Source: a virus. Taken from it: a DNA stretch of 64,000 nucleotides. Under the pieces are notes generated by a model, which worked only from the letters and a program-made list of their open reading frames with translations, made no database searches and had not been told where the DNA came from. The DNA is taken from the IMG/VR virus record IMGVR_UViG_3300034152_000556, positions 1 through 64,000 of that record, one strand, 5' to 3'. Made by a program: the position numbers and the translations under genes. Position 1 is the stretch's first letter, and the number at the start of each line of letters is the position of its first letter. Shown in pieces: positions 1-64,000 of the stretch.

Positions 1-118
1 AAACGGGTTTCTGGATACAGTGGCAACGGGAGATTATTATAGAATACAAGCTGGAATAATTGGGGCTTCAATGACTTTTGATACTTTAGGTTGTTGGGTT
101 TCTATGAAGGCGTTTTAA
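1..118 (+). CDS. C-terminal end of a tail-fibre-type protein (partial)
   Basis: An open frame enters from the left edge (first full codon at base 2) and stops with TAA at 116-118. About 38 residues are visible. They are rich in Gly, Ile, Thr and aromatic residues and end in CWVSMKAF, a style common at the ends of tail fibre or collar proteins. The next gene (148) also looks like a virion component, so a fibre role is plausible. Too little is present for a family call. Confidence 0.55.
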   Translation, partial: NGFLDTVATGDYYRIQAGIIGASMTFDTLGCWVSMKAF

Positions 119-134
119 CATAAGCTAAGAAATG

Positions 135-145
135 GAACAAAAATA
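135..145 (+). promoter_or_regulatory. Degenerate GAACAAA promoter-like motif
   Basis: GAACAAAAATA lies just before the ATG at 148. It matches the right part of the GAGAACAAA element seen upstream of six other genes but lacks the leading GA. It may be a weak version of the same promoter, or chance in AT-rich DNA. Confidence 0.25.
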
Positions 146-147
146 AA

Positions 148-594
148 ATGGGAGCATCATACGCTATAATAAATAATTTGGTTCAGGAAGGATTTACGGT
201 TACCAATAAGCGTAATCGTTTAATCACTGGGATTCCTGTGGGTCAGTTTACTCATAAACTTTATGACCCGACTGATGCAGAAAGTGCGTTGGCTGTAACA
301 ATCACAGAGCTTGGTGATGGAAATTATCGTGCTGAATTTACACCAAATGTAACTGGTGATTGGTATTTAACTATTTACCACCCACGCTATTTCCCTTGGG
401 GTAAATCCAATGATATTAAAGTTCAGCCAAATGATGCAGAGATCGCTAGAAAGGTTCTAACAAATAAACAAACGTTAGTTAAAGATTCTGATGACCATTT
501 TGTACAAACAATTTATGATGATGATGAAACCACACCAATTCAAACAAACGATCTTACTTGCGATGGTGATACTGAAACGAGGGATCCGAGATGA
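148..594 (+). CDS. Small virion-type beta-domain protein
   Basis: 148 residues, not assigned to a family. Residues about 10-95 read as a beta-sandwich, with alternating hydrophobic strands and a stretch (GDGNYRAEFTPNVTGDWYL, about 71-89) typical of immunoglobulin-like or carbohydrate-binding modules of phage tails. The C-terminus is acidic (DDDETTPIQ) and probably flexible. It follows the end of a fibre-like gene and overlaps the next ORF by ATGA, so it probably belongs to a fibre or decoration group. The ribosome binding site is weak; the A-rich leader resembles the phage promoter motif. Function is inferred from fold impression and position only. Confidence 0.6.
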   Translation: MGASYAIINNLVQEGFTVTNKRNRLITGIPVGQFTHKLYDPTDAESALAVTITELGDGNYRAEFTPNVTGDWYLTIYHPRYFPWGKSNDIKVQPNDAEIARKVLTNKQTLVKDSDDHFVQTIYDDDETTPIQTNDLTCDGDTETRDPR

Positions 595-788
595 GCGACT
601 GTCAAGTAACGAACTTTGGTATTTTAACGAACGGAGCTTTCTCTGTTTGTTTTAGAAGAGGAGTTGGTGGTGGTGGCGCGCCTCCTAGAAAACAAGAAGA
701 GGTCAAACCAAGAATGATTATCACAAAAGTAGAGGAAGACGATATCAAGAAACGCCCGATTGATATTATAATCAAACGTATAGTGTGA
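591..788 (+). CDS. Small hypothetical protein
   Basis: 65 residues starting in an ATGA overlap with the previous gene, with GAGG upstream. An N-terminal hydrophobic part (residues 8-22) is followed by a Gly-rich run and a basic, Lys/Ile-rich tail (residues 40-65). No family recognised. Translational coupling and a well-placed next gene at 799 support it as real. Confidence 0.5.
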   Translation: MSDCQVTNFGILTNGAFSVCFRRGVGGGGAPPRKQEEVKPRMIITKVEEDDIKKRPIDIIIKRIV

Positions 789-798
789 GGATAATAAG

Positions 799-1488
799 AT
801 GTTAAAAATAAATGTTTCTGAAGAAAAAAATATTGATTTTGAATTTGAATTAAGTGGTCTTTCACCATATCAAATAGAAACGAGATTCAGAGTAATGATT
901 GATAATATTGAATATGGATTTCCGGCCGAGGTTCGGACTGAATCAATTCGTGTTTCTATTCCTCCATTAAAAAGAATGATTATAAGAGATTTCAAAGAGG
1001 GCGAGACTTTCTCTGCTAGATTGGAAGTAAATGGTGATGGTCATTTTTTAACACCTTGGGAAGATCATATAAAAGTTCATAACCCAATAAAGATGGAGGC
1101 AAAATTAAACGAGAATGAGAAACAAGAGGATAAAGACCCACCTGAAATTAAAGTTCGAGTTAGCGAAAAAGCAAATAAAAAACCTCGGGGCGGAGATGTA
1201 GTTACTGATAATTTAAAGAAAGCAGTGAAAGAAAAAACTGAAAAAGTTTTGAAAGAAACCAAAAAAGTAACAGAGCAAAATAAAAATTTAACGAAACCAA
1301 AACCTAAGATGTCTTTTGATGAATTTAAAAATATGAAAAAAGAAGACATTATGAAATATATTTCAAGACGGGCAACAAAGAATGAGCAAATTCAGGAGAT
1401 GATTTATAATCAAGCTGTTACGGCTGCTGGCACAGGAGTACCATATAAGGTATTTCCGAAAGTTATGGAAATTCTTAGACGTAAATAA
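799..1488 (+). CDS. Hypothetical protein, beta domain plus lysine-rich helical tail
   Basis: 229 residues behind a GAGGAT ribosome site. Residues 1-100 look like a compact beta domain (alternating strands, ending GDGHFLTPWED). Residues about 105-165 are highly charged and Lys-rich, probably extended or coiled-coil. The last 60 residues form helices (FDEFKNMKKEDIMKYISRR). The two-part build resembles adaptor-type virion proteins, but I cannot name a family. It sits between virion-like genes and a run of small membrane genes and could belong to either group. Confidence 0.65.
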   Translation: MLKINVSEEKNIDFEFELSGLSPYQIETRFRVMIDNIEYGFPAEVRTESIRVSIPPLKRMIIRDFKEGETFSARLEVNGDGHFLTPWEDHIKVHNPIKMEAKLNENEKQEDKDPPEIKVRVSEKANKKPRGGDVVTDNLKKAVKEKTEKVLKETKKVTEQNKNLTKPKPKMSFDEFKNMKKEDIMKYISRRATKNEQIQEMIYNQAVTAAGTGVPYKVFPKVMEILRRK

Positions 1489-1501
1489 GGGAGGTGTTTA
1501 T

Positions 1502-1627
1502 TTGAAAACCTGTCGTCTTATTTGGCGGCTTCGTCGAAAAAAGCAACTTAAAACTAGTGGATTTATAAAATACTTTAGTAGAAAGCAAGAGAAAATGAAA
1601 TTCAAACTTGTTGAAGCTAAATATTAA
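1502..1627 (+). CDS. Very small basic protein, TTG start
   Basis: A 41-residue frame with a TTG start, placed seven bases after a strong GGGAGGT Shine-Dalgarno, ending TAA just before the AGGAG of the next gene. The product is strongly basic (repeated Arg/Lys, for example RLRRKKQ). It fills the gap between two sure genes exactly, and the strong ribosome site has no other use. No function can be given; a nucleic-acid-binding or membrane-associated peptide is possible. Confidence 0.55.
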   Translation: MKTCRLIWRLRRKKQLKTSGFIKYFSRKQEKMKFKLVEAKY

Positions 1628-1642
1628 ATAGGAGAAAGAGAA

Positions 1643-1927
1643 ATGGCTGATAAATACGCAAAAGTGAAATTAGCAGCCTGGAAGTTCGTTGAGAATTGTC
1701 TCTCTGTGAAAGTCTGGGTTATATTTGTATTTATGTTTTTATCTGCTGCGTTGTTGTGGAAAGTCGGTTTAGATAAAGATACATTTGCAACATGGTGTAC
1801 AGGCAATGGTTCAATTGTTGCTACAGTTCTAGCTATTCGTGAGGGAATAAAAGTTAGAAAGATTACAGCTGCAAGCAATGGGGCAACTGAAGAGCAACGA
1901 AAAGACATCGAAAAGATCATGACATAA
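1643..1927 (+). CDS. Small membrane protein, holin candidate
   Basis: 94 residues. A basic N-terminus leads to a strong membrane helix (about residues 22-42, VWVIFVFMFLSAALLW). A second weaker hydrophobic stretch follows (about 50-68), then a charged, basic C-terminus. AGGAG precedes the ATG. Size and two-helix layout fit class II holins, and the neighbours are another membrane/coiled-coil protein and a spanin-like lipoprotein, which suggests a lysis group. No endolysin is recognisable beside it, so holin is only an inference. Confidence 0.6.
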   Translation: MADKYAKVKLAAWKFVENCLSVKVWVIFVFMFLSAALLWKVGLDKDTFATWCTGNGSIVATVLAIREGIKVRKITAASNGATEEQRKDIEKIMT

Positions 1928-1940
1928 GGAGAATGAGAAA

Positions 1941-2264
1941 ATGAGCGCACTAATGAGTATTGTCACTATAGGTGGCGTAGCGGGAATTGGTTTTCTGATC
2001 TTTTCTTTATTCAGTGGTAGTGGTGGGGCTGCTTTAAAAGGTCTCAAAGAGATGTTTACAAAAAAGAAAAAAGAAATTGACACATTGGAAAAGAAACAAG
2101 AAAAGCTTATTGATAAAGTTGTAGAAAGTAAGAAGATTGCAAAAGAAAAACGGGAAGAGGTTGTAAAAATCAGAGAAGAGGCAAACAAGAAGATTATGGA
2201 AACTCTTGAGAAAGAGGATTTAGAAAGCATCTTGTTGGAGGAAGACGAGGTATGGAACAACTAA
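1941..2264 (+). CDS. Membrane-anchored coiled-coil protein
   Basis: 107 residues. The N-terminus is one hydrophobic segment (residues 5-30, Gly-rich) and the rest is a Lys/Glu-rich coiled coil (about 38-98). AAGGAG precedes the ATG. The end overlaps the start of the next gene at 2252 by 13 bases in another frame, so translation is probably coupled. Such anchored coils occur among i-spanins and holin-associated proteins. With the adjoining lipoprotein this could be a two-component spanin, but the lipoprotein already has its own C-terminal membrane segment. Confidence 0.6.
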   Translation: MSALMSIVTIGGVAGIGFLIFSLFSGSGGAALKGLKEMFTKKKKEIDTLEKKQEKLIDKVVESKKIAKEKREEVVKIREEANKKIMETLEKEDLESILLEEDEVWNN

Positions 2265-2794
2265 AACATATTCTTCTTATTATTGTTTCTGTAGCTTTCT
2301 TATTTTCTTGTGTGCATAAGACAGAGCTTATAAACATACCAGAACCTTTACCTGAAAAATTAACAGAGCCTTTACCAATTCCTGAATCTGAACTTGCTAA
2401 GATCATACCGCAAGAAAAAATTGATACAACAAAAAGAATTGTTGTGGACAATCGAGATGGGCATATAACAGATTTGCCGTCTGGGGTATTTGTTGCGTGG
2501 CCTCAAGATGAGTATAAAAAGATTGTAGCAAACTTAGTTCGATTCAAAGAAATCGAAAAGCTTGCTCAAAAGCTAGAAGAAGAGAATAGACAGCTTGTTA
2601 TTGTTATCAATGACATGACCGACTCTTTGAAAATGGAGAGATTATTACGTGCAAAAACAGTAGAACTACATAATCTAACAATTGCACAATTAAATGAAAT
2701 GGCAAAACAGAATGCTTGGTTAAAAACTGAGAACGCAATTATGAAAATAGGTATTGTTGGTGCTATTGTATTTCTTGCTGTAAGTGCTTTATAA
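2252..2794 (+). CDS. Lipoprotein with C-terminal membrane segment, possible unimolecular spanin
   Basis: 180 residues. The N-terminus is a lipoprotein signal: a charged start, a hydrophobic core, then LFSC with the lipidated Cys at residue 20. A Pro-rich stretch (30-50) is followed by a coiled coil (about 100-155). The last 18 residues are hydrophobic (GIVGAIVFLAVSAL) and end the protein. An N-terminal lipobox plus a C-terminal membrane segment is the plan of u-spanins such as T1 gp11, which join outer and inner membranes during lysis. The position next to small membrane proteins agrees. Phe at lipobox position -2 is unusual but tolerated. This implies a Gram-negative host. Confidence 0.6.
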   Translation: MEQLKHILLIIVSVAFLFSCVHKTELINIPEPLPEKLTEPLPIPESELAKIIPQEKIDTTKRIVVDNRDGHITDLPSGVFVAWPQDEYKKIVANLVRFKEIEKLAQKLEEENRQLVIVINDMTDSLKMERLLRAKTVELHNLTIAQLNEMAKQNAWLKTENAIMKIGIVGAIVFLAVSAL

Positions 2795-2807
2795 GGAGGA
2801 AGATAGT

Positions 2808-2915
2808 ATGGATTTTTTTATTGTTTTCTTACTTGGTGGTGTAGCAGGAGCATTATTTTGGTCAAAAGGATGGCCAATGCTGAAAGCAAAATTTCCTAAT
2901 CTATGGGGAAAATAA
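2808..2915 (+). CDS. 35-residue membrane peptide
   Basis: A short frame after a strong AAGGAGGA site, ending TAA four bases before the ATG of the protease gene. The peptide is one hydrophobic segment with Gly motifs (FLLGGVAGALFW) and a basic, Trp-containing tail. It fits a minimal membrane-spanning peptide of the kind found in phage lysis regions. No family can be assigned. Confidence 0.6.
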   Translation: MDFFIVFLLGGVAGALFWSKGWPMLKAKFPNLWGK

Positions 2916-2918
2916 ATT

Positions 2919-3965
2919 ATGGCTAAAAACATTCTTGATGTAAAAAAGAAAAAGAAAATGGCATTGCTTCGTAAGAGAGGAGCCAACGGAGTTGCTATTG
3001 GTTATAAAGTTAAAGATGGTGTCATAACAGATGAAATATCCATCATTGTTAATGTAGAAAAGAAATTACCGAAAGCTCAACTAAAAGACGCAGACATGAT
3101 TCCAAAAGAAATCGGAGGATTCAAAACTGATGTTTTTGAGCTTGGAAAAGTTGTGGCTCTAGATTTAGATACTGAAAAAAAGTATAGACCCGCACCCTGT
3201 GGAGTATCAATCGGTCACAAGAATATCACTGCTGGGACGTTTGGGTGCGTGGTTTATCAGAATGGCGTCCCGTATATTCTAAGCAACAATCATGTTCTAG
3301 CAAATTCAAACGCAGCAAAGATTGGTGATGAAATTCTTCAACCTGGACCTCATGATGGTGGTACAATGAATGATCAGATTTCAGTTCTGCATCAATTCAT
3401 TCCAATCGATATGGGCGGCGACCCAGAGCCTCCGCCCCCATCACCACCAGATGACCCACCTGATAATGGTGGTGGTGGAAGCAGTTGCCCTATTGCTAAA
3501 GTGTTTGCTAAGTTCGGAAACTTTGTTGCTAAAGTTACTGGTTCAAGCTATGTTGTCAAGCTTGAAAAGTTTTCAGCACCAAACTATGTAGATGCTGCGC
3601 TTGCCGGTCCTGTAGAGGTCGGTGGTGATGTTACAGATGAGATTGTTGATATTGGAAAAATAAGTGGTGTGATTGAAACACCAACTTTGCTTCTTGATAT
3701 TAAGAAGTTTGGTCGAACCACACATTATACAGAAGATAAGATTCTTCAGCTTCATGCTGATGTGCAAGTTGGGTATAGCTCAACTCAGACAGCATTGTTT
3801 GAAGATCAGATTATCGCTGGGCCAATGAGTGCTGGTGGTGACTCTGGTTCTATTGTTGTTGATTTTGACAATAGAGTTATCGGTCTTCTATTTGCTGGTT
3901 CAGCTTATTCAACAATCATCAACCCAATTAAATATGTAATTGATGCGTTGAATATTACATTCTAA
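2919..3965 (+). CDS. Trypsin/chymotrypsin-fold serine protease
   Basis: 348 residues. The catalytic triad of the trypsin fold can be read: His125 in ILSNNHVLA, Asp225 in NYVDAALAG, and Ser309 in SAGGDSGSIVV, followed by the usual VIGLLFAG strand. Residues 168-182 form a Pro/Asp-rich insert flanked by Gly runs between the His and Asp segments, probably a disordered loop. A basic N-terminus (KKKKKMALLRKR) and about 80 residues precede the protease fold. There is no signal peptide, so it should act in the cytoplasm or in the virion. It might process virion proteins or attack host proteins; the window does not decide. Confidence 0.8.
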   Translation: MAKNILDVKKKKKMALLRKRGANGVAIGYKVKDGVITDEISIIVNVEKKLPKAQLKDADMIPKEIGGFKTDVFELGKVVALDLDTEKKYRPAPCGVSIGHKNITAGTFGCVVYQNGVPYILSNNHVLANSNAAKIGDEILQPGPHDGGTMNDQISVLHQFIPIDMGGDPEPPPPSPPDDPPDNGGGGSSCPIAKVFAKFGNFVAKVTGSSYVVKLEKFSAPNYVDAALAGPVEVGGDVTDEIVDIGKISGVIETPTLLLDIKKFGRTTHYTEDKILQLHADVQVGYSSTQTALFEDQIIAGPMSAGGDSGSIVVDFDNRVIGLLFAGSAYSTIINPIKYVIDALNITF

Positions 3966-3972
3966 ATTAGAT

Positions 3973-3994
3973 GGGTGGGTCTTCTGGCCCACCC
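3973..3994 (+). terminator. Hairpin after the protease gene
   Basis: GGGTGGG (3973-3979) pairs with CCCACCC (3988-3994) across an eight-base loop, just after the protease stop. No clear T-run follows, so it may be a weak terminator or a processing/stability hairpin before the 4013 gene. Confidence 0.45.
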
Positions 3995-4012
3995 CATAGA
4001 AAGGTTTGAAAG

Positions 4013-4645
4013 ATGAATTATTTTGACAAGATAAAAGAATTGCTTGAAGAGTGTATGACAGAAAAAGGGTTTAAATTATGGTCTGGCATCAATGGTATAC
4101 TTCCAGATGTTTGGGACAAGCTTACAGCATCAACAAAAAAATACCACAAAAAAATGGATGGTAGTGTACCAAACCTTGATGAGCATGTTTATGAGATGCT
4201 ATATGCTGCAAAGAAATTAATTCGTATGTTTGGGTATGAGCTTAAAACACCAGACGCAGATGTTATTTTCTTTGCTGTAGCTATGCACGATACTTTGAAA
4301 TACGGTAAGTGGGGCACTAGAAAATTCTGCGATAATCAACATGATCGTGAAGCTGGTGATATGGTAAGGTACAATAAAGACACTTTTCTAAAACTCTATA
4401 CCGAAGAACAGTTCAATAACTTAGAAGAGGCGGTGAGGTTTCATTCTGGTCGGTGGAGCACTGATGTTCCAGACCCATCAAACTTTGATTTAAAAGACAT
4501 AGGTCCAATTGCTTACTTCGTGCATATACTAGATATGCTTTCAGCACAAGACCTTATTCAAACAGATGTGAGGAATACAAATGACATTATCAGCAACGAG
4601 ACTAGTACCGGAGATACAGCATTGGCTACAGCTGTTAATAATTAA
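4013..4645 (+). CDS. HD-domain phosphohydrolase
   Basis: 210 residues. HD-superfamily metal ligands are visible in order: His58 (DEHVYEM), His92-Asp93 (AMHDTLKYG), His110 (QHDREAG) and His144 (RFHSGRW). This family hydrolyses phosphate esters, often nucleotides or signalling molecules. Nothing shows the substrate. AAAGG precedes the ATG. The 3' end overlaps the next gene by 65 bases in another frame, an unusually long overlap that still leaves a good ribosome site for the downstream gene. It lies in a virion-protein neighbourhood, so its role is probably nucleotide or alarmone control rather than structure. Confidence 0.75.
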   Translation: MNYFDKIKELLEECMTEKGFKLWSGINGILPDVWDKLTASTKKYHKKMDGSVPNLDEHVYEMLYAAKKLIRMFGYELKTPDADVIFFAVAMHDTLKYGKWGTRKFCDNQHDREAGDMVRYNKDTFLKLYTEEQFNNLEEAVRFHSGRWSTDVPDPSNFDLKDIGPIAYFVHILDMLSAQDLIQTDVRNTNDIISNETSTGDTALATAVNN

Positions 4646-5204
4646 TTCTGCTGTAAACAAAGATGGTATTCCTGCTCCTGTTGCGATTGACGATACCTAT
4701 ATGCCTCAAGCATCTTTTATCGAGATGCTTTTCAATGACACTTACTCATACAACGAATACAAATACTTATACGTTCTAAAACAAAATAAATATTGTATGC
4801 CTTTTAGTGTTTTCAACCGTTTACAGATTTATGATTTTTGGCGGTATTGCTACGTTGATACAACTGGTGAAAATATATTTTCTCTTGTTTCTGATGACAT
4901 CACTATGCTTAACGCTTTATTGCAGTTTCGAATAGATTCAACATCTTTAACAGTTGTTGATTCTACAACAGCGACTACTCTAACACATGATACTACGGCT
5001 AGCTTGTGGATTCTATCTAGTAGTCCAAGCATTCTTTCAACACCACTATCTAAACTGATTTATATCTATTTAGACTTTGCCGTAAATGGACGTACAACCT
5101 ATTATAATAATACAACGGTATTGGGAAACAGTGTACTGAGTTGTTCATATGAGATATATGTTCTAGAGAAAATTTTTGCTGCCGTGACCGCAAGAGGTTA
5201 CTAA
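4581..5204 (+). CDS. Hypothetical tail/baseplate-associated protein
   Basis: 207 residues starting inside the end of the HD gene. GTGAGG about eight bases before the ATG supports this start. The protein is rich in Tyr, Ser and Thr with an acidic tendency, and has long beta-like stretches. The last part (SCSYEIYVLEKIFAAVTARGY) ends right where the next gene begins. It directly precedes a large tail-P2-I-like protein, so a baseplate or tail-end role is likely. No family recognised. Confidence 0.65.
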   Translation: MTLSATRLVPEIQHWLQLLIINSAVNKDGIPAPVAIDDTYMPQASFIEMLFNDTYSYNEYKYLYVLKQNKYCMPFSVFNRLQIYDFWRYCYVDTTGENIFSLVSDDITMLNALLQFRIDSTSLTVVDSTTATTLTHDTTASLWILSSSPSILSTPLSKLIYIYLDFAVNGRTTYYNNTTVLGNSVLSCSYEIYVLEKIFAAVTARGY

Positions 5205-7733
5205 ATGATTGACTTAACAACCTTCTGGAAAATATGGGCCCAAATTAGAGGGACGGACCAAGAAGATTTAACAGCAGCTCTCAAGGCTCTTGCGCAATCA
5301 GAACAATCGAAAACTCAGAACTTCTGGAATAATATTATTCGTCAGCCGTGTTATAACTCTCAAGACTTCTTGAGAATTACCAACATGTTTGTTGATTGGT
5401 ATGCGTCATTAAAAACAATGACTTCAACCCAAACTCAGATCACTGATCCGTTCTCAAGATCAAATGATGAGCTTGACGAATTGTTTAGAAGTTTTGGTTA
5501 TAACTATTCAACAAGTATAAAGGGACCGACATCGGACCCAACTTCTCTCAAAGTAAACTTTCTTCTTGACTTGGTCAATCTTTATAAGATTAAAGGTACA
5601 CCGCAAGCAATGGTGGAAGTGCTTCAGTACTATGGAATCTCTGATGTTGATATCTACGAACTTTGGCTAGAGAAGCAAACCGCTAATAGTTTAGTATTTA
5701 GAAGTCAGTTTGCAGCAGGAACCACTGGCGATGTGTCTCCTCTGTATTTACCTTTCTCTCTATTAACTGCCAATGACCCTCACTGGCGTTATACAGAAGG
5801 TCAGATATTAACACTTGACCAAAACAATAAAATCAATCTACCATCTAAATCACCTTACTTTGCGATTAAACCAATATTTGATATTAATAGCACAAGTACT
5901 GCTGTTCTATCTCGTCTTGTTCAAGATCAATATGACACATTTGATGCTGGTGGTACGCTAGATCAAGATGCTTCAGTTACTTTAACTGGAACTAAAACAT
6001 CTCTACTTGGTTTGTATTTGGCTTGTGTCTATTATTTTAATCTTGAATACGTGGCTGGATTTAACTCTGGTAATAACTTTGTTTGCTATGACGGAACTGA
6101 TGTATCATCAGTTTCAGCAATTGTTGATCAATTTGATAATATTACACAATCAAGAATAACAGATAGAAGTCAGATACTAACACGTTTAAATCAATATTAT
6201 GATCTTTTCACCAGAGTTGATACAAGCAATTTTCTACAGAACACAACCGATGCGGGGAACTATCTGGATAGTGTAGATCCTACGCTGAAGAGTGACCTAG
6301 CTTCCCTTGGTGAAACTAACGTTGTAATTCTTGAATCACTTTTGAAAGATTTGGGTGATTGGGTTAAAATTAATATTAGCTTTGGGTTTGTAAATATTGC
6401 TTTGATTTTAAGTGGTTTAGGTGAAGTGTTTTCTGACATTCGAAATGCGATTAACTTTTTCAAACCATATCATGCACGTTTGTTGCCTATCGAATCTCTA
6501 CAATCTAAAAATAGATTGTTTGGAACATTCTTAATTGAAGACCGAGATTTTAGCTATGATCTAGAACAAAGATTATATGATTACTTTACAGGGAATGGGG
6601 CACCTTGTTGTGACAACACTTCTGCTGTTCTTTGTTCTGGCGCTTCAGAACAATATTATTCGAGAAGCACATACGACTGTCATTCTTATCATGACATTGG
6701 TATGGTTACAGATATACCAAGAGAATTTGAAATCTATGAAGAATTCTCTTTGTATGATGCTCTTCGTTGTCCAATAGATAGCACTGAGTTTGTAGTATCT
6801 GAAGTTTTAAACCAAGAGTTGATAGGACCAAATACAAAGAAGATAAATCAGGGAGAGAGAACTGTTAGTGTTCTAATACCTGATCAAACAAGCGCAGATT
6901 ATGCAATCAATGTTGATGTGGTTAATACTATCGATGCCAATCCATCGGTGTATGATTACGTAATTATAAACAAACGCGCAGCAGGGTTCACAGTCCGATT
7001 TTCTGACTTAATCGATGATGAGAATTATTGGTTAACATATGATTACAGCAAGAGTTCATTATCTGGGTCTGAACCGCTGACCACAGGAGATACTGAGAAG
7101 AGTGTCCTGTTTCCTAGTCCGGTTCTAAATCCAAACTACTCTGTAGCGGTCAATTTAAGCAACTCTGTCGATATAACCCCAGCAATGTATTCTCATTCTT
7201 TGATTGAGAAAACACAAAATGGATTTAAAGTTCAATTTTCAGATGCTATTGAATCTGATGATTATCTACTTGAATGGATTGTATATGACACTACAACAAG
7301 CGGTGTTACAGCTTTACCACTTGGTGTTTCAAGTGCAAATATTACTTTACCGGCTGCTGAACTAAATGATGATTATGCAATCATTGCTGAAATAACAAAT
7401 ACAGTTGATGCTTCATCATCAATCTATACCTATCTAATTACTCAAAGATCAACTACAGATTTTACAATCACATTATCAGGTATTACCGATAGTGCGAACT
7501 ATTCATTATCGTGGTACATTGTTTCACAACAGTTGCAGTTAGATGCTCTTGAGTATTATCAGTCAGGGTCGATACGAGATTTTGACAATGTTGGTAGCTT
7601 TGACTGTACACATGGTTTCGATCTAGTGCAAATCTCCCTTCTGCCTTCAGCCTACTTTATCCTCAAAGAAGACGGCGGCTATTTATTGAACGAAACTGGC
7701 GGTCGTTTCTATTTGGAAGAGAGTCCGATATAA
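5205..7733 (+). CDS. Large baseplate protein with tail-P2-I-like region
   Basis: 842 residues. Residues about 120-150 (LLDLVNLYKIKGTPQAMVEV) match the signature of P2 gpI-like baseplate proteins, in which a helix ending KGTP is followed by an aromatic strand. The middle is helical. Residues about 550-770 hold three similar beta repeats, each with a D-Y-(A/S)-(I/V) strand and a later T(V/I)DA or DI(T/N) stretch, resembling tandem immunoglobulin-like modules. The C-terminus (GGYLLNETGGRFYLEESPI) is of the type seen in receptor-binding tips. Such proteins link baseplate to fibres. It starts one base after the previous stop. Confidence 0.7.
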   Translation: MIDLTTFWKIWAQIRGTDQEDLTAALKALAQSEQSKTQNFWNNIIRQPCYNSQDFLRITNMFVDWYASLKTMTSTQTQITDPFSRSNDELDELFRSFGYNYSTSIKGPTSDPTSLKVNFLLDLVNLYKIKGTPQAMVEVLQYYGISDVDIYELWLEKQTANSLVFRSQFAAGTTGDVSPLYLPFSLLTANDPHWRYTEGQILTLDQNNKINLPSKSPYFAIKPIFDINSTSTAVLSRLVQDQYDTFDAGGTLDQDASVTLTGTKTSLLGLYLACVYYFNLEYVAGFNSGNNFVCYDGTDVSSVSAIVDQFDNITQSRITDRSQILTRLNQYYDLFTRVDTSNFLQNTTDAGNYLDSVDPTLKSDLASLGETNVVILESLLKDLGDWVKINISFGFVNIALILSGLGEVFSDIRNAINFFKPYHARLLPIESLQSKNRLFGTFLIEDRDFSYDLEQRLYDYFTGNGAPCCDNTSAVLCSGASEQYYSRSTYDCHSYHDIGMVTDIPREFEIYEEFSLYDALRCPIDSTEFVVSEVLNQELIGPNTKKINQGERTVSVLIPDQTSADYAINVDVVNTIDANPSVYDYVIINKRAAGFTVRFSDLIDDENYWLTYDYSKSSLSGSEPLTTGDTEKSVLFPSPVLNPNYSVAVNLSNSVDITPAMYSHSLIEKTQNGFKVQFSDAIESDDYLLEWIVYDTTTSGVTALPLGVSSANITLPAAELNDDYAIIAEITNTVDASSSIYTYLITQRSTTDFTITLSGITDSANYSLSWYIVSQQLQLDALEYYQSGSIRDFDNVGSFDCTHGFDLVQISLLPSAYFILKEDGGYLLNETGGRFYLEESPI

Positions 7734-7792
7734 AGTTGGAGTATATCCCAGTGTTTTCGAGGCTTTATACGGGACGTTTGAGTATTTAGGTG

Positions 7793-7801
7793 GAACAAAT
7801 A
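7793..7801 (+). promoter_or_regulatory. Degenerate GAACAAA promoter-like motif
   Basis: GAACAAATA lies about 30 bases before the phosphoesterase ATG at 7831, in the 97-base gap. It matches GAACAAA of the six strong copies but lacks the leading GA. Possible weak promoter of the same class. Confidence 0.3.
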
Positions 7802-7830
7802 CGTGAATAAAACTTCTAGGAGGATAGTCT

Positions 7831-9051
7831 ATGCCAACCGTTAAATATCCTGGTTTGATAGATTTTGTAAAAGAAGAAATTATTAAAGGTACACATATAA
7901 AAGATATCTATGACGATGCTGTTCGTATTTTTGGTTATGAAGAAGACTTGGCTTTGTTTTATAGTTATGTTTACAAAGTTAAGATGCGTCATTTGAAAGA
8001 TTATGATGAGCCAGATAGAATTAGAACAGCAGACGACCAAGATAAGGGCGATAAACTTCTAAGCATTCTTCAGAAAAGAAAGATCGTTGGTGGTGAAGAA
8101 GCTTGTGATTTTTTATCGACCAAACCTAAAGAACTATTTGATCTTATTCAAGATTTAAGAAAAGATGGGTTCGAAATTATTTGTGATGAAGCCAATATTA
8201 TTCTAAGTTCAGACGTTGCTTCTGAAGGAGAATCTATTAAGAAACCTATAGAGGACAGAGAAATTATATTTGGTGTTGCATCTGACTTGCACTTTGGTTC
8301 TAAAGAATGTCAGATAACAGCGCTGAATGAGTTTGCTCATATCTGTAGAAAGAAAGGGGTTAAGTATATGCTTTGCCCCGGAGATGTTTTTGCTGGCTAT
8401 AGAGTTTATAAAGGTCAAGAGTTTGAAGTCTATGCTATGTCAGCACAAGAACAAGAAGAATCCGCGATTGTGAATTTACCAGAAGGTTTTGAATGGTACA
8501 TGCTTGGTGGTAATCATGACTATTCTTTTATTAAATCAAGTGGTCACAACCCGCTTCTTGCTCTAGAGAACCAAAGACCAGATGTTCACTATGTCGGTTA
8601 TGACGATGTGAATATTCCGATTCTTCCTGGTGTAGATTTAAAGATGTGGCACCCGAGTGGTGGAGTACCATATTCTGTTTCTTATCGTTTGCAGAAAGGT
8701 GTTGAACAAATTGCTTACAGCGAACTAGCAAACATTTCAAGAAATATCAAAGATAGACCAAGCGTTCGATTTTTACTATGCGGTCACTTGCATGTTCAAA
8801 TGCAAGCTATGTTTGGTTCGATCTTTGGTGCTCAGTGTGGTACATTCGAGGGGCAGACGACTTATCTAAAACGTAAAGGTCTGCATCCTCTTATTGGTGG
8901 ATACATTATTAAAGCTGATATTGCACAGTCTGGTATTATTCGAAACTTTGATGCTAAGTATTATATGTTTCCAAAAGAGATACAGGACGATTGGAAGAAC
9001 TACAATCATAGTATCAAGCACGAAAAAATAACCAAACCGTTGTTCTCTTGA
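7831..9051 (+). CDS. Calcineurin-like metallophosphoesterase with N-terminal helical/winged-helix region
   Basis: 406 residues behind TAGGAGG. The metallophosphoesterase ligands are all present: Asp152/His154 (SDLHFGS), Asp185 (PGDVFAG), Asn228-His-Asp (GGNHD) and GHLH near residue 329. The first 130 residues are a separate unit; about 75-130 reads like a winged helix (LLSILQKRKIVGGEEACDFL), which could bind nucleic acid. The gp47/SbcD homologue in the window is a different gene (58418), so this one probably has its own RNA, DNA or nucleotide substrate. It ends before a strong hairpin shared with a convergent gene. Confidence 0.8.
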   Translation: MPTVKYPGLIDFVKEEIIKGTHIKDIYDDAVRIFGYEEDLALFYSYVYKVKMRHLKDYDEPDRIRTADDQDKGDKLLSILQKRKIVGGEEACDFLSTKPKELFDLIQDLRKDGFEIICDEANIILSSDVASEGESIKKPIEDREIIFGVASDLHFGSKECQITALNEFAHICRKKGVKYMLCPGDVFAGYRVYKGQEFEVYAMSAQEQEESAIVNLPEGFEWYMLGGNHDYSFIKSSGHNPLLALENQRPDVHYVGYDDVNIPILPGVDLKMWHPSGGVPYSVSYRLQKGVEQIAYSELANISRNIKDRPSVRFLLCGHLHVQMQAMFGSIFGAQCGTFEGQTTYLKRKGLHPLIGGYIIKADIAQSGIIRNFDAKYYMFPKEIQDDWKNYNHSIKHEKITKPLFS

Positions 9052-9059
9052 TAGGTTGG

Positions 9060-9086
9060 TTGGGGGGCTTGTGGTGGGCCCCCCAA
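9060..9086. terminator. GC-rich hairpin between convergent genes
   Basis: TTGGGGGGC (9060-9068) pairs perfectly with GCCCCCCAA (9078-9086) around a nine-base loop, between convergent genes ending at 9051 and 9091. There is no long T-run on either side, so it is a stable stop or stability hairpin more than a textbook intrinsic terminator. Confidence 0.6.
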
Positions 9087-9090
9087 CGCA

Positions 9091-9618
9091 TTAAGCCATT
9101 TCCATCGAGCGAATCGACAACATGTGTTCTCTCAGGTCTATACCTTTACCACAATTGGTACAGACGCCATCTCGTTCATTCGTGTGCTTGCAGAGAGTTT
9201 GCCAATTTCGAATGCAAGTATAGTGATGAAAGAAATCACCACCATCTCTGTAGCTTCTCAAATGACCGAAGATCATGTGTCGAATTCCCTCCTGCACAAA
9301 GTTGTCCACCATGAGATCACCTTTTCCCTTTCCCTTGAATTTTGTGAGGTCTTCACCGCACTCGTGACATCGAAATCCCATATCCCAATCGACAGATCGT
9401 TCACAATGCATTGAACTGATGAATGCTTTGCAATTCCAGCAGTGAGAGATATACGGAAAAGCCAGTGCATCTCTTTTCACTTTACTGGTGTCACTCAGAG
9501 GGTTACCGAATGTGTCACATACCGTTCCATCCGATCTCATGTAATATATCGGATGAATCCGCCACGGTGTAAGTGATGCCATGTCCTGAACTACTTTGTA
9601 GGTGAACTGTTGAATCAT
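9091..9618 (-). CDS. Multi-cysteine zinc-ribbon protein
   Basis: 175 residues if started at the ATG preceded by AAGGAGGTC; six in-frame codons upstream are probably untranslated. There are four Cys pairs or Cys/His groups: CWNC, CHEC, an HHYTC...CKH group and CTNC. These suggest two or three zinc-binding modules separated by linkers. Such proteins usually bind nucleic acid or act as adaptors, but I cannot name a family. The base composition looks somewhat more GC-rich than its neighbours. It is transcribed against the flanking virion genes, together with the membrane peptide gene upstream. Confidence 0.7.
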   Translation of the reverse strand: MIQQFTYKVVQDMASLTPWRIHPIYYMRSDGTVCDTFGNPLSDTSKVKRDALAFPYISHCWNCKAFISSMHCERSVDWDMGFRCHECGEDLTKFKGKGKGDLMVDNFVQEGIRHMIFGHLRSYRDGGDFFHHYTCIRNWQTLCKHTNERDGVCTNCGKGIDLREHMLSIRSMEMA

Positions 9619-9769
9619 TTTGACCTCCTTCTTCAACGATTACATATGCCCCAAAAACTCCACTTTGTTTCATATAACTTGGGATGTGGGGGTTATAGAA
9701 ATGATGAAAAGCAATTACACAACAGAAAACTACACAAGACACCGAAATAAGAAATGATATGATCTTCAT
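9515..9769 (-). CDS. Small membrane or secreted protein overlapping the zinc-ribbon gene
   Basis: 84 residues from the ATG at 9769, which has AAAGGAGA eight bases upstream. The N-terminus is a strong hydrophobic segment (MKIISFLISVSCVVFCCVIA) that could be a membrane anchor or signal. The rest is short and polar. Its last 104 bases overlap the 5' end of the zinc-ribbon gene in another frame. The good ribosome site and clear hydrophobic start support it, but the long overlap leaves doubt about the full length. Confidence 0.5.
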   Translation of the reverse strand: MKIISFLISVSCVVFCCVIAFHHFYNPHIPSYMKQSGVFGAYVIVEEGGQNDSTVHLQSSSGHGITYTVADSSDILHEIGWNGM

Positions 9770-9831
9770 ATGATCAATCTCCTTTCTAAGATAAATTGGG
9801 ACTTTTATTGTTTGCAATTAATATATATAGT

Positions 9832-9840
9832 GAGAACAAA
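9832..9840 (+). promoter_or_regulatory. GAGAACAAA promoter motif (copy 1)
   Basis: TGAGAACAAAC lies in the 162-base divergent gap, about 92 bases before the ATG at 9932. It follows an AT-rich AATTAATATATATA stretch that also occurs in the other divergent gap near 19590. The same nonamer recurs upstream of five other genes and is proposed as a promoter for the phage RNA polymerase. Confidence 0.6.
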
Positions 9841-9846
9841 CTATAA

Positions 9847-9860
9847 ACACTTTCTACATA
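9847..9860 (+). repeat. 14-bp inverted repeat, left arm
   Basis: ACACTTTCTACATA is the exact reverse complement of TATGTAGAAAGTGT at 10794-10807. The two arms flank the zinc-ribbon gene 9932-10780, and each lies just downstream of a GAGAACAAA motif. Confidence 0.7.
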
Positions 9861-9872
9861 GTGTGGTCTCAA

Positions 9873-9908
9873 GCAGACTTAAAAATAAAAAACGAGGCTT
9901 TAGTCTGC
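9873..9908 (+). other. Leader hairpin before the 9932 gene
   Basis: GCAGACT (9873-9879) pairs with AGTCTGC (9902-9908), extended by AAA/TTT across one bulge. It sits in the untranslated leader between promoter copy 1 and the AAGGAGGT ribosome site at 9917-9924. It may stabilise the leader or set ribosome access. Confidence 0.4.
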
Positions 9909-9931
9909 GGCCTACCAAGGAGGTATGCACT

Positions 9932-10780
9932 ATGACATACAAAGACCGCTTCGTAGCCGAAGTCAAACACAACGGGCGAATTCTAAGAGTGAGAGATGGA
10001 TTCGTCACCCTACCTTTTGGAAGTGAATACTCACTTTTATTCAAAAACATGAACAGTCGAAGAGCAGCTGTAACGATCTCAATTGATGGTCAAGATGTTC
10101 TCGATGGTCAGAGTCTTGTTGTAAATCCAAATCAAACAGTTGAGTTGATGGGGTTTATGCGTGGTTCTTCAGTGAGAAATCGATTTAGATTTATCAAGAA
10201 AACTAAAGAAATCATGAATCATCGTGGAGATAGAATTGATGATGGTATGATTCGAATTGAGTTTGCTTACGAAAAGCCAGCACCAAAGATTCGTAAGGTT
10301 ATTGATGAACATCATTATCATTATCATTATTACAATGATCCATGGAAACTCTCAAGAACGATTTATGATTCATCTCCACAATGGACTTATAGCAATAATG
10401 CTGGTGGCATAGCTGGTAATGCACAATCTAATGGTTTTACAAATACGAATTTTTCTAATGCCGCCCTTAATGATGTATCAGCTTGCAATGCACCTGAGAA
10501 TGTAATGCAAAGTGTGAATAAAGAAGACCTTCAGACACCATTGGAAGATATGGGGATTACCGTGAAAGGTTCTGAAACATATCAAGGCTTTTATAATGTC
10601 ACGATGGGTGATACCGATGAAGCTGAAGTGATCATCATCAATCTAAAAGGGACCGATTCCCAAGGTCAAGTTGTACAACAACCTATCACAACAAGAGATA
10701 AGCTGACTTGCTCTTCATGTGGGAGAAAGTCCAGTTCTAACTATAAGTTCTGCCCTAACTGCGGGACTTATCTAGAATAA
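9932..10780 (+). CDS. Beta-sandwich protein with C-terminal zinc ribbon
   Basis: 282 residues from the ATG directly after a strong AAGGAGGT; the open frame continues upstream to 9770 but without a start signal. Residues about 1-110 form a beta domain (FKNMNSRRAAVTISIDGQDV) like those of many large-phage proteins of unknown role. A His/Tyr cluster (HHYHYHYY, about 127-134) and a Ser/Asn/Gly-rich middle follow. The C-terminus is a clear zinc ribbon: CSSCG...CPNCG. It has its own promoter motif and lies inside a 14-bp inverted repeat. Decoration protein or nucleic-acid-binding accessory are both possible. Confidence 0.7.
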   Translation: MTYKDRFVAEVKHNGRILRVRDGFVTLPFGSEYSLLFKNMNSRRAAVTISIDGQDVLDGQSLVVNPNQTVELMGFMRGSSVRNRFRFIKKTKEIMNHRGDRIDDGMIRIEFAYEKPAPKIRKVIDEHHYHYHYYNDPWKLSRTIYDSSPQWTYSNNAGGIAGNAQSNGFTNTNFSNAALNDVSACNAPENVMQSVNKEDLQTPLEDMGITVKGSETYQGFYNVTMGDTDEAEVIIINLKGTDSQGQVVQQPITTRDKLTCSSCGRKSSSNYKFCPNCGTYLE

Positions 10781-10784
10781 ATCT

Positions 10785-10793
10785 GAGAACAAA
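10785..10793 (+). promoter_or_regulatory. GAGAACAAA promoter motif (copy 2)
   Basis: TGAGAACAAATATG begins five bases after the stop at 10780. No gene starts before the hairpin at 10813-10870, so a transcript starting here would either be a short non-coding RNA or read into the 10933 gene. Confidence 0.6.
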
Positions 10794-10807
10794 TATGTAG
10801 AAAGTGT
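10794..10807 (+). repeat. 14-bp inverted repeat, right arm
   Basis: TATGTAGAAAGTGT, exact reverse complement of 9847-9860. It directly abuts promoter copy 2, whereas the left arm lies six bases after copy 1. Confidence 0.7.
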
Positions 10808-10812
10808 ATAGC

Positions 10813-10870
10813 GCGGGTCACTTCTTGCAACGGCAAAGACAGATGTAGCTCTTTACCGGAAGTGGCCCGC
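10813..10870 (+). terminator. Long-stem hairpin, terminator or end of a short RNA
   Basis: GCGGGTCACTTC (10813-10824) pairs with GAAGTGGCCCGC (10859-10870), 12 pairs including one G-T, around a 34-base loop. A T/C-rich run (TTTCTTCTC) follows. It can end transcription from the 9932 gene and also from promoter copy 2, and it separates copy 2 from copy 3. Confidence 0.6.
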
Positions 10871-10887
10871 TTTCTTCTCAATTTAGT

Positions 10888-10896
10888 GAGAACAAA
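10888..10896 (+). promoter_or_regulatory. GAGAACAAA promoter motif (copy 3)
   Basis: AGTGAGAACAAAAAAC lies after the hairpin and about 37 bases before the ATG at 10933. It has no other evident use than driving the tail gene and possibly the sheath gene downstream. Confidence 0.65.
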
Positions 10897-10932
10897 AAAC
10901 AAAACTGTTTTCATTTAAAGGATTTAAATGCG

Positions 10933-11598
10933 ATGGAAAAAACCATAGAAACAATAGAGATTAATGTTTCAGAAACCTATGCTGAGCATTGTGTAGAAGA
11001 TGCATTCAATGCAAAAATTTCTAAAATTCGAAGACCTCAAGGTGAGGTTCATGTCTATGAGGTTACGGATGAAGGAAAAAGAAAGCTTCTTCACAAAAAC
11101 AATCTAGTCCTTTATCAAGGGCGTGAGGTTATGGCTCAGCGAATAGTTAATACTGAGAACCCAAACGTAGACTCAACAGCAAATGAATTCATTGCTTGGT
11201 TTGGTATCGGTGAAGGCGGTGTCGATCCCGCCGACCCATTTACACCCGTAGCACCTATTCTAACCGACACCGATCTATACAATGAATATCCATTTAATGC
11301 TACTGAAGCTACATATGGCGATTTCAGATCAGGCAGTTACTACAAGTCTCCATTTGATTCTGTGGAATTTGAGCAAGACTCATTGAATGATGATAAATGG
11401 TTAGTATTGAAAATTACAACAACATTAGGAATTGATGATGGCAATGGTGGTCAGCTAAGTGAGGCTGGTCTATTTACAGCAAGTTCAACCAATGGAGGTT
11501 GGGCTGGTCCGTTCCATCTATTTGCAAGAGTTACTTTTCCATCGATAGTTAAGACAACCGCAAGACGTATTATTTTTGTATGGTACTTGTATGTATAA
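10933..11598 (+). CDS. Tail/virion structural protein
   Basis: 221 residues behind AAAGGA. Residues 25-80 contain a strand pattern common to phage tail proteins (NLVLYQGREVMAQRI, FIAWFGIGEGG). The end (LFARVTFPSIVKTTARRIIFVWYLYV region) matches fibre-base or tail proteins that carry an LFAR(V/I)TFP strand and finish in a hydrophobic beta strand. It has its own promoter motif and precedes the sheath gene. I place it as a tail or baseplate component but cannot assign an exact counterpart. The 107 bases after it hold two purine-rich ribosome-site-like runs but no credible gene. Confidence 0.65.
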   Translation: MEKTIETIEINVSETYAEHCVEDAFNAKISKIRRPQGEVHVYEVTDEGKRKLLHKNNLVLYQGREVMAQRIVNTENPNVDSTANEFIAWFGIGEGGVDPADPFTPVAPILTDTDLYNEYPFNATEATYGDFRSGSYYKSPFDSVEFEQDSLNDDKWLVLKITTTLGIDDGNGGQLSEAGLFTASSTNGGWAGPFHLFARVTFPSIVKTTARRIIFVWYLYV

Positions 11599-11705
11599 TT
11601 AAGAAAGGAGGGATTTTTAGAAACAACCTGGAGAGAAAGGAAATTTGAAGCTATAGAGTTGAGTGATATGTAGAAAATACGTAATAATTCAGGAGGAAAA
11701 CAACT

Positions 11706-13658
11706 ATGGCAAATGTTTCTCCGGGTGTTTTTTCGAAGATCATTGATCTTTCGACATTTGTGCAAGCCGTACCATCGACAATTGGTATGATGTGCGCAAT
11801 CACCCCAAAAGGCGAAGACAATGTGCTGAAATTCATCGGTGGAAGATCAGAGTTTATTTCAGAATTCGGTGAACCAAATATTGCAACATACGGAAAAAAT
11901 TATGGTCAAGCTCCTTACATAGCATACAATTACCTTGGTGAGTCTGGGTCTTTCTATTTCATGAGAGTTATGCCAGATGATGCCGCATATTCAAACATAC
12001 GTATTGATGCTCTTTTTGCAGCAGCAGATAATACAGCAACGATTCAAGTTACATATGTTGACAGCTTAAATACAACAGCTGAAATAAAAACTAATCTTGC
12101 CCAATCAGGTACTACCTACCCTGTAGCATTCTTATACCCAATCGGTCGTGGTGAATATTACAATGCCATTGGTGTACGTTTTACGGAATCTGCAAACCCA
12201 CTTTCAGATGGTGTCTATACGATGGACATCTACGAGAAGCAATCAGATGGCGATGATGTTATCATCGAATCATTTGAAGTTTCTTTTGATCCAAACGCTG
12301 TGGATTCAGCTGGAAGCAGCATTTGGATTGTGGATGTTCTAAATACCTTTTCAGCATTTATGAGAGCTGAAATGATGATCAGCGATGAAGTTTGGTCTGC
12401 TGGTTATGATCTGATGATCAAGACGTGGGATAAAGAAATTGGTGATGTGACTGTTGTTAAAACAGCTGGTTCAGCAACCATCAGAGATATTAAACAAGAC
12501 TTCTCTGATTGGGAAACAGACCCAGAGACAGGCAATGCAACCTATATTGTTCAGGCAAAAGACGCAAAAGGCAATACAATTTGGGGCTGGTTAGGAGCCG
12601 CTTCAAATGATGATGACACATGTAATGTGTTTCCAGATAAAAACCTGACAGGCGGAACACAAGGTTGGAATGGAGATGTATCAGACTTTGATACAGCTTC
12701 AACAATTACTTATGTTATCAGACAAGCTAAAGGTAATGTAGCAGATGCTTTTACATCTTCAACACCTGTACCAATGAAGAAAGGTTCTGAAGGTTCATTA
12801 TTGACAGCTACAGGTACTCTTGATACAAATGAAGCAACCACACTTCTTAATCAAGGTTATACTGGTATTATCGATGATTCAGTTCTAGACACTGAGAATG
12901 TTTATTTCTCAATGGTATTTGATGGTGGATATCCTTCAGATGTCAAAACTGCTATCAGCACACTATGTCAGACAAGACGAGACTGTGTTGGTCTGTTAGA
13001 TAACGGTGACAATGCTACATTTAATGCAGCTATTGCATCACGTAATAACACCAATACATTTAACACTTACTTCTTGGCACTATACGAAGAGTATAATAAA
13101 GTATTTGACTCATTCACAGGTCAAGATATTTGGGTGTCTCCAATCTATCATATGTCTTACTTGGCTCCAAGAAATGACAATGTTGCACAACTATGGTATG
13201 CAATTGCTGGTTTTAACAGAGCCGCAATCGACACAATTAAAGAGCTGAGATACAATCCAAGACAAGGTCAAAGAGATCAGATGTACTTGAAACAGTTGAA
13301 CCCAATTGTTAAGTTTAACCCAGGATATGTTGTTTGGGGTCAGCTGACAACTCAAGCAAAAGCGAGTGCTCTTCAAGACCTAAATATTGTTCGTCTAGTT
13401 CTGTACATTAAACGAGCGTTTGAACAGTTCGCAAGATTTTATATCTTCGAACAAAATGATCAAATTACTTGGAATGAAGTGTCTGGTGCATTTGTTGAAT
13501 TTCTAGAAGTTATTAAGAAACAGAGAGGTCTGGATAGCTACTCTGTTTCTGCAAGCGCAACTGATTATGAAAGAAAGACGAAGAAATTTCACGTTGATGT
13601 TCTTCTTCAACCAACCAGAACAGTTGAGCAAATTCTTCTTAACTTCTTTATTCAATAA
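11706..13658 (+). CDS. Contractile tail sheath protein
   Basis: 650 residues behind CAGGAGGA. The C-terminus (DVLLQPTRTVEQILLNFFIQ) is the conserved terminal strand of phage tail sheath proteins, and the N-terminus (SPGVFSKIIDLS) is the usual sheath start. The C-terminal third has the typical helical region around FNRAAIDTIKEL, then ALQDLNIVRLVLYIKRAFEQ. The protein polymerises around the tail tube and contracts to drive injection. Length is close to that of T4 gp18. It ends in a strong bidirectional terminator. Confidence 0.95.
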   Translation: MANVSPGVFSKIIDLSTFVQAVPSTIGMMCAITPKGEDNVLKFIGGRSEFISEFGEPNIATYGKNYGQAPYIAYNYLGESGSFYFMRVMPDDAAYSNIRIDALFAAADNTATIQVTYVDSLNTTAEIKTNLAQSGTTYPVAFLYPIGRGEYYNAIGVRFTESANPLSDGVYTMDIYEKQSDGDDVIIESFEVSFDPNAVDSAGSSIWIVDVLNTFSAFMRAEMMISDEVWSAGYDLMIKTWDKEIGDVTVVKTAGSATIRDIKQDFSDWETDPETGNATYIVQAKDAKGNTIWGWLGAASNDDDTCNVFPDKNLTGGTQGWNGDVSDFDTASTITYVIRQAKGNVADAFTSSTPVPMKKGSEGSLLTATGTLDTNEATTLLNQGYTGIIDDSVLDTENVYFSMVFDGGYPSDVKTAISTLCQTRRDCVGLLDNGDNATFNAAIASRNNTNTFNTYFLALYEEYNKVFDSFTGQDIWVSPIYHMSYLAPRNDNVAQLWYAIAGFNRAAIDTIKELRYNPRQGQRDQMYLKQLNPIVKFNPGYVVWGQLTTQAKASALQDLNIVRLVLYIKRAFEQFARFYIFEQNDQITWNEVSGAFVEFLEVIKKQRGLDSYSVSASATDYERKTKKFHVDVLLQPTRTVEQILLNFFIQ

Positions 13659-13668
13659 TATTAGACAA

Positions 13669-13705
13669 AAAAACAGCTGGTCAGTGATTTTGACCAGCTG
13701 TTTTT
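13669..13705. terminator. Bidirectional intrinsic terminator
   Basis: AAAAACAGCTGGTCA (13669-13683) pairs perfectly with TGACCAGCTGTTTTT (13691-13705) across a seven-base loop. The flanking A- and T-runs make it a terminator in both directions, serving the sheath gene (+) and the 13712 gene (-). Confidence 0.92.
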
Positions 13706-13711
13706 CCGCCG

Positions 13712-14227
13712 TTATTTCTTTCTCCAGTCCTCAAGTGCAACAACCCGCTCAACATATTTGTGTATTTCTTTGATATTCACCAAAGGAAATAGATTAATGA
13801 ACACAAATGATTTGGCATAGCGATTGTTCCTCAGGGTTGATAAAGCTTTATGTCTTTCTGTTTGAATGATTGATTCTTGTGCTGTTGTTACTTCGTGAAC
13901 TGATAGCGCTTTTTCTACAATTTGTTCATAGTATGTATTAATAGCCGCACCAAACATTTTCATGTCAATAACAAGACCAAGGTCTTTCAATATTTTGATG
14001 AATTGTTGAATGGAATCTTCATTTATTCTTGTTGTGTCAGTACTGAAAATTGGTGAGTTACATATACCCATAGAAATTGCTGTTATATTTTCTGGGTTTG
14101 CGCCTTCATATCTGAAGTACCCAGCCTGTTCTGCTGGTGACATGTATAGCGTAATATCAAAGTCTGGTGGTACTGCAATAAATGTAACAAATACATGTGC
14201 TAACCTCTCTTGCATATAATCAAACAT
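13712..14227 (-). CDS. Hypothetical protein
   Basis: 171 residues behind GAGGTAA. The N-terminal half is mixed beta (HVFVTFIAVPPDFDITLYM) and the C-terminal half helical with charged residues. No motif identifies a family. It is the last gene of a minus-strand accessory block running from 19550 and ends in a shared terminator. Its immediate upstream neighbour is a DFVTNSSS-type protein. Confidence 0.6.
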   Translation of the reverse strand: MFDYMQERLAHVFVTFIAVPPDFDITLYMSPAEQAGYFRYEGANPENITAISMGICNSPIFSTDTTRINEDSIQQFIKILKDLGLVIDMKMFGAAINTYYEQIVEKALSVHEVTTAQESIIQTERHKALSTLRNNRYAKSFVFINLFPLVNIKEIHKYVERVVALEDWRKK

Positions 14228-14234
14228 ATTTACC

Positions 14235-14750
14235 TCAATGTTGGCTTATTTGAATAAAAGAAACATTTCTGAATGTGCCATCATGCTCTAATCTTCCTTC
14301 GAGCTGACCATTCTCGTCCCCGTAATTGAATTGATACAAAAACTTGCCAGCATTGTGTTTTATAAACCTTTCTGCAACTTTCTTTGCAGCTCTTAGGTTT
14401 GCACGTTGCTGTAACTTTTTTGCTTTCTGATAAAGGTCTGGGTATTTGCTCCACAGATCGTATTTGTTAACACCATGCTCTTCAGCAATTTTTTCTTCGT
14501 ATAGATCATATCTTGGTTGACCGGTGAAGCTTCCGTGTTGTATTTGTTCGGTTAACATTTTTAACATTGAAATTGAATCTGGGTTTATTATATATGGGTT
14601 CTGATGTGCGCAATCAGAATAAACTCTCTCCAATCGTTCTGAATCAATATTCAAGATGTTCAAATCTTTCAGCGCTGAAATAGGTGCTGAAAAAGCAACA
14701 AGAAACGAGCTTGAAGATGAGTTTGTAACAAAGTCAATTTTTATTTTCAT
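14235..14750 (-). CDS. DFVTNSSS-motif protein (paralogue 1)
   Basis: 171 residues. The N-terminus reads MKIKIDFVTNSSSSSFLV and is nearly identical to the starts of two other genes in this window (59642 and 60088), although the remainder differs. This conserved start occurs in many uncharacterised proteins of bacteria and phages; its job is not known to me. The middle is helical and basic (about 85-130), and the end is beta-like. The ATG overlaps the stop of a 54-codon gene as TTATGA, the same junction as at 60091. Confidence 0.7.
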   Translation of the reverse strand: MKIKIDFVTNSSSSSFLVAFSAPISALKDLNILNIDSERLERVYSDCAHQNPYIINPDSISMLKMLTEQIQHGSFTGQPRYDLYEEKIAEEHGVNKYDLWSKYPDLYQKAKKLQQRANLRAAKKVAERFIKHNAGKFLYQFNYGDENGQLEGRLEHDGTFRNVSFIQISQH

Positions 14751-14911
14751 AACTCTCGACCGAATACATCTATACCAATCATTCCAACACCGTCATCGCA
14801 TTCTATGATTGTGTCGATTGGTGGTAGGGGTGATAAGCAGGGAAATTCTTCGAGTTGGTGAAATTTAAATTCTTGTTTCTTCCTATCAGTGGTGGGTTCA
14901 GGTTCCGTCAT
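14747..14911 (-). CDS. Small acidic protein
   Basis: A 54-residue frame from the ATG at 14911, with AAGGGAGA about nine bases upstream. It starts inside the last codons of the FmdB-like gene and ends in a TTATGA overlap with the next gene, so it is translationally linked on both sides. The product begins MTEPEPTTDRKKQ and is Pro-rich (SPLPPIDT) and acidic. No family recognised. Confidence 0.6.
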   Translation of the reverse strand: MTEPEPTTDRKKQEFKFHQLEEFPCLSPLPPIDTIIECDDGVGMIGIDVFGREL

Positions 14912-15113
14912 TAGCGGTATCTCCCTTCTTTGAGGTATAGTTGTCAGCTCCCCATCCCGTACCTTTCAGATGGAAAGCTGACAGTGATATCAATTTATTT
15001 GTGGGACCATTGCACTGAGGGCATCTTGGAAATTTGGCTGGGTCAAGTGAATGATCGCACAGTTTTTCAAATTCATATTTACAGAGTTTGCATTTAAATT
15101 CGTAGATTGGCAT
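14898..15113 (-). CDS. FmdB-family zinc ribbon protein
   Basis: 71 residues from MPIYEFKC, with TAGGAG upstream; nine earlier in-frame codons are unlikely to be used. MPIYEF followed by CKLC, then CPQC, then SLSAFHLKGTGWGADNY is the exact layout of the small FmdB-like regulatory zinc ribbons. These proteins are common in bacteria and phages and may bind nucleic acid or support metal or radical chemistry. The ribosome site overlaps the stop of the radical SAM gene, so the two are co-translated; this suggests a shared task. Confidence 0.8.
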   Translation of the reverse strand: MPIYEFKCKLCKYEFEKLCDHSLDPAKFPRCPQCNGPTNKLISLSAFHLKGTGWGADNYTSKKGDTANDGT

Positions 15114-15121
15114 AACTACTC

Positions 15122-16174
15122 CTACAGACCAAGAGGGCAACAGTTTCTTTTTCTGAACAGAATCTTACGAAATATTTTAAAATCTTGTGCTTCTGTCCAC
15201 ACCTCTTGAATTGATTTTTCTTGTATTGATTCACCAACAGCTTTATGTGCAAAGCTACATGGCATTAGCCGCATGTCGGGAGAAATATAAGCACTCATTC
15301 TACCACCTTCGCAAGTATCAGTTGTTAACTGTTGAGCTTCTGTTATATCGTGTGTAATGAGATTAACTAGACAAGAGTCCATGCCGATCTTGAATGGTCG
15401 TGGATATTTCTCAGACACAACTTCTGCAAAGTGTTTGACTTGCTTTTTCTCTGGTATGAATTGAGTAAAATTCTTTGCTCTACCTTGCGGTTTGAACAAT
15501 AGAAAAATGATACCATTAATTGCTTCAATATCAAAAGGCGGTCGATTGACACCATTTACATTTCTCCAAGGGTTATGCCCATAAGCGAGTTTTATAACAT
15601 CGCCATAACTACCCCTTGTGAATACGTAATGAATATTTACTTTTCGCACACCGACTTTTTTAAAGCGGTTGATTGCGCGATAAGTATATGGTTGTTGATA
15701 ATCGCTTACTGCTACAGCACCACAGAGTCTTGAGACCTCTGCTTGTCTATTGGTCAATCCCCGACCACTTGTGGTATAGTTTGGAATCACGTTGTGTTCT
15801 CTACAGTATTCAATTATATGTTCGAAATTTTCATGATGGTTTGGGTCTCCCCTACCACCAAGTGCAACCTGATTGACACTCCCCTCAACTTCATCAATTA
15901 TCTTTTTAAAATTATTAAGTGTCATGTTGGGTTGACTTTTAGAGCCTTGATAACAAATTGCACATTTGTTTTTACAATGCCCCATGATGCCAATATCAAG
16001 CAGTGTTGGCATATCAAGCATGAAGGGGTCCGGGTTTCCATTTATACCCTCTAGAACTTCAAGGCCCGAATTACGATTGAACAGCACTCGATATCGATCT
16101 GTCTTTATCTCTTTGGTAAATGTCAATCTCAATCGAGTGCCATTAAAGTTCACGATTCTGCGAAATGATGTCAT
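15122..16174 (-). CDS. Radical SAM enzyme with C-terminal cysteine cluster
   Basis: 350 residues. Cys67-x3-Cys71-x2-Cys74 in GHCKNKCAICYQGS is the iron-sulfur motif of radical SAM enzymes. A GGRGDP motif (about residues 106-111) follows, as expected for the SAM-binding barrel. The C-terminus has a second Cys group (CEGGRMSAYIS, MPCSFA, CCPLGL) like SPASM or twitch auxiliary cluster domains, which often modify peptides. It is not QueE. It is co-translated with an FmdB-like zinc ribbon. Substrate unknown; peptide or protein modification is a reasonable inference. Confidence 0.8.
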   Translation of the reverse strand: MTSFRRIVNFNGTRLRLTFTKEIKTDRYRVLFNRNSGLEVLEGINGNPDPFMLDMPTLLDIGIMGHCKNKCAICYQGSKSQPNMTLNNFKKIIDEVEGSVNQVALGGRGDPNHHENFEHIIEYCREHNVIPNYTTSGRGLTNRQAEVSRLCGAVAVSDYQQPYTYRAINRFKKVGVRKVNIHYVFTRGSYGDVIKLAYGHNPWRNVNGVNRPPFDIEAINGIIFLLFKPQGRAKNFTQFIPEKKQVKHFAEVVSEKYPRPFKIGMDSCLVNLITHDITEAQQLTTDTCEGGRMSAYISPDMRLMPCSFAHKAVGESIQEKSIQEVWTEAQDFKIFRKILFRKRNCCPLGL

Positions 16175-16177
16175 CGT

Positions 16178-16780
16178 TTACCCCGGAATCGCATTGATTG
16201 CGCAGACGAGCGTATATACGATAAAGAATACTACTGAAAGAACACCGCTTGCGCATTTCCACTCACCAGAGTCCCATTCATATGCGGATTTGTATTCGAT
16301 CATTTTTTCTTCACCTTTCATATATACGTGTTTAACGGGGAAGTGAAATTTTCGAACATAGATGCCCAAAAAGATTGTAAGTAAAACCCAACTACCAGTG
16401 CAAATGGCGAATTGAATAATATCAGCACCGAGAAGCTTATAAATAATAAGAACGGTTACCAGAATGCCAACTTCTGTTTTAATAAACTCATTAACTTCAA
16501 CAGATAGCGATCTTGCAATGTTCTTGAGTGTGTTGGCAAACGCTTCCCCAAGCTGATTCCAATCAGTCACCTCTTTCGTTATCGTTGTAACTGATTGTTG
16601 TTTCATCTGAGAGATGTGGTTGATGAGACTTTGTTTGGTTTGAGAACTCAAGTTTGGGTCGGTCAAGATTTCTTCAACGGTCATTGTTGATAAATCTTTT
16701 CCCTCAGAAGCCGAAGACGCCGTGCTTGCCCCGACGAACATTACGATCAACATTAGAACTGCTAGTACCTGTTTCATCAT
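16178..16780 (-). CDS. Secreted/membrane protein with signal peptide
   Basis: 200 residues behind AAAGGAAC. Residues 1-24 form a signal peptide (MLIVMFVGASTASSASE). After an amphipathic middle there are two membrane helices (about 103-140) and one near the C-terminus (about 180-198). The short loop between is positively charged. Its start overlaps the end of the nucleotidyltransferase gene by 77 bases. Possible envelope roles include superinfection exclusion or lysis control; nothing in the sequence decides. Confidence 0.65.
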   Translation of the reverse strand: MMKQVLAVLMLIVMFVGASTASSASEGKDLSTMTVEEILTDPNLSSQTKQSLINHISQMKQQSVTTITKEVTDWNQLGEAFANTLKNIARSLSVEVNEFIKTEVGILVTVLIIYKLLGADIIQFAICTGSWVLLTIFLGIYVRKFHFPVKHVYMKGEEKMIEYKSAYEWDSGEWKCASGVLSVVFFIVYTLVCAINAIPG

Positions 16781-17843
16781 TCGTTCCTTTCAGAAAGTTT
16801 TCGCATATAGATATGCAAAGATTGTTAATCTGTTTATGTTTCGGTTTTTCTGGTAATACGCTGGTTTCAACTTTCTTCTTTGTTTCATTTTCGAACCATT
16901 CAAATCGTTCCATCAACTCATCATATGAGTATTTTCCGTCTCTAATTTTTAACAGTTCTTTAGCATTTGGTCTTGGTAAAGTGATGTGCCCAGTTTCAAG
17001 AAGTTCAAAACATTCTTCAGTTAATCTATATAGGTGCATACCATGCTTTGTATCATAGCCAAATTTGGCTTCTAAAGCTGCACGAGCGGGGTTTCTTGTT
17101 TTAACCCAGTGTTGGTATTGCTTCCAATGCTGAAGAGCTGATTTATATCCTCTCTCACGCGTATAGACCTCAATGAAGTTCTCTGACACATCATGAATTG
17201 GTTTGAGAAGTCGAAGATGCTCTGGTTCAACATTTCGAATGTTACTCAACAGAGCTTTGTAATTGTGTGTTTCTTCTAGCTCTAACAGTTCATCTTTTAG
17301 ATGATTATATTTACTGATTTGCTCTAGATAATCAGCTAATAAGCTATTGAATGCACCCATCTGATCGCCAGAGATCATTTTGCGTTCTTCAGGCAAACCA
17401 AAATCTTTGCGTTCTGGTTTTTTCTTGGGTGGATTTAGAAGCCATGCCCGATGGGTTTTGATGCGTTTGATTTGTGCAATAGCATACCCCATAAATGATC
17501 TTCTGCATTGTCTAGAAAGAAACAGATTTCTATTTTCGACAACGGTTTGCCATTCAGGAGTATTGATTTGAAGCTTTTCAGGTGGGACAAAAAGATATTC
17601 AATTACTGTAGGGTTTTGACTTATTGCCAACTTCATAAATTCTCGAATTTCTTTATATTCAATGTCGTTTTGTTTGTCTTGATAGTTTCTAGTTGTTGAT
17701 AAGAACCCATAAAAATATTCTTTGGTCGGTATGAACACACCCCTCAGATCAACGTCTGATTCGGGTGTGCTCGTACCGTAAAGATGGCTACCGGCGAGAA
17801 ACTCGCAGATAATTTTGAAGCCTTTTGGAAGTTCGATGCTCAT
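16704..17843 (-). CDS. Polymerase-beta-type nucleotidyltransferase (COG3541-like)
   Basis: 379 residues. The motif AGSHLYGTSTPESDVDLRG (residues 17-35) contains the GS...DxD signature of the nucleotidyltransferase superfamily, with metal ligands Asp30 and Asp32. The rest matches the layout of the predicted nucleotidyltransferases found in many phages, with a helical region around YGYAIAQIKRIKTHR. These enzymes are thought to add nucleotides to RNA or protein targets, but substrates are unproven. It starts by ATGA overlap with the preceding gene and lies two genes from a CCA-adding enzyme, so RNA end processing is attractive. Confidence 0.8.
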   Translation of the reverse strand: MSIELPKGFKIICEFLAGSHLYGTSTPESDVDLRGVFIPTKEYFYGFLSTTRNYQDKQNDIEYKEIREFMKLAISQNPTVIEYLFVPPEKLQINTPEWQTVVENRNLFLSRQCRRSFMGYAIAQIKRIKTHRAWLLNPPKKKPERKDFGLPEERKMISGDQMGAFNSLLADYLEQISKYNHLKDELLELEETHNYKALLSNIRNVEPEHLRLLKPIHDVSENFIEVYTRERGYKSALQHWKQYQHWVKTRNPARAALEAKFGYDTKHGMHLYRLTEECFELLETGHITLPRPNAKELLKIRDGKYSYDELMERFEWFENETKKKVETSVLPEKPKHKQINNLCISICENFLKGTNDETGTSSSNVDRNVRRGKHGVFGF

Positions 17844-18220
17844 AGATACTCAGGCTCCTTCTCTGATTTATTTTTGTCTGGCGCGATGGATTTTTCTTCT
17901 GATTCATGTTTGAGTTCTTCTTTCGCCTCTTCTTTTTCGGTTTCTTTTTTTCCGGTCCATTTCTCCATTATATCTTTACCATCTTTCTTTGCTTGCTCAA
18001 AAGCTTCTTTCGCTTCTTTGATAGTATCTTTAAATTCTTCCTTGACATCTGCCATTTCATCTTTGACATCTTTTACTTCTTCGGCAACTTCCGTTTTGAT
18101 TCTAGTCTCATCCTTATCATCATCACTACAGAGACCAAATCCACCTGTGGTAATGGCTATAAGTAAGAGCCACCCCCAAGGAAAGTCGCTTTCACCTTTT
18201 TCATTGAGAAACCAACTCAT
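17840..18220 (-). CDS. Membrane-anchored acidic/basic coiled-coil protein
   Basis: 126 residues from the ATG preceded by AAAGGAGA; one upstream TTG in frame is less likely. One hydrophobic segment (about residues 13-30, PWGWLLLIAITTGGFGLC) is followed by a highly charged Lys/Glu coiled coil (38-105). The layout is like other small anchored coils in this genome (1941). It starts inside the end of the CCA gene and overlaps the next gene by ATGA. Confidence 0.6.
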   Translation of the reverse strand: MSWFLNEKGESDFPWGWLLLIAITTGGFGLCSDDDKDETRIKTEVAEEVKDVKDEMADVKEEFKDTIKEAKEAFEQAKKDGKDIMEKWTGKKETEKEEAKEELKHESEEKSIAPDKNKSEKEPEYL

Positions 18221-19550
18221 CAAATTTCTCCTTTGCCAATTTTAATAGGGTTTCTGTATTGTTTAGTTCCGGCTCATCAACCGCAACTTCCAATAAATAT
18301 TTCATCAGCTTACCAATCATCGGTCCTGGCTTGATTTCTAGAGTATTCATTAGATCGTGCCCATTTACCTCTAAGTCTTTGAACTTATTTGGTGTTCGAA
18401 TATCAAATGCATTTCTGATGCGTTCAAAATCAGCACGAATTCTTGATAGAGGCCAAGGGTCCTTTTTAATATTGGCTTTGCTGTCTGCCAGTTTTATTCG
18501 ATACAATTCTGACCAAGGTATATCACGATCAGAAAGCTTCTTTAGAGTTCGTCTGGCTGCTTTTGGTGATGCAAAGTTATTCATGTGCATTCGTGTTAAA
18601 GAAGAGATAAACTCTATCTCTTTATTGCTGAACTTGAGTTCAGCTAGCTCTCTTTCAAGAATATCACGACCAACTTTATCATGACCTTTGAATCTCAAGT
18701 CTTTGGTCTTTGGGTTCCAACTCGCAGCCTTTGGCTTGCCAACATCATGTAGATATCCAGCTAACTTGGTAAGAGGATATTTGGTTGAGATTGAATCTCC
18801 ACAGATGTAACTGTGTGTGATGATGCTTTCCCAGTGGTGTCTTCCATGTAAATCACCGAATTCATACATACAATCGATACTCGGCAACACATGTATTAAA
18901 GCATCAATCTCTCTCAGTGCATTGAAGAAAGCTGAAGCGATTCGAATCTTCATAGCTTTCATAATTTCGCCTCGAATTCTTTCTCTTGCAACATGAGTTC
19001 TTACAAGGTCAGCATTTTTTCTCAGTGCCTCTCTTGTTTCTGTTTCAAATACACCATCGATTGAAGCAAGAAAGCGACATGCACGAATAATACGGTTGGG
19101 GTCTTCAAAGATTCTTTCATTTGGGTCTCCCACGAATTTAATCTGTCTTTTTTTCAGGTCGTCTTTTCCACCATGCGGGTCAACTACCTCACCTGTGAAT
19201 TGACAGAACGCCATTGCGTTAATCGTTAAATCTCTGCGAGATAAATCCTCAAAAATATTATTTGCATATGTCACTGTTACACATTTGTCGCTCAACCCCT
19301 CGTATCTATCTTTACGAAAAGTGGCTACCTCTATTCCATCAACAAAGGTGACTTTAAAGTATGTACCGGCTGTTACAATTTTATGACCTCCAAATAACTC
19401 AATGATTTCTTCAGGTTTTGCTGATGTTGCAATGTCTTCGTCATGTGGATTTTTGCCGATCAAAAAATCACGCACCGCACCTCCAACGATGTATGTATCA
19501 TACCCATTTTCACACAGCCGCTTTACAATATATTCTGGTGTCGCTTTCAA
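18201..19550 (-). CDS. cca: CCA tRNA nucleotidyltransferase with HD domain
   Basis: 449 residues from TTG at 19550. The N-terminal part has the class II tRNA nucleotidyltransferase motifs: VGGAVRDFLIG, then DEDIATSAKPE (catalytic Asp pair), the RRDLTINAMA motif, and FEDPNRIIRACRF (the B/A region for base choice). The C-terminal part carries an HD phosphohydrolase domain (HDVGKP, with HHWE upstream). This is the fusion seen in many bacterial CCA enzymes. It adds or repairs the tRNA 3' CCA end. No tRNA genes are visible in the window, so it should act on host tRNAs or on phage tRNAs elsewhere. Confidence 0.9.
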   Translation of the reverse strand: MKATPEYIVKRLCENGYDTYIVGGAVRDFLIGKNPHDEDIATSAKPEEIIELFGGHKIVTAGTYFKVTFVDGIEVATFRKDRYEGLSDKCVTVTYANNIFEDLSRRDLTINAMAFCQFTGEVVDPHGGKDDLKKRQIKFVGDPNERIFEDPNRIIRACRFLASIDGVFETETREALRKNADLVRTHVARERIRGEIMKAMKIRIASAFFNALREIDALIHVLPSIDCMYEFGDLHGRHHWESIITHSYICGDSISTKYPLTKLAGYLHDVGKPKAASWNPKTKDLRFKGHDKVGRDILERELAELKFSNKEIEFISSLTRMHMNNFASPKAARRTLKKLSDRDIPWSELYRIKLADSKANIKKDPWPLSRIRADFERIRNAFDIRTPNKFKDLEVNGHDLMNTLEIKPGPMIGKLMKYLLEVAVDEPELNNTETLLKLAKEKFDELVSQ

Positions 19551-19555
19551 ATATT

Positions 19556-19563
19556 CACCTCCT
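19556..19563 (-). promoter_or_regulatory. Ribosome binding site choosing the TTG start of cca
   Basis: AGGAGGTG on the minus strand lies five bases before TTG at 19550. An earlier in-frame TTG at 19568 would place this sequence inside the coding region and has no ribosome site of its own, so 19550 is the better start. Confidence 0.75.
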
Positions 19564-19634
19564 CTCAAAAAATAAAATGAAAATTGTTATTTATAATTAA
19601 TATATATAATTCTGTTCCAAATAAGATACAAACC

Positions 19635-19643
19635 GAGAACAAA
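19635..19643 (+). promoter_or_regulatory. GAGAACAAA promoter motif (copy 4)
   Basis: CCGAGAACAAAATATAAAAC stands 29 bases before the ATG at 19672 in a divergent gap. The upstream part of the gap is AT-rich (AATTAATATATATA), matching the gap near 9815, and may carry an unrelated minus-strand promoter for the cca block. Confidence 0.65.
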
Positions 19644-19671
19644 ATATAAAACTTGATTCGGGTACGGTTTA

Positions 19672-20175
19672 ATGAGCATTGATAAATATCTTCAGAGAAT
19701 TCAGAAAGATGAGTCTATATTTCCAATGGACTCCCCGCACCACGATCCAACTCGTCGTCGAAAAAAAATCATGAGAGGAAAACGCGAAGTTATGGCTGAA
19801 CAGAAAACTTCACCGAAACGTGTGATGATTGATTTTGATAGAACAATTCATAAGTACTCAGAGGGGTGGAAAGATGGTTCGATCTATGATGCGCCTTTTG
19901 AAGGGGCAAAGGAAGGAGTCCAGTGGTTCAGAGATCAGGGATATCAAATTGTCATATTCACTGCGCGTGTCGCCAAAGGTGAAAATGATGATTATGCAGA
20001 ACAAGAACAAGCAGTTAAAGCGTACTTAAAAAAGTATGAAATACCATTTGATATGATTACAGCTGAGAAATTGGCTGCTGAATTTTATATAGATGATAGA
20101 GCTGTCTATATACCGAATGGTAATTGGGACTACGTAATAAGCGAAGTTCAACAAAGGTTATCTAAGAGTGGCTGA
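19672..20175 (+). CDS. HAD-family phosphatase
   Basis: 167 residues. HAD motifs are clear: DFDRTIH (Asp54, Asp56, Thr58), IVIFTAR (motif II, Ser/Thr with Arg), and FYIDDRAVYI (acidic motif IV). The first 45 residues are basic and not part of the domain; a second ATG near 19792 would remove most of them but has a poorer ribosome site. No cap domain is present, so large or polymer substrates such as 3'-phosphorylated DNA or RNA ends are possible. It has its own promoter motif and heads the tail tube/baseplate operon. Confidence 0.8.
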   Translation: MSIDKYLQRIQKDESIFPMDSPHHDPTRRRKKIMRGKREVMAEQKTSPKRVMIDFDRTIHKYSEGWKDGSIYDAPFEGAKEGVQWFRDQGYQIVIFTARVAKGENDDYAEQEQAVKAYLKKYEIPFDMITAEKLAAEFYIDDRAVYIPNGNWDYVISEVQQRLSKSG

Positions 20176-20190
20176 TTCTAAAAAATCAGC
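20171..20190 (+). other. Small hairpin before the tail tube ribosome site
   Basis: GCTGATT (20171-20177) pairs with AATCAGC (20184-20190), immediately before CAGGAGG of the 20208 gene. It has no T-run and probably acts as an RNA stability or processing point that favours the abundant tail tube message. Confidence 0.4.
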
Positions 20191-20207
20191 TCAGGAGGAA
20201 TAAGGTA

Positions 20208-20930
20208 ATGAAAAATTCATTTGCTGAATTAGGTGTCAATATTTTGACAAGAAAATTCGGTGGTACTACAGTTGGTGTGGCAGACCCATATGTAACTGGT
20301 TATCATTTTATCTGGTTTGATAAATTACCGCCTGGATTAACAACATATACAAGCGAAGGTATCAGTGGGCTGGCTGAACTTGGAAATATCAAGAAAGTTC
20401 TTGCCGCGTCATGTCTTTCTGTAACGCCTCCGGGTGGTACGCTAAACAAGGTTGAGTTCACTGGACTAGGTGGTGTTAAATGGGCAGTTCCGGGTAATGT
20501 AGACTATGGTAACACCGTTTCAGTTAAATTTCTAGAATTTAACAAAACACCTATTCTGGATATCATGCACGGATGGGTAAAATTGATCAGAGACTCTCGT
20601 ACTGGTATTACTGATCTAGTCGATGATGAACAAGGTACTGGCTATACTAAAGCCACTTATGCTGGGTTGATGTATTACTGGACAACAGCACCAGATGCTA
20701 GAACAGTGGAATATTACGCATGTTATGATGGTGTATTTCCATCAAAAGACCCACAAGATTTGTTTACCAGCGATGTCGAAACTGTTGGTAGACTTGATCT
20801 AGAAATTGAATTTAACGTTGACTATATTTGGCATGAAGCTTGGGTGAAAAGTAAGTGTGATCAATTTGCAGCTACATTTGCAGATGCTATTGATGAAGTT
20901 AAAAACATCGGCCCAAGACAGTCACAATAA
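20208..20930 (+). CDS. Tail tube protein
   Basis: 240 residues after a strong CAGGAGGA. The order of elements fits T4 gp19-like tube proteins: an N-terminal strand block (GYHFIWFDKLP), a central KVEFTGLGGVKWAVPG region with TVSVKFLEF, a helix (PILDIMHGWVKLIRD), then a C-terminal DLEIEFNVDY strand. Size is larger than T4 gp19 (163 residues). Tube subunits stack in rings inside the sheath. The genes that follow are assembly and baseplate genes, which agrees. Confidence 0.8.
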   Translation: MKNSFAELGVNILTRKFGGTTVGVADPYVTGYHFIWFDKLPPGLTTYTSEGISGLAELGNIKKVLAASCLSVTPPGGTLNKVEFTGLGGVKWAVPGNVDYGNTVSVKFLEFNKTPILDIMHGWVKLIRDSRTGITDLVDDEQGTGYTKATYAGLMYYWTTAPDARTVEYYACYDGVFPSKDPQDLFTSDVETVGRLDLEIEFNVDYIWHEAWVKSKCDQFAATFADAIDEVKNIGPRQSQ

Positions 20931-20953
20931 TTAACACACGGAGGCATAATGTA

Positions 20954-21496
20954 ATGAAAGTTACTCGTGAAATAATGCAAACTTTGCTTTATGATATTTT
21001 GAGAGAATCTAAACTTTCAAAAGATGCAAAAATTCAACTTGGTTTGTTTGTTAAAGAAGCAGATGCAGCTCAGCTTAAAGCGTTGTTTCTTGATGGAGAA
21101 ATGGTTGCGTTGGATGAACAGGCTGCTGCTATCGTAGATCAGAGAATGGAAAATCGTTTAAAGAAAGACGAGCATCTAAGAGAAATCTTTGAGTTTGCTG
21201 GAGTCTTAAATTCTCTTGATAATAAGATGATTGCAGATTATAAAGTCTGTAAAAAAGAGAAGTGTCATAAACAAGGTATTCTTGGTGCCGCTAGAACATA
21301 TTGCACCAATGCGTGTTGGGTAAAAGTTCTAGATTCTTCACAAAGAGCGCTGAAGTCTTTGATGAATCGTTGTAACAATGCGCGTAACCCAGAAAAATGT
21401 AAAGAAAGAGTCAACAAAACTATTGCTCGTCACAAAGCTGCTCAGGCTAAATACCAAGAAAAAGCAAACAAAGCAAAGTCACAAATGGCAAAATAA
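20954..21496 (+). CDS. Paired-cysteine helical protein A
   Basis: 180 residues behind ACGGAGG. The N-terminal half is helical (VKEADAAQLKALFLDGEM). The second half carries paired cysteines: CKKEKC, then CTNAC, then MNRCNNARNPEKCKERVN. The same Cys spacing appears in the 21496 and 23352 genes, so the three form a family. It is not a zinc ribbon; the Cys pairs sit on predicted helices, like disulfide-bonded helical hairpins. Lying between tail tube and assembly chaperone genes, a tail-assembly or virion role is likely, but the family is unknown to me. Confidence 0.65.
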   Translation: MKVTREIMQTLLYDILRESKLSKDAKIQLGLFVKEADAAQLKALFLDGEMVALDEQAAAIVDQRMENRLKKDEHLREIFEFAGVLNSLDNKMIADYKVCKKEKCHKQGILGAARTYCTNACWVKVLDSSQRALKSLMNRCNNARNPEKCKERVNKTIARHKAAQAKYQEKANKAKSQMAK

Positions 21497-21888
21497 TGAA
21501 TCAATTGGAGAGTTATCTTTTAAAGATTCAAGACGATAGAGTTGCCGAAGGCATCGGTCAAGTTGCTTATGTCGTGACCGGTGCGATTATACTTAAAAAA
21601 GCTTTAAAGACAGCTCGTTCTATATATCGCAAAATTAAAAACAATGCCACATTGAGAAAATACTGTAAGGATAAAAAAGGTTACGAGAAAGAGGTTTGTA
21701 AATCGAAAATAAAAGCAAAAGCTTGGGCAGCATATAAAAAAGAAGTAAAGAAATGGATGGCCCAATGCAGTGAAGCATATGACGCTCAGAAATGTCGTAA
21801 AAAATTTGAAGTTGCTCTTAATAAGGTAGATGACATGATTATGAAAGAGCGAGAGAGAATGTCTCGTCTCGCTCAAAAATATCAATAG
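21496..21888 (+). CDS. Paired-cysteine helical protein B
   Basis: 130 residues, start overlapping the previous stop as TAATG. A hydrophobic stretch near residues 14-30 (GQVAYVVTGAIIL) may be a membrane helix. Two Cys pairs follow: YCKDKKGYEKEVCKSK, then QCSEAYDAQKCRKKFE. The last pair matches the spacing in its neighbours (Cys, eight or nine residues, then KC). The C-terminus is basic and helical. It appears to be a shorter member of the same family as 20954 and 23352. Confidence 0.65.
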   Translation: MNQLESYLLKIQDDRVAEGIGQVAYVVTGAIILKKALKTARSIYRKIKNNATLRKYCKDKKGYEKEVCKSKIKAKAWAAYKKEVKKWMAQCSEAYDAQKCRKKFEVALNKVDDMIMKERERMSRLAQKYQ

Positions 21889-21914
21889 AAAGGGAAGGGA
21901 AAGGAGATCAAGAA

Positions 21915-22706
21915 ATGGCTTTCAAAGGTTTTAATGTACAATATCCCGAGTACGAGGTTCTAACACCTCAAACAAAACTCTCATTCACTGTCAGATCATT
22001 GAACGTGTCTGAGGAAGAAAAACTGAAGGGGAGTTTGGTAACCCCCGTAAAAATTGCTGATCATTTAAATAAATGTCTTTTTGATGCACTTATTAAAAAA
22101 CCAAAAGAGATCGAAGATTATGATACATTCTTAAAAAGTGTAACGTTGAAAGATCGGGACGCTCTGCTTTACGGTCTTTATCATATCACTTACGAAGACA
22201 TTCGAAACTATCAAGTTACTTGCACACAATGTGCTAAAGAATACCCCATTACAATCAAAGCATCGGAAACATTCAATTTTAATGCATACCCAGCAGACAA
22301 CATTTTAGCAAATAAGATTGGTATAGAACTCCCCGTAACAAAAGGGGTTATTGCTTATATCAAGCAACCAACCTTATTTGATGAAATCAAAGTTATTCGT
22401 GAACTTGCTTCTCGTCCTGGTTCAGCAATCGAATTGATCACAGAAACTTTAATCGTTGATCGGTTTGAACAGGACAGAGAGAACAGTAAAGAGCCTCTTG
22501 TTTATAAAGCACGAGAAGATGTATATGATGCATATATGTCTCTCCCCGCTCGTGACAAGAGACTTATTTTTAACAAATATGAAGAAGAATTTGGTCGATA
22601 TGGCATTGAACTCAAGATGAGAAGTCATTGCAGTAGTTGTGGTAATGACGATATGTACAATATCGATCTAGCCGAACAGTTTTTTCGTTCATTGTACTCA
22701 GCCTAA
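21915..22706 (+). CDS. gp26/gp51-like baseplate hub assembly protein with zinc finger
   Basis: 263 residues after a long GGAAAGGAG run. A helical N-terminal half is followed by CTQC (residues 97-100) and a later CSSCG (about 238-242), forming a split zinc site. This layout is that of the T4 baseplate-hub assembly proteins gp26/gp51 and of related tail assembly proteins. The gene ends at TAA 22704-22706, but a second open frame continues in +1 from a TTTTTTC run at 22680-22686, suggesting a longer frameshifted product. It lies directly before gp25. Confidence 0.7.
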   Translation: MAFKGFNVQYPEYEVLTPQTKLSFTVRSLNVSEEEKLKGSLVTPVKIADHLNKCLFDALIKKPKEIEDYDTFLKSVTLKDRDALLYGLYHITYEDIRNYQVTCTQCAKEYPITIKASETFNFNAYPADNILANKIGIELPVTKGVIAYIKQPTLFDEIKVIRELASRPGSAIELITETLIVDRFEQDRENSKEPLVYKAREDVYDAYMSLPARDKRLIFNKYEEEFGRYGIELKMRSHCSSCGNDDMYNIDLAEQFFRSLYSA

Positions 22707-22908
22707 CGAAGTTACTTCATTTCGTAAGACATTGGACCAAGATGTTTTTGCAGCAATGGAAATGAGCAAACAGCCTTGGGCTATGATTATGATAATGCCA
22801 GTTAAAAAGCTTCAAGACTATCTTAAATGGAAGGCTGAGTACGAAGAGGAAAAACGGAAAAAGATAGAAGAGGAGCAAGAAAAAATTAAATGGAAATTTA
22901 AAAAATAA
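22684..22908 (+). CDS. +1-frame extension of the gp26/51-like protein (programmed frameshift candidate)
   Basis: The +1 frame is open from 22672 to the stop at 22906-22908 and has no convincing start codon or ribosome site. It reads on from TTT TTT C at 22680-22686, where a Phe tRNA could slip from TTT to TTC. The 74 codons encode a strongly protein-like sequence with a Trp/Met core (EMSKQPWAMIMIMPVKKL) and a charged helix (YEEEKRKKIEEEQ), and they end exactly at the TAATG start of the gp25-like gene. The fusion would be about 330 residues. Frameshifted tail-assembly chaperones are common in tailed phages, usually by -1; +1 is rarer. Confidence 0.65.
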   Translation, partial: FVHCTQPNEVTSFRKTLDQDVFAAMEMSKQPWAMIMIMPVKKLQDYLKWKAEYEEEKRKKIEEEQEKIKWKFKK

Positions 22909-23342
22909 TGGCAAATCTTTTAGATCGTTTTAACAAAACCGTTAAAGGTGCTCGTGGTAGAATATCAGATTTTAAAAGCACCATTTCTGCAAGTGGGGAT
23001 TTTACGAGGATCACCGACCTAGAGGTTATTCTTAATTCGTGGAATAACATTTTATTGACACCAACAAGAACTTACATGTGGGATCCAGATTACGGGAGCG
23101 ATCTTTACAAAATGGTTTTCGAACCAGCAGATGCACAAACACAAGAGAGGATCAAGGAAGAGGTCGAAGATAAACTATCAAGATATGATGACAGAGCAGT
23201 TATAAATAGTGTTGAAGTCACATTTCTTAGAAATAGAAAAGGATTTAATGTAGCCATTGACGTATCTTATCGTGGTACTACTGGTGAGTTAAAAGTTACA
23301 TTTGACCAAGATCAATACACATCTTTTTTGGAGGCAGTATAA
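22908..23342 (+). CDS. gp25-like baseplate wedge protein
   Basis: 144 residues. The gpW/gp25 fold signature is present: DLEVILNSWNNILLTPT (about 39-55), then the MWDPDYGSDLYKMVFEPAD stretch and the IKEEVEDKLSRYDDR helix, then strands VTFLRNRKGFNV. Gp25 sits in the wedge core and touches the first sheath ring. The start overlaps the frameshift frame's stop by TAATG. Size matches the family (about 130-150 residues). Confidence 0.9.
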   Translation: MANLLDRFNKTVKGARGRISDFKSTISASGDFTRITDLEVILNSWNNILLTPTRTYMWDPDYGSDLYKMVFEPADAQTQERIKEEVEDKLSRYDDRAVINSVEVTFLRNRKGFNVAIDVSYRGTTGELKVTFDQDQYTSFLEAV

Positions 23343-23351
23343 GAGGCTAGC

Positions 23352-24563
23352 ATGAGTTATCAAGATGAGTTAAAATTATTTGGAGAATCATGTCGAAGTT
23401 ATCTGCTAAACGCTGCTATCAAAAGCTCTGTGCTCAAAGATAAGCTGACATTTAGACAGCACATTAAAATTTGTAATGATATTCAAAAATTAAGTGGTGA
23501 AGAAGCAATTGAGCTTTTGTTAGGTGAGGGTATTCGAGAGTTTGAGGGTGTTTTTAGAAAGTTTTTAAAATACACGTTCGCAGTTATAGCAGCTGGTGCA
23601 GCTGGACCCGCAGCACCTTTTCTTGGTCCATTTGTTTTATATCACTGGAGGAAGTTAAACGACCAATGTTATCGTAGATGCTTTGGGCAATTCGGTCGTG
23701 GCATTCACCGAAAAGTCTGTAAATATGAATGTCAATTGAAATCTTCTCAACAAATTGCTAGAAGGCTACGCTCTGAGTTTACTAAGTGTAATCAACTTGA
23801 AGATAAGAAAGCTCAGAAGTGTGAAAAGAAATTAAGAAGAGAATTGGTGAAATGGGAAAAGAAAGTTCAGCAACAGAGAACTAGATTAGAAAAAGCAAGA
23901 AATGAGCTTGAAGAGAAAGAAAGAAAAGCTAAAGAAAAAGAGCTTGCCAAGAGAGCTAAAAAGATGGCAAAGAAGAGAGTTGCATTTGAAGAATCTGTGT
24001 CTGTAGAGAGAGAAATTGTTTTAAAAGTTATTAAGAACAGCTCTTTAATACGTGAACGTCTATCTTTTATAGAACATCTAAAGTTTTACAATGCTGTTAA
24101 AACTTTGGATGAAAACAAGATAAGTATTTTATTTAAAACCCTTTTTGAAGCAGATGAAGCGCCAACTGTTGAGCCGCCAAAAACGAACCCAAAAACAGAT
24201 CGGTATATTAGAGCTGCTTTGTATCTTGGTCTTTGGGTTGTTCCGGTTCCTTTCTTCAATGATGTTGTAAACTATATTATTAAGAAACACGATTTCGAAT
24301 GTATGAGAAAATGTGTAACAAAAGCTGATAGATCGTTTTGTTATAATCAGTGCCGATATCTTGGAAGAAAATACGCGGTTAAATTTTTAAATGGTCAGTT
24401 GCAAAAATGTAAAAAAGCTAAAAGTCCATTTAAGTGCAAAAAGAAAGTTTTGAGTCTTCTAGAGGATTGGAGACAAAGAGAAGTCGAAGCAAGACATAAA
24501 TATGAAGAATCTCTGAAAAAAAGGTTAAGAAAAATTAAAGCCGCACAAGCAGCGAGGGATTAA
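23352..24563 (+). CDS. Duplicated paired-cysteine membrane/helical protein
   Basis: 403 residues made of two similar halves. Each half has a helical segment (LTFRQHIKICNDIQKL; LSFIEHLKFYNAVKTL), a hydrophobic segment (about 77-97; about 295-310), a Cys block (CYRRC...CKYEC; CMRKC...CYNQC) and a final pair (KCNQ...QKCEKK; KCKK...FKCKKK). A Lys/Glu coiled coil (about 160-220) joins them. The Cys spacing is shared with 20954 and 21496. Position between gp25 and gp6 homologues suggests a baseplate or tail-associated function. Family unknown to me. Confidence 0.65.
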   Translation: MSYQDELKLFGESCRSYLLNAAIKSSVLKDKLTFRQHIKICNDIQKLSGEEAIELLLGEGIREFEGVFRKFLKYTFAVIAAGAAGPAAPFLGPFVLYHWRKLNDQCYRRCFGQFGRGIHRKVCKYECQLKSSQQIARRLRSEFTKCNQLEDKKAQKCEKKLRRELVKWEKKVQQQRTRLEKARNELEEKERKAKEKELAKRAKKMAKKRVAFEESVSVEREIVLKVIKNSSLIRERLSFIEHLKFYNAVKTLDENKISILFKTLFEADEAPTVEPPKTNPKTDRYIRAALYLGLWVVPVPFFNDVVNYIIKKHDFECMRKCVTKADRSFCYNQCRYLGRKYAVKFLNGQLQKCKKAKSPFKCKKKVLSLLEDWRQREVEARHKYEESLKKRLRKIKAAQAARD

Positions 24564-25216
24564 TGTCTTATATTCAATATTATAGAAGGTTGTATGAATA
24601 CGTTCATGAGTATCAGAAATTGGTTCATGAGGTTTATGCGGATCATGTTGTTCGTTATCTTGTAACCTATTATAATATTAATAAAGATGAAACGATCTGG
24701 GAAGATGAAAAGATTTTTGGTGGTGCTTATCATGATGTTCGTGATTTAACAGGAATTAAATGGGATAAAATATTGTTGCTACCTGTCTACTTTCCAGAAG
24801 ATATCACATCTCCGTTTGATGGGCAAGATGTTGGTTATATTAAAGACAATCAAACAACTATTGTCTTTCCAAGCACCTATGGTATCATACCTTATCCGGG
24901 AGATATGATAAAACTAGAGCAAGAGTATTTGAGGCCAAACAGGGATATATATCCAATTTTTAGAGTAGAGGGTGTTGAAATATCAACCAATACTGATAGA
25001 AGGTATTGGAAGATGACTATAAGAAATTTTCAAAGTAGAGACACTCAGGAACTTGAGGATCAGGTTGCTAGAACATTAGCTTATTCAGAGTATGACAAAA
25101 AAATTCATACTCTATCAGATTCTCAATTTATCTCTCGTCTTTTGTCAAAACATGAAGATTTAAGATCATGTTTAAAATCAAAATTTGATAGTAATTCTGG
25201 ATTCTACTTTGTGTAA
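24563..25216 (+). CDS. Baseplate-region structural protein
   Basis: 217 residues, start overlapping the previous stop. The N-terminal 50 residues are helical and Tyr-rich. The middle is beta-rich (LLLPVYFPEDI, TIVFPSTYGIIPYPGDM, with a GD turn like a small barrel), and the C-terminus helical. It lies between gp25- and gp6-like genes. A wedge or connector protein is likely; I do not recognise a specific counterpart. Confidence 0.65.
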   Translation: MSYIQYYRRLYEYVHEYQKLVHEVYADHVVRYLVTYYNINKDETIWEDEKIFGGAYHDVRDLTGIKWDKILLLPVYFPEDITSPFDGQDVGYIKDNQTTIVFPSTYGIIPYPGDMIKLEQEYLRPNRDIYPIFRVEGVEISTNTDRRYWKMTIRNFQSRDTQELEDQVARTLAYSEYDKKIHTLSDSQFISRLLSKHEDLRSCLKSKFDSNSGFYFV

Positions 25217-25228
25217 GGAAATTTAATA

Positions 25229-27700
25229 ATGGCATTATCTGATCAAATATATCTATCAAGAGATAGCATTAGAGTACAAATTGCTAATCTAGCGAAACAG
25301 TATCTAGAACTAGAAAGTGTCGATCTTACGAAATCATCTTTTCTGAGCTTTATGATTGATGCGTTTTCTACGTTAACAACGAATCTCCTTTTTTATCAGG
25401 TATCAACATATCGTGAGTTTTTCCTTACAACAGCACAGCTTCCAGAGTCGGTTTTAAATCTTTCAGCATTTCTTGGGTATAATACTCAAGAGGCTCAATA
25501 TTCAGTTGTCAGTGTTCTTCTAACCATACCTTTAGAATTCAGTAGCTCATCTGTAACCTTTACGATACCTTCTGGTCATAAATTTAAGACAGCTGATCAG
25601 ATAGAGTTTTTGACATACTACACAACAACGGTTGAAATAACAAATAACTCAATTGTTTCTGTTATTGTTCAAGAAGGAAATAGAAGATTTAATCTATCTG
25701 TTAATATAGCAAATGGTGAAGCTCAATTTGTTCTGCCTGTTCGTCAGCTGAAGTTGGTAGAACAAGAGTTTCAGGTTGACCAAGATGTTCAGGAGTTTCA
25801 ATTTGTAACCATCGATGTTCCAATCGATGGACAAGTTTCTACAATGACTGTTGAAGTTAGAGAGCCAGATGGTTCTGCTTGGACAACGTGGACAGAGTTC
25901 AATAGTTTATATTTGATGACAAGTACTGATACTGGTTATGTTTCAAGAAGAACAGATTTTGGAAGGCGCTTGTTTTTTGGTAATGATTTAATAGGTGTAC
26001 AGCCTACACCGGGAGCTACAGTTCGTGTTATAGCTGGTGTGACAGAAGGTGCTGATGGAAACGTTATAGCATCTACCATTACAAGTGGAGATAGAATTTA
26101 TACAACTACTGGTTCTGGTGTTACACAGGTTGTGAATTATACAGCAACAAACGCAGCTCCGGCTACTGGTGGTGAAGATGAAGAATCTATTGACGAAATT
26201 AGATCAAATTCAATCGCATCTATCACAGCTTTAAATCGTCTAGTCACAGAAGGCGATTATGAAAACTTAGATGTTGTTTTAACTGACTCTCCATTTGCTT
26301 CAAACTCACTGCCAGTTTTGAAAAGATCAGATATTAAGATCAATGAAATTCAAATTTTTACAAGCCTTCTTTATGGTGCAGAAACCGAGCCTGTTGAAAA
26401 TCTGGTCCCAACTCGAAATGTAACATATACCATCCCTAACTCAACAACATTCATACCACGAGGTACTGAAATTACCTATGGTAGTGATACATACTATACT
26501 GTTTTCGACATGAGTATTAACTTGTTGAATTCAGCGGCGTTTTACGAATATGTCGTTTTGGATTTAGCAGTAAGCCCCACATTACAAACAAGCTACACAT
26601 CAACATTTGATATTATTGCAACACAACTGAGAATTACAAAAAGTGGGTCTGGTGTTACATTTTCATTGCAGTATCAATCGACAGAATCGAATGCAGATCA
26701 GGCTACCTGTCAGCTTCGAAATGAGGGAACTGGTTCGGTCAAGGCAATGACTAACGATTCTTCAGCAAGTGTCTTCACATATACCTTTGATCCATATACG
26801 AATTTTCCAAAGAATGAACAGGACCTTGTTTTTCGAATCACCGATCCGTCTTCAGTTATAGTTTCTGACTATGCGGTTTCCGTAACTGTTCGCCGTGATC
26901 TAGATGAGTTCATGCTTTCGAACACAGCTACAGCATCAGATGGTAGTAGTATAATCATTTATGATATACCAGTAATAGAGAAAAACTATTATGATGGTGT
27001 TGATAAAGCGGTTTTTGAAGCGAATGTTCTTCAAGCTATTGTACAGACAACTGATTTTGCCAGTGCAAAAATGATAACCGATTTTGCAAACTTCAAATTT
27101 ACAAATACTTATGGTGATCTATCCAATATGCAATATAATGAAACTACAAAGTCTGATGTGATTGACTTTGTTGCAACAGAACCAACAACTCCAGCGCTGG
27201 GGGCCAGATATATTTTGACATCTGGCATAAACAAAAATGCAATTATCACATGTACAGATGCTACAAATGTGACATATGTCTATGCTCAACCTAATGCTGA
27301 CGATATTATCTACGTAACTAATGAAGCTCAAAAATATATCTTTGCTGATGTAGGTGGTTGGGTAACCTTCACTAGTTACAACATTCCTCTTGAGGTTGAG
27401 ATTGAGGTCTTCAGAGAAAATTCTTATTCTGGTACATTAACAGCACTTGCAGATTCGGTTAGAGAAGCTGTGTTTGAAGCTTTCAAAGATAGGTTCGGTG
27501 CCAATGCTACGATTTATCGTTCAGAGATTGTTGATGTAGTTCAGAGTGTTACAGGGGTCGATCACTGTCGTCTAGCAAAACCAGAAACAAGCATTTTCTT
27601 TAATTTTGACCTTGAAGATTTAACAGAAGACGAGCTTCTGACTTACGGTCCAGAGTATGTATATTTCTTGGAGGATGATATTACGGTTAAAATACTATAA
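25229..27700 (+). CDS. gp6/J-like baseplate wedge protein
   Basis: 823 residues after AAGGAAA. Residues about 310-345 contain the baseplate J/gp6 signature: GGEDEESIDEIRSNS followed by ITALNRLVTEGDYENL. The N-terminal region (helices, then strands with GTPS-type turns) and the C-terminal part (VREAVFEAFKDRFGANATIY) also fit. Residues about 470-570 form an inserted beta domain. Gp6-like proteins form the ring that joins the wedges in contractile tails. It is longer than T4 gp6 (660 residues). Confidence 0.88.
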   Translation: MALSDQIYLSRDSIRVQIANLAKQYLELESVDLTKSSFLSFMIDAFSTLTTNLLFYQVSTYREFFLTTAQLPESVLNLSAFLGYNTQEAQYSVVSVLLTIPLEFSSSSVTFTIPSGHKFKTADQIEFLTYYTTTVEITNNSIVSVIVQEGNRRFNLSVNIANGEAQFVLPVRQLKLVEQEFQVDQDVQEFQFVTIDVPIDGQVSTMTVEVREPDGSAWTTWTEFNSLYLMTSTDTGYVSRRTDFGRRLFFGNDLIGVQPTPGATVRVIAGVTEGADGNVIASTITSGDRIYTTTGSGVTQVVNYTATNAAPATGGEDEESIDEIRSNSIASITALNRLVTEGDYENLDVVLTDSPFASNSLPVLKRSDIKINEIQIFTSLLYGAETEPVENLVPTRNVTYTIPNSTTFIPRGTEITYGSDTYYTVFDMSINLLNSAAFYEYVVLDLAVSPTLQTSYTSTFDIIATQLRITKSGSGVTFSLQYQSTESNADQATCQLRNEGTGSVKAMTNDSSASVFTYTFDPYTNFPKNEQDLVFRITDPSSVIVSDYAVSVTVRRDLDEFMLSNTATASDGSSIIIYDIPVIEKNYYDGVDKAVFEANVLQAIVQTTDFASAKMITDFANFKFTNTYGDLSNMQYNETTKSDVIDFVATEPTTPALGARYILTSGINKNAIITCTDATNVTYVYAQPNADDIIYVTNEAQKYIFADVGGWVTFTSYNIPLEVEIEVFRENSYSGTLTALADSVREAVFEAFKDRFGANATIYRSEIVDVVQSVTGVDHCRLAKPETSIFFNFDLEDLTEDELLTYGPEYVYFLEDDITVKIL

Positions 27701-28809
27701 TGGATGAATTACTTTCAAAAGCAAAAATAAATGAGGCACAAGTAAAGAGAATTGTGACCAAAGCGGTTGCAGAAAATCTAAGCGCTCTGTCTGAACCATG
27801 TTTTTATCCGTCATTAAAAAAGAATTTCTACGAACTTCTCAAAGCAACAAACCTTACTGAGAAAGATGTTAGATTGTTCACAAAAAACTACTGGGTTGGA
27901 AGAAAGGAAGCTAGATTTCAACTTCATAACTCTCATGTTACGATGTTCTATATCTTTCTAATGCATTATTTTCTTGCTAAGAAACGAAATCAGGTCCTAT
28001 ACACAAATCTAATGATCTTCTTTATAATTCGTTGGTACGCAAATCTTATGCCAAAGCAACTTAAATTTTGTATACCAGAAGTCTTTAATTATGCACTTCA
28101 GATTTTAACTAAAACACACCTTTTCTCACGAGAAAAAACTATTTCTAATGCTCTCTATTTTGTAGCCAATGCGATGATTAGAATATGGACAGATGGGATT
28201 AAAAATAATGATAAAGATAAAGTCTCTAGGTTTATTCAAGATAGTCGTACTAGAGTATCTCAGAGTGTGAAGAGTTTTGTATCTACTTATATGAGAGCTT
28301 CTGCGGAGGGGTCTGGTATTCAAGCTCAGAATATACCAGATGATGAAAAACCATATGAGCTTGAGGTCCCAGCTAAAACTACAAAACTTGTTGATGAAGT
28401 TGTAAGAAAAATTACAGTTTATAAGTTTGTTGATAAGAAAGCAATAGAAGAATCTAGAAAGATTGCGCGAATTAATATTGAATTTATAAACACGCTAACT
28501 AACACGTTAACAAATGTTAAATATTCAGATAATATTAGAGTGGTTTTAAAACTATTTGTTCAAGACTTGAAGAATGTAGTGTCTTTGTGTGGAAAAGATT
28601 ATCAGAAGTATGTTCGTGATTTGATGGCAATCAAAAGAACACGAGCTAGAATTTATTTTAAACAACAAATTGATATTCTTGTTCAAAACATTCTTAAAGA
28701 TTCTAAAATGAAAAGTCGTTATGACAAACTAACATCTCAAACGAAATTCCTCGTTAATCTCTTCTTTGCGTATTATATCACTTCAGTTTTAAAAAACAGA
28801 GTTTGTTAA
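27700..28809 (+). CDS. Helical baseplate-region protein
   Basis: 369 residues, nearly all helical. The hydrophobic, aromatic middle (MFYIFLMHYFLAKK, LMIFFIIRWYANLM) is more like a buried helical core than classic membrane helices. The start overlaps the previous stop by one base. The TAA stop overlaps the stop of the opposing gene as GTTAAC. As the last gene of the baseplate run it is probably structural. No family recognised. Confidence 0.6.
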   Translation: MDELLSKAKINEAQVKRIVTKAVAENLSALSEPCFYPSLKKNFYELLKATNLTEKDVRLFTKNYWVGRKEARFQLHNSHVTMFYIFLMHYFLAKKRNQVLYTNLMIFFIIRWYANLMPKQLKFCIPEVFNYALQILTKTHLFSREKTISNALYFVANAMIRIWTDGIKNNDKDKVSRFIQDSRTRVSQSVKSFVSTYMRASAEGSGIQAQNIPDDEKPYELEVPAKTTKLVDEVVRKITVYKFVDKKAIEESRKIARINIEFINTLTNTLTNVKYSDNIRVVLKLFVQDLKNVVSLCGKDYQKYVRDLMAIKRTRARIYFKQQIDILVQNILKDSKMKSRYDKLTSQTKFLVNLFFAYYITSVLKNRVC

Positions 28810-30035
28810 CTCGGGAATCCCTTTTGTCTATTTTGTGCATCAAGGTCTGCCTGTGTTGAAGCTGTTACTGCATTGGTACGATCTCTTAAAGTTGTATCTT
28901 GAGTCGTCTGAGCTTGTCTTGCGGCGACATCATTGTTGAAAAGGCTTTCTTCTTCTAGAAAGCTTCGATCATTTAATGTAATATCAGAACCAAACCCTGC
29001 GCGACTTGCTGCATTTCTTCTCAACCATTCTCTAGTGAATACTGGTTTATTATCTCGTAATTCATCAATATATCTTCGAACAGTTGGTCGATGTGTAATT
29101 TTTGTATCGCCTTCTTCAACCATCATGCTGGTATATAGACTTCCGAAATCAATTCGTACATCAACAATAGCAAGCTTTTGATTGTAAGCAATTTGCTGTT
29201 GATCACCGCCTTTAATAACTGATATATTAGTGATAACTCCTGGGTTTAACCACCAAATGCCATTGGTTCTGACTTTGTGAAAGAAAGGCCAATTATATGT
29301 ATTACCATCAGTTGTTCTTGGTATTGCAAGACATAGAAGTACAGCCAGTGGTCCTAAAATATACTTCTCGGTTGCTTTCGGGCTTCCTGGGTTTGGGTTA
29401 TATAATCTAACTGTCAATGTATAAGATGGTGAATACCCACTGTTTCTCCACATGTTAGGGAAATCTATTCGATGACCAGCTAACATTTTATCAACAAGAA
29501 CTGCACCGCCGCCTATTATCTTTCCAAGCCCAGCTTCTTGATTTCTCAATTGATCTGCAAGACCACCTAAAGAAGTGGCTGCGCCCCCCAAACCTTTTCC
29601 AGCAGCACCTACAGCTGAACCAACTCCTCCACCAATTGCTTCACCAGCCTCAGCTAACTGTTTACCAAGTTTTCTACCAGCTTCGCTTGCTCTCTGAGAT
29701 CCTGTCATCTGAACCAGTTGTTGAACACCTTCAGAAGCAACGTCAGTTACTTTTTGAAGAAAAGATTCTCCATATTCATTAGTGAATGAGTCGGTTGGAA
29801 AATTATCAGCTATAAAAGCAATACGAAGTGGTTGTTCAATTTCAAACCCAACATTTGACAAAATTTTAGTGTATGTTTCCCAATCTGGATTAATTCGAAA
29901 AAAAGTCAATCCTCTATCAAAGTTTGGTTTGCACGGCGTAAATTCTGCAACTGGCATACTGTTAATGATCATATCATCACTAACATATGTTGAAGGGGGC
30001 AAACCAAATATACCATTAAAAGGCTCTAGTTTCAT
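28806..30035 (-). CDS. Tail tube initiator-like baseplate protein (gp48/gp54 candidate)
   Basis: 409 residues behind AAGGAGA. The N-terminal 110 residues are beta-rich. A Gly/Ala-rich low-complexity stretch (about 120-180) is followed by a conserved core with aromatic strands (MWRNSGYSPSYTLTVRL, then WPFFHKVRTNGIWWLNPG) and a polar Gln/Asn-rich tail. Position directly after the tape measure gene, and this fold impression, fit a protein that caps the hub and starts tube growth. The assignment is by context and appearance. Confidence 0.55.
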   Translation of the reverse strand: MKLEPFNGIFGLPPSTYVSDDMIINSMPVAEFTPCKPNFDRGLTFFRINPDWETYTKILSNVGFEIEQPLRIAFIADNFPTDSFTNEYGESFLQKVTDVASEGVQQLVQMTGSQRASEAGRKLGKQLAEAGEAIGGGVGSAVGAAGKGLGGAATSLGGLADQLRNQEAGLGKIIGGGAVLVDKMLAGHRIDFPNMWRNSGYSPSYTLTVRLYNPNPGSPKATEKYILGPLAVLLCLAIPRTTDGNTYNWPFFHKVRTNGIWWLNPGVITNISVIKGGDQQQIAYNQKLAIVDVRIDFGSLYTSMMVEEGDTKITHRPTVRRYIDELRDNKPVFTREWLRRNAASRAGFGSDITLNDRSFLEEESLFNNDVAARQAQTTQDTTLRDRTNAVTASTQADLDAQNRQKGFPS

Positions 30036-30049
30036 CTACTTTAATCTCC

Positions 30050-33000
30050 TTATGCCATACCATTTACCACACCAGAGGTGTAACCATCACCGGTGCCAAA
30101 ACCACCTTCGCGGCCACCTCCACCAGCACCCATACCACCAACAGTGTTTGCAAGGTTTTGGTTATAGTTTGACATAACAGCTGTATTTTGTACAATTGCA
30201 CCAACTGTCTGTTTATTTCCTTCTTCGACTGATTTCGATATTGAATCAGCTAGTGCTTGTGTGTGTTCAGCTCTTGCTTTCTCTGCATTTGCTTCAGCCA
30301 TAGATACGTTATCTCTATATTTTTCGAACTCTCCTCCTCCAGCTTTCTTTTCATTAACATATGGGTCGAAGAGATCAATACCAAAGAATGAAAGAATACC
30401 TCCGAATTTTTCTTTAATCCAAGCACGTATGTTATCCACCAAACGACCAAACATTCTAATAGGCCATGTGACAATGTTTGAAATTAAATCGGATATAACA
30501 TCATCCATATTCTCTGTTTTCTTGTCAGCCCATGTAATCCATTTATCAATTGTTTCAAATACATTTGCAAGAAGTGTGAGAGGGAAGAAAAGAATCTTCA
30601 GACCTTTCTCTACCCATTTAATCCAAGCGCCATCTCCACCAGATAAATTAATACCTAAAAGATTTGCTACAGATGATACAAGTTTGCCGATAATCTTAAA
30701 TGGAACTTTAAACAATCTCCACCAGATTTTTGCAAGAATCATAATAGGTTTTACTACAACTTTTCCGATTTTCCAAAATGTTTTACCTAGAGTTTTTACG
30801 ATTCGCCAAACCATTTTAATTGGAAATGAAATGATTTTCCAAACACCCTTTGCTACTTTTTTAATTCTCTCACCAAGCCAATCGATAGCTTTTGCTACGT
30901 TTTTACCACCAATAAATCCAAGAATACCACCAGCCAACGCACCAATACCACCACCAATTGCCATACCAATTGGGCCTCCAAATAGAGCTCCTGCTGCTGC
31001 ACCGACAAGACCACCTTTTGCAGCACCCCAAGCAGCACCTTTGAATGTTCCTTGCTCAGAAACACCAGCCAAACCACCGCCCATTACAGCAGCCGTTCTT
31101 GATGTTCCCCATTCTTTAGCTTTTCCAAAACCTCTTATGGCATCAACGGTCATCATCGCTCCGCCAGCAGCGCCAGCAGCTAGACCACCAGCCATTGCAC
31201 CCATACCAACAAGAATACCTTTTGGTCCAGCAGCCAACATTCGAAGAATTCCGCTACCAAGAAAGCCAGCTATAGGTGTTAATATTCTCCATCCGATTTT
31301 CATTATGTTTCCCAGAAACCCACCTAGAAACATAATCATTTTCCAAAATATACTTCCCATTCTTTTTAGAAGTTTTCTTGAAAAACGAGTAATCTTACCA
31401 CTCAAATCTTTTAATGAGCTGACCCATTTTTTACTACCTGATTTAATAGCCTCACCTGTTCTCTTTGATGCCTTCCATGTTTTCTTACCAATATCAACTG
31501 ACTGTTCAGCCCATTTGTTACCAATCTCTTGACCTTTCTTAATAGCATTTTGAGTTGTTTGACTTCGGGCAGCTTGTTTTACTCTTTCTTTACCTTGAGT
31601 ATATTGTTTCTGTGCAAAGTCAGCCGCTTTTCTTGTGTTTCTATTTATCTTTCCCATAATATCTGCTGACGCGATAACTTCAGCTGCATGAACAGATGCA
31701 AGACCAGCTTTTGTAACAAAACCGCCTTTTTGTGCTTTTGGTATCCCCTCTTTCATGGTACTGAATAAATCTTTGACAGATGACCAAATATCTTTAGCTC
31801 TGTCTTTCGTATCTTCCATTGCTTCTTTTGCAACTTCTTTAATAGTTTTTTCACCAGCAACAATACTTGCAGTTGTGCCTGTTATGCCTCCTTCTTTAAT
31901 TCCCCCGGGTCCTTCTCTCATCTTACCAGCTAACATTTCTCTAGAGACACCAGCTTGACCAAACTTTGGTTTCAAGAAATCGCCAATTGATGTAATTCCA
32001 ACTTGTGCCAAAGCAGCTCTGTCTAAATCAAGACTATCCACAATATTATCAAACACAGCTTCACCAGCTGATTGAATTGAACGAGTGGTCATGAATTCTT
32101 GAATTTTACCAAATAGGGTATATGTTCCTTCCTCTTTTGGTTTCGCAATCTTTTCACCTGACATATACTCTAACTGTGCATTCAATATTTCAATCATATG
32201 ATCAAATTTTGGAGACCATACACCATACATAAGCTGAAGCATATTGGCTGATTTCAAAAATACATTGCTTGTTCTTACAGCTCTTGCAGCTGCACCTCTA
32301 TAACCACCACGGATACCAAACAGAAATGTTAGAGGTGTAGAAAACACAGCTCTTGCAATTTCAGCAAATTGCATCATACCTTTGATCATTGGATGTTCAA
32401 GCAAGAATTTTTGAAATGCAATTCTAAACTGTGAAACTGTGCCCGCCATAGCTACTTTTAATTCAGATAGAGTCTTATTCATTTTGACGGCTTCTGCTTT
32501 TGAAGCCATTCTCATTTTTTTCAGTTCGCCCGTTATTGCTGTAATCATTCTGTCTGTTTCTGGTTTTCTTGCTTCAGAAAATTCTCGCAAAACCTTTTCA
32601 AGTGGCATAATAACTTCAGCAGCATGAACTTGGGCAAGACCACCTTGTTTTACATAACCACCGGCTTGCATTTTTGGAATTTCTGTTTCTTCTTCTTTCT
32701 TAGGTCTTATAATACCACCTACAGCAGAAATTCCCTTTGATAAAGAATCTTTAACGCTCTCTTTAATTCTTGAAGCAGCCCCTTTGAATACATCCGTTTC
32801 CATAAACTTAGACGCGAAATATCCAAATAGAGGTGTAGCAGTTGACAAAGCCATTGCCACTGTATTTTGCTTATTTATATTAATATCTTGACTGATGGCT
32901 TGACCGTATTGCCCCACAAGATCGGTTGATGCTTTTGCTGTATCTTTTGTGATGTTACCAATACCTGTTGCAAAACTTCCCATAGCCTTGCCAAGACTAG

Positions 33001-33265
33001 AGATAACACCGTGCATTTCCTTTACAGTTTCAGCAGATAATTCATCCGATCCACCAAGCTCTCTAGCTGTCTCTCTTTGTTTTGCCGTAGCATCCTCAAG
33101 TTGACGTTCTAGCGCCCTTGTCCTTCTTTCGGCGTCAGATTGCATTCGACTCATGGTATTGTTTAAGGAGTTTATTCGGGCAGCTCTATCACCTGTAGGG
33201 GTCTTCTTTACGGTTCTCCCTGTTGAAGGGTTTCTTGTAGGTTTTTTATCCTTTCCTTTAGCCAT
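30050..33265 (-). CDS. Tape measure protein
   Basis: 1071 residues behind AAGGAG, the longest gene in the window. Coiled-coil ends surround a hydrophobic, Gly/Ala-rich middle with several membrane-like helices (about 640-790), the typical tape measure make-up. Two copies of a short beta motif, GGYVKQGGLAQVHAAEVIMP (about 202-221) and GGFVTKAGLASVHAAEVIAS (about 515-534), match the GG...HAAEVI element of many tape measure proteins. It sets tail length and takes part in DNA ejection. By length it implies a tail roughly 1.6 times the shortest T4-like ones if 0.15 nm per residue holds. Confidence 0.9.
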   Translation of the reverse strand: MAKGKDKKPTRNPSTGRTVKKTPTGDRAARINSLNNTMSRMQSDAERRTRALERQLEDATAKQRETARELGGSDELSAETVKEMHGVISSLGKAMGSFATGIGNITKDTAKASTDLVGQYGQAISQDININKQNTVAMALSTATPLFGYFASKFMETDVFKGAASRIKESVKDSLSKGISAVGGIIRPKKEEETEIPKMQAGGYVKQGGLAQVHAAEVIMPLEKVLREFSEARKPETDRMITAITGELKKMRMASKAEAVKMNKTLSELKVAMAGTVSQFRIAFQKFLLEHPMIKGMMQFAEIARAVFSTPLTFLFGIRGGYRGAAARAVRTSNVFLKSANMLQLMYGVWSPKFDHMIEILNAQLEYMSGEKIAKPKEEGTYTLFGKIQEFMTTRSIQSAGEAVFDNIVDSLDLDRAALAQVGITSIGDFLKPKFGQAGVSREMLAGKMREGPGGIKEGGITGTTASIVAGEKTIKEVAKEAMEDTKDRAKDIWSSVKDLFSTMKEGIPKAQKGGFVTKAGLASVHAAEVIASADIMGKINRNTRKAADFAQKQYTQGKERVKQAARSQTTQNAIKKGQEIGNKWAEQSVDIGKKTWKASKRTGEAIKSGSKKWVSSLKDLSGKITRFSRKLLKRMGSIFWKMIMFLGGFLGNIMKIGWRILTPIAGFLGSGILRMLAAGPKGILVGMGAMAGGLAAGAAGGAMMTVDAIRGFGKAKEWGTSRTAAVMGGGLAGVSEQGTFKGAAWGAAKGGLVGAAAGALFGGPIGMAIGGGIGALAGGILGFIGGKNVAKAIDWLGERIKKVAKGVWKIISFPIKMVWRIVKTLGKTFWKIGKVVVKPIMILAKIWWRLFKVPFKIIGKLVSSVANLLGINLSGGDGAWIKWVEKGLKILFFPLTLLANVFETIDKWITWADKKTENMDDVISDLISNIVTWPIRMFGRLVDNIRAWIKEKFGGILSFFGIDLFDPYVNEKKAGGGEFEKYRDNVSMAEANAEKARAEHTQALADSISKSVEEGNKQTVGAIVQNTAVMSNYNQNLANTVGGMGAGGGGREGGFGTGDGYTSGVVNGMA

Positions 33266-33280
33266 CTATGTTTGAACTCC

Positions 33281-34174
33281 TTAGAATTGCTTTATCATCG
33301 TATAGATTTTTGGTGTTGGTTTTGTTTCTGCCATAACGCAAATCACCTCACTAGGTATAAGCAATTCTTGCACCAGCATTAAATCAGAACTGGGTTTTAA
33401 AGAAAACATTTGTTTATAAGTATTCAAAAGTGGATTATATATAGTTTGCCACATTGGTTTGTTATAGTTATAACCAAATGCCATATGATCTTTTATAAAG
33501 ATATATAGTGTGGCAATATAGTAGTTTATAATTGTATCGAACTGTTCGCTTTTAAGACTACTTAGAGGTTTTAATTGTTTCAATAAAGCTTCATATTTTT
33601 TAAGCGACGACTCTTGCCAATTGGCTTTTCTTTCAAATGTATTTATCAAGAATGATAGTATCTTGTTTATATCACCATCTTTTAGATTTTCTTTATCTAA
33701 AGCAAACAGCGTTGTCCAATAAGATTTATAAAAATTAATTAGTTCTGGTTTGAAAGTTGAGAAAAATTGATTGCCTTTTTTATGCGCAATCATGTGCATC
33801 ATCTCATGAATAACAACTCTACCCAAAACAGAATTTGACGCATACCCAAACACATTTGTATGTGAGTCAACTAATAAAAAAACTTTGTTATGAGAAGGAC
33901 TCCAAAATCCAGAAATAAAATCTTCCTCCATTGGATTAAAAACTTTTCTTTTTAAAAAGCTAACAATACCTCTATTTGAGTAGACAGGCACAATGGTTCC
34001 TTCATAAATTAAATGATATATTTTGCTAGCTATTGGCTTTGTAACTGATGTTGATGCTAAACCATTAGCAATTTTTTCATTTAAAGCAGGAGAACCGTAT
34101 AGTTTTAATCCGCTGATATTTATTGAGTATCCACCTCTTTTAAAAACAAATACTTCTTGTAAATCTGGTTGCAT
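33281..34174 (-). CDS. HEXXH zinc metallopeptidase-like protein
   Basis: 297 residues behind AAGGGGAA. VVIHEMMHMIAHKKG contains His123-Glu124-x2-His127, the zinc peptidase motif, with a helix and a nearby His131. Upstream strands (VFLLVDSHTNVFGY) fit the edge strand of gluzincin/minigluzincin folds. The C-terminal half is helical; the third ligand may be a Glu there. It lies between the tape measure and terminase genes. It could process tail or capsid proteins, or be carried in the virion. It is not a member of a family I can name. Confidence 0.65.
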   Translation of the reverse strand: MQPDLQEVFVFKRGGYSINISGLKLYGSPALNEKIANGLASTSVTKPIASKIYHLIYEGTIVPVYSNRGIVSFLKRKVFNPMEEDFISGFWSPSHNKVFLLVDSHTNVFGYASNSVLGRVVIHEMMHMIAHKKGNQFFSTFKPELINFYKSYWTTLFALDKENLKDGDINKILSFLINTFERKANWQESSLKKYEALLKQLKPLSSLKSEQFDTIINYYIATLYIFIKDHMAFGYNYNKPMWQTIYNPLLNTYKQMFSLKPSSDLMLVQELLIPSEVICVMAETKPTPKIYTMIKQF

Positions 34175-34185
34175 TTTGGTTCCCC

Positions 34186-35844
34186 TTATTGTGAATCATA
34201 AAGCGACATAATATCTACAAAGCCGCCCATCTCATCTAAGTTTTCTTTAACATGTTTAATGATACGTGAGTTTTCCATTTCAAAGTCTTTACCAGAATTA
34301 AGATTAATAAGATCAACCATTTCATTCATCAGCACCTCTTGTTGTGCGATGCTGATCATTAGTGGTGGATCATACTTTCTGACAAATGCACAACACGCTG
34401 TTGCTAGTGCTAGATCGTCATGACAATTTGAATCTGCTTCAACTCTACCATTTGGTTTTGTCACGAGACCAGCTAACTCTAGAGCAAGTCTCTCAGATTT
34501 AACAATCTCTGGAAACTGAGTTATGTAAGAATAAAGAGCATCAATCATCAGAGGTCTAGTTTTTGTGTTGGTTGACAAACCAGGATACATAGTTCTCTGG
34601 CCTCTTTTTTCCTGATACATAAAGTGTGAAAATTCGCTGTGCATCATTTGTTCAACTACTTGGTTACCATATGAGTTTGATTCGATAACGGCTATGCCCG
34701 GATACTGCGCTACAGCTACCTTTACAACTTTAACAAAGTCAAGAACTTTACACTTCCCTCTGTATTCCCAGACTTGTTCCATTGTTTCATAATCAAAAAT
34801 TGTGATCGCAGATTTATCCTCTCCGTGCTCTGGTGCGGTATCAACTCCTGTTATATAATATCTTTGTGGTATTGGTTCTGAAAATTTCCATATTTCGCCA
34901 TTGTACAATTTTAGTTTTTCGATTGGCTTGATCGCTGCATTCTGTACTTTTTCTATTGTATCTGATTCAAAGAATGAACCTTCCGCTGGTAAGAATTTAA
35001 GCTCAAGTTCTTGTGCAATTTTCTTTGGGTCGTTATCAAAAAGTCTACATTGAGTTTCATACCAAGCTGGGTCTTCAGCAAGTTCTTTAATTTTCTTCCA
35101 GTGAATAACAAATGGTTTAAAAATATCATCACCGGTCAGACATCTTTGATATCTATTAAAGTACCACTGACCAATACCAACAGTTTTGTTTGGCGTTGAT
35201 AGAATTACAGTACCATATGGAACACCAGCTTTTCTTGCTTGCATTTGGTTTGTTGAAAGAGTCGGGACCATAGCTGTCCACGCTTCATCAATCTTATCAA
35301 CAAAGGCTGCTTCGTCGATTACCAACAATGTTACAGCTTTACCACGAAGTGTGTTTTCTGGTCTGTTTGGGTTTACTGGTTCTGCGTAAACTTTAGCACC
35401 ATTTGTTAGAATAAATGATTGTTCTGTTCTTTTTGCAAATCCCCGGCCCAACAAACCTCTCGGTGGCTTCATCCAATCTGGCAGCTTCTCAATCATACCA
35501 CGAATGGTTCTAGCAAAGTGTGTAGCTTCTTTACCATTCTTTGATATAATACCTACAACAACATTTGGATAGAATGTTGCCAGCCAAGCAGCGTAAGCCT
35601 GAATGATTGTTGAAATACCAATCTGGCGGCTTTTCAATACCAGAATAAATTTATGTTTTTCTACAGCTCTGACAAGCTGTGTTTGTTTTTGATATGGTGT
35701 AAGTGGTAGATCGCCGCCGGGGGCTTCGATCTTTATATAATTCAAACAGAAATATTCAAAATCGGTTTTACACAGGAGATACTCATTAACAAATTCATCG
35801 GCTTGTGACTTTAACTTAATTGCTGCAACATTGTACTTAGCCAT
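34186..35844 (-). CDS. Terminase large subunit
   Basis: 552 residues behind AAGGGGAT. The ATPase motifs are present: Walker A KSRQIGIST (71-79), Walker B TLLVIDEAAF (about 172-181), and a coupling motif near ILSTPN. The nuclease domain starts at GVDTAPEHGEDKSAIT with further acidic residues (SNSYGNQVVE; CHDDLALA). It packages DNA through the portal and cuts it. Size matches T4-like large terminases. A GAGAACAAA promoter motif stands directly upstream. Confidence 0.95.
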   Translation of the reverse strand: MAKYNVAAIKLKSQADEFVNEYLLCKTDFEYFCLNYIKIEAPGGDLPLTPYQKQTQLVRAVEKHKFILVLKSRQIGISTIIQAYAAWLATFYPNVVVGIISKNGKEATHFARTIRGMIEKLPDWMKPPRGLLGRGFAKRTEQSFILTNGAKVYAEPVNPNRPENTLRGKAVTLLVIDEAAFVDKIDEAWTAMVPTLSTNQMQARKAGVPYGTVILSTPNKTVGIGQWYFNRYQRCLTGDDIFKPFVIHWKKIKELAEDPAWYETQCRLFDNDPKKIAQELELKFLPAEGSFFESDTIEKVQNAAIKPIEKLKLYNGEIWKFSEPIPQRYYITGVDTAPEHGEDKSAITIFDYETMEQVWEYRGKCKVLDFVKVVKVAVAQYPGIAVIESNSYGNQVVEQMMHSEFSHFMYQEKRGQRTMYPGLSTNTKTRPLMIDALYSYITQFPEIVKSERLALELAGLVTKPNGRVEADSNCHDDLALATACCAFVRKYDPPLMISIAQQEVLMNEMVDLINLNSGKDFEMENSRIIKHVKENLDEMGGFVDIMSLYDSQ

Positions 35845-35862
35845 CTATTATCCCCTTTTATT

Positions 35863-35871
35863 TTTGTTCTC
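35863..35871 (-). promoter_or_regulatory. GAGAACAAA promoter motif (copy 5)
   Basis: On the minus strand, TTGAGAACAAAAATAAAAGG precedes the terminase ribosome site; the motif ends 18 bases before the start codon at 35844. It overlaps the stop of the upstream hub gene (TGA within GTTGAGAAC), so the promoter is embedded in the end of a coding sequence. Confidence 0.65.
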
Positions 35872-37132
35872 AACTTTTCTTGTTGGTCCTCATTAGGTTC
35901 AATGTTGCTACTGAAGACCAATCGCCCTTGCGTTCAAAAACCAAAGCTGAGCTATACAAAATGTATTTACCTTCAAAATCAGAGTATTCAACAGTTTGTG
36001 GTTTAAATTTAACTGCCTCCCCAACATTCAATAGATTTAAAATGGGTAAGCTGCGCTCAACCCTAAAGCTAATAGTGGACATATCAGACATAACTCTACC
36101 AAACCTTGAATTAAATAATGTCCTTGATGTATTATATCCAGTATCTCCCATAAAGTATGATTCTTTTGTGATTCCCGAATCATGTGATAAGTTGCTGTTT
36201 TTATAGACAAGTGAGTAATTTTGCGCAACCTCAATTAAATTTTGTTGAAGAATCCCAGCTAAAGAATCGTTTGGTTTTACAATATGATTAAGCGTTGTAC
36301 CAAGATTTGCCAATCTTGAATTTGCTGAGTAATCACTTTTTATTTTATCGTAGGTATAAAAGTTCTTTCCGTCTACACTCTTCTCCATAATCTCTTCATT
36401 ATTTTCACCGCCTTCTGTGGCTAGCTGATATACTGTAAATGTTTGATTTTTCTGAAGCTTTCTTGTGAGATTCTTTATATAAACCTTATTGTCATATTGA
36501 CAAAAAACACCTGGAACACCTTCGAACAATCCAAATCGTTGATCTAAAAATCCATCAAAAACATTTGACGCTGTTCTCATGTGTTCTTTAATTGCTCTAT
36601 AAAGTGTTATTGGAGGCACACAGACTTGATCAATTGTTTCCGTATTCCGCCCTTCTGAGTCATAATTAATTGTAGTGCCTGCTTGCGATGCCAGATCGCT
36701 GATTATTGTATCAAGTGTTTGACCAATGTAAACGCCATTAACAATGGTCATCATTGTATTATACGCTGGTCGAACAACAGTTGTAATAGTAAAGGGAACT
36801 CTGTCTTTCTGAGTACTTTTGGAGAGAGTCGATTTTTCTGTTATCGGTAGATCGGATTTCAAATAAACAAGCTCCATTTCAATACCATCGCTCGGTACGT
36901 TATCTTGTGATAATCGATTGATCGTCAGCTTAATAGGTTCATTGCCAAATACATCTTCGAGAACAACATCGTTTGGATCAATCAACATCGTAATAGTAAC
37001 TACTTGATAAGCTGTAGTTAGCGACGAGAAAACGGATACCCTTGTTACGTCTTGTGTATATTCTAAGTCTTTGATTTTCACGATTAACTCATAAGTTCGT
37101 GACTGTCGAAAATAAACCTCTCTTTCTGGCAT
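35870..37132 (-). CDS. gp27-like baseplate hub protein
   Basis: 420 residues behind TAGGAGGA. The protein is beta-rich. The N-terminal half has the paired-barrel look of gp27/gpD hubs (ELIVKIKDLEYTQDVTRVSV near the start), a middle domain with YIGQTLDTIISDLASQAG as in hub LysM-like/helical inserts, and a C-terminal strand series ending GKYILYSSALVFERKG. Gp27-type proteins form the central trimeric hub where the spike binds. The neighbours (terminase, tape measure) and its own promoter motif agree. The end contains promoter copy 5. Confidence 0.7.
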   Translation of the reverse strand: MPEREVYFRQSRTYELIVKIKDLEYTQDVTRVSVFSSLTTAYQVVTITMLIDPNDVVLEDVFGNEPIKLTINRLSQDNVPSDGIEMELVYLKSDLPITEKSTLSKSTQKDRVPFTITTVVRPAYNTMMTIVNGVYIGQTLDTIISDLASQAGTTINYDSEGRNTETIDQVCVPPITLYRAIKEHMRTASNVFDGFLDQRFGLFEGVPGVFCQYDNKVYIKNLTRKLQKNQTFTVYQLATEGGENNEEIMEKSVDGKNFYTYDKIKSDYSANSRLANLGTTLNHIVKPNDSLAGILQQNLIEVAQNYSLVYKNSNLSHDSGITKESYFMGDTGYNTSRTLFNSRFGRVMSDMSTISFRVERSLPILNLLNVGEAVKFKPQTVEYSDFEGKYILYSSALVFERKGDWSSVATLNLMRTNKKS

Positions 37133-37154
37133 CGCATAATCCTCCTACTATATA

Positions 37155-37163
37155 TTTGTTCTC
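37155..37163 (-). promoter_or_regulatory. GAGAACAAA promoter motif (copy 6)
   Basis: On the minus strand, ACTGAGAACAAATATATAG stands 22 bases before the hub gene start at 37132, just downstream of an intrinsic terminator. This terminator-promoter pair marks a transcription unit boundary. Confidence 0.7.
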
Positions 37164-37170
37164 AGTTTTT

Positions 37171-37207
37171 GGAAAAAAATAAAGGGGTGTTGGGCGACAC
37201 CCCTTTA
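37171..37207 (-). terminator. Intrinsic terminator after the 37215 gene
   Basis: On the minus strand, TAAAGGGGTGT (37207-37197) pairs with ACACCCCTTTA (37190-37180) across a six-base loop and is followed by a T-run (ATTTTTTTCC, 37181-37171 region). It is a textbook intrinsic terminator directly before promoter copy 6. Confidence 0.9.
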
Positions 37208-37214
37208 TAAGGCT

Positions 37215-38126
37215 CTAGTATTCCCCACGTTGAAGCTTGGCTAAAGCTTCACGCATTTGCATAGGAACCACTAGAACGCTCTCAGCGGCACTTTCGAGGA
37301 GGCGTTTTGCATTGAGATTTCCTTCCAAGCTACTGAACTTAACAATTGCTAAGAACATATGCCATGCTGAAGGGAGCCGCTGACCTTCTGGTGTGATCTG
37401 TTCAATGATCTCTGAGATGGCTGCTCTCTTTCTTTTACCAAATGTTTCTATCAGGTCGAGAACACCAAGCAATTGATCTTCTGTAAACGTAGTTGCAAAG
37501 CTCTGTTTGATTACATCTGATATGCTTTCTTTAAAGATACGAGTATATTCACCAATTTCTGATGCTACAGTAGTTGTTGCACCAGCAACATGAATTTGTC
37601 GAATTTGACCCATATCAAAAGCAAACAGAAACTCATGTTTATCTGAGGTTATACCAAATTGCATACCCTGTGCCCACGTTCCGTTATAGCTGTTTCTTAC
37701 CATAATTATAGGTAGAATATCGCCAGCTTCAGTATCTACAGGATTGCTCAATACGATTTCATTTCGCATTTGTGTTAGTTGCTCTGATACCAGAATGTTC
37801 TCACGTACTACTGGCATGTTCGTTTCTTCGATTGATGCCCGAATCAGATCGTTGAGAACTTCATTGCCAATGAAGCGATATATACGGGAAACGATGCCTT
37901 GATAATTCCATTGTTCTTCATCTGGTAATTTTGTGAATACACCAACATAACCCGATGGAAATCCGTCTGTTGGATGTGGTTTGTGAACCGGCTCTTCTGG
38001 GTGTTGCGGTATTGTGATAAGGTCTCGATACAGAACTTCAGATAGTTTATCTTTGTAGTGATAGAGTCCTTTGTCAACATTTACACTTAACCCCATTTGA
38101 GCAGCTCTGGATGCAAATGTAATCAT
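37215..38126 (-). CDS. Conserved phage protein, possibly DUF932-like
   Basis: 303 residues from the ATG with AAAGGAC upstream; a longer in-frame start at 38150 is less likely. The start overlaps the previous stop as TAATG. The middle (IMVRNSYNGTWAQGMQFGI) and the C-terminal helix (WHMFLAIVKFSSLEGNLNAKRLLESA) recall the DUF932 family of phage/plasmid proteins, but I cannot confirm this by eye. It ends in a strong terminator, so it closes a transcription unit from upstream. Function unknown; DUF932 proteins are themselves uncharacterised. Confidence 0.6.
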   Translation of the reverse strand: MITFASRAAQMGLSVNVDKGLYHYKDKLSEVLYRDLITIPQHPEEPVHKPHPTDGFPSGYVGVFTKLPDEEQWNYQGIVSRIYRFIGNEVLNDLIRASIEETNMPVVRENILVSEQLTQMRNEIVLSNPVDTEAGDILPIIMVRNSYNGTWAQGMQFGITSDKHEFLFAFDMGQIRQIHVAGATTTVASEIGEYTRIFKESISDVIKQSFATTFTEDQLLGVLDLIETFGKRKRAAISEIIEQITPEGQRLPSAWHMFLAIVKFSSLEGNLNAKRLLESAAESVLVVPMQMREALAKLQRGEY

Positions 38127-38740
38127 TACTCTGTCCTTTCCACCATACAACGAAAGTATGTTTCACGACCGTCGATGGGGTATCCTTCTTTTAAGGTTTC
38201 TGGCATAAATCTGAAATACCCTTCAAGTTCAAAAAAGTATTCCACTCTATCCGGTGTCCATATTGAAGCATGGGGGTCATAGGTTTCGTTTAATAACTCT
38301 GTTGTAATAAAGATGTTATGCCCCTCAAATTGTTCGTATGCTCTTGGGTGTAATTCTTCAGCGAGAATCTTTCCCAACAGTTTGAAATTTGGGACGATAA
38401 TATCTATTTTAGCTTCTGGTTCAGTTACTTGTGATAGGAGGTATATAAAATAGGGAATCTTTGTAAACGGAACATGTTCTAGAAAACGATACATTGATAT
38501 GTGATCAAATTTTAGATATGTGCGTTCTAAAAATTCATACACATCACTATTGACATATGCTATACCGTTATCGACGCGATTAAGACCTCTCCAGCCTTCA
38601 TAGTTACTCTCAACTTCATTTGGTGTCAGGCCAGAGAAATAGTTTCGATCAAGATTTATTAAATAGTATGGTCTTCTTGTCGTTTTTAAAACAAGTGGTT
38701 TTGATTTACCAGCACCAATATTTAAAATTAAATCATGCAT
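38126..38740 (-). CDS. Class I SAM-dependent methyltransferase-like protein
   Basis: 204 residues behind GAGGTAA. LILNIGAGKSKP near the N-terminus is a motif I (E/N-x-G-x-G-x) SAM-binding loop. It is followed by LINLDRNYF (acidic end of strand 2), NSDVYEFL, and MYRFLEHVPF, which matches the motif IV region of methyltransferases. The C-terminus holds further strands. The substrate cannot be read; nucleotide, protein or small molecules are possible. Linked to flanking genes by short overlaps. Confidence 0.65.
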   Translation of the reverse strand: MHDLILNIGAGKSKPLVLKTTRRPYYLINLDRNYFSGLTPNEVESNYEGWRGLNRVDNGIAYVNSDVYEFLERTYLKFDHISMYRFLEHVPFTKIPYFIYLLSQVTEPEAKIDIIVPNFKLLGKILAEELHPRAYEQFEGHNIFITTELLNETYDPHASIWTPDRVEYFFELEGYFRFMPETLKEGYPIDGRETYFRCMVERTE

Positions 38741-38742
38741 GT

Positions 38743-39474
38743 TTACCTCACATATTCTAGCACTACGCTTTTTGTAAACGGTGCTATATAGAAATCAAAA
38801 TATTTTTGTCTATCAATATCCTTTGGGTCCATAATTTTTAAAGTTGGTTTTGTTACTTCTATCTCTCCATACCCTTTTAGATATATTCTAAATCTCTCTT
38901 TTATAGGTATTGCAAAGAGAGATGTATCTTTGGTTGTCATTATTTCATCTTTGATTCTTTGCAGCCCTCTAAATACCGCTGTCTTTTTTGCGAAGTTTAT
39001 CAAACAAATCTTTTTGAAAATGGTATCCATTTTATCATAGCGATATGGCACACCTTTTATCTTTGATACATTTCTTGTAGCATCGTGTGCGATATAACTA
39101 TTTCTTTTTATTGAACAAACAAACACATCAAACGAATTTCTGTGTTCAACAAGATAGTTGCCAATCTCTGTCTTATGCACTGTTCTTTTCAAAAGAATAC
39201 CATCATATTGACGTATCACAATGTCATCGTCTTTGATATTGTTTTGAGTGATGAAATCGTCTATGATCAGAGTGGTTGTTTCTCGAAGAAGTTTTGTAAT
39301 GCGTGAATTTTCTCGCATCATTTTTCCAATAGCAATGTTTCTCTCTAGTTTATTTCCTTTGTCGAGATGAGAAACATCGAACCCATGATTTTTTAAAATG
39401 GTATAATGACAGGCGGGTATATCATACGATTGTATATCGTGAGAGACTAGTCGAACATTTTCATTTATTTTCAT
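38743..39474 (-). CDS. Conserved unknown protein, possible degenerate polymerase palm
   Basis: 243 residues. The start has no close Shine-Dalgarno; a purine run before a UUCG hairpin may serve instead. VSHDIQSYDIPACHYTIL (residues 10-27), RNIAIGKMMRENS (45-57) and IVIRQYDGILL (85-95) are spaced a little like motifs A, B and C of family A polymerases, with Asp13 and Asp91 as possible metal ligands. This is only a resemblance. The rest is mixed alpha/beta with several Lys/Arg-rich strands. I do not recognise a named family. Confidence 0.55.
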   Translation of the reverse strand: MKINENVRLVSHDIQSYDIPACHYTILKNHGFDVSHLDKGNKLERNIAIGKMMRENSRITKLLRETTTLIIDDFITQNNIKDDDIVIRQYDGILLKRTVHKTEIGNYLVEHRNSFDVFVCSIKRNSYIAHDATRNVSKIKGVPYRYDKMDTIFKKICLINFAKKTAVFRGLQRIKDEIMTTKDTSLFAIPIKERFRIYLKGYGEIEVTKPTLKIMDPKDIDRQKYFDFYIAPFTKSVVLEYVR

Positions 39475-39484
39475 GATAAAGATC

Positions 39485-39504
39485 GGGGGAGCCGAAGCTC
39501 CCCC
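39485..39504 (-). other. Perfect UUCG-loop hairpin between SD run and start codon
   Basis: On the minus strand, GGGGGAGC, loop TTCG, then GCTCCCCC forms an eight-pair stem with a highly stable tetraloop. It lies after the stop of the 39514 gene, with AAGGGGAGG just before it and the ATG of the 38743 gene ten bases after it. There is no T-run. It may be a stability hairpin, or it may bring the upstream Shine-Dalgarno near the start codon. Confidence 0.7.
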
Positions 39505-39513
39505 TCCCCTTTC

Positions 39514-40347
39514 TTATCTGATCAAATTGATTAATACATTGTCAATTTGAAGCAGATGGTTAATGTCATACATTTCATCTTGTCTATTTGTCAACCAAGT
39601 TACGGCATCACTGACAGTGTTCAATTCGTCAATGACTTTTGTACTTTGTTTGTAAAGAAGTTGAAGAGCCTCGGGATCAACTTCTTCAGCAAGTTTGGAG
39701 CGAACACTTGTTTCATCGCCCGTATAGAGCGGAATGTCAATTTCTTCATCGCGCTTTTTGACTCGTTGAATATTGTATGGAATCAGAAGCCCGTCGATTA
39801 GCTGACATGCCACAACGATGAGCCCTGTTTTAACTCCATAGCATTTGTAAACAATTCCGTCACCAGCAAGATATCGAATCTCGAAAGTGCTATTGTTATA
39901 AGCTCTCATTTCGACTCCAGGTAGATTCAAGACAGGATATACATCGGCATTTTCGAAAACTTTAAGCTTTCTGCGTTCATTTCCTTCTGAATCTGTTTCT
40001 CCAGTTCCATCCGGTGTTGTGACAATAAGATATTTTGTTGGGTCAACACCTCGAATGGATGCTTTGACGTAATTGATGTTTTCAAATTTTTCATGGTTCT
40101 CTTCAAACCAATTTGCAAGAGGTGTAACTTCTACTCTTTGAACTGGCTCTGTAACTTCTTCTTCAGTTACACCACCCGTCTCTTCTTCGGCTTGAACTGG
40201 TTGTTCTTCTTGCTGTGGTGTTGAGAGGTCTAGTTCTGTTTCGTTGAAGATCGCGTCTTCTCCTCCTGTTTGTTGATCGCTGATCATGCTTGATAGGTTA
40301 TCATTCATTTCTTCTGAAACTCCTTTGTCTGATTTTTCTACTGCCAT
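39514..40347 (-). CDS. Hypothetical protein with acidic disordered N-terminus
   Basis: 277 residues. The first 85 residues are Glu/Gln/Thr-rich and disordered (EEQPVQAEEETGGVTEEEVTE). A compact beta domain follows (about 90-200; YLIVTTPDGTGE, STFEIRYLAGDGIVYKCYG), then a helical end (about 215-277). The start overlaps the previous gene by ten bases. Neighbours are small unknown genes and FolE2. A virion or assembly role is possible because of the disordered-plus-beta layout, but nothing is certain. Confidence 0.6.
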   Translation of the reverse strand: MAVEKSDKGVSEEMNDNLSSMISDQQTGGEDAIFNETELDLSTPQQEEQPVQAEEETGGVTEEEVTEPVQRVEVTPLANWFEENHEKFENINYVKASIRGVDPTKYLIVTTPDGTGETDSEGNERRKLKVFENADVYPVLNLPGVEMRAYNNSTFEIRYLAGDGIVYKCYGVKTGLIVVACQLIDGLLIPYNIQRVKKRDEEIDIPLYTGDETSVRSKLAEEVDPEALQLLYKQSTKVIDELNTVSDAVTWLTNRQDEMYDINHLLQIDNVLINLIR

Positions 40348-40688
40348 TTTATCATATCCTCTTCTGCATTAGCTCTCCACTTTTTGGGGTCTATCTGAGT
40401 GTAAGTTTCTAGTGCAGCCCCAGCTAATGCAAACAATTTTATGAGGTTTTCATAAGCCTCTGATGGTGCGTTTCCGTCATCATCTAGTTCTTTACACGTT
40501 AGTAACCAAGGTGGTAAATGTGGTGACCATCTCCCAACATAAGCTTTTCTCATTTTTGCAACGTATTCTTCAAGGAAAAGAATAAAGCTTGGAAAGCTCA
40601 ATTCTTGAGCGTCTGAATAGTCACCAAAAACTTTCTTTTCGTATTCACGCTCTTTTTGATATAGTTCAAATAGTTTTTCTTGATCCAT
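40338..40688 (-). CDS. Small helical hypothetical protein
   Basis: 116 residues behind GGGAGGAC, whose first bases overlap the FolE2 stop. The sequence is mostly helical (EKLFELYQKEREYEKKVFGDYS) with a conserved-looking Trp/Pro patch (GRWSPHLPPWLLTC). No family recognised. Tight spacing with FolE2 and the next gene indicates one operon. Confidence 0.6.
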   Translation of the reverse strand: MDQEKLFELYQKEREYEKKVFGDYSDAQELSFPSFILFLEEYVAKMRKAYVGRWSPHLPPWLLTCKELDDDGNAPSEAYENLIKLFALAGAALETYTQIDPKKWRANAEEDMIKWQ

Positions 40689-40697
40689 TCGTCCTCC

Positions 40698-41621
40698 CTA
40701 AATGAATCTTTCATCGCTCAAACCACCAGTTGGAAATTTTGAGTTTATTGCAATGGCATTTGATGTATGTATCGATTCTTCATGTGTGCATTTTACAATC
40801 CAATCATATACCGGAAGCTTATCGAGCGCTTCTGATATCAGACGAATAGCATCTTCAACAAAGAGTGGGTTCTCTGATGCGATTCGTGCTATCTCTTGCT
40901 CATCCACACGTTTGATGATTGGGTATGGAAGTGTTTTAATTTTTGCTTCCACCGCTTCTACAATATCCTCTATCCAGATGTACGGAAGCTCTTTGCCTTT
41001 CAGCATTTCGTAATCAGCATAGAAGAATTTTATATAATCTTTGTGAACAGCCTCTACAAGAATATCTGCGTATGACCGCTGAGCGTGAGGAAACCCACTG
41101 CTGCCGCATTCTTTTAAATCAGAACACAGTTCAGCTGAGCATGGGCAATATGATGCGTATTGTATTCTAATACCTTGAAAGAATCGAAATATCTCTTGTA
41201 CTTCTGAAAATTTAAAAACGTCTTTTCGATTATGAAGTTGACCTTCAAATCTACAATCATAATAAAGTGGAAACTCATAATCTGAGATTGGTGATTTTTT
41301 GATCATCGGTAGTTTGAACTTAAAGTTTATATAGCTTGAGTAACCACCGACTTTGCTCTGAAAGTCTTTTAGTATTTTTAATAACAGAACCTTTTTTAGA
41401 GGTTTGTTAAGATACTTCTGTAAGGTTCTGAGAAACCTAGACATTGAGATGCCTTTCGTTTTATCATCTAAATCTGTTCTCATTGATACCTTTGCAGTGA
41501 GTTCGTGAAACCCACCATATTTAGACTCTAAAAGAAATGGCAACTCAACATCTTCTACACCAACTTGCCGAATAGGTCTTTTGATGTTTGGTTCTGTTTG
41601 TTGGATATCTGGAAGATTCAT
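40698..41621 (-). CDS. folE2: GTP cyclohydrolase IB (FolE2)
   Basis: 307 residues behind GGAGAAAG. FolE2 motifs can be read: KGISMSRF (about 56-63), the catalytic/metal motif YASYCPCSAE (Cys159), PHAQRS (178-183) and the late ITEN-type region as SENPLFVED. FolE2 converts GTP to dihydroneopterin triphosphate, the first step of folate and of queuosine/7-deazaguanine synthesis. QueD, the next enzyme of the deazaguanine branch, is encoded at 61871, which favours that pathway here. Product may be used for DNA modification or tRNA queuosine. Confidence 0.9.
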   Translation of the reverse strand: MNLPDIQQTEPNIKRPIRQVGVEDVELPFLLESKYGGFHELTAKVSMRTDLDDKTKGISMSRFLRTLQKYLNKPLKKVLLLKILKDFQSKVGGYSSYINFKFKLPMIKKSPISDYEFPLYYDCRFEGQLHNRKDVFKFSEVQEIFRFFQGIRIQYASYCPCSAELCSDLKECGSSGFPHAQRSYADILVEAVHKDYIKFFYADYEMLKGKELPYIWIEDIVEAVEAKIKTLPYPIIKRVDEQEIARIASENPLFVEDAIRLISEALDKLPVYDWIVKCTHEESIHTSNAIAINSKFPTGGLSDERFI

Positions 41622-41794
41622 TCTTTCTCCAATACTAGATCAGCTGGATTGAATAACACCTTTTCATATTTAGGTGGTGCTTTTGGTGGTTCTGCCACGT
41701 TAGTGTTTTTGATATATTTTTTTAAATATCTTCTGTCATAATCATAGTGATACCCTGATGATGATGATGTTCCGTGGGTGTTTGACCAGCTCAT
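41618..41794 (-). CDS. Small protein linking rpoB-like gene and folE2
   Basis: 58 residues, linked by ATGA overlaps on both sides: it starts in the stop of the RNA polymerase beta gene and ends in the start of folE2. It has a Ser-rich stretch (TSSSSGYHYDYD), a basic patch (RRYLKKYIKN) and a Pro-rich tail (AEPPKAPPKYEK). GGTGCTGATC gives no good ribosome site, so it depends on coupling. No family recognised. Confidence 0.6.
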   Translation of the reverse strand: MSWSNTHGTSSSSGYHYDYDRRYLKKYIKNTNVAEPPKAPPKYEKVLFNPADLVLEKE

Positions 41795-44784
41795 CGGTGA
41801 TCAGCTCCTATAACTGTTAAATATGCATTCAACAGCTTAACTGATTCTGGTGTTGTATCCAGATCATGTGATTCTTCTGGTAAGTTTGGTGAGATCACAT
41901 CTCGTATATATCTATTTTTCATATCAATACAATCTGATTTAGTTGTAAGAAATTCAAATAGATTACATGGTGCATCGTGACCAATTAGACATGCGGTTTC
42001 CATCTCACCACATCTCTGACCCCCTTTGTTCTTTCTACCTCCCAACGGTTGAAGCGTTCTTCTTGCATATGCTCCAATACCACGAGCCGCTAGTTTCTCT
42101 TCAGCGATGTGAACCATTCTGAAGAAATAGATATAACCAGTTGCTATTCGATTAAGAAGATGCTGTTTGGCAACAGGATCATAAATCTGTTGTTTGTATC
42201 TTGTTTTTGTATAAGCCAACGCTTGAGTTAGATCGTGTTCCTTAATCGAATTAAAAGGTGGTTGAATCAGAGTTAAGTTATTGATAAATTCTTCGTCAAT
42301 TGTCTCTGGTAGATTTTCTTTGAATTGTTTTAGATACCAACCGGATTTGGTTTTGTCAATAATCTTAATATAATCAAGAATATACTTTTTCAAATCTTTT
42401 TGATTATCAAGCATTGTCAATGCTTGTTTTTTAAGGTCTTCTAGAGAGAGTGTCAGATGCAACTCAAACAGTTGACCGGTATTCATTCTAGAGATAATAC
42501 CAAGAGGATTGATACAAATATCAACATGACGACCATCAGGCAACTGTGGCATCTTATCTTGTGGTAATATTCTTGAGATAACACCTTTATTACCATGACG
42601 ATTTGCCATCTTATCACCCACCTGAACTGGGCGGAAGTGAACACCGAACATCTCTATCTCAATTCCGTTTATGCGTTCCTTCTTAAACTTGTATTTACCA
42701 ACAAATGAAAATTTATCTAAGTCGTTTTCTCTGATAAATCGATTTGCTTCATTTTTTGGTAGCTTGTCTTTGATGATTTTACAAAGATATGTTTCTCGTT
42801 CTTTCTGAGCTTCGATCTTTTTTTGAACCCAATCATCAAACTCTGGAACATCGGTATTCCACTCATTTGCATAAATATTTACATCCGAAATGATCATGAA
42901 TTTTTTCGCTTCAAGTCTATTCTCTTCATTGAATACTGAATAGAAATCTTCATAGTTCATAGACTTGATAATTGCATATGGTGCGCCTTTTTGAATTTTT
43001 TCGAACAGGTCTGGTAATGGTTTATATGTGTTCTCATCAATTGACATGAGAACTTTTGAAGGTGGCAATGTAAAAGATAAATCCATAAAGTGAACTGATG
43101 TTAAAATTTGATCTTTCACCAAACGATCTGAAACAACAATGCCATCTTCGTAATTATCTCCATAGTATGACATAACGGCTGTAAGTAAATTACGCCCAAT
43201 GTTTATTTTACCATCTTTACAGAAGTTGCTCTCTGCAAGAATATCACCAGCTTTGAATTGATCACCTGTTCTCACATAGATGTTCATGAAGTCCATGTGT
43301 TCAACATATATTTTGCGATAAGCTATTATGAAGATGTCTACTTCACCATCATCATACTGAACAATTAAATATTCTTGATCTAGATGAATTACCTCGCCAT
43401 CCTTCTTTGCTCTTTTTACAAATTGCGTATAATCTGTATAGAGCCATTCGCAGCCTGATTGAATATAAGGCTGTTCTAGCTTTTTTAATAAGATTGCTTG
43501 TCTCATTTGAGACGAAGCCATCTGCAATCTTGTTGGATCATCGTGTTCGCAAAATGGTGTCATTGATACGGGTATTGATATTGGTTGTTCATCACATATT
43601 TCATTGGTGAATTTTAGATTTTCATCAATTGAAACATTAGGTATCATGTTCTGTAAGACACCACAGTTGTCTCGGTCTGGTGTGTCAACCGGACATATAC
43701 GACCAAACATTGTAGGGCATATATCGCGTAAGTGCTTTGGTATATTTTCTCTTTTAAACCCACCCGGACCTAATAAACTAACTCTCGAAAGTTTGGTTAG
43801 TTCTTCAATTGGGTTAATAGAGAAATCAAACTGAACAATATCAGACACGTTTGATTCGTTGATAATTTGAGTTGAGTTAATATTAAACTTAGGTTGTCTT
43901 GCCGTTCTATTTGAAAAACACAAATCAAACACATTCTTTGCAACTTTAGACAATACCATGTATTCAAAACAGCGTACTCGCTTGTTTGTTAAAAGCGTAT
44001 CGTCTATGTATTGAGTTCTTGCGGCTTCGATCAACTCATCAAGAATTGTCTCTTGTGTTAAGAACTTTGCAGTCATGACATCAATTTTTGGTATAATGTC
44101 AAGTGCATACATCACATCTTCGCCTTTCGAACGAGCGTTGTATTTTGAATATAGACGACCAATTTCTAGAATGAAATCATCTTGAGTATATCCTTTTGAC
44201 TCTTCGTAGTAGCTCACTAGATCAGCCACCATTTGCTCATACAAAGTTTCAGGTTTTGGTATTGAAGCGTTTTTAAGGTCAAAACGTTTTGCCATTTCCT
44301 CCATACCAAAATAACCAAGCAACATTAGAGAGAATGGTGCTTTGCGTCCAAGAAAGCTCATCTTCAGATATGGTGGTTCTTTATCTTTGAACAACATGAT
44401 TGTTGCCACATTTGTTCTAAGCTTGATTGATGTGCCTCTTGTTACAACTGGTATATCAAACATTTGAAACAGAGGTATCTTCCTACGACCATTAATGAGA
44501 ACGTAGTTGTCCTCGATAAGTTTTGGAATGAACATGCTTAGATCAATTTCTGATGATCCTTTCTTCAATCTTATGACAAGCGATTGTCGAATTGTTTTAG
44601 ACAATTCACCAGTAGAAAACCTTGAGTCTTTCAGATCAAGTTCTGTAACAGCAAACCCAAGGTCTTCTGCTGGTTTTAGAATTTCTCGAACGGTCGGAAG
44701 TATCTGTTTATAGTCGTCTTGTCGAAGAGTGAAGATGTTTCTTTCTGGGTTTTGAATCTTAAAGATTGGGTTTATAATCTTCAC
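41791..44784 (-). CDS. Phage RNA polymerase beta subunit (RpoB-like)
   Basis: 997 residues from a GTG start, overlapping the beta-prime gene's stop as GTGA, with AAAAGGAG upstream. Core beta motifs are present in order: GRICPVDTPDRDNCG (bacterial form TPEG; here altered), GDKMANRHGNKGVISRI, then VDICINPLGIISRMNTGQLFE, and GGRKNKGGQRCGEMETAC near the end. It is shorter than bacterial beta (about 1340), missing lineage inserts. It forms the catalytic centre with the next gene's product. Having beta whole on one chain differs from phiKZ/AR9-type phages, in which beta and beta-prime are split. Confidence 0.93.
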   Translation of the reverse strand: MKIINPIFKIQNPERNIFTLRQDDYKQILPTVREILKPAEDLGFAVTELDLKDSRFSTGELSKTIRQSLVIRLKKGSSEIDLSMFIPKLIEDNYVLINGRRKIPLFQMFDIPVVTRGTSIKLRTNVATIMLFKDKEPPYLKMSFLGRKAPFSLMLLGYFGMEEMAKRFDLKNASIPKPETLYEQMVADLVSYYEESKGYTQDDFILEIGRLYSKYNARSKGEDVMYALDIIPKIDVMTAKFLTQETILDELIEAARTQYIDDTLLTNKRVRCFEYMVLSKVAKNVFDLCFSNRTARQPKFNINSTQIINESNVSDIVQFDFSINPIEELTKLSRVSLLGPGGFKRENIPKHLRDICPTMFGRICPVDTPDRDNCGVLQNMIPNVSIDENLKFTNEICDEQPISIPVSMTPFCEHDDPTRLQMASSQMRQAILLKKLEQPYIQSGCEWLYTDYTQFVKRAKKDGEVIHLDQEYLIVQYDDGEVDIFIIAYRKIYVEHMDFMNIYVRTGDQFKAGDILAESNFCKDGKINIGRNLLTAVMSYYGDNYEDGIVVSDRLVKDQILTSVHFMDLSFTLPPSKVLMSIDENTYKPLPDLFEKIQKGAPYAIIKSMNYEDFYSVFNEENRLEAKKFMIISDVNIYANEWNTDVPEFDDWVQKKIEAQKERETYLCKIIKDKLPKNEANRFIRENDLDKFSFVGKYKFKKERINGIEIEMFGVHFRPVQVGDKMANRHGNKGVISRILPQDKMPQLPDGRHVDICINPLGIISRMNTGQLFELHLTLSLEDLKKQALTMLDNQKDLKKYILDYIKIIDKTKSGWYLKQFKENLPETIDEEFINNLTLIQPPFNSIKEHDLTQALAYTKTRYKQQIYDPVAKQHLLNRIATGYIYFFRMVHIAEEKLAARGIGAYARRTLQPLGGRKNKGGQRCGEMETACLIGHDAPCNLFEFLTTKSDCIDMKNRYIRDVISPNLPEESHDLDTTPESVKLLNAYLTVIGADHR

Positions 44785-47486
44785 TGAATTCTTTCTCCTT
44801 TTAGTATTTTATCAAGTACTCCTGAATAACGTCCTTCGTATAGTATTCCTTGCAAGATACTTCGCTTTGGATTAGAAAACGCCATTGATAGAATCCAACT
44901 TTCTTGATTTGGTACTGATTGAACACTGTAGTAATCTGGTTCAATCTCATTTCGGTTGTCTAGCAATCGCCATTTTCTGTAATTCTTCCACATTAGCTGA
45001 GCTACAACACATTCATAATGAACATGATGTATATCGTTGTCATAGACATCAAACAACTCGTCTACAATTTCAGTGTATGTTTTTCCTTTAAATTTATGTA
45101 GTAAGGAAGACACGGTTGCGAGATCACCGATGATGTCTTGCTGTCTCATATCTTCACTTTGTCTTTCGCCTTTAATAATTGCTGATCCTGAGGTATGAAA
45201 TGTTCTCAAAACCAATTGTGTTGATCTTTCACCCAGCGTTTGTGCAGCTAATATGCCGATAAATCTACTGTTTAAACTTTTATACAAATCACCATAACAT
45301 TTTGTACATATCTTTGGTGATTTGCATAGAATAGGACTTCGAATTTCGATAGTTTTTCCAATTAAGGTGTCAATGTCATCTTTTGTTATCATAGAAAGAG
45401 TGCCATCTGGGTTTTTCATCCATCGCTTCACTAACATAGAGGCTTTCTTTCTTGTGCTGACATTAACTTCTAAGAAATCGGTTGTGCCACAATCATCCAA
45501 CGCTTCATCAAGTTGAAGGTTTGCTCCTGTAAATATCAATTTTCTTGATAGATAGCCAGATGTTCCCGTATTAAGAGCAACATCAAGAAGCCCTTTTCTA
45601 CAACCATAGGTTGAGTAGAAAAATTCTTCTTCAGTCAATCCTTCAATTAGATTGTGTTTAATTGGGAGCGGCAAAATCTCACCATCGAAATTAGAGATGA
45701 AACCGCGTGTTACAATAAGCTGCTTAACTTGATCCCAACTACCTCTAGCCCCAGACTCTATCATATATGCATATTTAAAGTGTGATTTCATCTCTTTGGT
45801 TAGAGCTTTATCTGAAATCGCCTGTAACTGTTCTCTTACATTTGGTTTGTTATAGAGACTATCTCTATACTCTTTAACTCCATCGAATATACAATCTGGT
45901 AGAGACATGGTACACCCAAATAGGGTTGAATATTTAAATCCGATTTTCTTAACATTGTCAAGAATATCCCTTGTAACTTCTTTGTTATATGTGTCTTTGA
46001 TTTCATTCAGAATTCTCATTAGAGCCTTCTTATCAACGACACCTTTTACCAACCTGAAGTCTTCGGGGAGACACTGATTAAATTCGGCTTCTCCTTGCGT
46101 TACCTTCTCACCTTTTAATAATACCTTATCTTCAGATTGATGAAATTCGTTCTTTGTCAAGAAATAAACACCAAGAATAACATCTTGGCTTGGCGTGGTA
46201 GTTAGTTTTTCATTTGCTGGGCTACTCAGGTTATTTGTAACCAATATCTTTTCTCGTATTTCTGTTTTTGCTTCTTCAGTAATTGGTATGTAAACTGCCA
46301 TTTGATCTCCATCAAAGTCTGCATTGAATGGGGGGCATACTAATGGGTGAATCTTGATCACATGCTCTAGACCAACTTTTATTTTGAACCCAAGCATACC
46401 CAAGCGATGTAGAGATGGTTGTCTATTAAGAACACAAACTTCATCTCTTACAACGTCTTGACAGACTTTAAATAGAACGGGAGATTGCATATCAATACAT
46501 TGTTCAATAAAGTCAATTGCTTTATTTAAAAGTTTGAACTTACCAAGCTCGATGATTCGTTTTGCAACAGGCAGTTTATAGATTTCTAGAATCATCAAAT
46601 ATGGCAACACACATTCGTCTAAGTTTAATGTTGGGTCTGGCGTGATTACAGCACGACCAGAGAAATCAATTCTTTTACCAAGAATGTTTCCACGAATCAG
46701 ACCTTCTTTTTTTGCCATCTTATCAAGTATCTGATCGTATAACTCTTTGACATTTTTCTGAAGTTGTTTGAAATAAGTGTAGTACAATTGTTTTTCTTTT
46801 TTGATATCAATGATCGTATCTAACATGATATCGCGTTTTGTTAAAATCTGGACATAATATCTATTGATTTTATCCATCAATTGTTTTTGCCCACCAGTTT
46901 TTGATGCTGGTCTTAGGTCGGGTGGCAATACTATGACTTTATCAATCAGAAGATTGTCTAGATTGTCTTTGATCACTTGCCATTCTTCGATCTCTTCTTC
47001 TAGATATAAGTCAGCAATCGTTTCTACCAATTTGTAGATTGCTTCAGTTCTTTCAAACTTTTCTGTTCCTTTTGGTATGTTATCGTCTGAGAGAGTCACA
47101 ACTGGGAACCCTTCACTGTCTAGATACAGTATGCTTTTCTCGTTTTTCATAAGATCGTCAAGTGCTCTCTTGATTAGTTTACCACCAAGATCGACTAGCA
47201 GATCATAGAAAAGTGGGTTGACAACGGATATGGGCATAATGATTTTTGCAAATCTCTTTCTTCTTTCGTCGCTATTTTCAATTTCGACTTTACAATCTGC
47301 ACATACCGTTCCAGCTTTCGATACTCCGTGATATTTACCACACTGACATGTGTAGTTTTTTAATGGGCCAAATATCTGTTCTGAGAATAAGCCTTCGGCG
47401 TGAAACTTCTTTTTTCCGAAAACTTTTACTGAAGTAACCTCTGGTAGTTCTTCGCAAAATTGTTGATAGTTTAAGATTTTTGGCAT
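44781..47486 (-). CDS. Phage RNA polymerase beta-prime subunit (RpoC-like)
   Basis: 901 residues behind AAAGG. The catalytic motif NADFDGDQMAVY (about 388-399) with its three Asp is intact. Other beta-prime landmarks: an N-terminal zinc ribbon CQCGKYHG...CADC (about 49-67), GKRIDFSGRAVI, RQPSLHRLG, ESGARGSWDQVKQL, RKGLLDVALNTGTSGYL (bridge helix/trigger loop side), a second Cys cluster CKSPKICTKCYG, and STQLVLRTFHTSG. It is much shorter than bacterial beta-prime (about 1400). The intact active site indicates a working polymerase that presumably reads phage promoters. Confidence 0.95.
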   Translation of the reverse strand: MPKILNYQQFCEELPEVTSVKVFGKKKFHAEGLFSEQIFGPLKNYTCQCGKYHGVSKAGTVCADCKVEIENSDERRKRFAKIIMPISVVNPLFYDLLVDLGGKLIKRALDDLMKNEKSILYLDSEGFPVVTLSDDNIPKGTEKFERTEAIYKLVETIADLYLEEEIEEWQVIKDNLDNLLIDKVIVLPPDLRPASKTGGQKQLMDKINRYYVQILTKRDIMLDTIIDIKKEKQLYYTYFKQLQKNVKELYDQILDKMAKKEGLIRGNILGKRIDFSGRAVITPDPTLNLDECVLPYLMILEIYKLPVAKRIIELGKFKLLNKAIDFIEQCIDMQSPVLFKVCQDVVRDEVCVLNRQPSLHRLGMLGFKIKVGLEHVIKIHPLVCPPFNADFDGDQMAVYIPITEEAKTEIREKILVTNNLSSPANEKLTTTPSQDVILGVYFLTKNEFHQSEDKVLLKGEKVTQGEAEFNQCLPEDFRLVKGVVDKKALMRILNEIKDTYNKEVTRDILDNVKKIGFKYSTLFGCTMSLPDCIFDGVKEYRDSLYNKPNVREQLQAISDKALTKEMKSHFKYAYMIESGARGSWDQVKQLIVTRGFISNFDGEILPLPIKHNLIEGLTEEEFFYSTYGCRKGLLDVALNTGTSGYLSRKLIFTGANLQLDEALDDCGTTDFLEVNVSTRKKASMLVKRWMKNPDGTLSMITKDDIDTLIGKTIEIRSPILCKSPKICTKCYGDLYKSLNSRFIGILAAQTLGERSTQLVLRTFHTSGSAIIKGERQSEDMRQQDIIGDLATVSSLLHKFKGKTYTEIVDELFDVYDNDIHHVHYECVVAQLMWKNYRKWRLLDNRNEIEPDYYSVQSVPNQESWILSMAFSNPKRSILQGILYEGRYSGVLDKILKGERIQ

Positions 47487-47492
47487 AGACCT

Positions 47493-47735
47493 TTACTCTC
47501 CCTCACTGAAAAATTCATACATCTTTTTTGCTAACATAGCCAAATGTTCTTTGACTCTATTTGATATGATTCTGTCTAAGTCTGGCATTAGTTCATTAAC
47601 AACATCTCTAATTTCATCTTGTGTTAGTTGTATTTCATTCTTCTTTATCGTTTCTTGAATCAGACTCGATAGATTCTCCTCTAGCATTTGTGCTAGAGTT
47701 TGCATTCTCTCGTCTTTCTCGTTCTTGTTCTGCAT
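47493..47735 (-). CDS. Small acidic helical protein upstream of RNA polymerase
   Basis: 80 residues, with AAAGG eight bases before the ATG; a second ATG ten codons later is an alternative. It is helical and acidic (QDEIRDVVNELMPDLDRII). It overlaps the previous gene by 101 bases in another frame and ends just before the ribosome site of the beta-prime gene. Position suggests a polymerase accessory factor, but this is inference. Confidence 0.5.
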   Translation of the reverse strand: MQNKNEKDERMQTLAQMLEENLSSLIQETIKKNEIQLTQDEIRDVVNELMPDLDRIISNRVKEHLAMLAKKMYEFFSEGE

Positions 47736-47934
47736 CCCGTAAACCTTTCATGATTTTGTATTTAATTTCTGTTATCTTGTAATCCCAAGCTGCTGCTATA
47801 GCAGTTGCAACTTTTTCAACAACCTTATTTAGTAACTTAGAGCCACTTTCTCGTATCAGCTGATCTATTTCTTCTACTCCCTCCTCCACTGCTTCTTCAA
47901 GTGTTTTCTTTTTTGGTTCTTGTTTGTCTTCCAT
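47635..47934 (-). CDS. Small charged helical protein
   Basis: 99 residues from the ATG preceded by AGGAG; a GTG two codons earlier is also possible. It has a Lys/Glu N-terminus, an amphipathic helix (KLLNKVVEKVATAIAAAW) and a Glu/Arg-rich end. The 3' part overlaps the 47493 gene by 101 bases, so one of the two may be shorter than given. No family recognised. Confidence 0.5.
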   Translation of the reverse strand: MEDKQEPKKKTLEEAVEEGVEEIDQLIRESGSKLLNKVVEKVATAIAAAWDYKITEIKYKIMKGLRDAEQERERRENANSSTNARGESIESDSRNDKEE

Positions 47935-47948
47935 ACTCACGCTCCTGC

Positions 47949-48290
47949 CTATGTGATTTTTGCATATTCTTTTATTTCATGCCACGGTGTAAAGTAGCAA
48001 GCGTCTAGATTAAATGTATAGATGACATTTTCTATCATCTTTTTAGTTGTTTCATTCAGTGGTAAATTCTGTAGGTTTTCAGGTAAACAAAGTTCCCTTG
48101 TTCGTGGGTCTGCATTAGGATGATTACCCAACAATTTAACTTCGTGGATTTTGTCAAAAAGTGTCTCAACGATATATCCATCTATTATCATAAATTCATC
48201 TAGCTCTATAATTTTATAATACTCGTTTTTGTATTTCATTCGTCCTGGCTTGATTTTTTTCTTCACTTTGATTCTTTTTCTTACTTGCAT
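47949..48290 (-). CDS. Small basic hypothetical protein coupled to E1 gene
   Basis: 113 residues from the ATG overlapping the stop of the E1-like gene (TGATG), with GGAG eight bases upstream. The N-terminus is strongly basic (VRKRIKVKKKIKPGR), followed by a beta-like region (YYKIIELDEFMIIDGYIVE) and a helical end. Coupling to the E1-like gene raises the chance that it is part of the conjugation cassette, for example a target or adaptor, but there is no direct evidence. Confidence 0.55.
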   Translation of the reverse strand: MQVRKRIKVKKKIKPGRMKYKNEYYKIIELDEFMIIDGYIVETLFDKIHEVKLLGNHPNADPRTRELCLPENLQNLPLNETTKKMIENVIYTFNLDACYFTPWHEIKEYAKIT

Positions 48291-49138
48291 CAAGCAGCTC
48301 CAGTTTCAGGTATTAAAACAATATACCCATGATTGTGTAACGATATCAGATATGATGGATATTCACATGGTAATGTTAATAGAGACGTTAGACTACTTAC
48401 CACATCATAACCAGTTTTCAAAGTGTTTTGTGGTATTTTTGTCTGTGATATCGGTTGTTCCTGACTCCCAACGAACACTTCAATATCACGTTTTCTATTT
48501 TCTTCAATGATTGGTATGATGTTAGTTGGTAAGTTTACGATCTGTTGCGCTTCAGCAGCGCATTCGTATACAACTTCACCATATTTCGGTTCGATTTTCT
48601 TTAGATAATCCAGTTCATATTTCTGAATGGATTGTGTTTTTATTAGCTGTCTGATGGTCTGATTAGAGACCAGCATTGATACAATAAAAGCAGCATTGCG
48701 AATGTCATCTTTTCTTAGATCAACAAGATATCTGCCGTCCTTCTGTTCTTTATATGATACATTCTTACGACAGTCAACGATAACATACCGAGAAGATATT
48801 GAAACTCTGACATCAATTATATCTTTTCGATCACAAATAATATCCCTGCAATCAAAAACGATATCGCCTTCTGGTATCTTAGTTTCACCTTCTATAAAAG
48901 TGTCATCAATAGATTTGACAACAACACCGGGATTTTGATGAATGATGATATCAGTTAAAGCTGTAACCTTTTTAACACCAACATCGATGGGTCGATATAT
49001 TGATGTTCCAAGGTTCTTCCACTCAACGGTATCAAAATCGATCAGGGTAAGTTCTTCAGTTTCGTCTAATCGAGATAAGCTATCCGCAAGAAAGCCACCA
49101 AGCGTTCCAAGTCCTGCAATTACAAAAGATTTGTACAC
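48290..49138 (-). CDS. ThiF/E1-type adenylating enzyme A
   Basis: 282 residues from a GTG start; GGAGG lies 12 bases upstream. Residues 8-14 (AGLGTLGG) form the nucleotide-binding Gly loop. LIDFDTVEWKNLG (32-44) is the E1 motif with Asp34, Asp36 and Asn42; the usual Arg after NL is missing at that place. FDCRDIICDRKD (95-106) stands where E1s have VDN...R. Cys123 in VDCRKN and ECAAEAQQ (about residues 198-205) are candidates for the active or metal Cys. E1/ThiF enzymes adenylate the C-terminus of a ubiquitin-like protein. A second E1 lies at 49679, with the Ubl gene between them. Confidence 0.8.
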   Translation of the reverse strand: MYKSFVIAGLGTLGGFLADSLSRLDETEELTLIDFDTVEWKNLGTSIYRPIDVGVKKVTALTDIIIHQNPGVVVKSIDDTFIEGETKIPEGDIVFDCRDIICDRKDIIDVRVSISSRYVIVDCRKNVSYKEQKDGRYLVDLRKDDIRNAAFIVSMLVSNQTIRQLIKTQSIQKYELDYLKKIEPKYGEVVYECAAEAQQIVNLPTNIIPIIEENRKRDIEVFVGSQEQPISQTKIPQNTLKTGYDVVSSLTSLLTLPCEYPSYLISLHNHGYIVLIPETGAA

Positions 49139-49172
49139 TGTTCAAAGCTTCCTCCGATCTGTTTGATGTTTG

Positions 49173-49198
49173 GGGGGATTCCCCTAAGAGAATCCCCC
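49173..49198 (-). terminator. Strong hairpin between Ubl and E1-A genes
   Basis: GGGGGATTC (49173-49181) pairs with GAATCCCCC (49190-49198), nine perfect pairs with an eight-base loop, in the gap after the Ubl gene. No T-run follows on the minus strand. It may partly stop transcription or protect the abundant Ubl message from decay, making E1-A less expressed than Ubl. Confidence 0.6.
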
Positions 49199-49217
49199 GT
49201 CCCGGTAATGACCGCTG

Positions 49218-49703
49218 TTAGCAGCCTTTCTTACCCGCTTTTTTCATGAATTCCAGTTTGTCCTGGTCTTGCAACGTATAGCTGTCGTTGACTTTGCTGC
49301 CATTGACAATGGCATCGGCTGCGGCGTCGATGTTCAGGACATCTCTCAGGAATGCTTTCACTTCACCAACAGGTTTTCCCACTACTGGGAAGTTTCCTGA
49401 AGAAGCACCACATGAAACTTGAATTGTGGTGCTGAAACCGGCTGGACCGGCGCTCTTGTCGGTTTGCACGGTTTTGAATCCTCCGTGCATTTCGCTGATG
49501 GGGCCTGAGCTTGGTGCCGCCACTGCGAAACCGGCTGGAGCGGCGCCCGGTTTGACCGGATTGGATGCTTGGTATTCCAGAATAGCGCTGATCACGACAT
49601 CCTTCGGTTTCTTGGTGATACCGGCGATGCCCATCTCGTGATAAGCCATTCTTTTCAGTTCTTTTGCTGACATGTCTTCTAGTTGTGCTCTTGAGTAACG
49701 CAT
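49218..49703 (-). CDS. SAP-like domain fused to a ubiquitin-like protein ending Gly-Cys
   Basis: 161 residues behind AAGGAG. Residues 5-45 (QLEDMSAKELKRMAYHEMG then ITKKPKDVVISAILEY) match the helix-extended-helix pattern of SAP/Rho-N domains, which bind nucleic acids. A Pro/Ala/Gly linker (46-90) leads to a beta-grasp-like part (91-161): strand TTIQVSCG, helix VGEVKAFLRDVLNI, strand AIVNGSKVND, LQDQDKLEFMKKAG. The last residues are KKGC. Gly160 is the likely conjugation point if the terminal Cys is removed. The gene looks clearly more GC-rich than its neighbours. Flanked by E1, JAB and E2-like genes. Confidence 0.78.
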   Translation of the reverse strand: MRYSRAQLEDMSAKELKRMAYHEMGIAGITKKPKDVVISAILEYQASNPVKPGAAPAGFAVAAPSSGPISEMHGGFKTVQTDKSAGPAGFSTTIQVSCGASSGNFPVVGKPVGEVKAFLRDVLNIDAAADAIVNGSKVNDSYTLQDQDKLEFMKKAGKKGC

Positions 49704-50419
49704 ACGTTTTCTCCTTCACTTACTTGCGTAGTTGTGGTGGTTTTTGGTACTTCTCTGACCTTGGCATGGCAAGCCATTTTCTCAATGTCAAAGTAAATTT
49801 CGGAAACATTAGTTTCCGCACGAATAACAACGTTGTAGAAAGCCCAGCACATTAGCGTAGCTACTCCTAGATTTGTAAAATACAGCTGGGGTTCTGATAC
49901 AGATAGTTCTTCACATGACATCTCATGTGGAGACTTATCATCGGGTTCATCGATTTCTGGATGGTATGCACAGAGGTTTGGTGTTAGATCGCGACCCCCC
50001 TTTCGTAGATATATTTGCACATTACCATCTATATAATCGTTCCCCCCTGAGATAAGACTTATATTGTTTAGGGTTGAACAATAGTCTGAGACGAGCTTGC
50101 GTGTCTTATGATTATCGACACACATAAAAATCATACAATCCTCTTTGATAATATCTTCAACGTTTTCTTCTGTGATATATTCTGTAACTGTATCAAATTC
50201 GATATTGTCAAAAATGGCTGAAAGCTCTCTCGCCTTGATGGTGGCTTTTTTTCCAAGATCGAAGAAGTCTTGTCTTTCGAAATTCTTGGCTTCATATGAA
50301 TCACCATCAACAAAGATAAATCTCGCTTGTTCTATGTCATGATTAAAATTGACATAACGAGCGAGTCGTTCGACTAGAATGGTTCCTATACCACCGAGTC
50401 CGATTACCACTATTTCCAT
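49679..50419 (-). CDS. ThiF/E1-type adenylating enzyme B (PRTRC ThiF-like)
   Basis: 246 residues behind AAGGAGA. A classic E1 layout: GLGGIG (7-12), FVDGDSYEAKNFERQDFF (37-53) with Asp38, Asp40, Asn46 and Arg49-Gln50, then CVDNHKTRK (100-108) with the adenylation-site Asp102. NLCAYHPEI (148-156) and MSCEEL supply Cys residues for thioester or zinc. The order resembles ThiF proteins of PRTRC cassettes. Its end overlaps the start of the Ubl gene by 25 bases, so E1-B and Ubl are made together. It is the better candidate of the two E1s for activating the Ubl. Confidence 0.87.
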   Translation of the reverse strand: MEIVVIGLGGIGTILVERLARYVNFNHDIEQARFIFVDGDSYEAKNFERQDFFDLGKKATIKARELSAIFDNIEFDTVTEYITEENVEDIIKEDCMIFMCVDNHKTRKLVSDYCSTLNNISLISGGNDYIDGNVQIYLRKGGRDLTPNLCAYHPEIDEPDDKSPHEMSCEELSVSEPQLYFTNLGVATLMCWAFYNVVIRAETNVSEIYFDIEKMACHAKVREVPKTTTTTQVSEGENVCVTQEHN

Positions 50420-50431
50420 TCACATTTCTCC

Positions 50432-51925
50432 TTATAGCTTTTTCAGGAATCGATTGAGACCAGATTGTAATCTCGTTCTTAGAGTATTTCCTTGAGTGGT
50501 CTTATCTATGATAACTTGTGGTACTTCTAACTCATGTGAGTCCACACCCGATTTATCAGTTAGAAAATCGCCTGAGTTGAGATTTTCATGAATCAATGCA
50601 AGTGGATCGGTGTAGTCATCTGGGTGTCTTACTTGAACCTCACCTTCTTCTTCTGCGCTTGGGTCATATTCATATAGGTCTTGACCGCCCCTTTCATCTA
50701 GGTCTTCTTGTACATCTTCTTCTGTTGCGTCGAGACTCATCAACATCATTCCAAATTCTAATGCTGATTTTCTGTAGAAACACGTTGAACATGTGTAGTG
50801 GATGCGGTAAAAAGCATCATCCTCCTCGACGCTTCCGGCTGGGTCATCATCGACCGGTTCCGTGCAGACTTCCAATGTCCATTCAAAGGCTTCGTCCCGA
50901 CAAGAGCAATCGCTGCATACGAATTCTCCGGTCGCGTCTTCTGCTTTTGGGTCCTTTCCTTTTGTTGTATCTAGTGCTTTCACTGGTGCTTTCTGTGGAT
51001 GAACTTCATCAAACCTTCGACCCCATTTTGATTCATACCAATCGAATAACCCATCGGGGTCGATTATGGGGTCAGCGCCTGATGCTGGATACATGCCACC
51101 ATAGTGCCCACCATATCCATAACCATAGCCATATGAATATTTGTAGGTTTTCTTTGTGACAAACCCAAGCCAGTTTTCATTGAACTGAATTTGATCTTCG
51201 GGAACTGTAAGCTTGAAACGACAATCCCATTTCCATTCGGTTTTCGGTTTTTCTTGCTTGTTCACTTTTGGCACAAGAGCACCATCTTTCCACACATAGA
51301 CTTGTGCGCCCGCTGACGGGTATGTGGTTACTTTTGATTTCTCTCGTGTCTGTGTGATACCTTCCATATAGTCAAGCGGGTCAACCTTGAATCGCTTTTC
51401 ATTTGCAACAATCGATGCTGTAATACTCACCTCTTCATCTGCAACATTACCGATTGTTATGTGCAAGCCATCAAAGTGTTTTTCATCAGCGATATCAACA
51501 CCAGAGTGAAAGGCTGAGAAGTTAGCGTGACTGTGAATGGTGCCAACTTTCAAATAACCATCAACAGTCAACTGGCGGTCATAGTCAATGGCTGCTGATG
51601 ATACCTCTTGTGTTGGTGGTAGCAGAATGAATAGTTTTGTTTTTGGGTCGTATAGAATCAGAACCATTGATTCTGATTTGTGGGTTGCATATACCCGTCT
51701 GAAGAATGTAACTGTGGTGGCAGTTTTGTCAGCTGGTATCTTTGGTAGATGAACCTTAGCCATTTGTTCGACGGGTTGGAGTGTTGCCACTCCACCGTCG
51801 ATTTTTGTAAGACTTTCCATGATACCAAGCTTTTTCTTCAGATAGAGTCCATCTTTTCCAACGATGTATAGAATATCATCGTTTGGCATCTCTTGTGTGC
51901 CATCATTGATAAAAACTCTAAACAT
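50432..51925 (-). CDS. JAMM/JAB metallopeptidase with C-terminal cysteine-rich part
   Basis: 497 residues behind GGAGG. GTIHSHANFSAFHSGVDIAD (129-147) contains the full JAMM motif: His131, His133, Ser141, Asp144. Glu85 (KSESMVLILYD) is the likely catalytic acid. The usual Pro after the second His is Ala. A Gly/Tyr run (264-277) and a Cys-rich region follow (Cys337, 340, 342, 354, 379, 382), probably a zinc module. JAB enzymes trim or remove ubiquitin-like proteins at their C-terminus; here it may trim the terminal Cys of the Ubl. The start overlaps the end of the E2-like gene by eight bases. Confidence 0.88.
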   Translation of the reverse strand: MFRVFINDGTQEMPNDDILYIVGKDGLYLKKKLGIMESLTKIDGGVATLQPVEQMAKVHLPKIPADKTATTVTFFRRVYATHKSESMVLILYDPKTKLFILLPPTQEVSSAAIDYDRQLTVDGYLKVGTIHSHANFSAFHSGVDIADEKHFDGLHITIGNVADEEVSITASIVANEKRFKVDPLDYMEGITQTREKSKVTTYPSAGAQVYVWKDGALVPKVNKQEKPKTEWKWDCRFKLTVPEDQIQFNENWLGFVTKKTYKYSYGYGYGYGGHYGGMYPASGADPIIDPDGLFDWYESKWGRRFDEVHPQKAPVKALDTTKGKDPKAEDATGEFVCSDCSCRDEAFEWTLEVCTEPVDDDPAGSVEEDDAFYRIHYTCSTCFYRKSALEFGMMLMSLDATEEDVQEDLDERGGQDLYEYDPSAEEEGEVQVRHPDDYTDPLALIHENLNSGDFLTDKSGVDSHELEVPQVIIDKTTQGNTLRTRLQSGLNRFLKKL

Positions 51926-54551
51926 TCATTATCCTCCGAGAATCTACCGGATAGAATTCACTCATTTTCTCGTTTTGGGTGAACATACCTCTGAAGTTTG
52001 GTAATCCGGGTTGTAGGTCAACAATCAATTCTTTCTCTGACATTCTTGGTGGAAGAATGCCATGCGGTAGCGCGTAACTCTTAAACGTCTCATCAAACAC
52101 AAAATAATCATGTGCAAGATTTAGAACTGAACCTAGAGATGCACAGCGCGAATCACCAAGCTTGTTCTGAAAATACATATAATCATAATCTGACTTATAT
52201 GGACCTCCAGTGATTTCAAAGACATCTCCTGGTTGTATTTTGATTTTGTTCATATCAAGTGGCACATGCTGCGTCTTTTGCCATGTCTTTGTACCCATTC
52301 GCATCTTTGTGAAGTTTGCAATCACATCTTCAGCCCAAAGAGTCAAACCATTTGAGCAAAGTACAAGGGGTTCGTCGCAGCCTGTATCTGTGATAAATCC
52401 AATGATGATATTAACATCAGTTTTCGGGAAGTTTTGAATATCATCAACTTTTGCTTTTATTTTCATGCCTGTTTGTAGGGTCTTGTATTTTGTTTTAACG
52501 TGTCTTACTGCCCCCACATCTATATAGCTTTTGTTGCCTTTGATATAGACTTTTTCTGATAACTTTCCGTCTTTGTCTTGCAGAATAAACGAAACAGTTT
52601 GCAATTCATCGTTGACTTTGAATCCCATGATAGTTTTTATCTTCAACATTTCAAGCGGCGTTTCCCAGTTTGCACAGACCACTCGATCACCAACTTCAAA
52701 TTTAATATCTCCATCGAAGCTTGGTATGTTGAGTTTGCTACCATCTATCCATTGTCGTGTAATGCTTGTGAAAGGCACATCTGCTAAACCAGCATTGTGA
52801 TTGATGTAAAAACCATCTGGTGAAGCATATGCAACAAGAACTTCTTTTTTGTGTGAATCTGTTACCGATTTAATAGCTCTTAGCTTATAGTATCGGTTGC
52901 CAACTCTGAATGGCATATTATCTATTTTTTTCAACTTGTTTAGTTGTAGATATGTCACGGTATCTTGATTTTTTGGATCTAGAATATCAATACCACCGTT
53001 TTCATTTTTGAAACGATAAATTAAATCACCAGATGGTGAAACATCTAAATCAACAAATTCTAGATTTTTGAAAGTGCTGACAATTGATGTTGATGTTAAA
53101 GTGTCGTAGTGTTTTCCAGCGTCAAATGAGAGGCAATACTTTTTTCCTGGTTTTATCAAGCGACCGAAAAGTTTTGGTTTTTCAACATTGTACTTCTCGA
53201 TCTCAAGACCATCAACAGCGGTAAAGTACTCATCACCTAAGCGAAACTCAGGTACGCCATTGAACTCTCGAATTGATATTAGCTTTTTAAATAGGGGTTT
53301 CTGGCTTACTGCGGTTTTGACAGTAACGATATCACCAATAGTTAGCTTCTTACCATTGTATTTGATATTTGCTTTTTCTTGCCTTGTCTTCATTTCTTCG
53401 AGAATTTTATCTTTGAGTTTCTTCGTAAGCTGTATCATGCGATATTCTCCATTTGGTTTTTCATATCGCATGTGAGATATATTGGGTGTTCTTGCAGATG
53501 ATAGAAATGATACCACTCTAACTTCTTGATTTTTATGAGTGAAGGTGTCTCCCGGATATAGAAGAAACATCCCATTGCTATCAAGATGTACAACTGCCGA
53601 TGCGTTTTCTTTCAATGGCTGTGGTTTTGTATCATCGGTGATTTCATCTGATGAGAAACTAGTTTTGAAGAATGTTGTAATTCTTGATATATCAGCAGAT
53701 ACGCTAGAATTTAGACTTATATTACGACCACTATTAAGCGTGTATTTGATAGCTGCACCGAGAGTTGCTTTTTTTGCCAACAGCCACCTGACTTTAAATA
53801 TAAACATTGGGTCGTTGATGGTTCGATGTGCCCACTCTATCGGATTTGAGACATACGGTGTCTTTGCTTGATGATATCGATTTGGGTTATACATATAGTC
53901 CGAGTTAAATTCGTTGTTCCAGAAAAAGTGCATATAATTTTGAATGAACACTGCAACGTTTGGATAGTTCGAACCCATACCATCACCTAGACAGCACCAT
54001 AGACCATCGTTTAGATTTGGAAGATTGGCATAAAACATCGGGTCACCCATGCCCATTACTGGCGCTGGTCTGAAATAAACGGTAGAACCACGATAACGGT
54101 TGTTTGAATCAACAATAACAATATGGATGATATATGGAAATGCAAAGTTGATTGTATGTAGTTCTCGTGAGCCGCCTTTGCTATCGAAGTGTTTATCAAT
54201 CACATCTTTCCACTCATCATACATTCCACGGTCTCGTGCGTCTTTAATTTCATTTGCAAAGTTTCTACGCATGTTGACTGTTCTAATTGCTGGTTGTTCT
54301 TCGATAACAACACACTTATTTCCGTGCATATCTTCATATATGTAGCGACAGTTCATGGGAAGGATACCATCGTAGGTAAACTCTCTTGTTGTTAGCCTCT
54401 TCTGTAATTGGTTCAGAAGAATATTTGTTGGAATTATACCTTTCGTAATTTTTGCTTTTGGGTCTTTCCAACTTTCATCTCTATATTTATCTGGAATTTC
54501 GCTGCCGTATAGAACGGCGTACTTCTTGTTCAGCCGAATCTCTTCGATCAT
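51918..54551 (-). CDS. E2-like domain fused to a long array of small beta-barrels
   Basis: 877 residues. Residues about 130-220 resemble the E2-like PRTRC protein B: strands HTINFAFPYIIHIVIVD and TVYFRPAPV, then LPNLNDGLWCCLGDG with Cys186/Cys187 at the catalytic place (as in ...DGxxCxG), then VFIQNYMHFFWNNEFNSD. From about 300 on there are several repeating SH3/KOW-like beta units, each near the pattern 'x-x-GD-x-(V/F)-x-(V/I)' (PGDTFTHKNQEVRVVSF, IGDIVTVKTAV, VGDRVVCANW, PGDVFEITGG). The gene precedes JAB with overlap. It would accept the Ubl from an E1; the barrels may bind targets. Confidence 0.72.
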   Translation of the reverse strand: MIEEIRLNKKYAVLYGSEIPDKYRDESWKDPKAKITKGIIPTNILLNQLQKRLTTREFTYDGILPMNCRYIYEDMHGNKCVVIEEQPAIRTVNMRRNFANEIKDARDRGMYDEWKDVIDKHFDSKGGSRELHTINFAFPYIIHIVIVDSNNRYRGSTVYFRPAPVMGMGDPMFYANLPNLNDGLWCCLGDGMGSNYPNVAVFIQNYMHFFWNNEFNSDYMYNPNRYHQAKTPYVSNPIEWAHRTINDPMFIFKVRWLLAKKATLGAAIKYTLNSGRNISLNSSVSADISRITTFFKTSFSSDEITDDTKPQPLKENASAVVHLDSNGMFLLYPGDTFTHKNQEVRVVSFLSSARTPNISHMRYEKPNGEYRMIQLTKKLKDKILEEMKTRQEKANIKYNGKKLTIGDIVTVKTAVSQKPLFKKLISIREFNGVPEFRLGDEYFTAVDGLEIEKYNVEKPKLFGRLIKPGKKYCLSFDAGKHYDTLTSTSIVSTFKNLEFVDLDVSPSGDLIYRFKNENGGIDILDPKNQDTVTYLQLNKLKKIDNMPFRVGNRYYKLRAIKSVTDSHKKEVLVAYASPDGFYINHNAGLADVPFTSITRQWIDGSKLNIPSFDGDIKFEVGDRVVCANWETPLEMLKIKTIMGFKVNDELQTVSFILQDKDGKLSEKVYIKGNKSYIDVGAVRHVKTKYKTLQTGMKIKAKVDDIQNFPKTDVNIIIGFITDTGCDEPLVLCSNGLTLWAEDVIANFTKMRMGTKTWQKTQHVPLDMNKIKIQPGDVFEITGGPYKSDYDYMYFQNKLGDSRCASLGSVLNLAHDYFVFDETFKSYALPHGILPPRMSEKELIVDLQPGLPNFRGMFTQNEKMSEFYPVDSRRIMNV

Positions 54552-54554
54552 TCT

Positions 54555-54929
54555 TTATTCTCCTCGAAAGTATTTCACAAGTTTCGCATACTCCGTTAGA
54601 ATGTTCTTTGCCTTTGCCTCTTTAATATCCCAAGATTTCTTCGGAAATTTTTGAGTTTCTCGTGGGTCAGATTTTATCGCAGCCTTTGGTATTGACCAAA
54701 GTCTTGCAACATAATGACCTATGCTTTCGCGTTCTAATGTTAGATAACACAGTTCGCTATCATAACGACCTGGAACTTCTAAAGTGAGAATGACATTTGG
54801 CCCTTGCGGGGCATATTTTATATTCATATGAGGATGTTCTTCTTTTTCAATTAGGTCGCACATCTCTCTTACTTTATCAAGTTCCTCATCGTATGGTGTT
54901 CCTGCAATGAGTTTTCCTAGTGTTTTCAT
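54555..54929 (-). CDS. Unknown protein next to the conjugation cassette
   Basis: 124 residues from the ATG preceded by AAGGAAAC, overlapping the previous stop as ATGA; 15 codons upstream are less likely to be used. A helical N-terminus leads to a compact beta part (NVILTLEVPGRYDSELCYLTLE) and a basic helical tail. No family recognised. It lies between the SH3-like gene and the E2-like gene in the same operon. Confidence 0.55.
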   Translation of the reverse strand: MKTLGKLIAGTPYDEELDKVREMCDLIEKEEHPHMNIKYAPQGPNVILTLEVPGRYDSELCYLTLERESIGHYVARLWSIPKAAIKSDPRETQKFPKKSWDIKEAKAKNILTEYAKLVKYFRGE

Positions 54930-55234
54930 GCTGGTTTCCTTATTCTGTATCTTACCTTGTCTAACTCTACCCAATCGGCTTGCTTAAATGGAATAGAACG
55001 CCATTCTTGTTTTTCCAAATCAAAGCAATGAATTATTCCATTTTTACGCATTAAATTGACGATTTTCTTAATATTTACAGATTTCGGATGTTGCTTTTTT
55101 GGAATTTGAGTAAAGTCTAAGGTGCATACCATTACTCGAATTGTTCCGTCCTTTTTCTTGAATTTGACAACAGCTTCTTTTGCTTTAGAAAGCTTTTCCC
55201 AAAAATCAAGAGCAGATGTGATTTCATCAGCCAT
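54926..55234 (-). CDS. Small SH3-like beta-barrel protein (WYL_2/DUF2693-like)
   Basis: 102 residues behind GGAAGGAGG. VVKFKKKDGTIRVMVCTLDF (about 22-41) followed by IPKKQHP and IIHCFDLEKQEWRSIPF matches small phage proteins of the WYL_2 (DUF2693) type, which have an Sm/SH3-like barrel and may bind nucleic acid. It overlaps the radical SAM gene's end by eight bases and the next gene by ATGA. Confidence 0.65.
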   Translation of the reverse strand: MADEITSALDFWEKLSKAKEAVVKFKKKDGTIRVMVCTLDFTQIPKKQHPKSVNIKKIVNLMRKNGIIHCFDLEKQEWRSIPFKQADWVELDKVRYRIRKPA

Positions 55235-56267
55235 CTTTCTTACCCTCCCTTACATCTAGGTGTACTAACCCTGCAACATCATCAGTCATGCTCATAAGCT
55301 GGCATGTATGATTACAGAGTTGACAATAATTTCTTTTATCTCGTATCAGTGCTTCTCTCACTTGATATGATACCTCTCTCCTTTGAACAAACAGATTCAT
55401 TAGAGAGTTATACTTTGGAGTATGTACGCCTCTTATACGCAGACAAAGTCGAATTGAACCATCAGCATCTATGGTAATATTATGAATACCTTGCTCTAAG
55501 AAACAATCTAACTTTGCTGGTAAAATATCAAAAATCTTTTCTAATAGATAATGCTTCATATGAACATTACATTTTCGGTCATCTAGTATTTTTACAAGTT
55601 CACCAGCGAGTCGCAGACTTGGTCTTACCAACTGTTCTGTACCATAAACATTTGAAAAGTCATACCAGCTGTTTTTTGCGATATCGACAAATGTCAAATC
55701 GCTACAGATACCCAAGTCTGAAAGTTTCCTGATAAACCTATGTAGATCAGAAATATCATGTTTCATTACGGTTACTTCAGCAACAAGGTCTTTGATTTTC
55801 GTGTGTTCTTTCAAAACTACTAAATTTGCTAGACCTTCTCGACTCTTTTTTGCTCGATCTGAATTATCAGTTGCTAAAACAGGGTCGATGGATGCTGTGA
55901 AACCTTTTATCTCATCGACACTTCTTAATAGATTGGTGATTCTATCTTGAATGCCTCTTGAGTTGTTGCTTATAATTGTATAATGCATTCTGTTTTCATT
56001 GCAGAAGTTTATTATATCTGGTAAGTCATTTCTTAGTAATGGTTCGCCGCCATAGAAGATATGAAAACAATCTGGGTTGTGCATTTTAAATTGCAACAAA
56101 GCCATCTTGATATAATCCAGCGACATTTCATTTTTATGATAATAAGATGAGATTGGATAGTCACCTTGACCGCCTCCACCGGCTATGATAGCACAGTACT
56201 TGCAGTTTAAATTGCAACGGCGAGTTAGTATCCAATTCACAATTTTGATTCGTTCTTTATTTTCCAA
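55227..56267 (-). CDS. Radical SAM enzyme with C-terminal cysteine group
   Basis: 346 residues from a TTG start; GAGGT stands about eight bases upstream, and the start lies inside the end of the gp46 gene. Cys18-x3-Cys22-x2-Cys25 (RRCNLNCKYC) is the radical SAM motif. IFYGGEPLLRNDL matches the GGEP SAM-binding motif of the SPASM/peptide-modifying branch. The end has CLRIRG and YCQLCNHTCQL, likely an auxiliary cluster. GGEP-type radical SAM enzymes often modify peptides or proteins. It is upstream of the conjugation cassette in the same operon; a functional link is possible but unproven. Confidence 0.85.
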   Translation of the reverse strand: MENKERIKIVNWILTRRCNLNCKYCAIIAGGGGQGDYPISSYYHKNEMSLDYIKMALLQFKMHNPDCFHIFYGGEPLLRNDLPDIINFCNENRMHYTIISNNSRGIQDRITNLLRSVDEIKGFTASIDPVLATDNSDRAKKSREGLANLVVLKEHTKIKDLVAEVTVMKHDISDLHRFIRKLSDLGICSDLTFVDIAKNSWYDFSNVYGTEQLVRPSLRLAGELVKILDDRKCNVHMKHYLLEKIFDILPAKLDCFLEQGIHNITIDADGSIRLCLRIRGVHTPKYNSLMNLFVQRREVSYQVREALIRDKRNYCQLCNHTCQLMSMTDDVAGLVHLDVREGKKDG

Positions 56268-58446
56268 GTTCTAGTACCTCATCTGCTTCGAGTTGATCAA
56301 CATGTCTGTGTGATATAATTAAAATATGTTTATCTTTAACAACACTTCTAAGAACTTTAGAAACATAACCAATATTCTCGTCGTCAAGACTGTCGAATAT
56401 TTCATCAAACAACAAGATGTTATATCGAACATCTTGAACACGTTCTTGAAGATCACCAAGCGTTAAAATTGTTGCAATATCAACCAATCTAGTTTGCCCA
56501 CCTGAAAATTGAACTCTTGAGTTTGCTTTGGTTTCTGTGTCAAGAACATTTACAGAAATCTTGTCTCGAAATTCACCAGCCTTAGTTGCTGATAAAGTAT
56601 CAAATGAGACTACGTATCTCCCATCTGACATTCTATCAAGATATTCCATAACGCGCTCATTCATAAAAGGTATTGATTCATCAATGAGCATTGATGGTAT
56701 ACCTGTTGGTGAAAACCCAGTTTTCCAAACTTCTGCAATCTTTTGTTGTCTGACATATGTTTCAAGTTGTTCTTTAAAAGTTTTAACATTGTTTCTGTAA
56801 TTATCTTTTTGCATCTTTAATGTTTGTAGATTTGATTTATCAAATTCTCGATTTCGTTCTCTCTTGAGCCTTTCTTCAAGGTTTTCGATTTCGTTTTTGC
56901 ATCTTTCTATATAAAGAGTTTTTGTATTGATATCATCTTTGAGTTTTGTAAGCTCTTCTTTTTGTGCTAAAAACTCGTTATAAGATTTCTCAAGCTCTTC
57001 TTTTTCAGCTTGATATTTAGCCTTAATATCTTGTTCAGTTTTTGTTGCTATATCTGCAACCTGTGTAAGAGCTGTTTCCAAACGTTGTTTGTAAACGTTA
57101 ATCATTTGATTATATGATTCTTCAGCATGTGCAAGTTGTGATTCTTGGTGTCGTTTTTCAGAGTCGAGTTGTTTGAGGACTTCTTTTAACTTTTCTCTGA
57201 TTCCACTCACCATGTGCTCTTTCTGTTTCATTTGTTCAGTAAGATTTTGTATTTCGCTGTCACACGCTTGTATTTTTTCTTGTAGATGTGATATTGCGTC
57301 ATCGTCTATATCACGTTTACAAGTTGGACAGGTTTTAACATCTGAATTTAGAACTTTGGTGAGCTCCTCTTTCATATTGTTCAAAGATAAAACTTGTCCA
57401 TGCAGATATGATGCTTCTGATTCAATTTTGCCTTGCTTGCCTTCTGCAACATTTTTTTGTGTGAGAATTTCACGCTGAATAGAATTGATCATATCTAAGA
57501 ACTTGCTTTTTTCTTTTGAAAATTTTTCGTATTCCTCTCTTTCCTTAGCAGATGCCGCCGCTTTAAGTTCACTCTCTTTTTTGTCTCGATGCACTGCTAA
57601 AGAATCTAAAGCTTGTTTAGCTTTTTGTGACAACTCATTAAATGTGTTTTCAATATTTTTCAAATCGTCAACAAGCTTAGTAAGTATTTTTTCTTGAGCC
57701 AAAAGATTCTTCAGAGACTCTTCTCTTAGTTTCAAAGACTCTTTCTCATCGCTAATCTCATCTTCTAAAGTTTCTATCAACTTTGTCTGTTCTTGATAAA
57801 AAGTGGTTTCGCGAATTCGCTCTCTGGTAAGTTGATTTTCAATCTCTTCAATGCGACCTTCTGTTACTTTAATTTCAGAATTTTTGTCAGCTATAAGATT
57901 TTTAATATCTTTCAGAGCGTCTCGAACAAGATCATATCTTGCTTCCCATTTTTGGAATGAAAGAATCTTTCTGAAGATGTCCTTCTTCTCAGAGTCAATC
58001 AAGTCTGTAAAGAAATCTTTAACCTTTTGGCCGAACAATCTGGTGTTCATAAATAGATTCTTTGGACTTACCAAGGTTTCAATTTCAGGTACTACATCTT
58101 TGTGACCTTTTTTTATGTCTTTTCCGTTCTTCTTTAATATAACGGTGTTTCCAATGCGAGTGTATTTTACATAACGAGTGACATTGTATTGGTCTTCGTT
58201 GATGATAAAATCTAACTCAACCTTACAGTTTTTACCTATTACATTATTTACAACATCTTCGTTTCTAGCCCCTTTGCTCGTTATACCATATAGAGCAAAT
58301 GGTATGGCATCAAACATCATGGTTTTGCCGACACCATTGGGACCATTGATCATCGTCAGTTTTCCATTTTCAAACTGCAATTCCATCGGGTCAATATATG
58401 GCCCAAAATTCTCCATTCTAACCCGCTGAAAGGTTATGTCTTTCAT
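56257..58446 (-). CDS. gp46/SbcC/Rad50-like recombination ATPase
   Basis: 729 residues from the ATG behind GGAGGGAGA; 15 upstream codons are unlikely to be used. Walker A GPNGVGKT (35-42), long coiled coils broken by a zinc hook CPTC (about 371-374), the signature SGGQTRLVDIA, and Walker B ILLFDEIFDSLD near the C-terminus. With gp47 it forms the nuclease-ATPase that resects DNA ends in phage recombination and helps degrade host DNA. The start overlaps the gp47-like gene by 29 bases. Length is larger than T4 gp46 (560), nearer to bacterial SbcC-like minimal forms. Confidence 0.92.
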   Translation of the reverse strand: MKDITFQRVRMENFGPYIDPMELQFENGKLTMINGPNGVGKTMMFDAIPFALYGITSKGARNEDVVNNVIGKNCKVELDFIINEDQYNVTRYVKYTRIGNTVILKKNGKDIKKGHKDVVPEIETLVSPKNLFMNTRLFGQKVKDFFTDLIDSEKKDIFRKILSFQKWEARYDLVRDALKDIKNLIADKNSEIKVTEGRIEEIENQLTRERIRETTFYQEQTKLIETLEDEISDEKESLKLREESLKNLLAQEKILTKLVDDLKNIENTFNELSQKAKQALDSLAVHRDKKESELKAAASAKEREEYEKFSKEKSKFLDMINSIQREILTQKNVAEGKQGKIESEASYLHGQVLSLNNMKEELTKVLNSDVKTCPTCKRDIDDDAISHLQEKIQACDSEIQNLTEQMKQKEHMVSGIREKLKEVLKQLDSEKRHQESQLAHAEESYNQMINVYKQRLETALTQVADIATKTEQDIKAKYQAEKEELEKSYNEFLAQKEELTKLKDDINTKTLYIERCKNEIENLEERLKRERNREFDKSNLQTLKMQKDNYRNNVKTFKEQLETYVRQQKIAEVWKTGFSPTGIPSMLIDESIPFMNERVMEYLDRMSDGRYVVSFDTLSATKAGEFRDKISVNVLDTETKANSRVQFSGGQTRLVDIATILTLGDLQERVQDVRYNILLFDEIFDSLDDENIGYVSKVLRSVVKDKHILIISHRHVDQLEADEVLELGK

Positions 58447-59479
58447 TATCTTCTCCCTCCAGCTTTCTGATGAATTCAATATACTCATCATGCTCTTCTT
58501 CTGGTATTTCTTGACCAGCTAGATACCGTCTCAAGATTTCTTCGTCTGTCATCGAAGAGCTAAGACCGCGATCTGTTATATCTTTGTCTGTTCTATCTAC
58601 AATTATAAATTCTTTTTCCAGCTTGTCTGTGTCAATCGTTTCTTTCTTTATGATCTTAACAAGATGCCCCTCTTGTCGAAGCCTTTCTGCTTTCTGAATT
58701 GTTTCTTTTATATTCTTTTTTGTCAGATCAAGCTGTACGTGTTTACGATAACCAGATGTTGGTATGCTTTCTACCTCTAAGGTTTCAGAATCAACAACGA
58801 GAAATCTTTTTTCATCATCTTTTTCTCCCCAATCCAATTGAATTGGTGAACCAGCATAAAATATTCTGACATTTTCATTGCTGACTTCTTGTGGTTTATG
58901 GTAGTGACCAAGCAACACCAGATCATAATTGTTTTCTAGATGTCGAATGCTTATATCGGAAATAATACTTAAACCAGAATTTACAACGGCTTCGTTCAAA
59001 CCAAAGTGCGATATAAGAATATTAGCTTTAGCCTTTTTAATAGTAACTGCCATATCTGAGCTGTAAGGTACTATTAGAATAGACGGTCCTGCATCGATTT
59101 TGGCTATAGACCCACACATTCCGTGTGTTGCATTTATCTCAACAGAGTCATGATGATCTAGAAATTCAAGTGCTGAGATTGCATCTTTGCCTTTATGCGA
59201 AAGGTCATGATTACCAGTTACAACCCAAAACTTCAATTGACGGTAATCTTCTAAAAAGTCTAACAACAATTTCTGTGCAAGACTGTAGATTATTGACTTA
59301 TTGTGCATGATGTCGCCACCAATAACCATGACCCCTATATCATTTTTAACACAGTGATCTGCAATATTTCTCAATGCTTGCATAATACTATGTAATCTAT
59401 CTGGTAGACCCGTCATTTCATTTATGGGGTCTTGACCGTACCTAGAAAGGTGTAGATCAGCTGTAAAAGCAAATTTCAT
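58418..59479 (-). CDS. gp47/SbcD/Mre11-like nuclease
   Basis: 353 residues. Metallophosphoesterase motifs in order: TADLHLS (Asp8, His10), GGDIMHNK (about 53-60), VTGNHDLS (about 87-94), and VLLGHYHKPQ (about 193-202). This is the usual Mre11/gp47 layout, with a C-terminal domain for the ATPase partner and an acidic tail. It works with the gp46-like product encoded next. The ATG overlaps the stop of the prepilin-like gene (ATGA) and the GGAGAAC ahead serves as ribosome site. Confidence 0.92.
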   Translation of the reverse strand: MKFAFTADLHLSRYGQDPINEMTGLPDRLHSIMQALRNIADHCVKNDIGVMVIGGDIMHNKSIIYSLAQKLLLDFLEDYRQLKFWVVTGNHDLSHKGKDAISALEFLDHHDSVEINATHGMCGSIAKIDAGPSILIVPYSSDMAVTIKKAKANILISHFGLNEAVVNSGLSIISDISIRHLENNYDLVLLGHYHKPQEVSNENVRIFYAGSPIQLDWGEKDDEKRFLVVDSETLEVESIPTSGYRKHVQLDLTKKNIKETIQKAERLRQEGHLVKIIKKETIDTDKLEKEFIIVDRTDKDITDRGLSSSMTDEEILRRYLAGQEIPEEEHDEYIEFIRKLEGEDNERHNLSAG

Positions 59480-59655
59480 AGTTGTTCTCCGTTTGAAGAT
59501 TTTTCGACGGTTTCTTCAATTTGAATTCTTTCTTTTTCTGAATCTGTTGAATCAACTACTTTCAGGAAGATGTTAAGCGCCAATACTGCTAGAAGAGCAG
59601 TAATTGCGATAGAAACCATTAATTCGATCAGAGTAAATCCTTTACTTTTTTTCAT
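59476..59655 (-). CDS. Type IV prepilin-like short protein
   Basis: 59 residues from the ATG that is seven bases after GAGGAG; another ATG two codons earlier is too close to that site. The sequence KKSKGFTLIELMVSIAITA is the class III signal of type IV prepilins and pseudopilins: basic leader, Gly6, then Phe and Glu11 (position +5), then a hydrophobic helix to about residue 34. Only about 25 charged residues follow, so there is no globular pilin head. A host prepilin peptidase could cut it after Gly6. It may interfere with host pili or secretion. It is coupled to the gp47 gene by ATGA. Confidence 0.75.
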   Translation of the reverse strand: MKKSKGFTLIELMVSIAITALLAVLALNIFLKVVDSTDSEKERIQIEETVEKSSNGEQL

Positions 59656-60091
59656 TTTCATTCTCCTCAAAATGTAAACATCTATCGATTGTTCGTAAGT
59701 GAGTTTTTATATAAATTTCTGATAACTTATCTGTGTTGACACCAATCATTTCACCTGATTTGTCATATTGCCCAAATTCATTAATTGTGAAACCTTCTTT
59801 TTCAATTAGATTGTATGCAGCATAGTATGCCATCTCCTCAAGATGATCACCTTCTAGTTGCCACACTCTTTCGCATTTCTTTAGTCTTGCTAAAATTTTA
59901 AATACCATATTTGTGAATGCTCGGGTGTCTATGTCATTATTCAAAACTTTTTCAATTTCGTTTTCTTCAAGCATATCACTTGATTTAAGAGCATTTATCA
60001 TTTCTTCATCTGTTGGTTCAAACCAATCTGGTATGAACACTAAATATGATGTTGATGAGCTGTTGGTCACAAAATCTCCTTTAATTTTCAT
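59642..60091 (-). CDS. DFVTNSSS-motif protein (paralogue 2)
   Basis: 149 residues from the ATG in the TTATGA overlap with the preceding gene; 12 upstream codons are not needed. It starts MKIKGDFVTNSSSTSYLVFI and continues PDWFEPTDEEMINALKSS, very like paralogue 3 (PDNWQVPSDEDIMKA) next door, so these two are tandem duplicates. The rest is helical and acidic. Its 3' end overlaps the prepilin-like gene's leader by 14 bases. Function unknown. Confidence 0.7.
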   Translation of the reverse strand: MKIKGDFVTNSSSTSYLVFIPDWFEPTDEEMINALKSSDMLEENEIEKVLNNDIDTRAFTNMVFKILARLKKCERVWQLEGDHLEEMAYYAAYNLIEKEGFTINEFGQYDKSGEMIGVNTDKLSEIYIKTHLRTIDRCLHFEENENEKK

Positions 60092-60474
60092 AACTCTATT
60101 TTTTTCAGATTTAATTGAGTATACCAATCATCAACCATTGATTTTGGTATTACATGAATTACACCTTCATAGTCTGGTGCGTATGTATCAAGTAATATGA
60201 CAGCATCACTACCTAGTGATTCAATAATGCTATAGTAAATGCTTTCATTTTCAGTTTGTGTAAAGGTCACATAATCTTTTGCTTCTTTTATCTCCTCTAA
60301 TGCATCCCTTACAGATTCAACTAACTTATCTATTTCGGTGTAACCAAGGTCTTGTTCGACATATTCGCAAGCCTTCATGATATCTTCATCACTTGGTACT
60401 TGCCAGTTGTCGGGAACACATATGAGATATGATGTTGATGAACTGTTCGTGACAAAGTCTAATTTTATTTTCAT
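60088..60474 (-). CDS. DFVTNSSS-motif protein (paralogue 3)
   Basis: 128 residues, start overlapping the helicase stop (ATGA). It begins MKIKLDFVTNSSSTSYLICV, then PDNWQVPSDEDIMKACEYV. The similarity to paralogue 2 covers about 40 N-terminal residues; the rest has diverged. The C-terminal part is mixed (AVILLDTYAPDYEGVIHVIP). The strong N-terminal conservation against weak conservation elsewhere suggests that the first 20 residues are a recognition or processing signal. Confidence 0.7.
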   Translation of the reverse strand: MKIKLDFVTNSSSTSYLICVPDNWQVPSDEDIMKACEYVEQDLGYTEIDKLVESVRDALEEIKEAKDYVTFTQTENESIYYSIIESLGSDAVILLDTYAPDYEGVIHVIPKSMVDDWYTQLNLKKIEL

Positions 60475-61874
60475 GCTCCACTCAATATTTGCATGGCTTG
60501 ATCTCTTTCAACGTTTGTGACCTTACCTTTGTAGTACAAGAGAAAACGTATAGACCACTCTTTTGCATCATAGAAATCAAGTCTGCTATAGAAGGTTCGA
60601 GATATTTTCTGACAACCAAAGTCAACCATGTCAATGATAATCGGTGTTTTCTTTCCTGGTTTATTTCTAACAATTCTACCAGTTAACTGCTCAACATTTG
60701 AAATCGGTGAGGTCATAATTACACAATCTTTCCAAGGTGCGTCGATGCCGTCTCGACACTTACCGGGAGTTGCGAACGAGACTTTGCTCTTTAATGCATC
60801 AAGCGATGCTGATGCATAAAACTTTGATTTACTCTTGACGTTGAGTTTACTATATAAATCATCAATTATCTTTTTTCTTTCGACCACTACAAGCATTTCT
60901 CGTTCGTTACATAATCTATTAAGCAAGTCAGTGGTAGCAGCAATAAACGGTTTTGATTTTCTCATCATTGTTAGGTATCTGCTTTTTTGAAACTCACCGC
61001 CCCAATACAGATAGTAGCGGCTTTTTGGTTGATCAATATCGTAGTGTACCAACAGAACCGTGACTTTTGGTATCATTGTACCTTCGATATCATTATCAGA
61101 AAATATCTTGCCAAGGTGATACTCAATTATATCACCATTTCCATCGTAACGATATGGTGTAGCACTCAGACCATACGTGTATTTTGCAGGGACATGAATT
61201 GAACACTCAGAGAAAGATGGTGCGCCAACCGATGTATGAACTTCATCAGCGATCATGATACCAATCTTTGCATCATTGAGTGCAAACAGAAAATCAGCCC
61301 TCTGTCTTTTTAAACACGATTTAAAGGTCTGAACTGTTGAAATAATTATTGGTTTTTGAAAATCATCTTTGAAAGTTGTTGAACTTAACAATGCGATGTC
61401 ATCATCTTCAAGATTTGTGAATTGAATGAACCGCTCTCTCCATTGCTTTGCAAGATTCTCTAGATGCACAAGCACTAAAGTTTTGCGTTTGCGCTCACCA
61501 ACCACATAGATTGAAATAACAGTTTTGCCTACACCGGGAGCTAGCTGTAATAGAGCACGGTCGTTCTCAAGTATATGTGCTATTGTTTTTTCTTGTAATT
61601 CGCTTCTTGGAGTGATGTTGTGTTGAATGTTAATTTGCTCACCCTCTTGTTGATGATTATCAATAACAGGGTTTGGTACGAATTTGTTAATCGGAAAATA
61701 TCTTGGTAAGAGAAGAAATTTCTCAGACTCAATATAAAACCGACTAACTTCAAATTCAGACGATTGGTATGCGCGGCTTCGTCGTGTTAAATGTTTTTTT
61801 ATTTCTTTGTAGAACTCCTCGTTTTCATGTTCACGAGATATTAATAGACCCGACCTTTGTATGACTTTTATCAT
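60471..61874 (-). CDS. UvsW-like superfamily 2 helicase
   Basis: 467 residues. Motif I LAPGVGKT (111-118), Ia LVLVHLENLAKQW, motif II IADEVH (DEVH box, about 213-218), motif III YGLSATPYR, and motif VI ITGRIVRNKPG-like EQLTGRIVRN. The TAT-SAT layout is that of UvsW/UvsY-era T4 helicases and of other phage SF2 enzymes that remodel branched DNA and R-loops. An N-terminal extension of about 90 residues is present, as in T4 UvsW. Coupled by ATGA to QueD upstream. Confidence 0.88.
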   Translation of the reverse strand: MIKVIQRSGLLISREHENEEFYKEIKKHLTRRSRAYQSSEFEVSRFYIESEKFLLLPRYFPINKFVPNPVIDNHQQEGEQINIQHNITPRSELQEKTIAHILENDRALLQLAPGVGKTVISIYVVGERKRKTLVLVHLENLAKQWRERFIQFTNLEDDDIALLSSTTFKDDFQKPIIISTVQTFKSCLKRQRADFLFALNDAKIGIMIADEVHTSVGAPSFSECSIHVPAKYTYGLSATPYRYDGNGDIIEYHLGKIFSDNDIEGTMIPKVTVLLVHYDIDQPKSRYYLYWGGEFQKSRYLTMMRKSKPFIAATTDLLNRLCNEREMLVVVERKKIIDDLYSKLNVKSKSKFYASASLDALKSKVSFATPGKCRDGIDAPWKDCVIMTSPISNVEQLTGRIVRNKPGKKTPIIIDMVDFGCQKISRTFYSRLDFYDAKEWSIRFLLYYKGKVTNVERDQAMQILSGA

Positions 61875-62302
61875 TGTGTATATTCAGCTTTTGCTGTCTC
61901 GCTTTCCCACACAGTTATCTTTTCTAGAACTAAAAGGTTTTGTGCGTCATCTTTTAGACTATCTATGATTCTGATTAGTCTTGTGAAGAAATATGATGCA
62001 AGGGCTTCAGCTGTCGGGTCAAATGGAAACAAATGTGCTCGACCGAATACATCTTCGTAATCTTCAACCAATTTTTTATCTTTCTCGTTTGCAAGAAATG
62101 AATGATCAAATTCTCCCATGAACTTCATAACTTCTTTCTTTAGCACACCAAAGTCAATAACCATATGGTCATCATTCAATTCATCACTTGAGACTGTGAT
62201 CTCAACTTTCATTGTGTGACCATGTATGAACTTGCAATAACCTTCATGCTTTGATAAGCGATGAGCAACGGGAAATTTCAATATTTTTGTTACTCGGTAC
62301 AT
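61871..62302 (-). CDS. queD: 6-carboxytetrahydropterin synthase (QueD)
   Basis: 143 residues behind CGGAGGG. Zinc ligands His14 (VAHRL), His27 and His29 (IHGHTM), catalytic Cys23 (YCKFIHGH), the ID(F) strand (VIDFGVLKK), DHSFL and the C-terminal WESETAKAEY all match QueD. It makes 6-carboxytetrahydropterin from dihydroneopterin triphosphate, the product of FolE2 (40698). The next steps (QueE, QueC) are not visible in the window. Confidence 0.92.
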   Translation of the reverse strand: MYRVTKILKFPVAHRLSKHEGYCKFIHGHTMKVEITVSSDELNDDHMVIDFGVLKKEVMKFMGEFDHSFLANEKDKKLVEDYEDVFGRAHLFPFDPTAEALASYFFTRLIRIIDSLKDDAQNLLVLEKITVWESETAKAEYTQ

Positions 62303-62312
62303 ATTCCCTCCG

Positions 62313-63611
62313 TTAAATCACCTTATCATATTGTTCAATGATATAAGGTTCGATATTCTGTAAGATTTCATTTATCTGTTTTACCTCTTTTTCGATTTGC
62401 TTTGTATCTGTGCTCATTGTTAAAAGTTTTCGTATTTTATATTTTGAAAGCAACTCATTTATTCGTGGTTTGCTTAATTTTGTCTTTTTCGATATAAAGT
62501 CTACAGAATCAAATAAATTCATGTTCTTAGACATACAGTGCTGCAACGGCTCTCTCATTATCCCCAAACTTATCAGCTCTTTTCGAGCATCAATAAGCTC
62601 TTCTGCTTTTGCCAATAACATCTTTTCATTTGTGTCTTTGAACATTTCGTATGTGGCATCAAGCATTTCATCGATTGGTTTTGTTGTAACTCTATCCACA
62701 TCGATGACATTGTTTTCAAATGTGATAAAACCTCTTACAGCATTTTTAAGAATAGGTTCAAATTCTCTTAATATCTTATCTCGATTGCGATCTTTTAATA
62801 CTTGAAAAACAATCTCTGTTTGATCAGTTGATAGATCAGTGAAACCAATTGAATTTGAATCTAACTCTTTAGCAAAATTTTTCAATATTGTTTCAAACTT
62901 TTTACCGGGAGGCCAAGAATATAGAGTTATTCTATGTGTTCGATAATCAATATCAAATCTCCCCTCGACCTCAATTCTTGCTTTACCTTTTGTTAGCAAG
63001 TTTTCTAACTGACGCTTTTCAGACAAAATATTGCAGTCTGTTAAAGGTGCTATTGTTGGTTTTGTTTTTCTAAGACCTTTCAACCATTGTAATCTTCGGT
63101 ATAGGTCTTTCATCGAATAGCAAGGTATATAAGTTTTGTAGCCAAATCCAATACCTTGAGTATACTCTCGACCAATGAGACACATTGGTAGCATCACCGG
63201 TAGAGAGAATGGTTCTTTTTGTTCAAGTTCGTTTTCAAACCAATCAACGTATTTGACATACTTAAATGCAAAATCTATCATCTGTTTTGACAGTTTGATT
63301 TCAGTATATCTCATCGCTGCCGGTCCTACTGGCTCAACCCCAACATTGCAGCCAAAGTTTCCTTGACCTTCAAGAAATCCCTGACGTACTAGCTGAACAA
63401 TTGTGCCATAGATCGATCCGTGCGGATGGTAGTTACCAGTAACATGACCGTCTACTCTTGCTGATTTTATAAACCTTTCTCTCGCTATTTGATACGCCAC
63501 CAACAGAACTCGTCGTTCAACTGGCTTTAGACCGTCAGCAGAGAGTGGAAAACTTCGCCAGTTCGAGTATTGACCATATTCTTTATACAGCTTCGGTAAC
63601 AATCCGTCCAC
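62313..63611 (-). CDS. Type II topoisomerase subunit A (gp52/GyrA/ParC-like)
   Basis: 432 residues from a GTG start behind AGGAGG. Active-site Tyr102 with Arg101 lies in GPAAMRYTEIKLS. Upstream YHPHGSIYGTIVQLVRQG is the GyrA/ParC helix (PHGD-type) region, and ADGLKPVERRVL is the typical N-terminal motif. The length equals T4 gp52 (442) and lacks the DNA-wrapping C-terminal domain of gyrase. It cuts and rejoins DNA together with an ATPase subunit that is not in the window. Confidence 0.93.
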   Translation of the reverse strand: MDGLLPKLYKEYGQYSNWRSFPLSADGLKPVERRVLLVAYQIARERFIKSARVDGHVTGNYHPHGSIYGTIVQLVRQGFLEGQGNFGCNVGVEPVGPAAMRYTEIKLSKQMIDFAFKYVKYVDWFENELEQKEPFSLPVMLPMCLIGREYTQGIGFGYKTYIPCYSMKDLYRRLQWLKGLRKTKPTIAPLTDCNILSEKRQLENLLTKGKARIEVEGRFDIDYRTHRITLYSWPPGKKFETILKNFAKELDSNSIGFTDLSTDQTEIVFQVLKDRNRDKILREFEPILKNAVRGFITFENNVIDVDRVTTKPIDEMLDATYEMFKDTNEKMLLAKAEELIDARKELISLGIMREPLQHCMSKNMNLFDSVDFISKKTKLSKPRINELLSKYKIRKLLTMSTDTKQIEKEVKQINEILQNIEPYIIEQYDKVI

Positions 63612-63981
63612 TAGTTTTTCCTCCTATTATGGGGAATTCAGGTTTTGTGCCATGCTTTGTTGCTTTTTTCAAATCGTGACCTTGTTTGATCATAAGAGGG
63701 TCAAAGTATGGGCCACCATTCATGGTGCAGAACACTTTTCCATTGATAAAGAAATAGGTAAAGTCAGTTGCACCACTGTGATTGTAGGGCCAGAGCCATT
63801 CATATAATACTCCATACCTACTTTCTTTCAGATGTTCCTCAACGAGATGTTCATACATTCGCCAATTAATTTGAATTAGAATGTCTGTTGGCACTGATAC
63901 AGGATCGCCATATCTTGTTAGACTACCTATATAGTACGCACCTAGTCCGGTTCCAGTATAAAAATCTGCTCTTTCATCCAT
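63583..63981 (-). CDS. Conserved phage protein of unknown function
   Basis: 132 residues behind TAGGTAAG. It is rich in aromatic residues and Gly (FYTGTGLGAYYIGSLTRYGDP, about 7-27) and has a patterned core (WLWPYNHSGATDFTYFFINGKV). The end overlaps the start of the topoisomerase gene by 29 bases. It appears as a small compact domain; no family can be named. Upstream of it only 19 bases remain in the window. Confidence 0.6.
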   Translation of the reverse strand: MDERADFYTGTGLGAYYIGSLTRYGDPVSVPTDILIQINWRMYEHLVEEHLKESRYGVLYEWLWPYNHSGATDFTYFFINGKVFCTMNGGPYFDPLMIKQGHDLKKATKHGTKPEFPIIGGKTSGRIVTEAV

Positions 63982-64000
63982 GTCTTACCTACAGTAAAGT

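What the first reader, a model, noticed from the sequence alone, without database searches (positions are those of the whole stretch)
48290..54551. Complete phage-encoded ubiquitin-like conjugation cassette
Five adjacent genes encode an E2-like protein (51918), JAMM peptidase (50432), E1-B (49679), Ubl with SAP-like domain (49218) and E1-A (48290). The order of motifs in each is intact. Known prokaryotic relatives include PRTRC cassettes of plasmids, CBASS Cap2/Cap3 and Bil systems. I know of no described phage pathway with two E1s, a nucleic-acid-binding Ubl and a barrel-array E2. It may tag host or phage DNA-bound proteins, for example the phage RNA polymerase encoded next to it.
Basis: partly seen in the sequence, partly recalled or inferred. 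Interest (0 to 1): 0.95.

Follow-up and report, generated by a model that had tools for sequence, protein, structure and literature searches.

The report
Phage ubiquitin-like tagging cassette beside RNA polymerase
A large group of tailed phages carries, next to its own RNA polymerase genes, a complete set of genes resembling the machinery that eukaryotic cells use to attach ubiquitin to proteins; it is a phage version of a poorly studied bacterial plasmid system, and its target protein is unknown.

Summary
The five genes are real. On the minus strand they run E2 (Prok-E2_D type) – JAMM peptidase – E1-B – Rho_N/SAP+Ubl – E1-A, then the phage RNA polymerase beta' and beta genes. The record is a 108.7-kb IMG/VR myovirus-like record. 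Fifty-six other IMG/VR loci carry relatives: 49 of the 52 that hold all five genes keep the exact order, and all 49 are followed by beta'–beta. Searching by RNA polymerase instead, 69 of 72 assessable loci carry E1-B upstream. Catalytic residues are invariant: JAMM E/HxH/S/D, E1-B Cys and ATP site, E2 Cys. The Ubl tail (A/S)GxKG is kept, and 16 of 45 distinct Ubls carry 1-5 extra residues, implying JAMM maturation. Related phages and plasmids carry polyubiquitin-like Ubl genes (3-6 units). Reversible Ubl conjugation is well supported by inference. RNA polymerase as the target is only a hypothesis.

The parts
51918..54551 (-). E2-like protein, 877 aa: N-terminal Prok-E2_D-type UBC domain (about residues 36-270; predicted catalytic C187, N216xD218 motif), then an array of SH3/Tudor/KOW-like barrels
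50432..51925 (-). JAMM metallopeptidase, 497 aa; E85, H131xH133, S141, D144 invariant in 50 of 50 family members; C-terminal CxxC pair; PRTRC_A homologue
49679..50419 (-). E1-B, canonical ThiF/MoeB-type activating enzyme, 246 aa; GxGGxG, R49Q50, K58, D102 and candidate catalytic C169 invariant
49218..49703 (-). Ubl, 161 aa: Rho_N/SAP three-helix domain (7-48), linker, ThiS/MoaD-like beta-grasp domain (about 92-155), tail AGKKG plus one extra Cys
48290..49138 (-). E1-A, second E1-like protein, 282 aa; Rossmann domain without the ATP-site arginine or a catalytic Cys; C-terminal bb-a-bb domain ending in conserved ETGAA
47949..48293 (-). conserved small gene between E1-A and RNA polymerase (X114), unknown function
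47493..47735 (-). conserved small gene (x80), unknown function
44781..47486 (-). phage multisubunit RNA polymerase beta' subunit, 901 aa
41791..44784 (-). phage multisubunit RNA polymerase beta subunit, 997 aa
54555..54974 (-). conserved small neighbour (d139), unknown function
54926..55234 (-). WYL_2 Sm-like barrel protein, conserved neighbour
55227..56267 (-). radical-SAM-like protein (CxxxCxxC seen in sequence), conserved neighbour
56257..58491 (-). SbcC-like nuclease subunit, conserved neighbour

Best explanation
This is a phage-encoded, reversible ubiquitin-like conjugation pathway of the PRTRC / E2-family-D type. The JAMM peptidase trims the Ubl precursor to the invariant Gly of AGxKG. 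E1-B adenylates that Gly and takes it on C169. The Ubl passes to C187 of the E2, which attaches it to substrate lysines, and the JAMM removes it. The Rho_N/SAP domain on the Ubl and the Tudor/KOW-like barrels on the E2 probably bring the reaction to nucleic-acid-bound complexes, with the phage's own transcription machinery as the first candidate. E1-A is probably a non-catalytic partner of E1-B, like the inactive half of heterodimeric E1s. Shown here: the genes, folds or homology, catalytic residues, conserved linkage and purifying selection. Inferred: every catalytic step, the role of E1-A, and the substrate.
For: Homology and folds of all five proteins. Invariant catalytic residues over about 50 loci. 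Fixed order in 49 of 52 loci, always followed by beta'-beta; 69 of 72 when found through RNA polymerase. Mantel r 0.63-0.87 with beta' and median dN/dS 0.11-0.15, from few pairs for E2 and JAMM. Ubl tail ends at Gly or carries a short variable extension. Related cassettes encode head-to-tail Ubl precursors, which need a peptidase to give monomers. Barrel array resembles SETDB1 Tudor, with weaker Spt5 matches, and a weak NusG profile match. Rho_N domain in 33 of 37 Ubls.
Against: No biochemistry. Foldseek hits for the E2 model are dominated by the barrels, so the UBC fold rests on topology and profile homology. The downstream His described for family-D E2s is Asn216 here. The tail is KG rather than GG. 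E1-A has no proven role. A physical link to RNA polymerase genes does not show that it is the substrate, and 3 of 72 loci lack E1-B near the polymerase.
Confidence: 0.72

Rival explanations
1. Sulfur-carrier or small-molecule/peptide maturation system: E1-B thiocarboxylates a ThiS-like Ubl, which supplies sulfur, perhaps with the neighbouring radical-SAM protein.
For: The Ubl domain is ThiS/MoaD-like; E1 relatives include MoeB, ThiF, MccB and PaaA; a radical-SAM-like gene is a conserved neighbour.
Against: A dedicated E2 with invariant Cys, a JAMM, a tail that needs trimming, and tandem Ubl precursors in relatives; no rhodanese or cysteine desulfurase seen among the neighbours.
Confidence: 0.1
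2. Same pathway, but the substrate is a virion or assembly protein, so that tagging controls particle assembly rather than transcription.
For: In Salmonella phage Arash the E2-like and E1-like genes are annotated 'structural protein' (basis of that annotation unknown); BilABCD is known to tag phage tails (from own knowledge).
Against: In this clade the cassette sits with RNA polymerase, not with tail or head genes; Rho_N and KOW-like domains suit nucleoprotein targets.
Confidence: 0.25
3. Counter-defence: the JAMM or the whole cassette interferes with host CBASS (Cap2/Cap3) or Bil-type tagging.
For: The E1-A Rossmann segment matches CBASS E1-E2 models (5.5e-10); phage infection is the natural setting.
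Against: The cassette has its own Ubl, E2 and E1 and is a nearly universal part of this clade's RNA polymerase locus, unlike variable counter-defence genes; no PADLOC match for the Ubl, JAMM or E2.
Confidence: 0.1

Closest known systems
PRTRC system of plasmids (TIGR03735/36/37/38) = operon type 6d of Iyer et al. 2006 (PMC1779556), Prok-E2_D
   Same: Ubl with AGxKG-type tail, family-D E2, JAMM with an N-terminal domain, ThiF-type E1; same order E2-JAMM-E1 (B-A-ThiF) as Azonexus plasmid L018
   Different: Ubl carries a Rho_N/SAP domain; E2 is extended by a barrel array; second E1-like protein; no PRTRC E, F or ParB match in the record; linked to phage RNA polymerase; Asn instead of the downstream His in the E2
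Phage/plasmid cassettes in KLEB27-3, Arash, Vibrio phages D69/D181/D148, B. velezensis pAD3
   Same: JAMM + E1 + family-D E2 + Ubl ending GxKG
   Different: No Rho_N, no barrels, no E1-A seen; Ubl often in 3-4 tandem units; not checked for linkage to RNA polymerase
BilABCD antiphage system
   Same: Ubl + E2 + JAMM + E1; pre-Ubl trimmed by the DUB (PMC11354881)
   Different: BilB has a CEHH-type site and BilD fuses inactive and active adenylation domains (PMC11354881); Bil is a host defence system, this is phage-borne with two separate E1-like proteins
CBASS Cap2/Cap3
   Same: E1/E2 chemistry and JAMM; E1-A fold closest to Cap2, MoeB and ThiF
   Different: Cap2 is an E1-E2 fusion that conjugates a CD-NTase; no CD-NTase seen here
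Heterodimeric eukaryotic E1s (SAE1/UBA2, NAE1/UBA3)
   Same: One complete and one incomplete E1-like subunit on separate polypeptides (PMC12355090)
   Different: Complex formation untested; E1-A keeps the ATP-site Lys and Asp

Membership tests
PRTRC system | PRTRC_A (JAMM) above curated cut-off | tested here: not met
   41.2 bits against cut-off 101.8, E 1.3e-10: homologous but outside the family as defined
PRTRC system | PRTRC_ThiF above curated cut-off | tested here: not met
   34 bits against 144.75, E 1.8e-8
PRTRC system | PRTRC_B (E2) | tested here: inconclusive
   no hit for the window protein; 11 of 40 relatives, best E 4.9e-4, cut-off status not shown
PRTRC system | PRTRC_C (Ubl) | tested here: not met
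   no NCBIfam hit for the window Ubl; the Ubls of KLEB27-3 and L084 do exceed the cut-off
PRTRC system | proteins E, F and ParB in the same replicon | tested here: not met
   no match in the 108.7-kb record, which may be incomplete
PRTRC system | gene order B-A-ThiF | tested here: met
   E2-JAMM-E1-B in window and relatives; Azonexus E-C-F-B-A-ThiF
Prokaryotic E2 family D (PF14460) | profile homology with invariant Cys | tested here: met
   3 of 6 close relatives match, best 3.1e-6; profile-profile 97.8%, 6.5e-13 to a group whose pAD3 member scores 44.1 against cut-off 25; C187 in 46 of 46
Prokaryotic E2 family D (PF14460) | conserved His downstream of the Cys (PMC1779556) | tested here: not met
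   Asn216 in 46 of 46; N-x-D also in the seven phage/plasmid E2s aligned
JAMM/MPN+ peptidase | E, HxH, S, D metal and catalytic residues | tested here: met
   invariant in 50 of 50
E1-like activating enzyme (E1-B) | ATP-site Gly loop, Arg, Lys, Asp and a candidate thioester Cys | tested here: met
   R49, K58, D102, C169 invariant in 49 of 49
E1-like activating enzyme (E1-A) | complete E1 active site | tested here: not met
   Arg replaced by Asn/Thr; no conserved Cys outside the Rossmann DCRD motif
Ubiquitin-like beta-grasp protein | beta-grasp fold and conserved C-terminal Gly | tested here: met
   ThiS match in 26 of 37 relatives and above cut-off in L068; predicted bb-a-bb in L066; GxKG tail
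BilABCD / CBASS | E1-E2 fusion, CD-NTase or Bil-type E2/E1 | tested here: not met
   PADLOC: only Rossmann-segment matches of the E1s to E1-E2 models; BilB CEHH motif absent by inspection
Ubl conjugation pathway | covalent Ubl-substrate isopeptide | not testable with these tools
   needs biochemistry

The most novel reading that the evidence does not exclude
A large clade of phages uses a complete, self-encoded ubiquitin-like pathway to tag and untag its own RNA polymerase or other nucleoprotein complexes during infection. Distant phages and plasmids run the same chemistry with true polyubiquitin-style genes, so a regulatory ubiquitin-like system with an encoded E2 and DUB would be a core part of virus biology in prokaryotes.
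Probability: 0.3. Interest if true: 0.95.

Novelty: new variant of a known kind. Interest (0 to 1): 0.8.

Why it matters
Bacterial ubiquitin-like conjugation has been studied mostly as a defence against phages; here phages carry such a system as a near-constant part of their transcription locus. It gives a concrete set of targets (E1-B C169, E2 C187, JAMM HxH, Ubl Gly) for testing whether viruses of prokaryotes regulate their own proteins by reversible Ubl tagging. It also offers the uncharacterised PRTRC type a setting in which a function may be found. The polyubiquitin-like genes in cultured phages make the idea testable in isolates.

Tried and rejected
A direct E2 hit by HMM scan of the window protein alone failed; family-level scans were needed. 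Profile comparison with three PRTRC_B-type proteins (two proteobacterial, one Clostridioides) was weak (24-37% probability); it became strong with the phage/Firmicutes group. The idea that the E1-A C-terminus is a second Ubl was not supported by sequence (hhalign E 0.89) and rests on predicted bb-a-bb topology only. A mixed Ubl/E1-A alignment misaligned and was discarded. The apparent Ubl-E1A fusion in L044 has a Ubl that has lost its tail, so it was not used as evidence. The scan for beta' with a single sequence gave only two loci; an alignment gave 80. A genome-contig scan gave MAG contigs under mixed archaeal and bacterial names, at least some probably phage contigs, so the host is not assigned. 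Foldseek did not return a UBC-only entry among the top 50 for the full E2 model because the barrels dominate. Paper searches found no description of a phage cassette of this kind in the held library; most subscription-journal papers are not held.
Full report
Observation. The window lies in a 108,708-base IMG/VR virus record with terminase, contractile tail sheath, baseplate wedge and multisubunit RNA polymerase genes, so it is a tailed, myovirus-like phage. E2/JAMM, E1-B/Ubl and E1-A/X114 overlap by a few bases, as in a translationally coupled operon, and the same-strand run continues into RNA polymerase beta' and beta.

Identity of the parts. E1-A and E1-B match ThiF PF00899. The JAMM protein matches PRTRC_A and E1-B matches PRTRC_ThiF, both with significant E-values but below the curated cut-offs. 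The Ubl has an N-terminal Rho_N domain (above cut-off in the window, found in 33 of 37 relatives) and a ThiS-like C-terminal domain (26 of 37 relatives). The E2 is recognisable only at family level: Prok-E2_D in 3 of 6 close relatives (best 3.1e-6) and a profile-profile match of 97.8%, E 6.5e-13, over 149 columns to E2_D-type proteins of phages and plasmids, whose pAD3 member exceeds the Pfam cut-off.

Catalytic residues. Across about 50 loci, JAMM E85, H131, H133, S141 and D144 are invariant. E1-B G7, G9, G10, G12, R49, K58, D102 and C169 are invariant. E2 C187 and N216 are invariant in all 46 sequences covering them. R49, K58 and D102 correspond to MoeB Arg73, Lys86 and Asp130, which PMC12355090 names in the MoeB-MoaD-AMP complex (residue matching by motif, from own knowledge). 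In E1-A the arginine is replaced by Asn or Thr in most members, and the only invariant Cys lies in the DCRD motif of the Rossmann fold, as in MoeB DCTD; it therefore lacks a recognisable thioester cysteine.

Structure predictions. The 877-aa E2 model (40-sequence alignment, mean pLDDT 81.8, pTM 0.55) shows helix - four strands - Cys loop - helices over residues 99-252, as in UBC folds, followed by many small barrels. Foldseek ranks SETDB1 triple-Tudor structures first (probability 0.91-1.0); Spt5-containing elongation complexes and the E2/E3 hybrid UBE2O appear at low probability. A profile search gives a weak NusG match (E 0.009). The Ubl was modelled in L066 as a read-through with E1-A, the TAA being read as a residue. 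It shows three helices (5-49), a disordered linker and bb-a-bb (95-155); E1-A shows the E1 Rossmann domain plus a C-terminal helix and bb-a-bb ending at the conserved ETGAA tail. Foldseek places E1-A with Cap2, MoeB, ThiF and UBA5.

Conservation. A first scan found six relatives at 53-60% E1-B identity, all with the cassette. A profile scan gave 56 loci: 52 have all five genes by HMM (two of these are E1-B counted as E1-A, one a Ubl/E1-A fusion), 49 in exactly the same order and strand, and all 49 followed by beta'-beta. Because those were found through E1-B, I repeated the search through RNA polymerase beta': 72 of 80 loci have enough upstream sequence to assess, 69 carry E1-B and 62 all five genes; 3 lack E1-B, and none was found elsewhere in those three records, which may be fragments. 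The two sets overlap. Pairwise distances of all five proteins follow those of beta' (Mantel r 0.63-0.87, permutation maxima 0.28-0.36). Median dN/dS is 0.11-0.15, with only 1-2 pairs available for E2 and JAMM. The cassette is therefore an old, largely vertically kept, selected part of this phage group's RNA polymerase locus.

Ubl tail. In 45 distinct Ubls the tail is (A/S)GxKG. In 29 the protein ends at that Gly; in 16 it continues by 1-5 residues, 11 of them a single Cys as in the window. A conserved Gly followed by variable residues is what a precursor trimmed by a peptidase looks like. The Azonexus PRTRC_C tail is the same (AAGTKG followed by an extension).

Polyubiquitin-like relatives. 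Cassettes related through E1 and JAMM encode tandem Ubls: four units in Bacillus phage KLEB27-3 and in B. velezensis plasmid pAD3, three in Vibrio phage D69 and in IMG/VR L068, six in L083-L086, four in L087, L098 and L103. Prok_Ub matches 4, 3 and 6 stretches of the KLEB27-3, pAD3 and L084 proteins; PRTRC_C exceeds its cut-off in KLEB27-3 and L084; ThiS exceeds its cut-off in L068. The D69 units have no family match and are called Ubl from the tail motif and context. In KLEB27-3, L084 and L098, units are 90-100% identical in protein but 70-85% in DNA, so protein identity is kept by selection. Tandem polyUbl genes were known before from operon type 6e with two to three units (PMC1779556); here they occur with a family-D E2.

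Mechanism. The anatomy fits trim (JAMM) - activate (E1-B C169) - transfer (E2 C187) - conjugate - remove (JAMM). I put about 0.72 on reversible Ubl conjugation of this general form. The Rho_N domain on the modifier, the Tudor/KOW-like barrels on the E2 and the constant RNA polymerase neighbours point to nucleic-acid-bound substrates, with transcription complexes first; this step is inference, about 0.25-0.3. E1-A as an inactive E1 partner is inference by analogy to SAE1/UBA2 and to the two adenylation domains of BilD (PMC12355090, PMC11354881).

Comparison with the known. The core corresponds to operon type 6d of Iyer et al. 2006 (PMC1779556) and to PRTRC; the order E2-JAMM-E1 equals B-A-ThiF in an Azonexus plasmid. 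The window set fails the curated PRTRC cut-offs, and its record has no E, F or ParB match. It differs from 6d in the Asn in place of the downstream E2 His, the Rho_N domain, the barrels and E1-A. PADLOC gives only Rossmann-segment matches to CBASS E1-E2. Phage-borne members of the wider group are present in databases under names such as PRTRC system protein A (ME3) and PRTRC_A domain-containing protein (KLEB27-3), but I found no paper in the held library that describes such a phage pathway.

Verdict. New variant of a known kind, with high interest because the target and role are open and testable.

Noticed in passing
L008:2709-3416, L014:1880-2617, L011:3334-4125, L068:6933-7565, L084:4424-5503, L087, L098, L103: Polyubiquitin-like genes: 3-6 head-to-tail Ubl units, each ending GxKG, last one followed by a short tail; in several, units nearly identical in protein but 15-30% different in DNA.
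   Followed up: partly
L009:107-307 (Salmonella phage Arash): Unannotated 66-aa Ubl-like ORF ending RRTGTKG upstream of E2-JAMM-E1; the annotated CDS 102-320 reads a different frame. The E2-like and E1-like genes there are annotated 'structural protein'.
   Followed up: partly
L012:2602-6654 and crAss-like phages incl. DAC15 (L079): 81 phage records, many crAss-like, match the E1-like gene of crAss-like phage cr128_1; in cr128_1 it follows a JAMM-like metalloprotease. An upstream 201-aa protein has a possible Ubl-like N-terminus and a 435-aa protein a CxG motif; possible divergent Ubl cassette.
   Followed up: partly
L077:1869-4892 (record position 85869-88892): A second beta'-like RNA polymerase gene in the same phage record, possibly a virion polymerase subunit.
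   Followed up: no
L072, L073, L074, L075: Divergent cassettes on MAG contigs labelled Uhrbacteria and others: Ubl tail ends GDKA instead of GxKG, and three of the four have two long E2-like genes in a row.
   Followed up: no
L080:1738-3056 (Acinetobacter phage ME3): 294-aa gene beside 'PRTRC system protein A'; an ME3 protein of the same length was a structural hit to the window E2 model, so ME3 may also carry a cassette.
   Followed up: no
L002:11331-11588 and equivalents in L003, L005-L007: A conserved 77-88-aa protein between Ubl and E1-A (FSYxGGxPKLQI) in several relatives, absent from that place in the window; looked PC4-like to the eye, not tested.
   Followed up: no
window 14235-14750, 59642-60127, 60088-60474: Several small proteins share the N-terminus MKIKxDFVTNSSSxS(F/Y)L with otherwise different sequences.
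   Followed up: no
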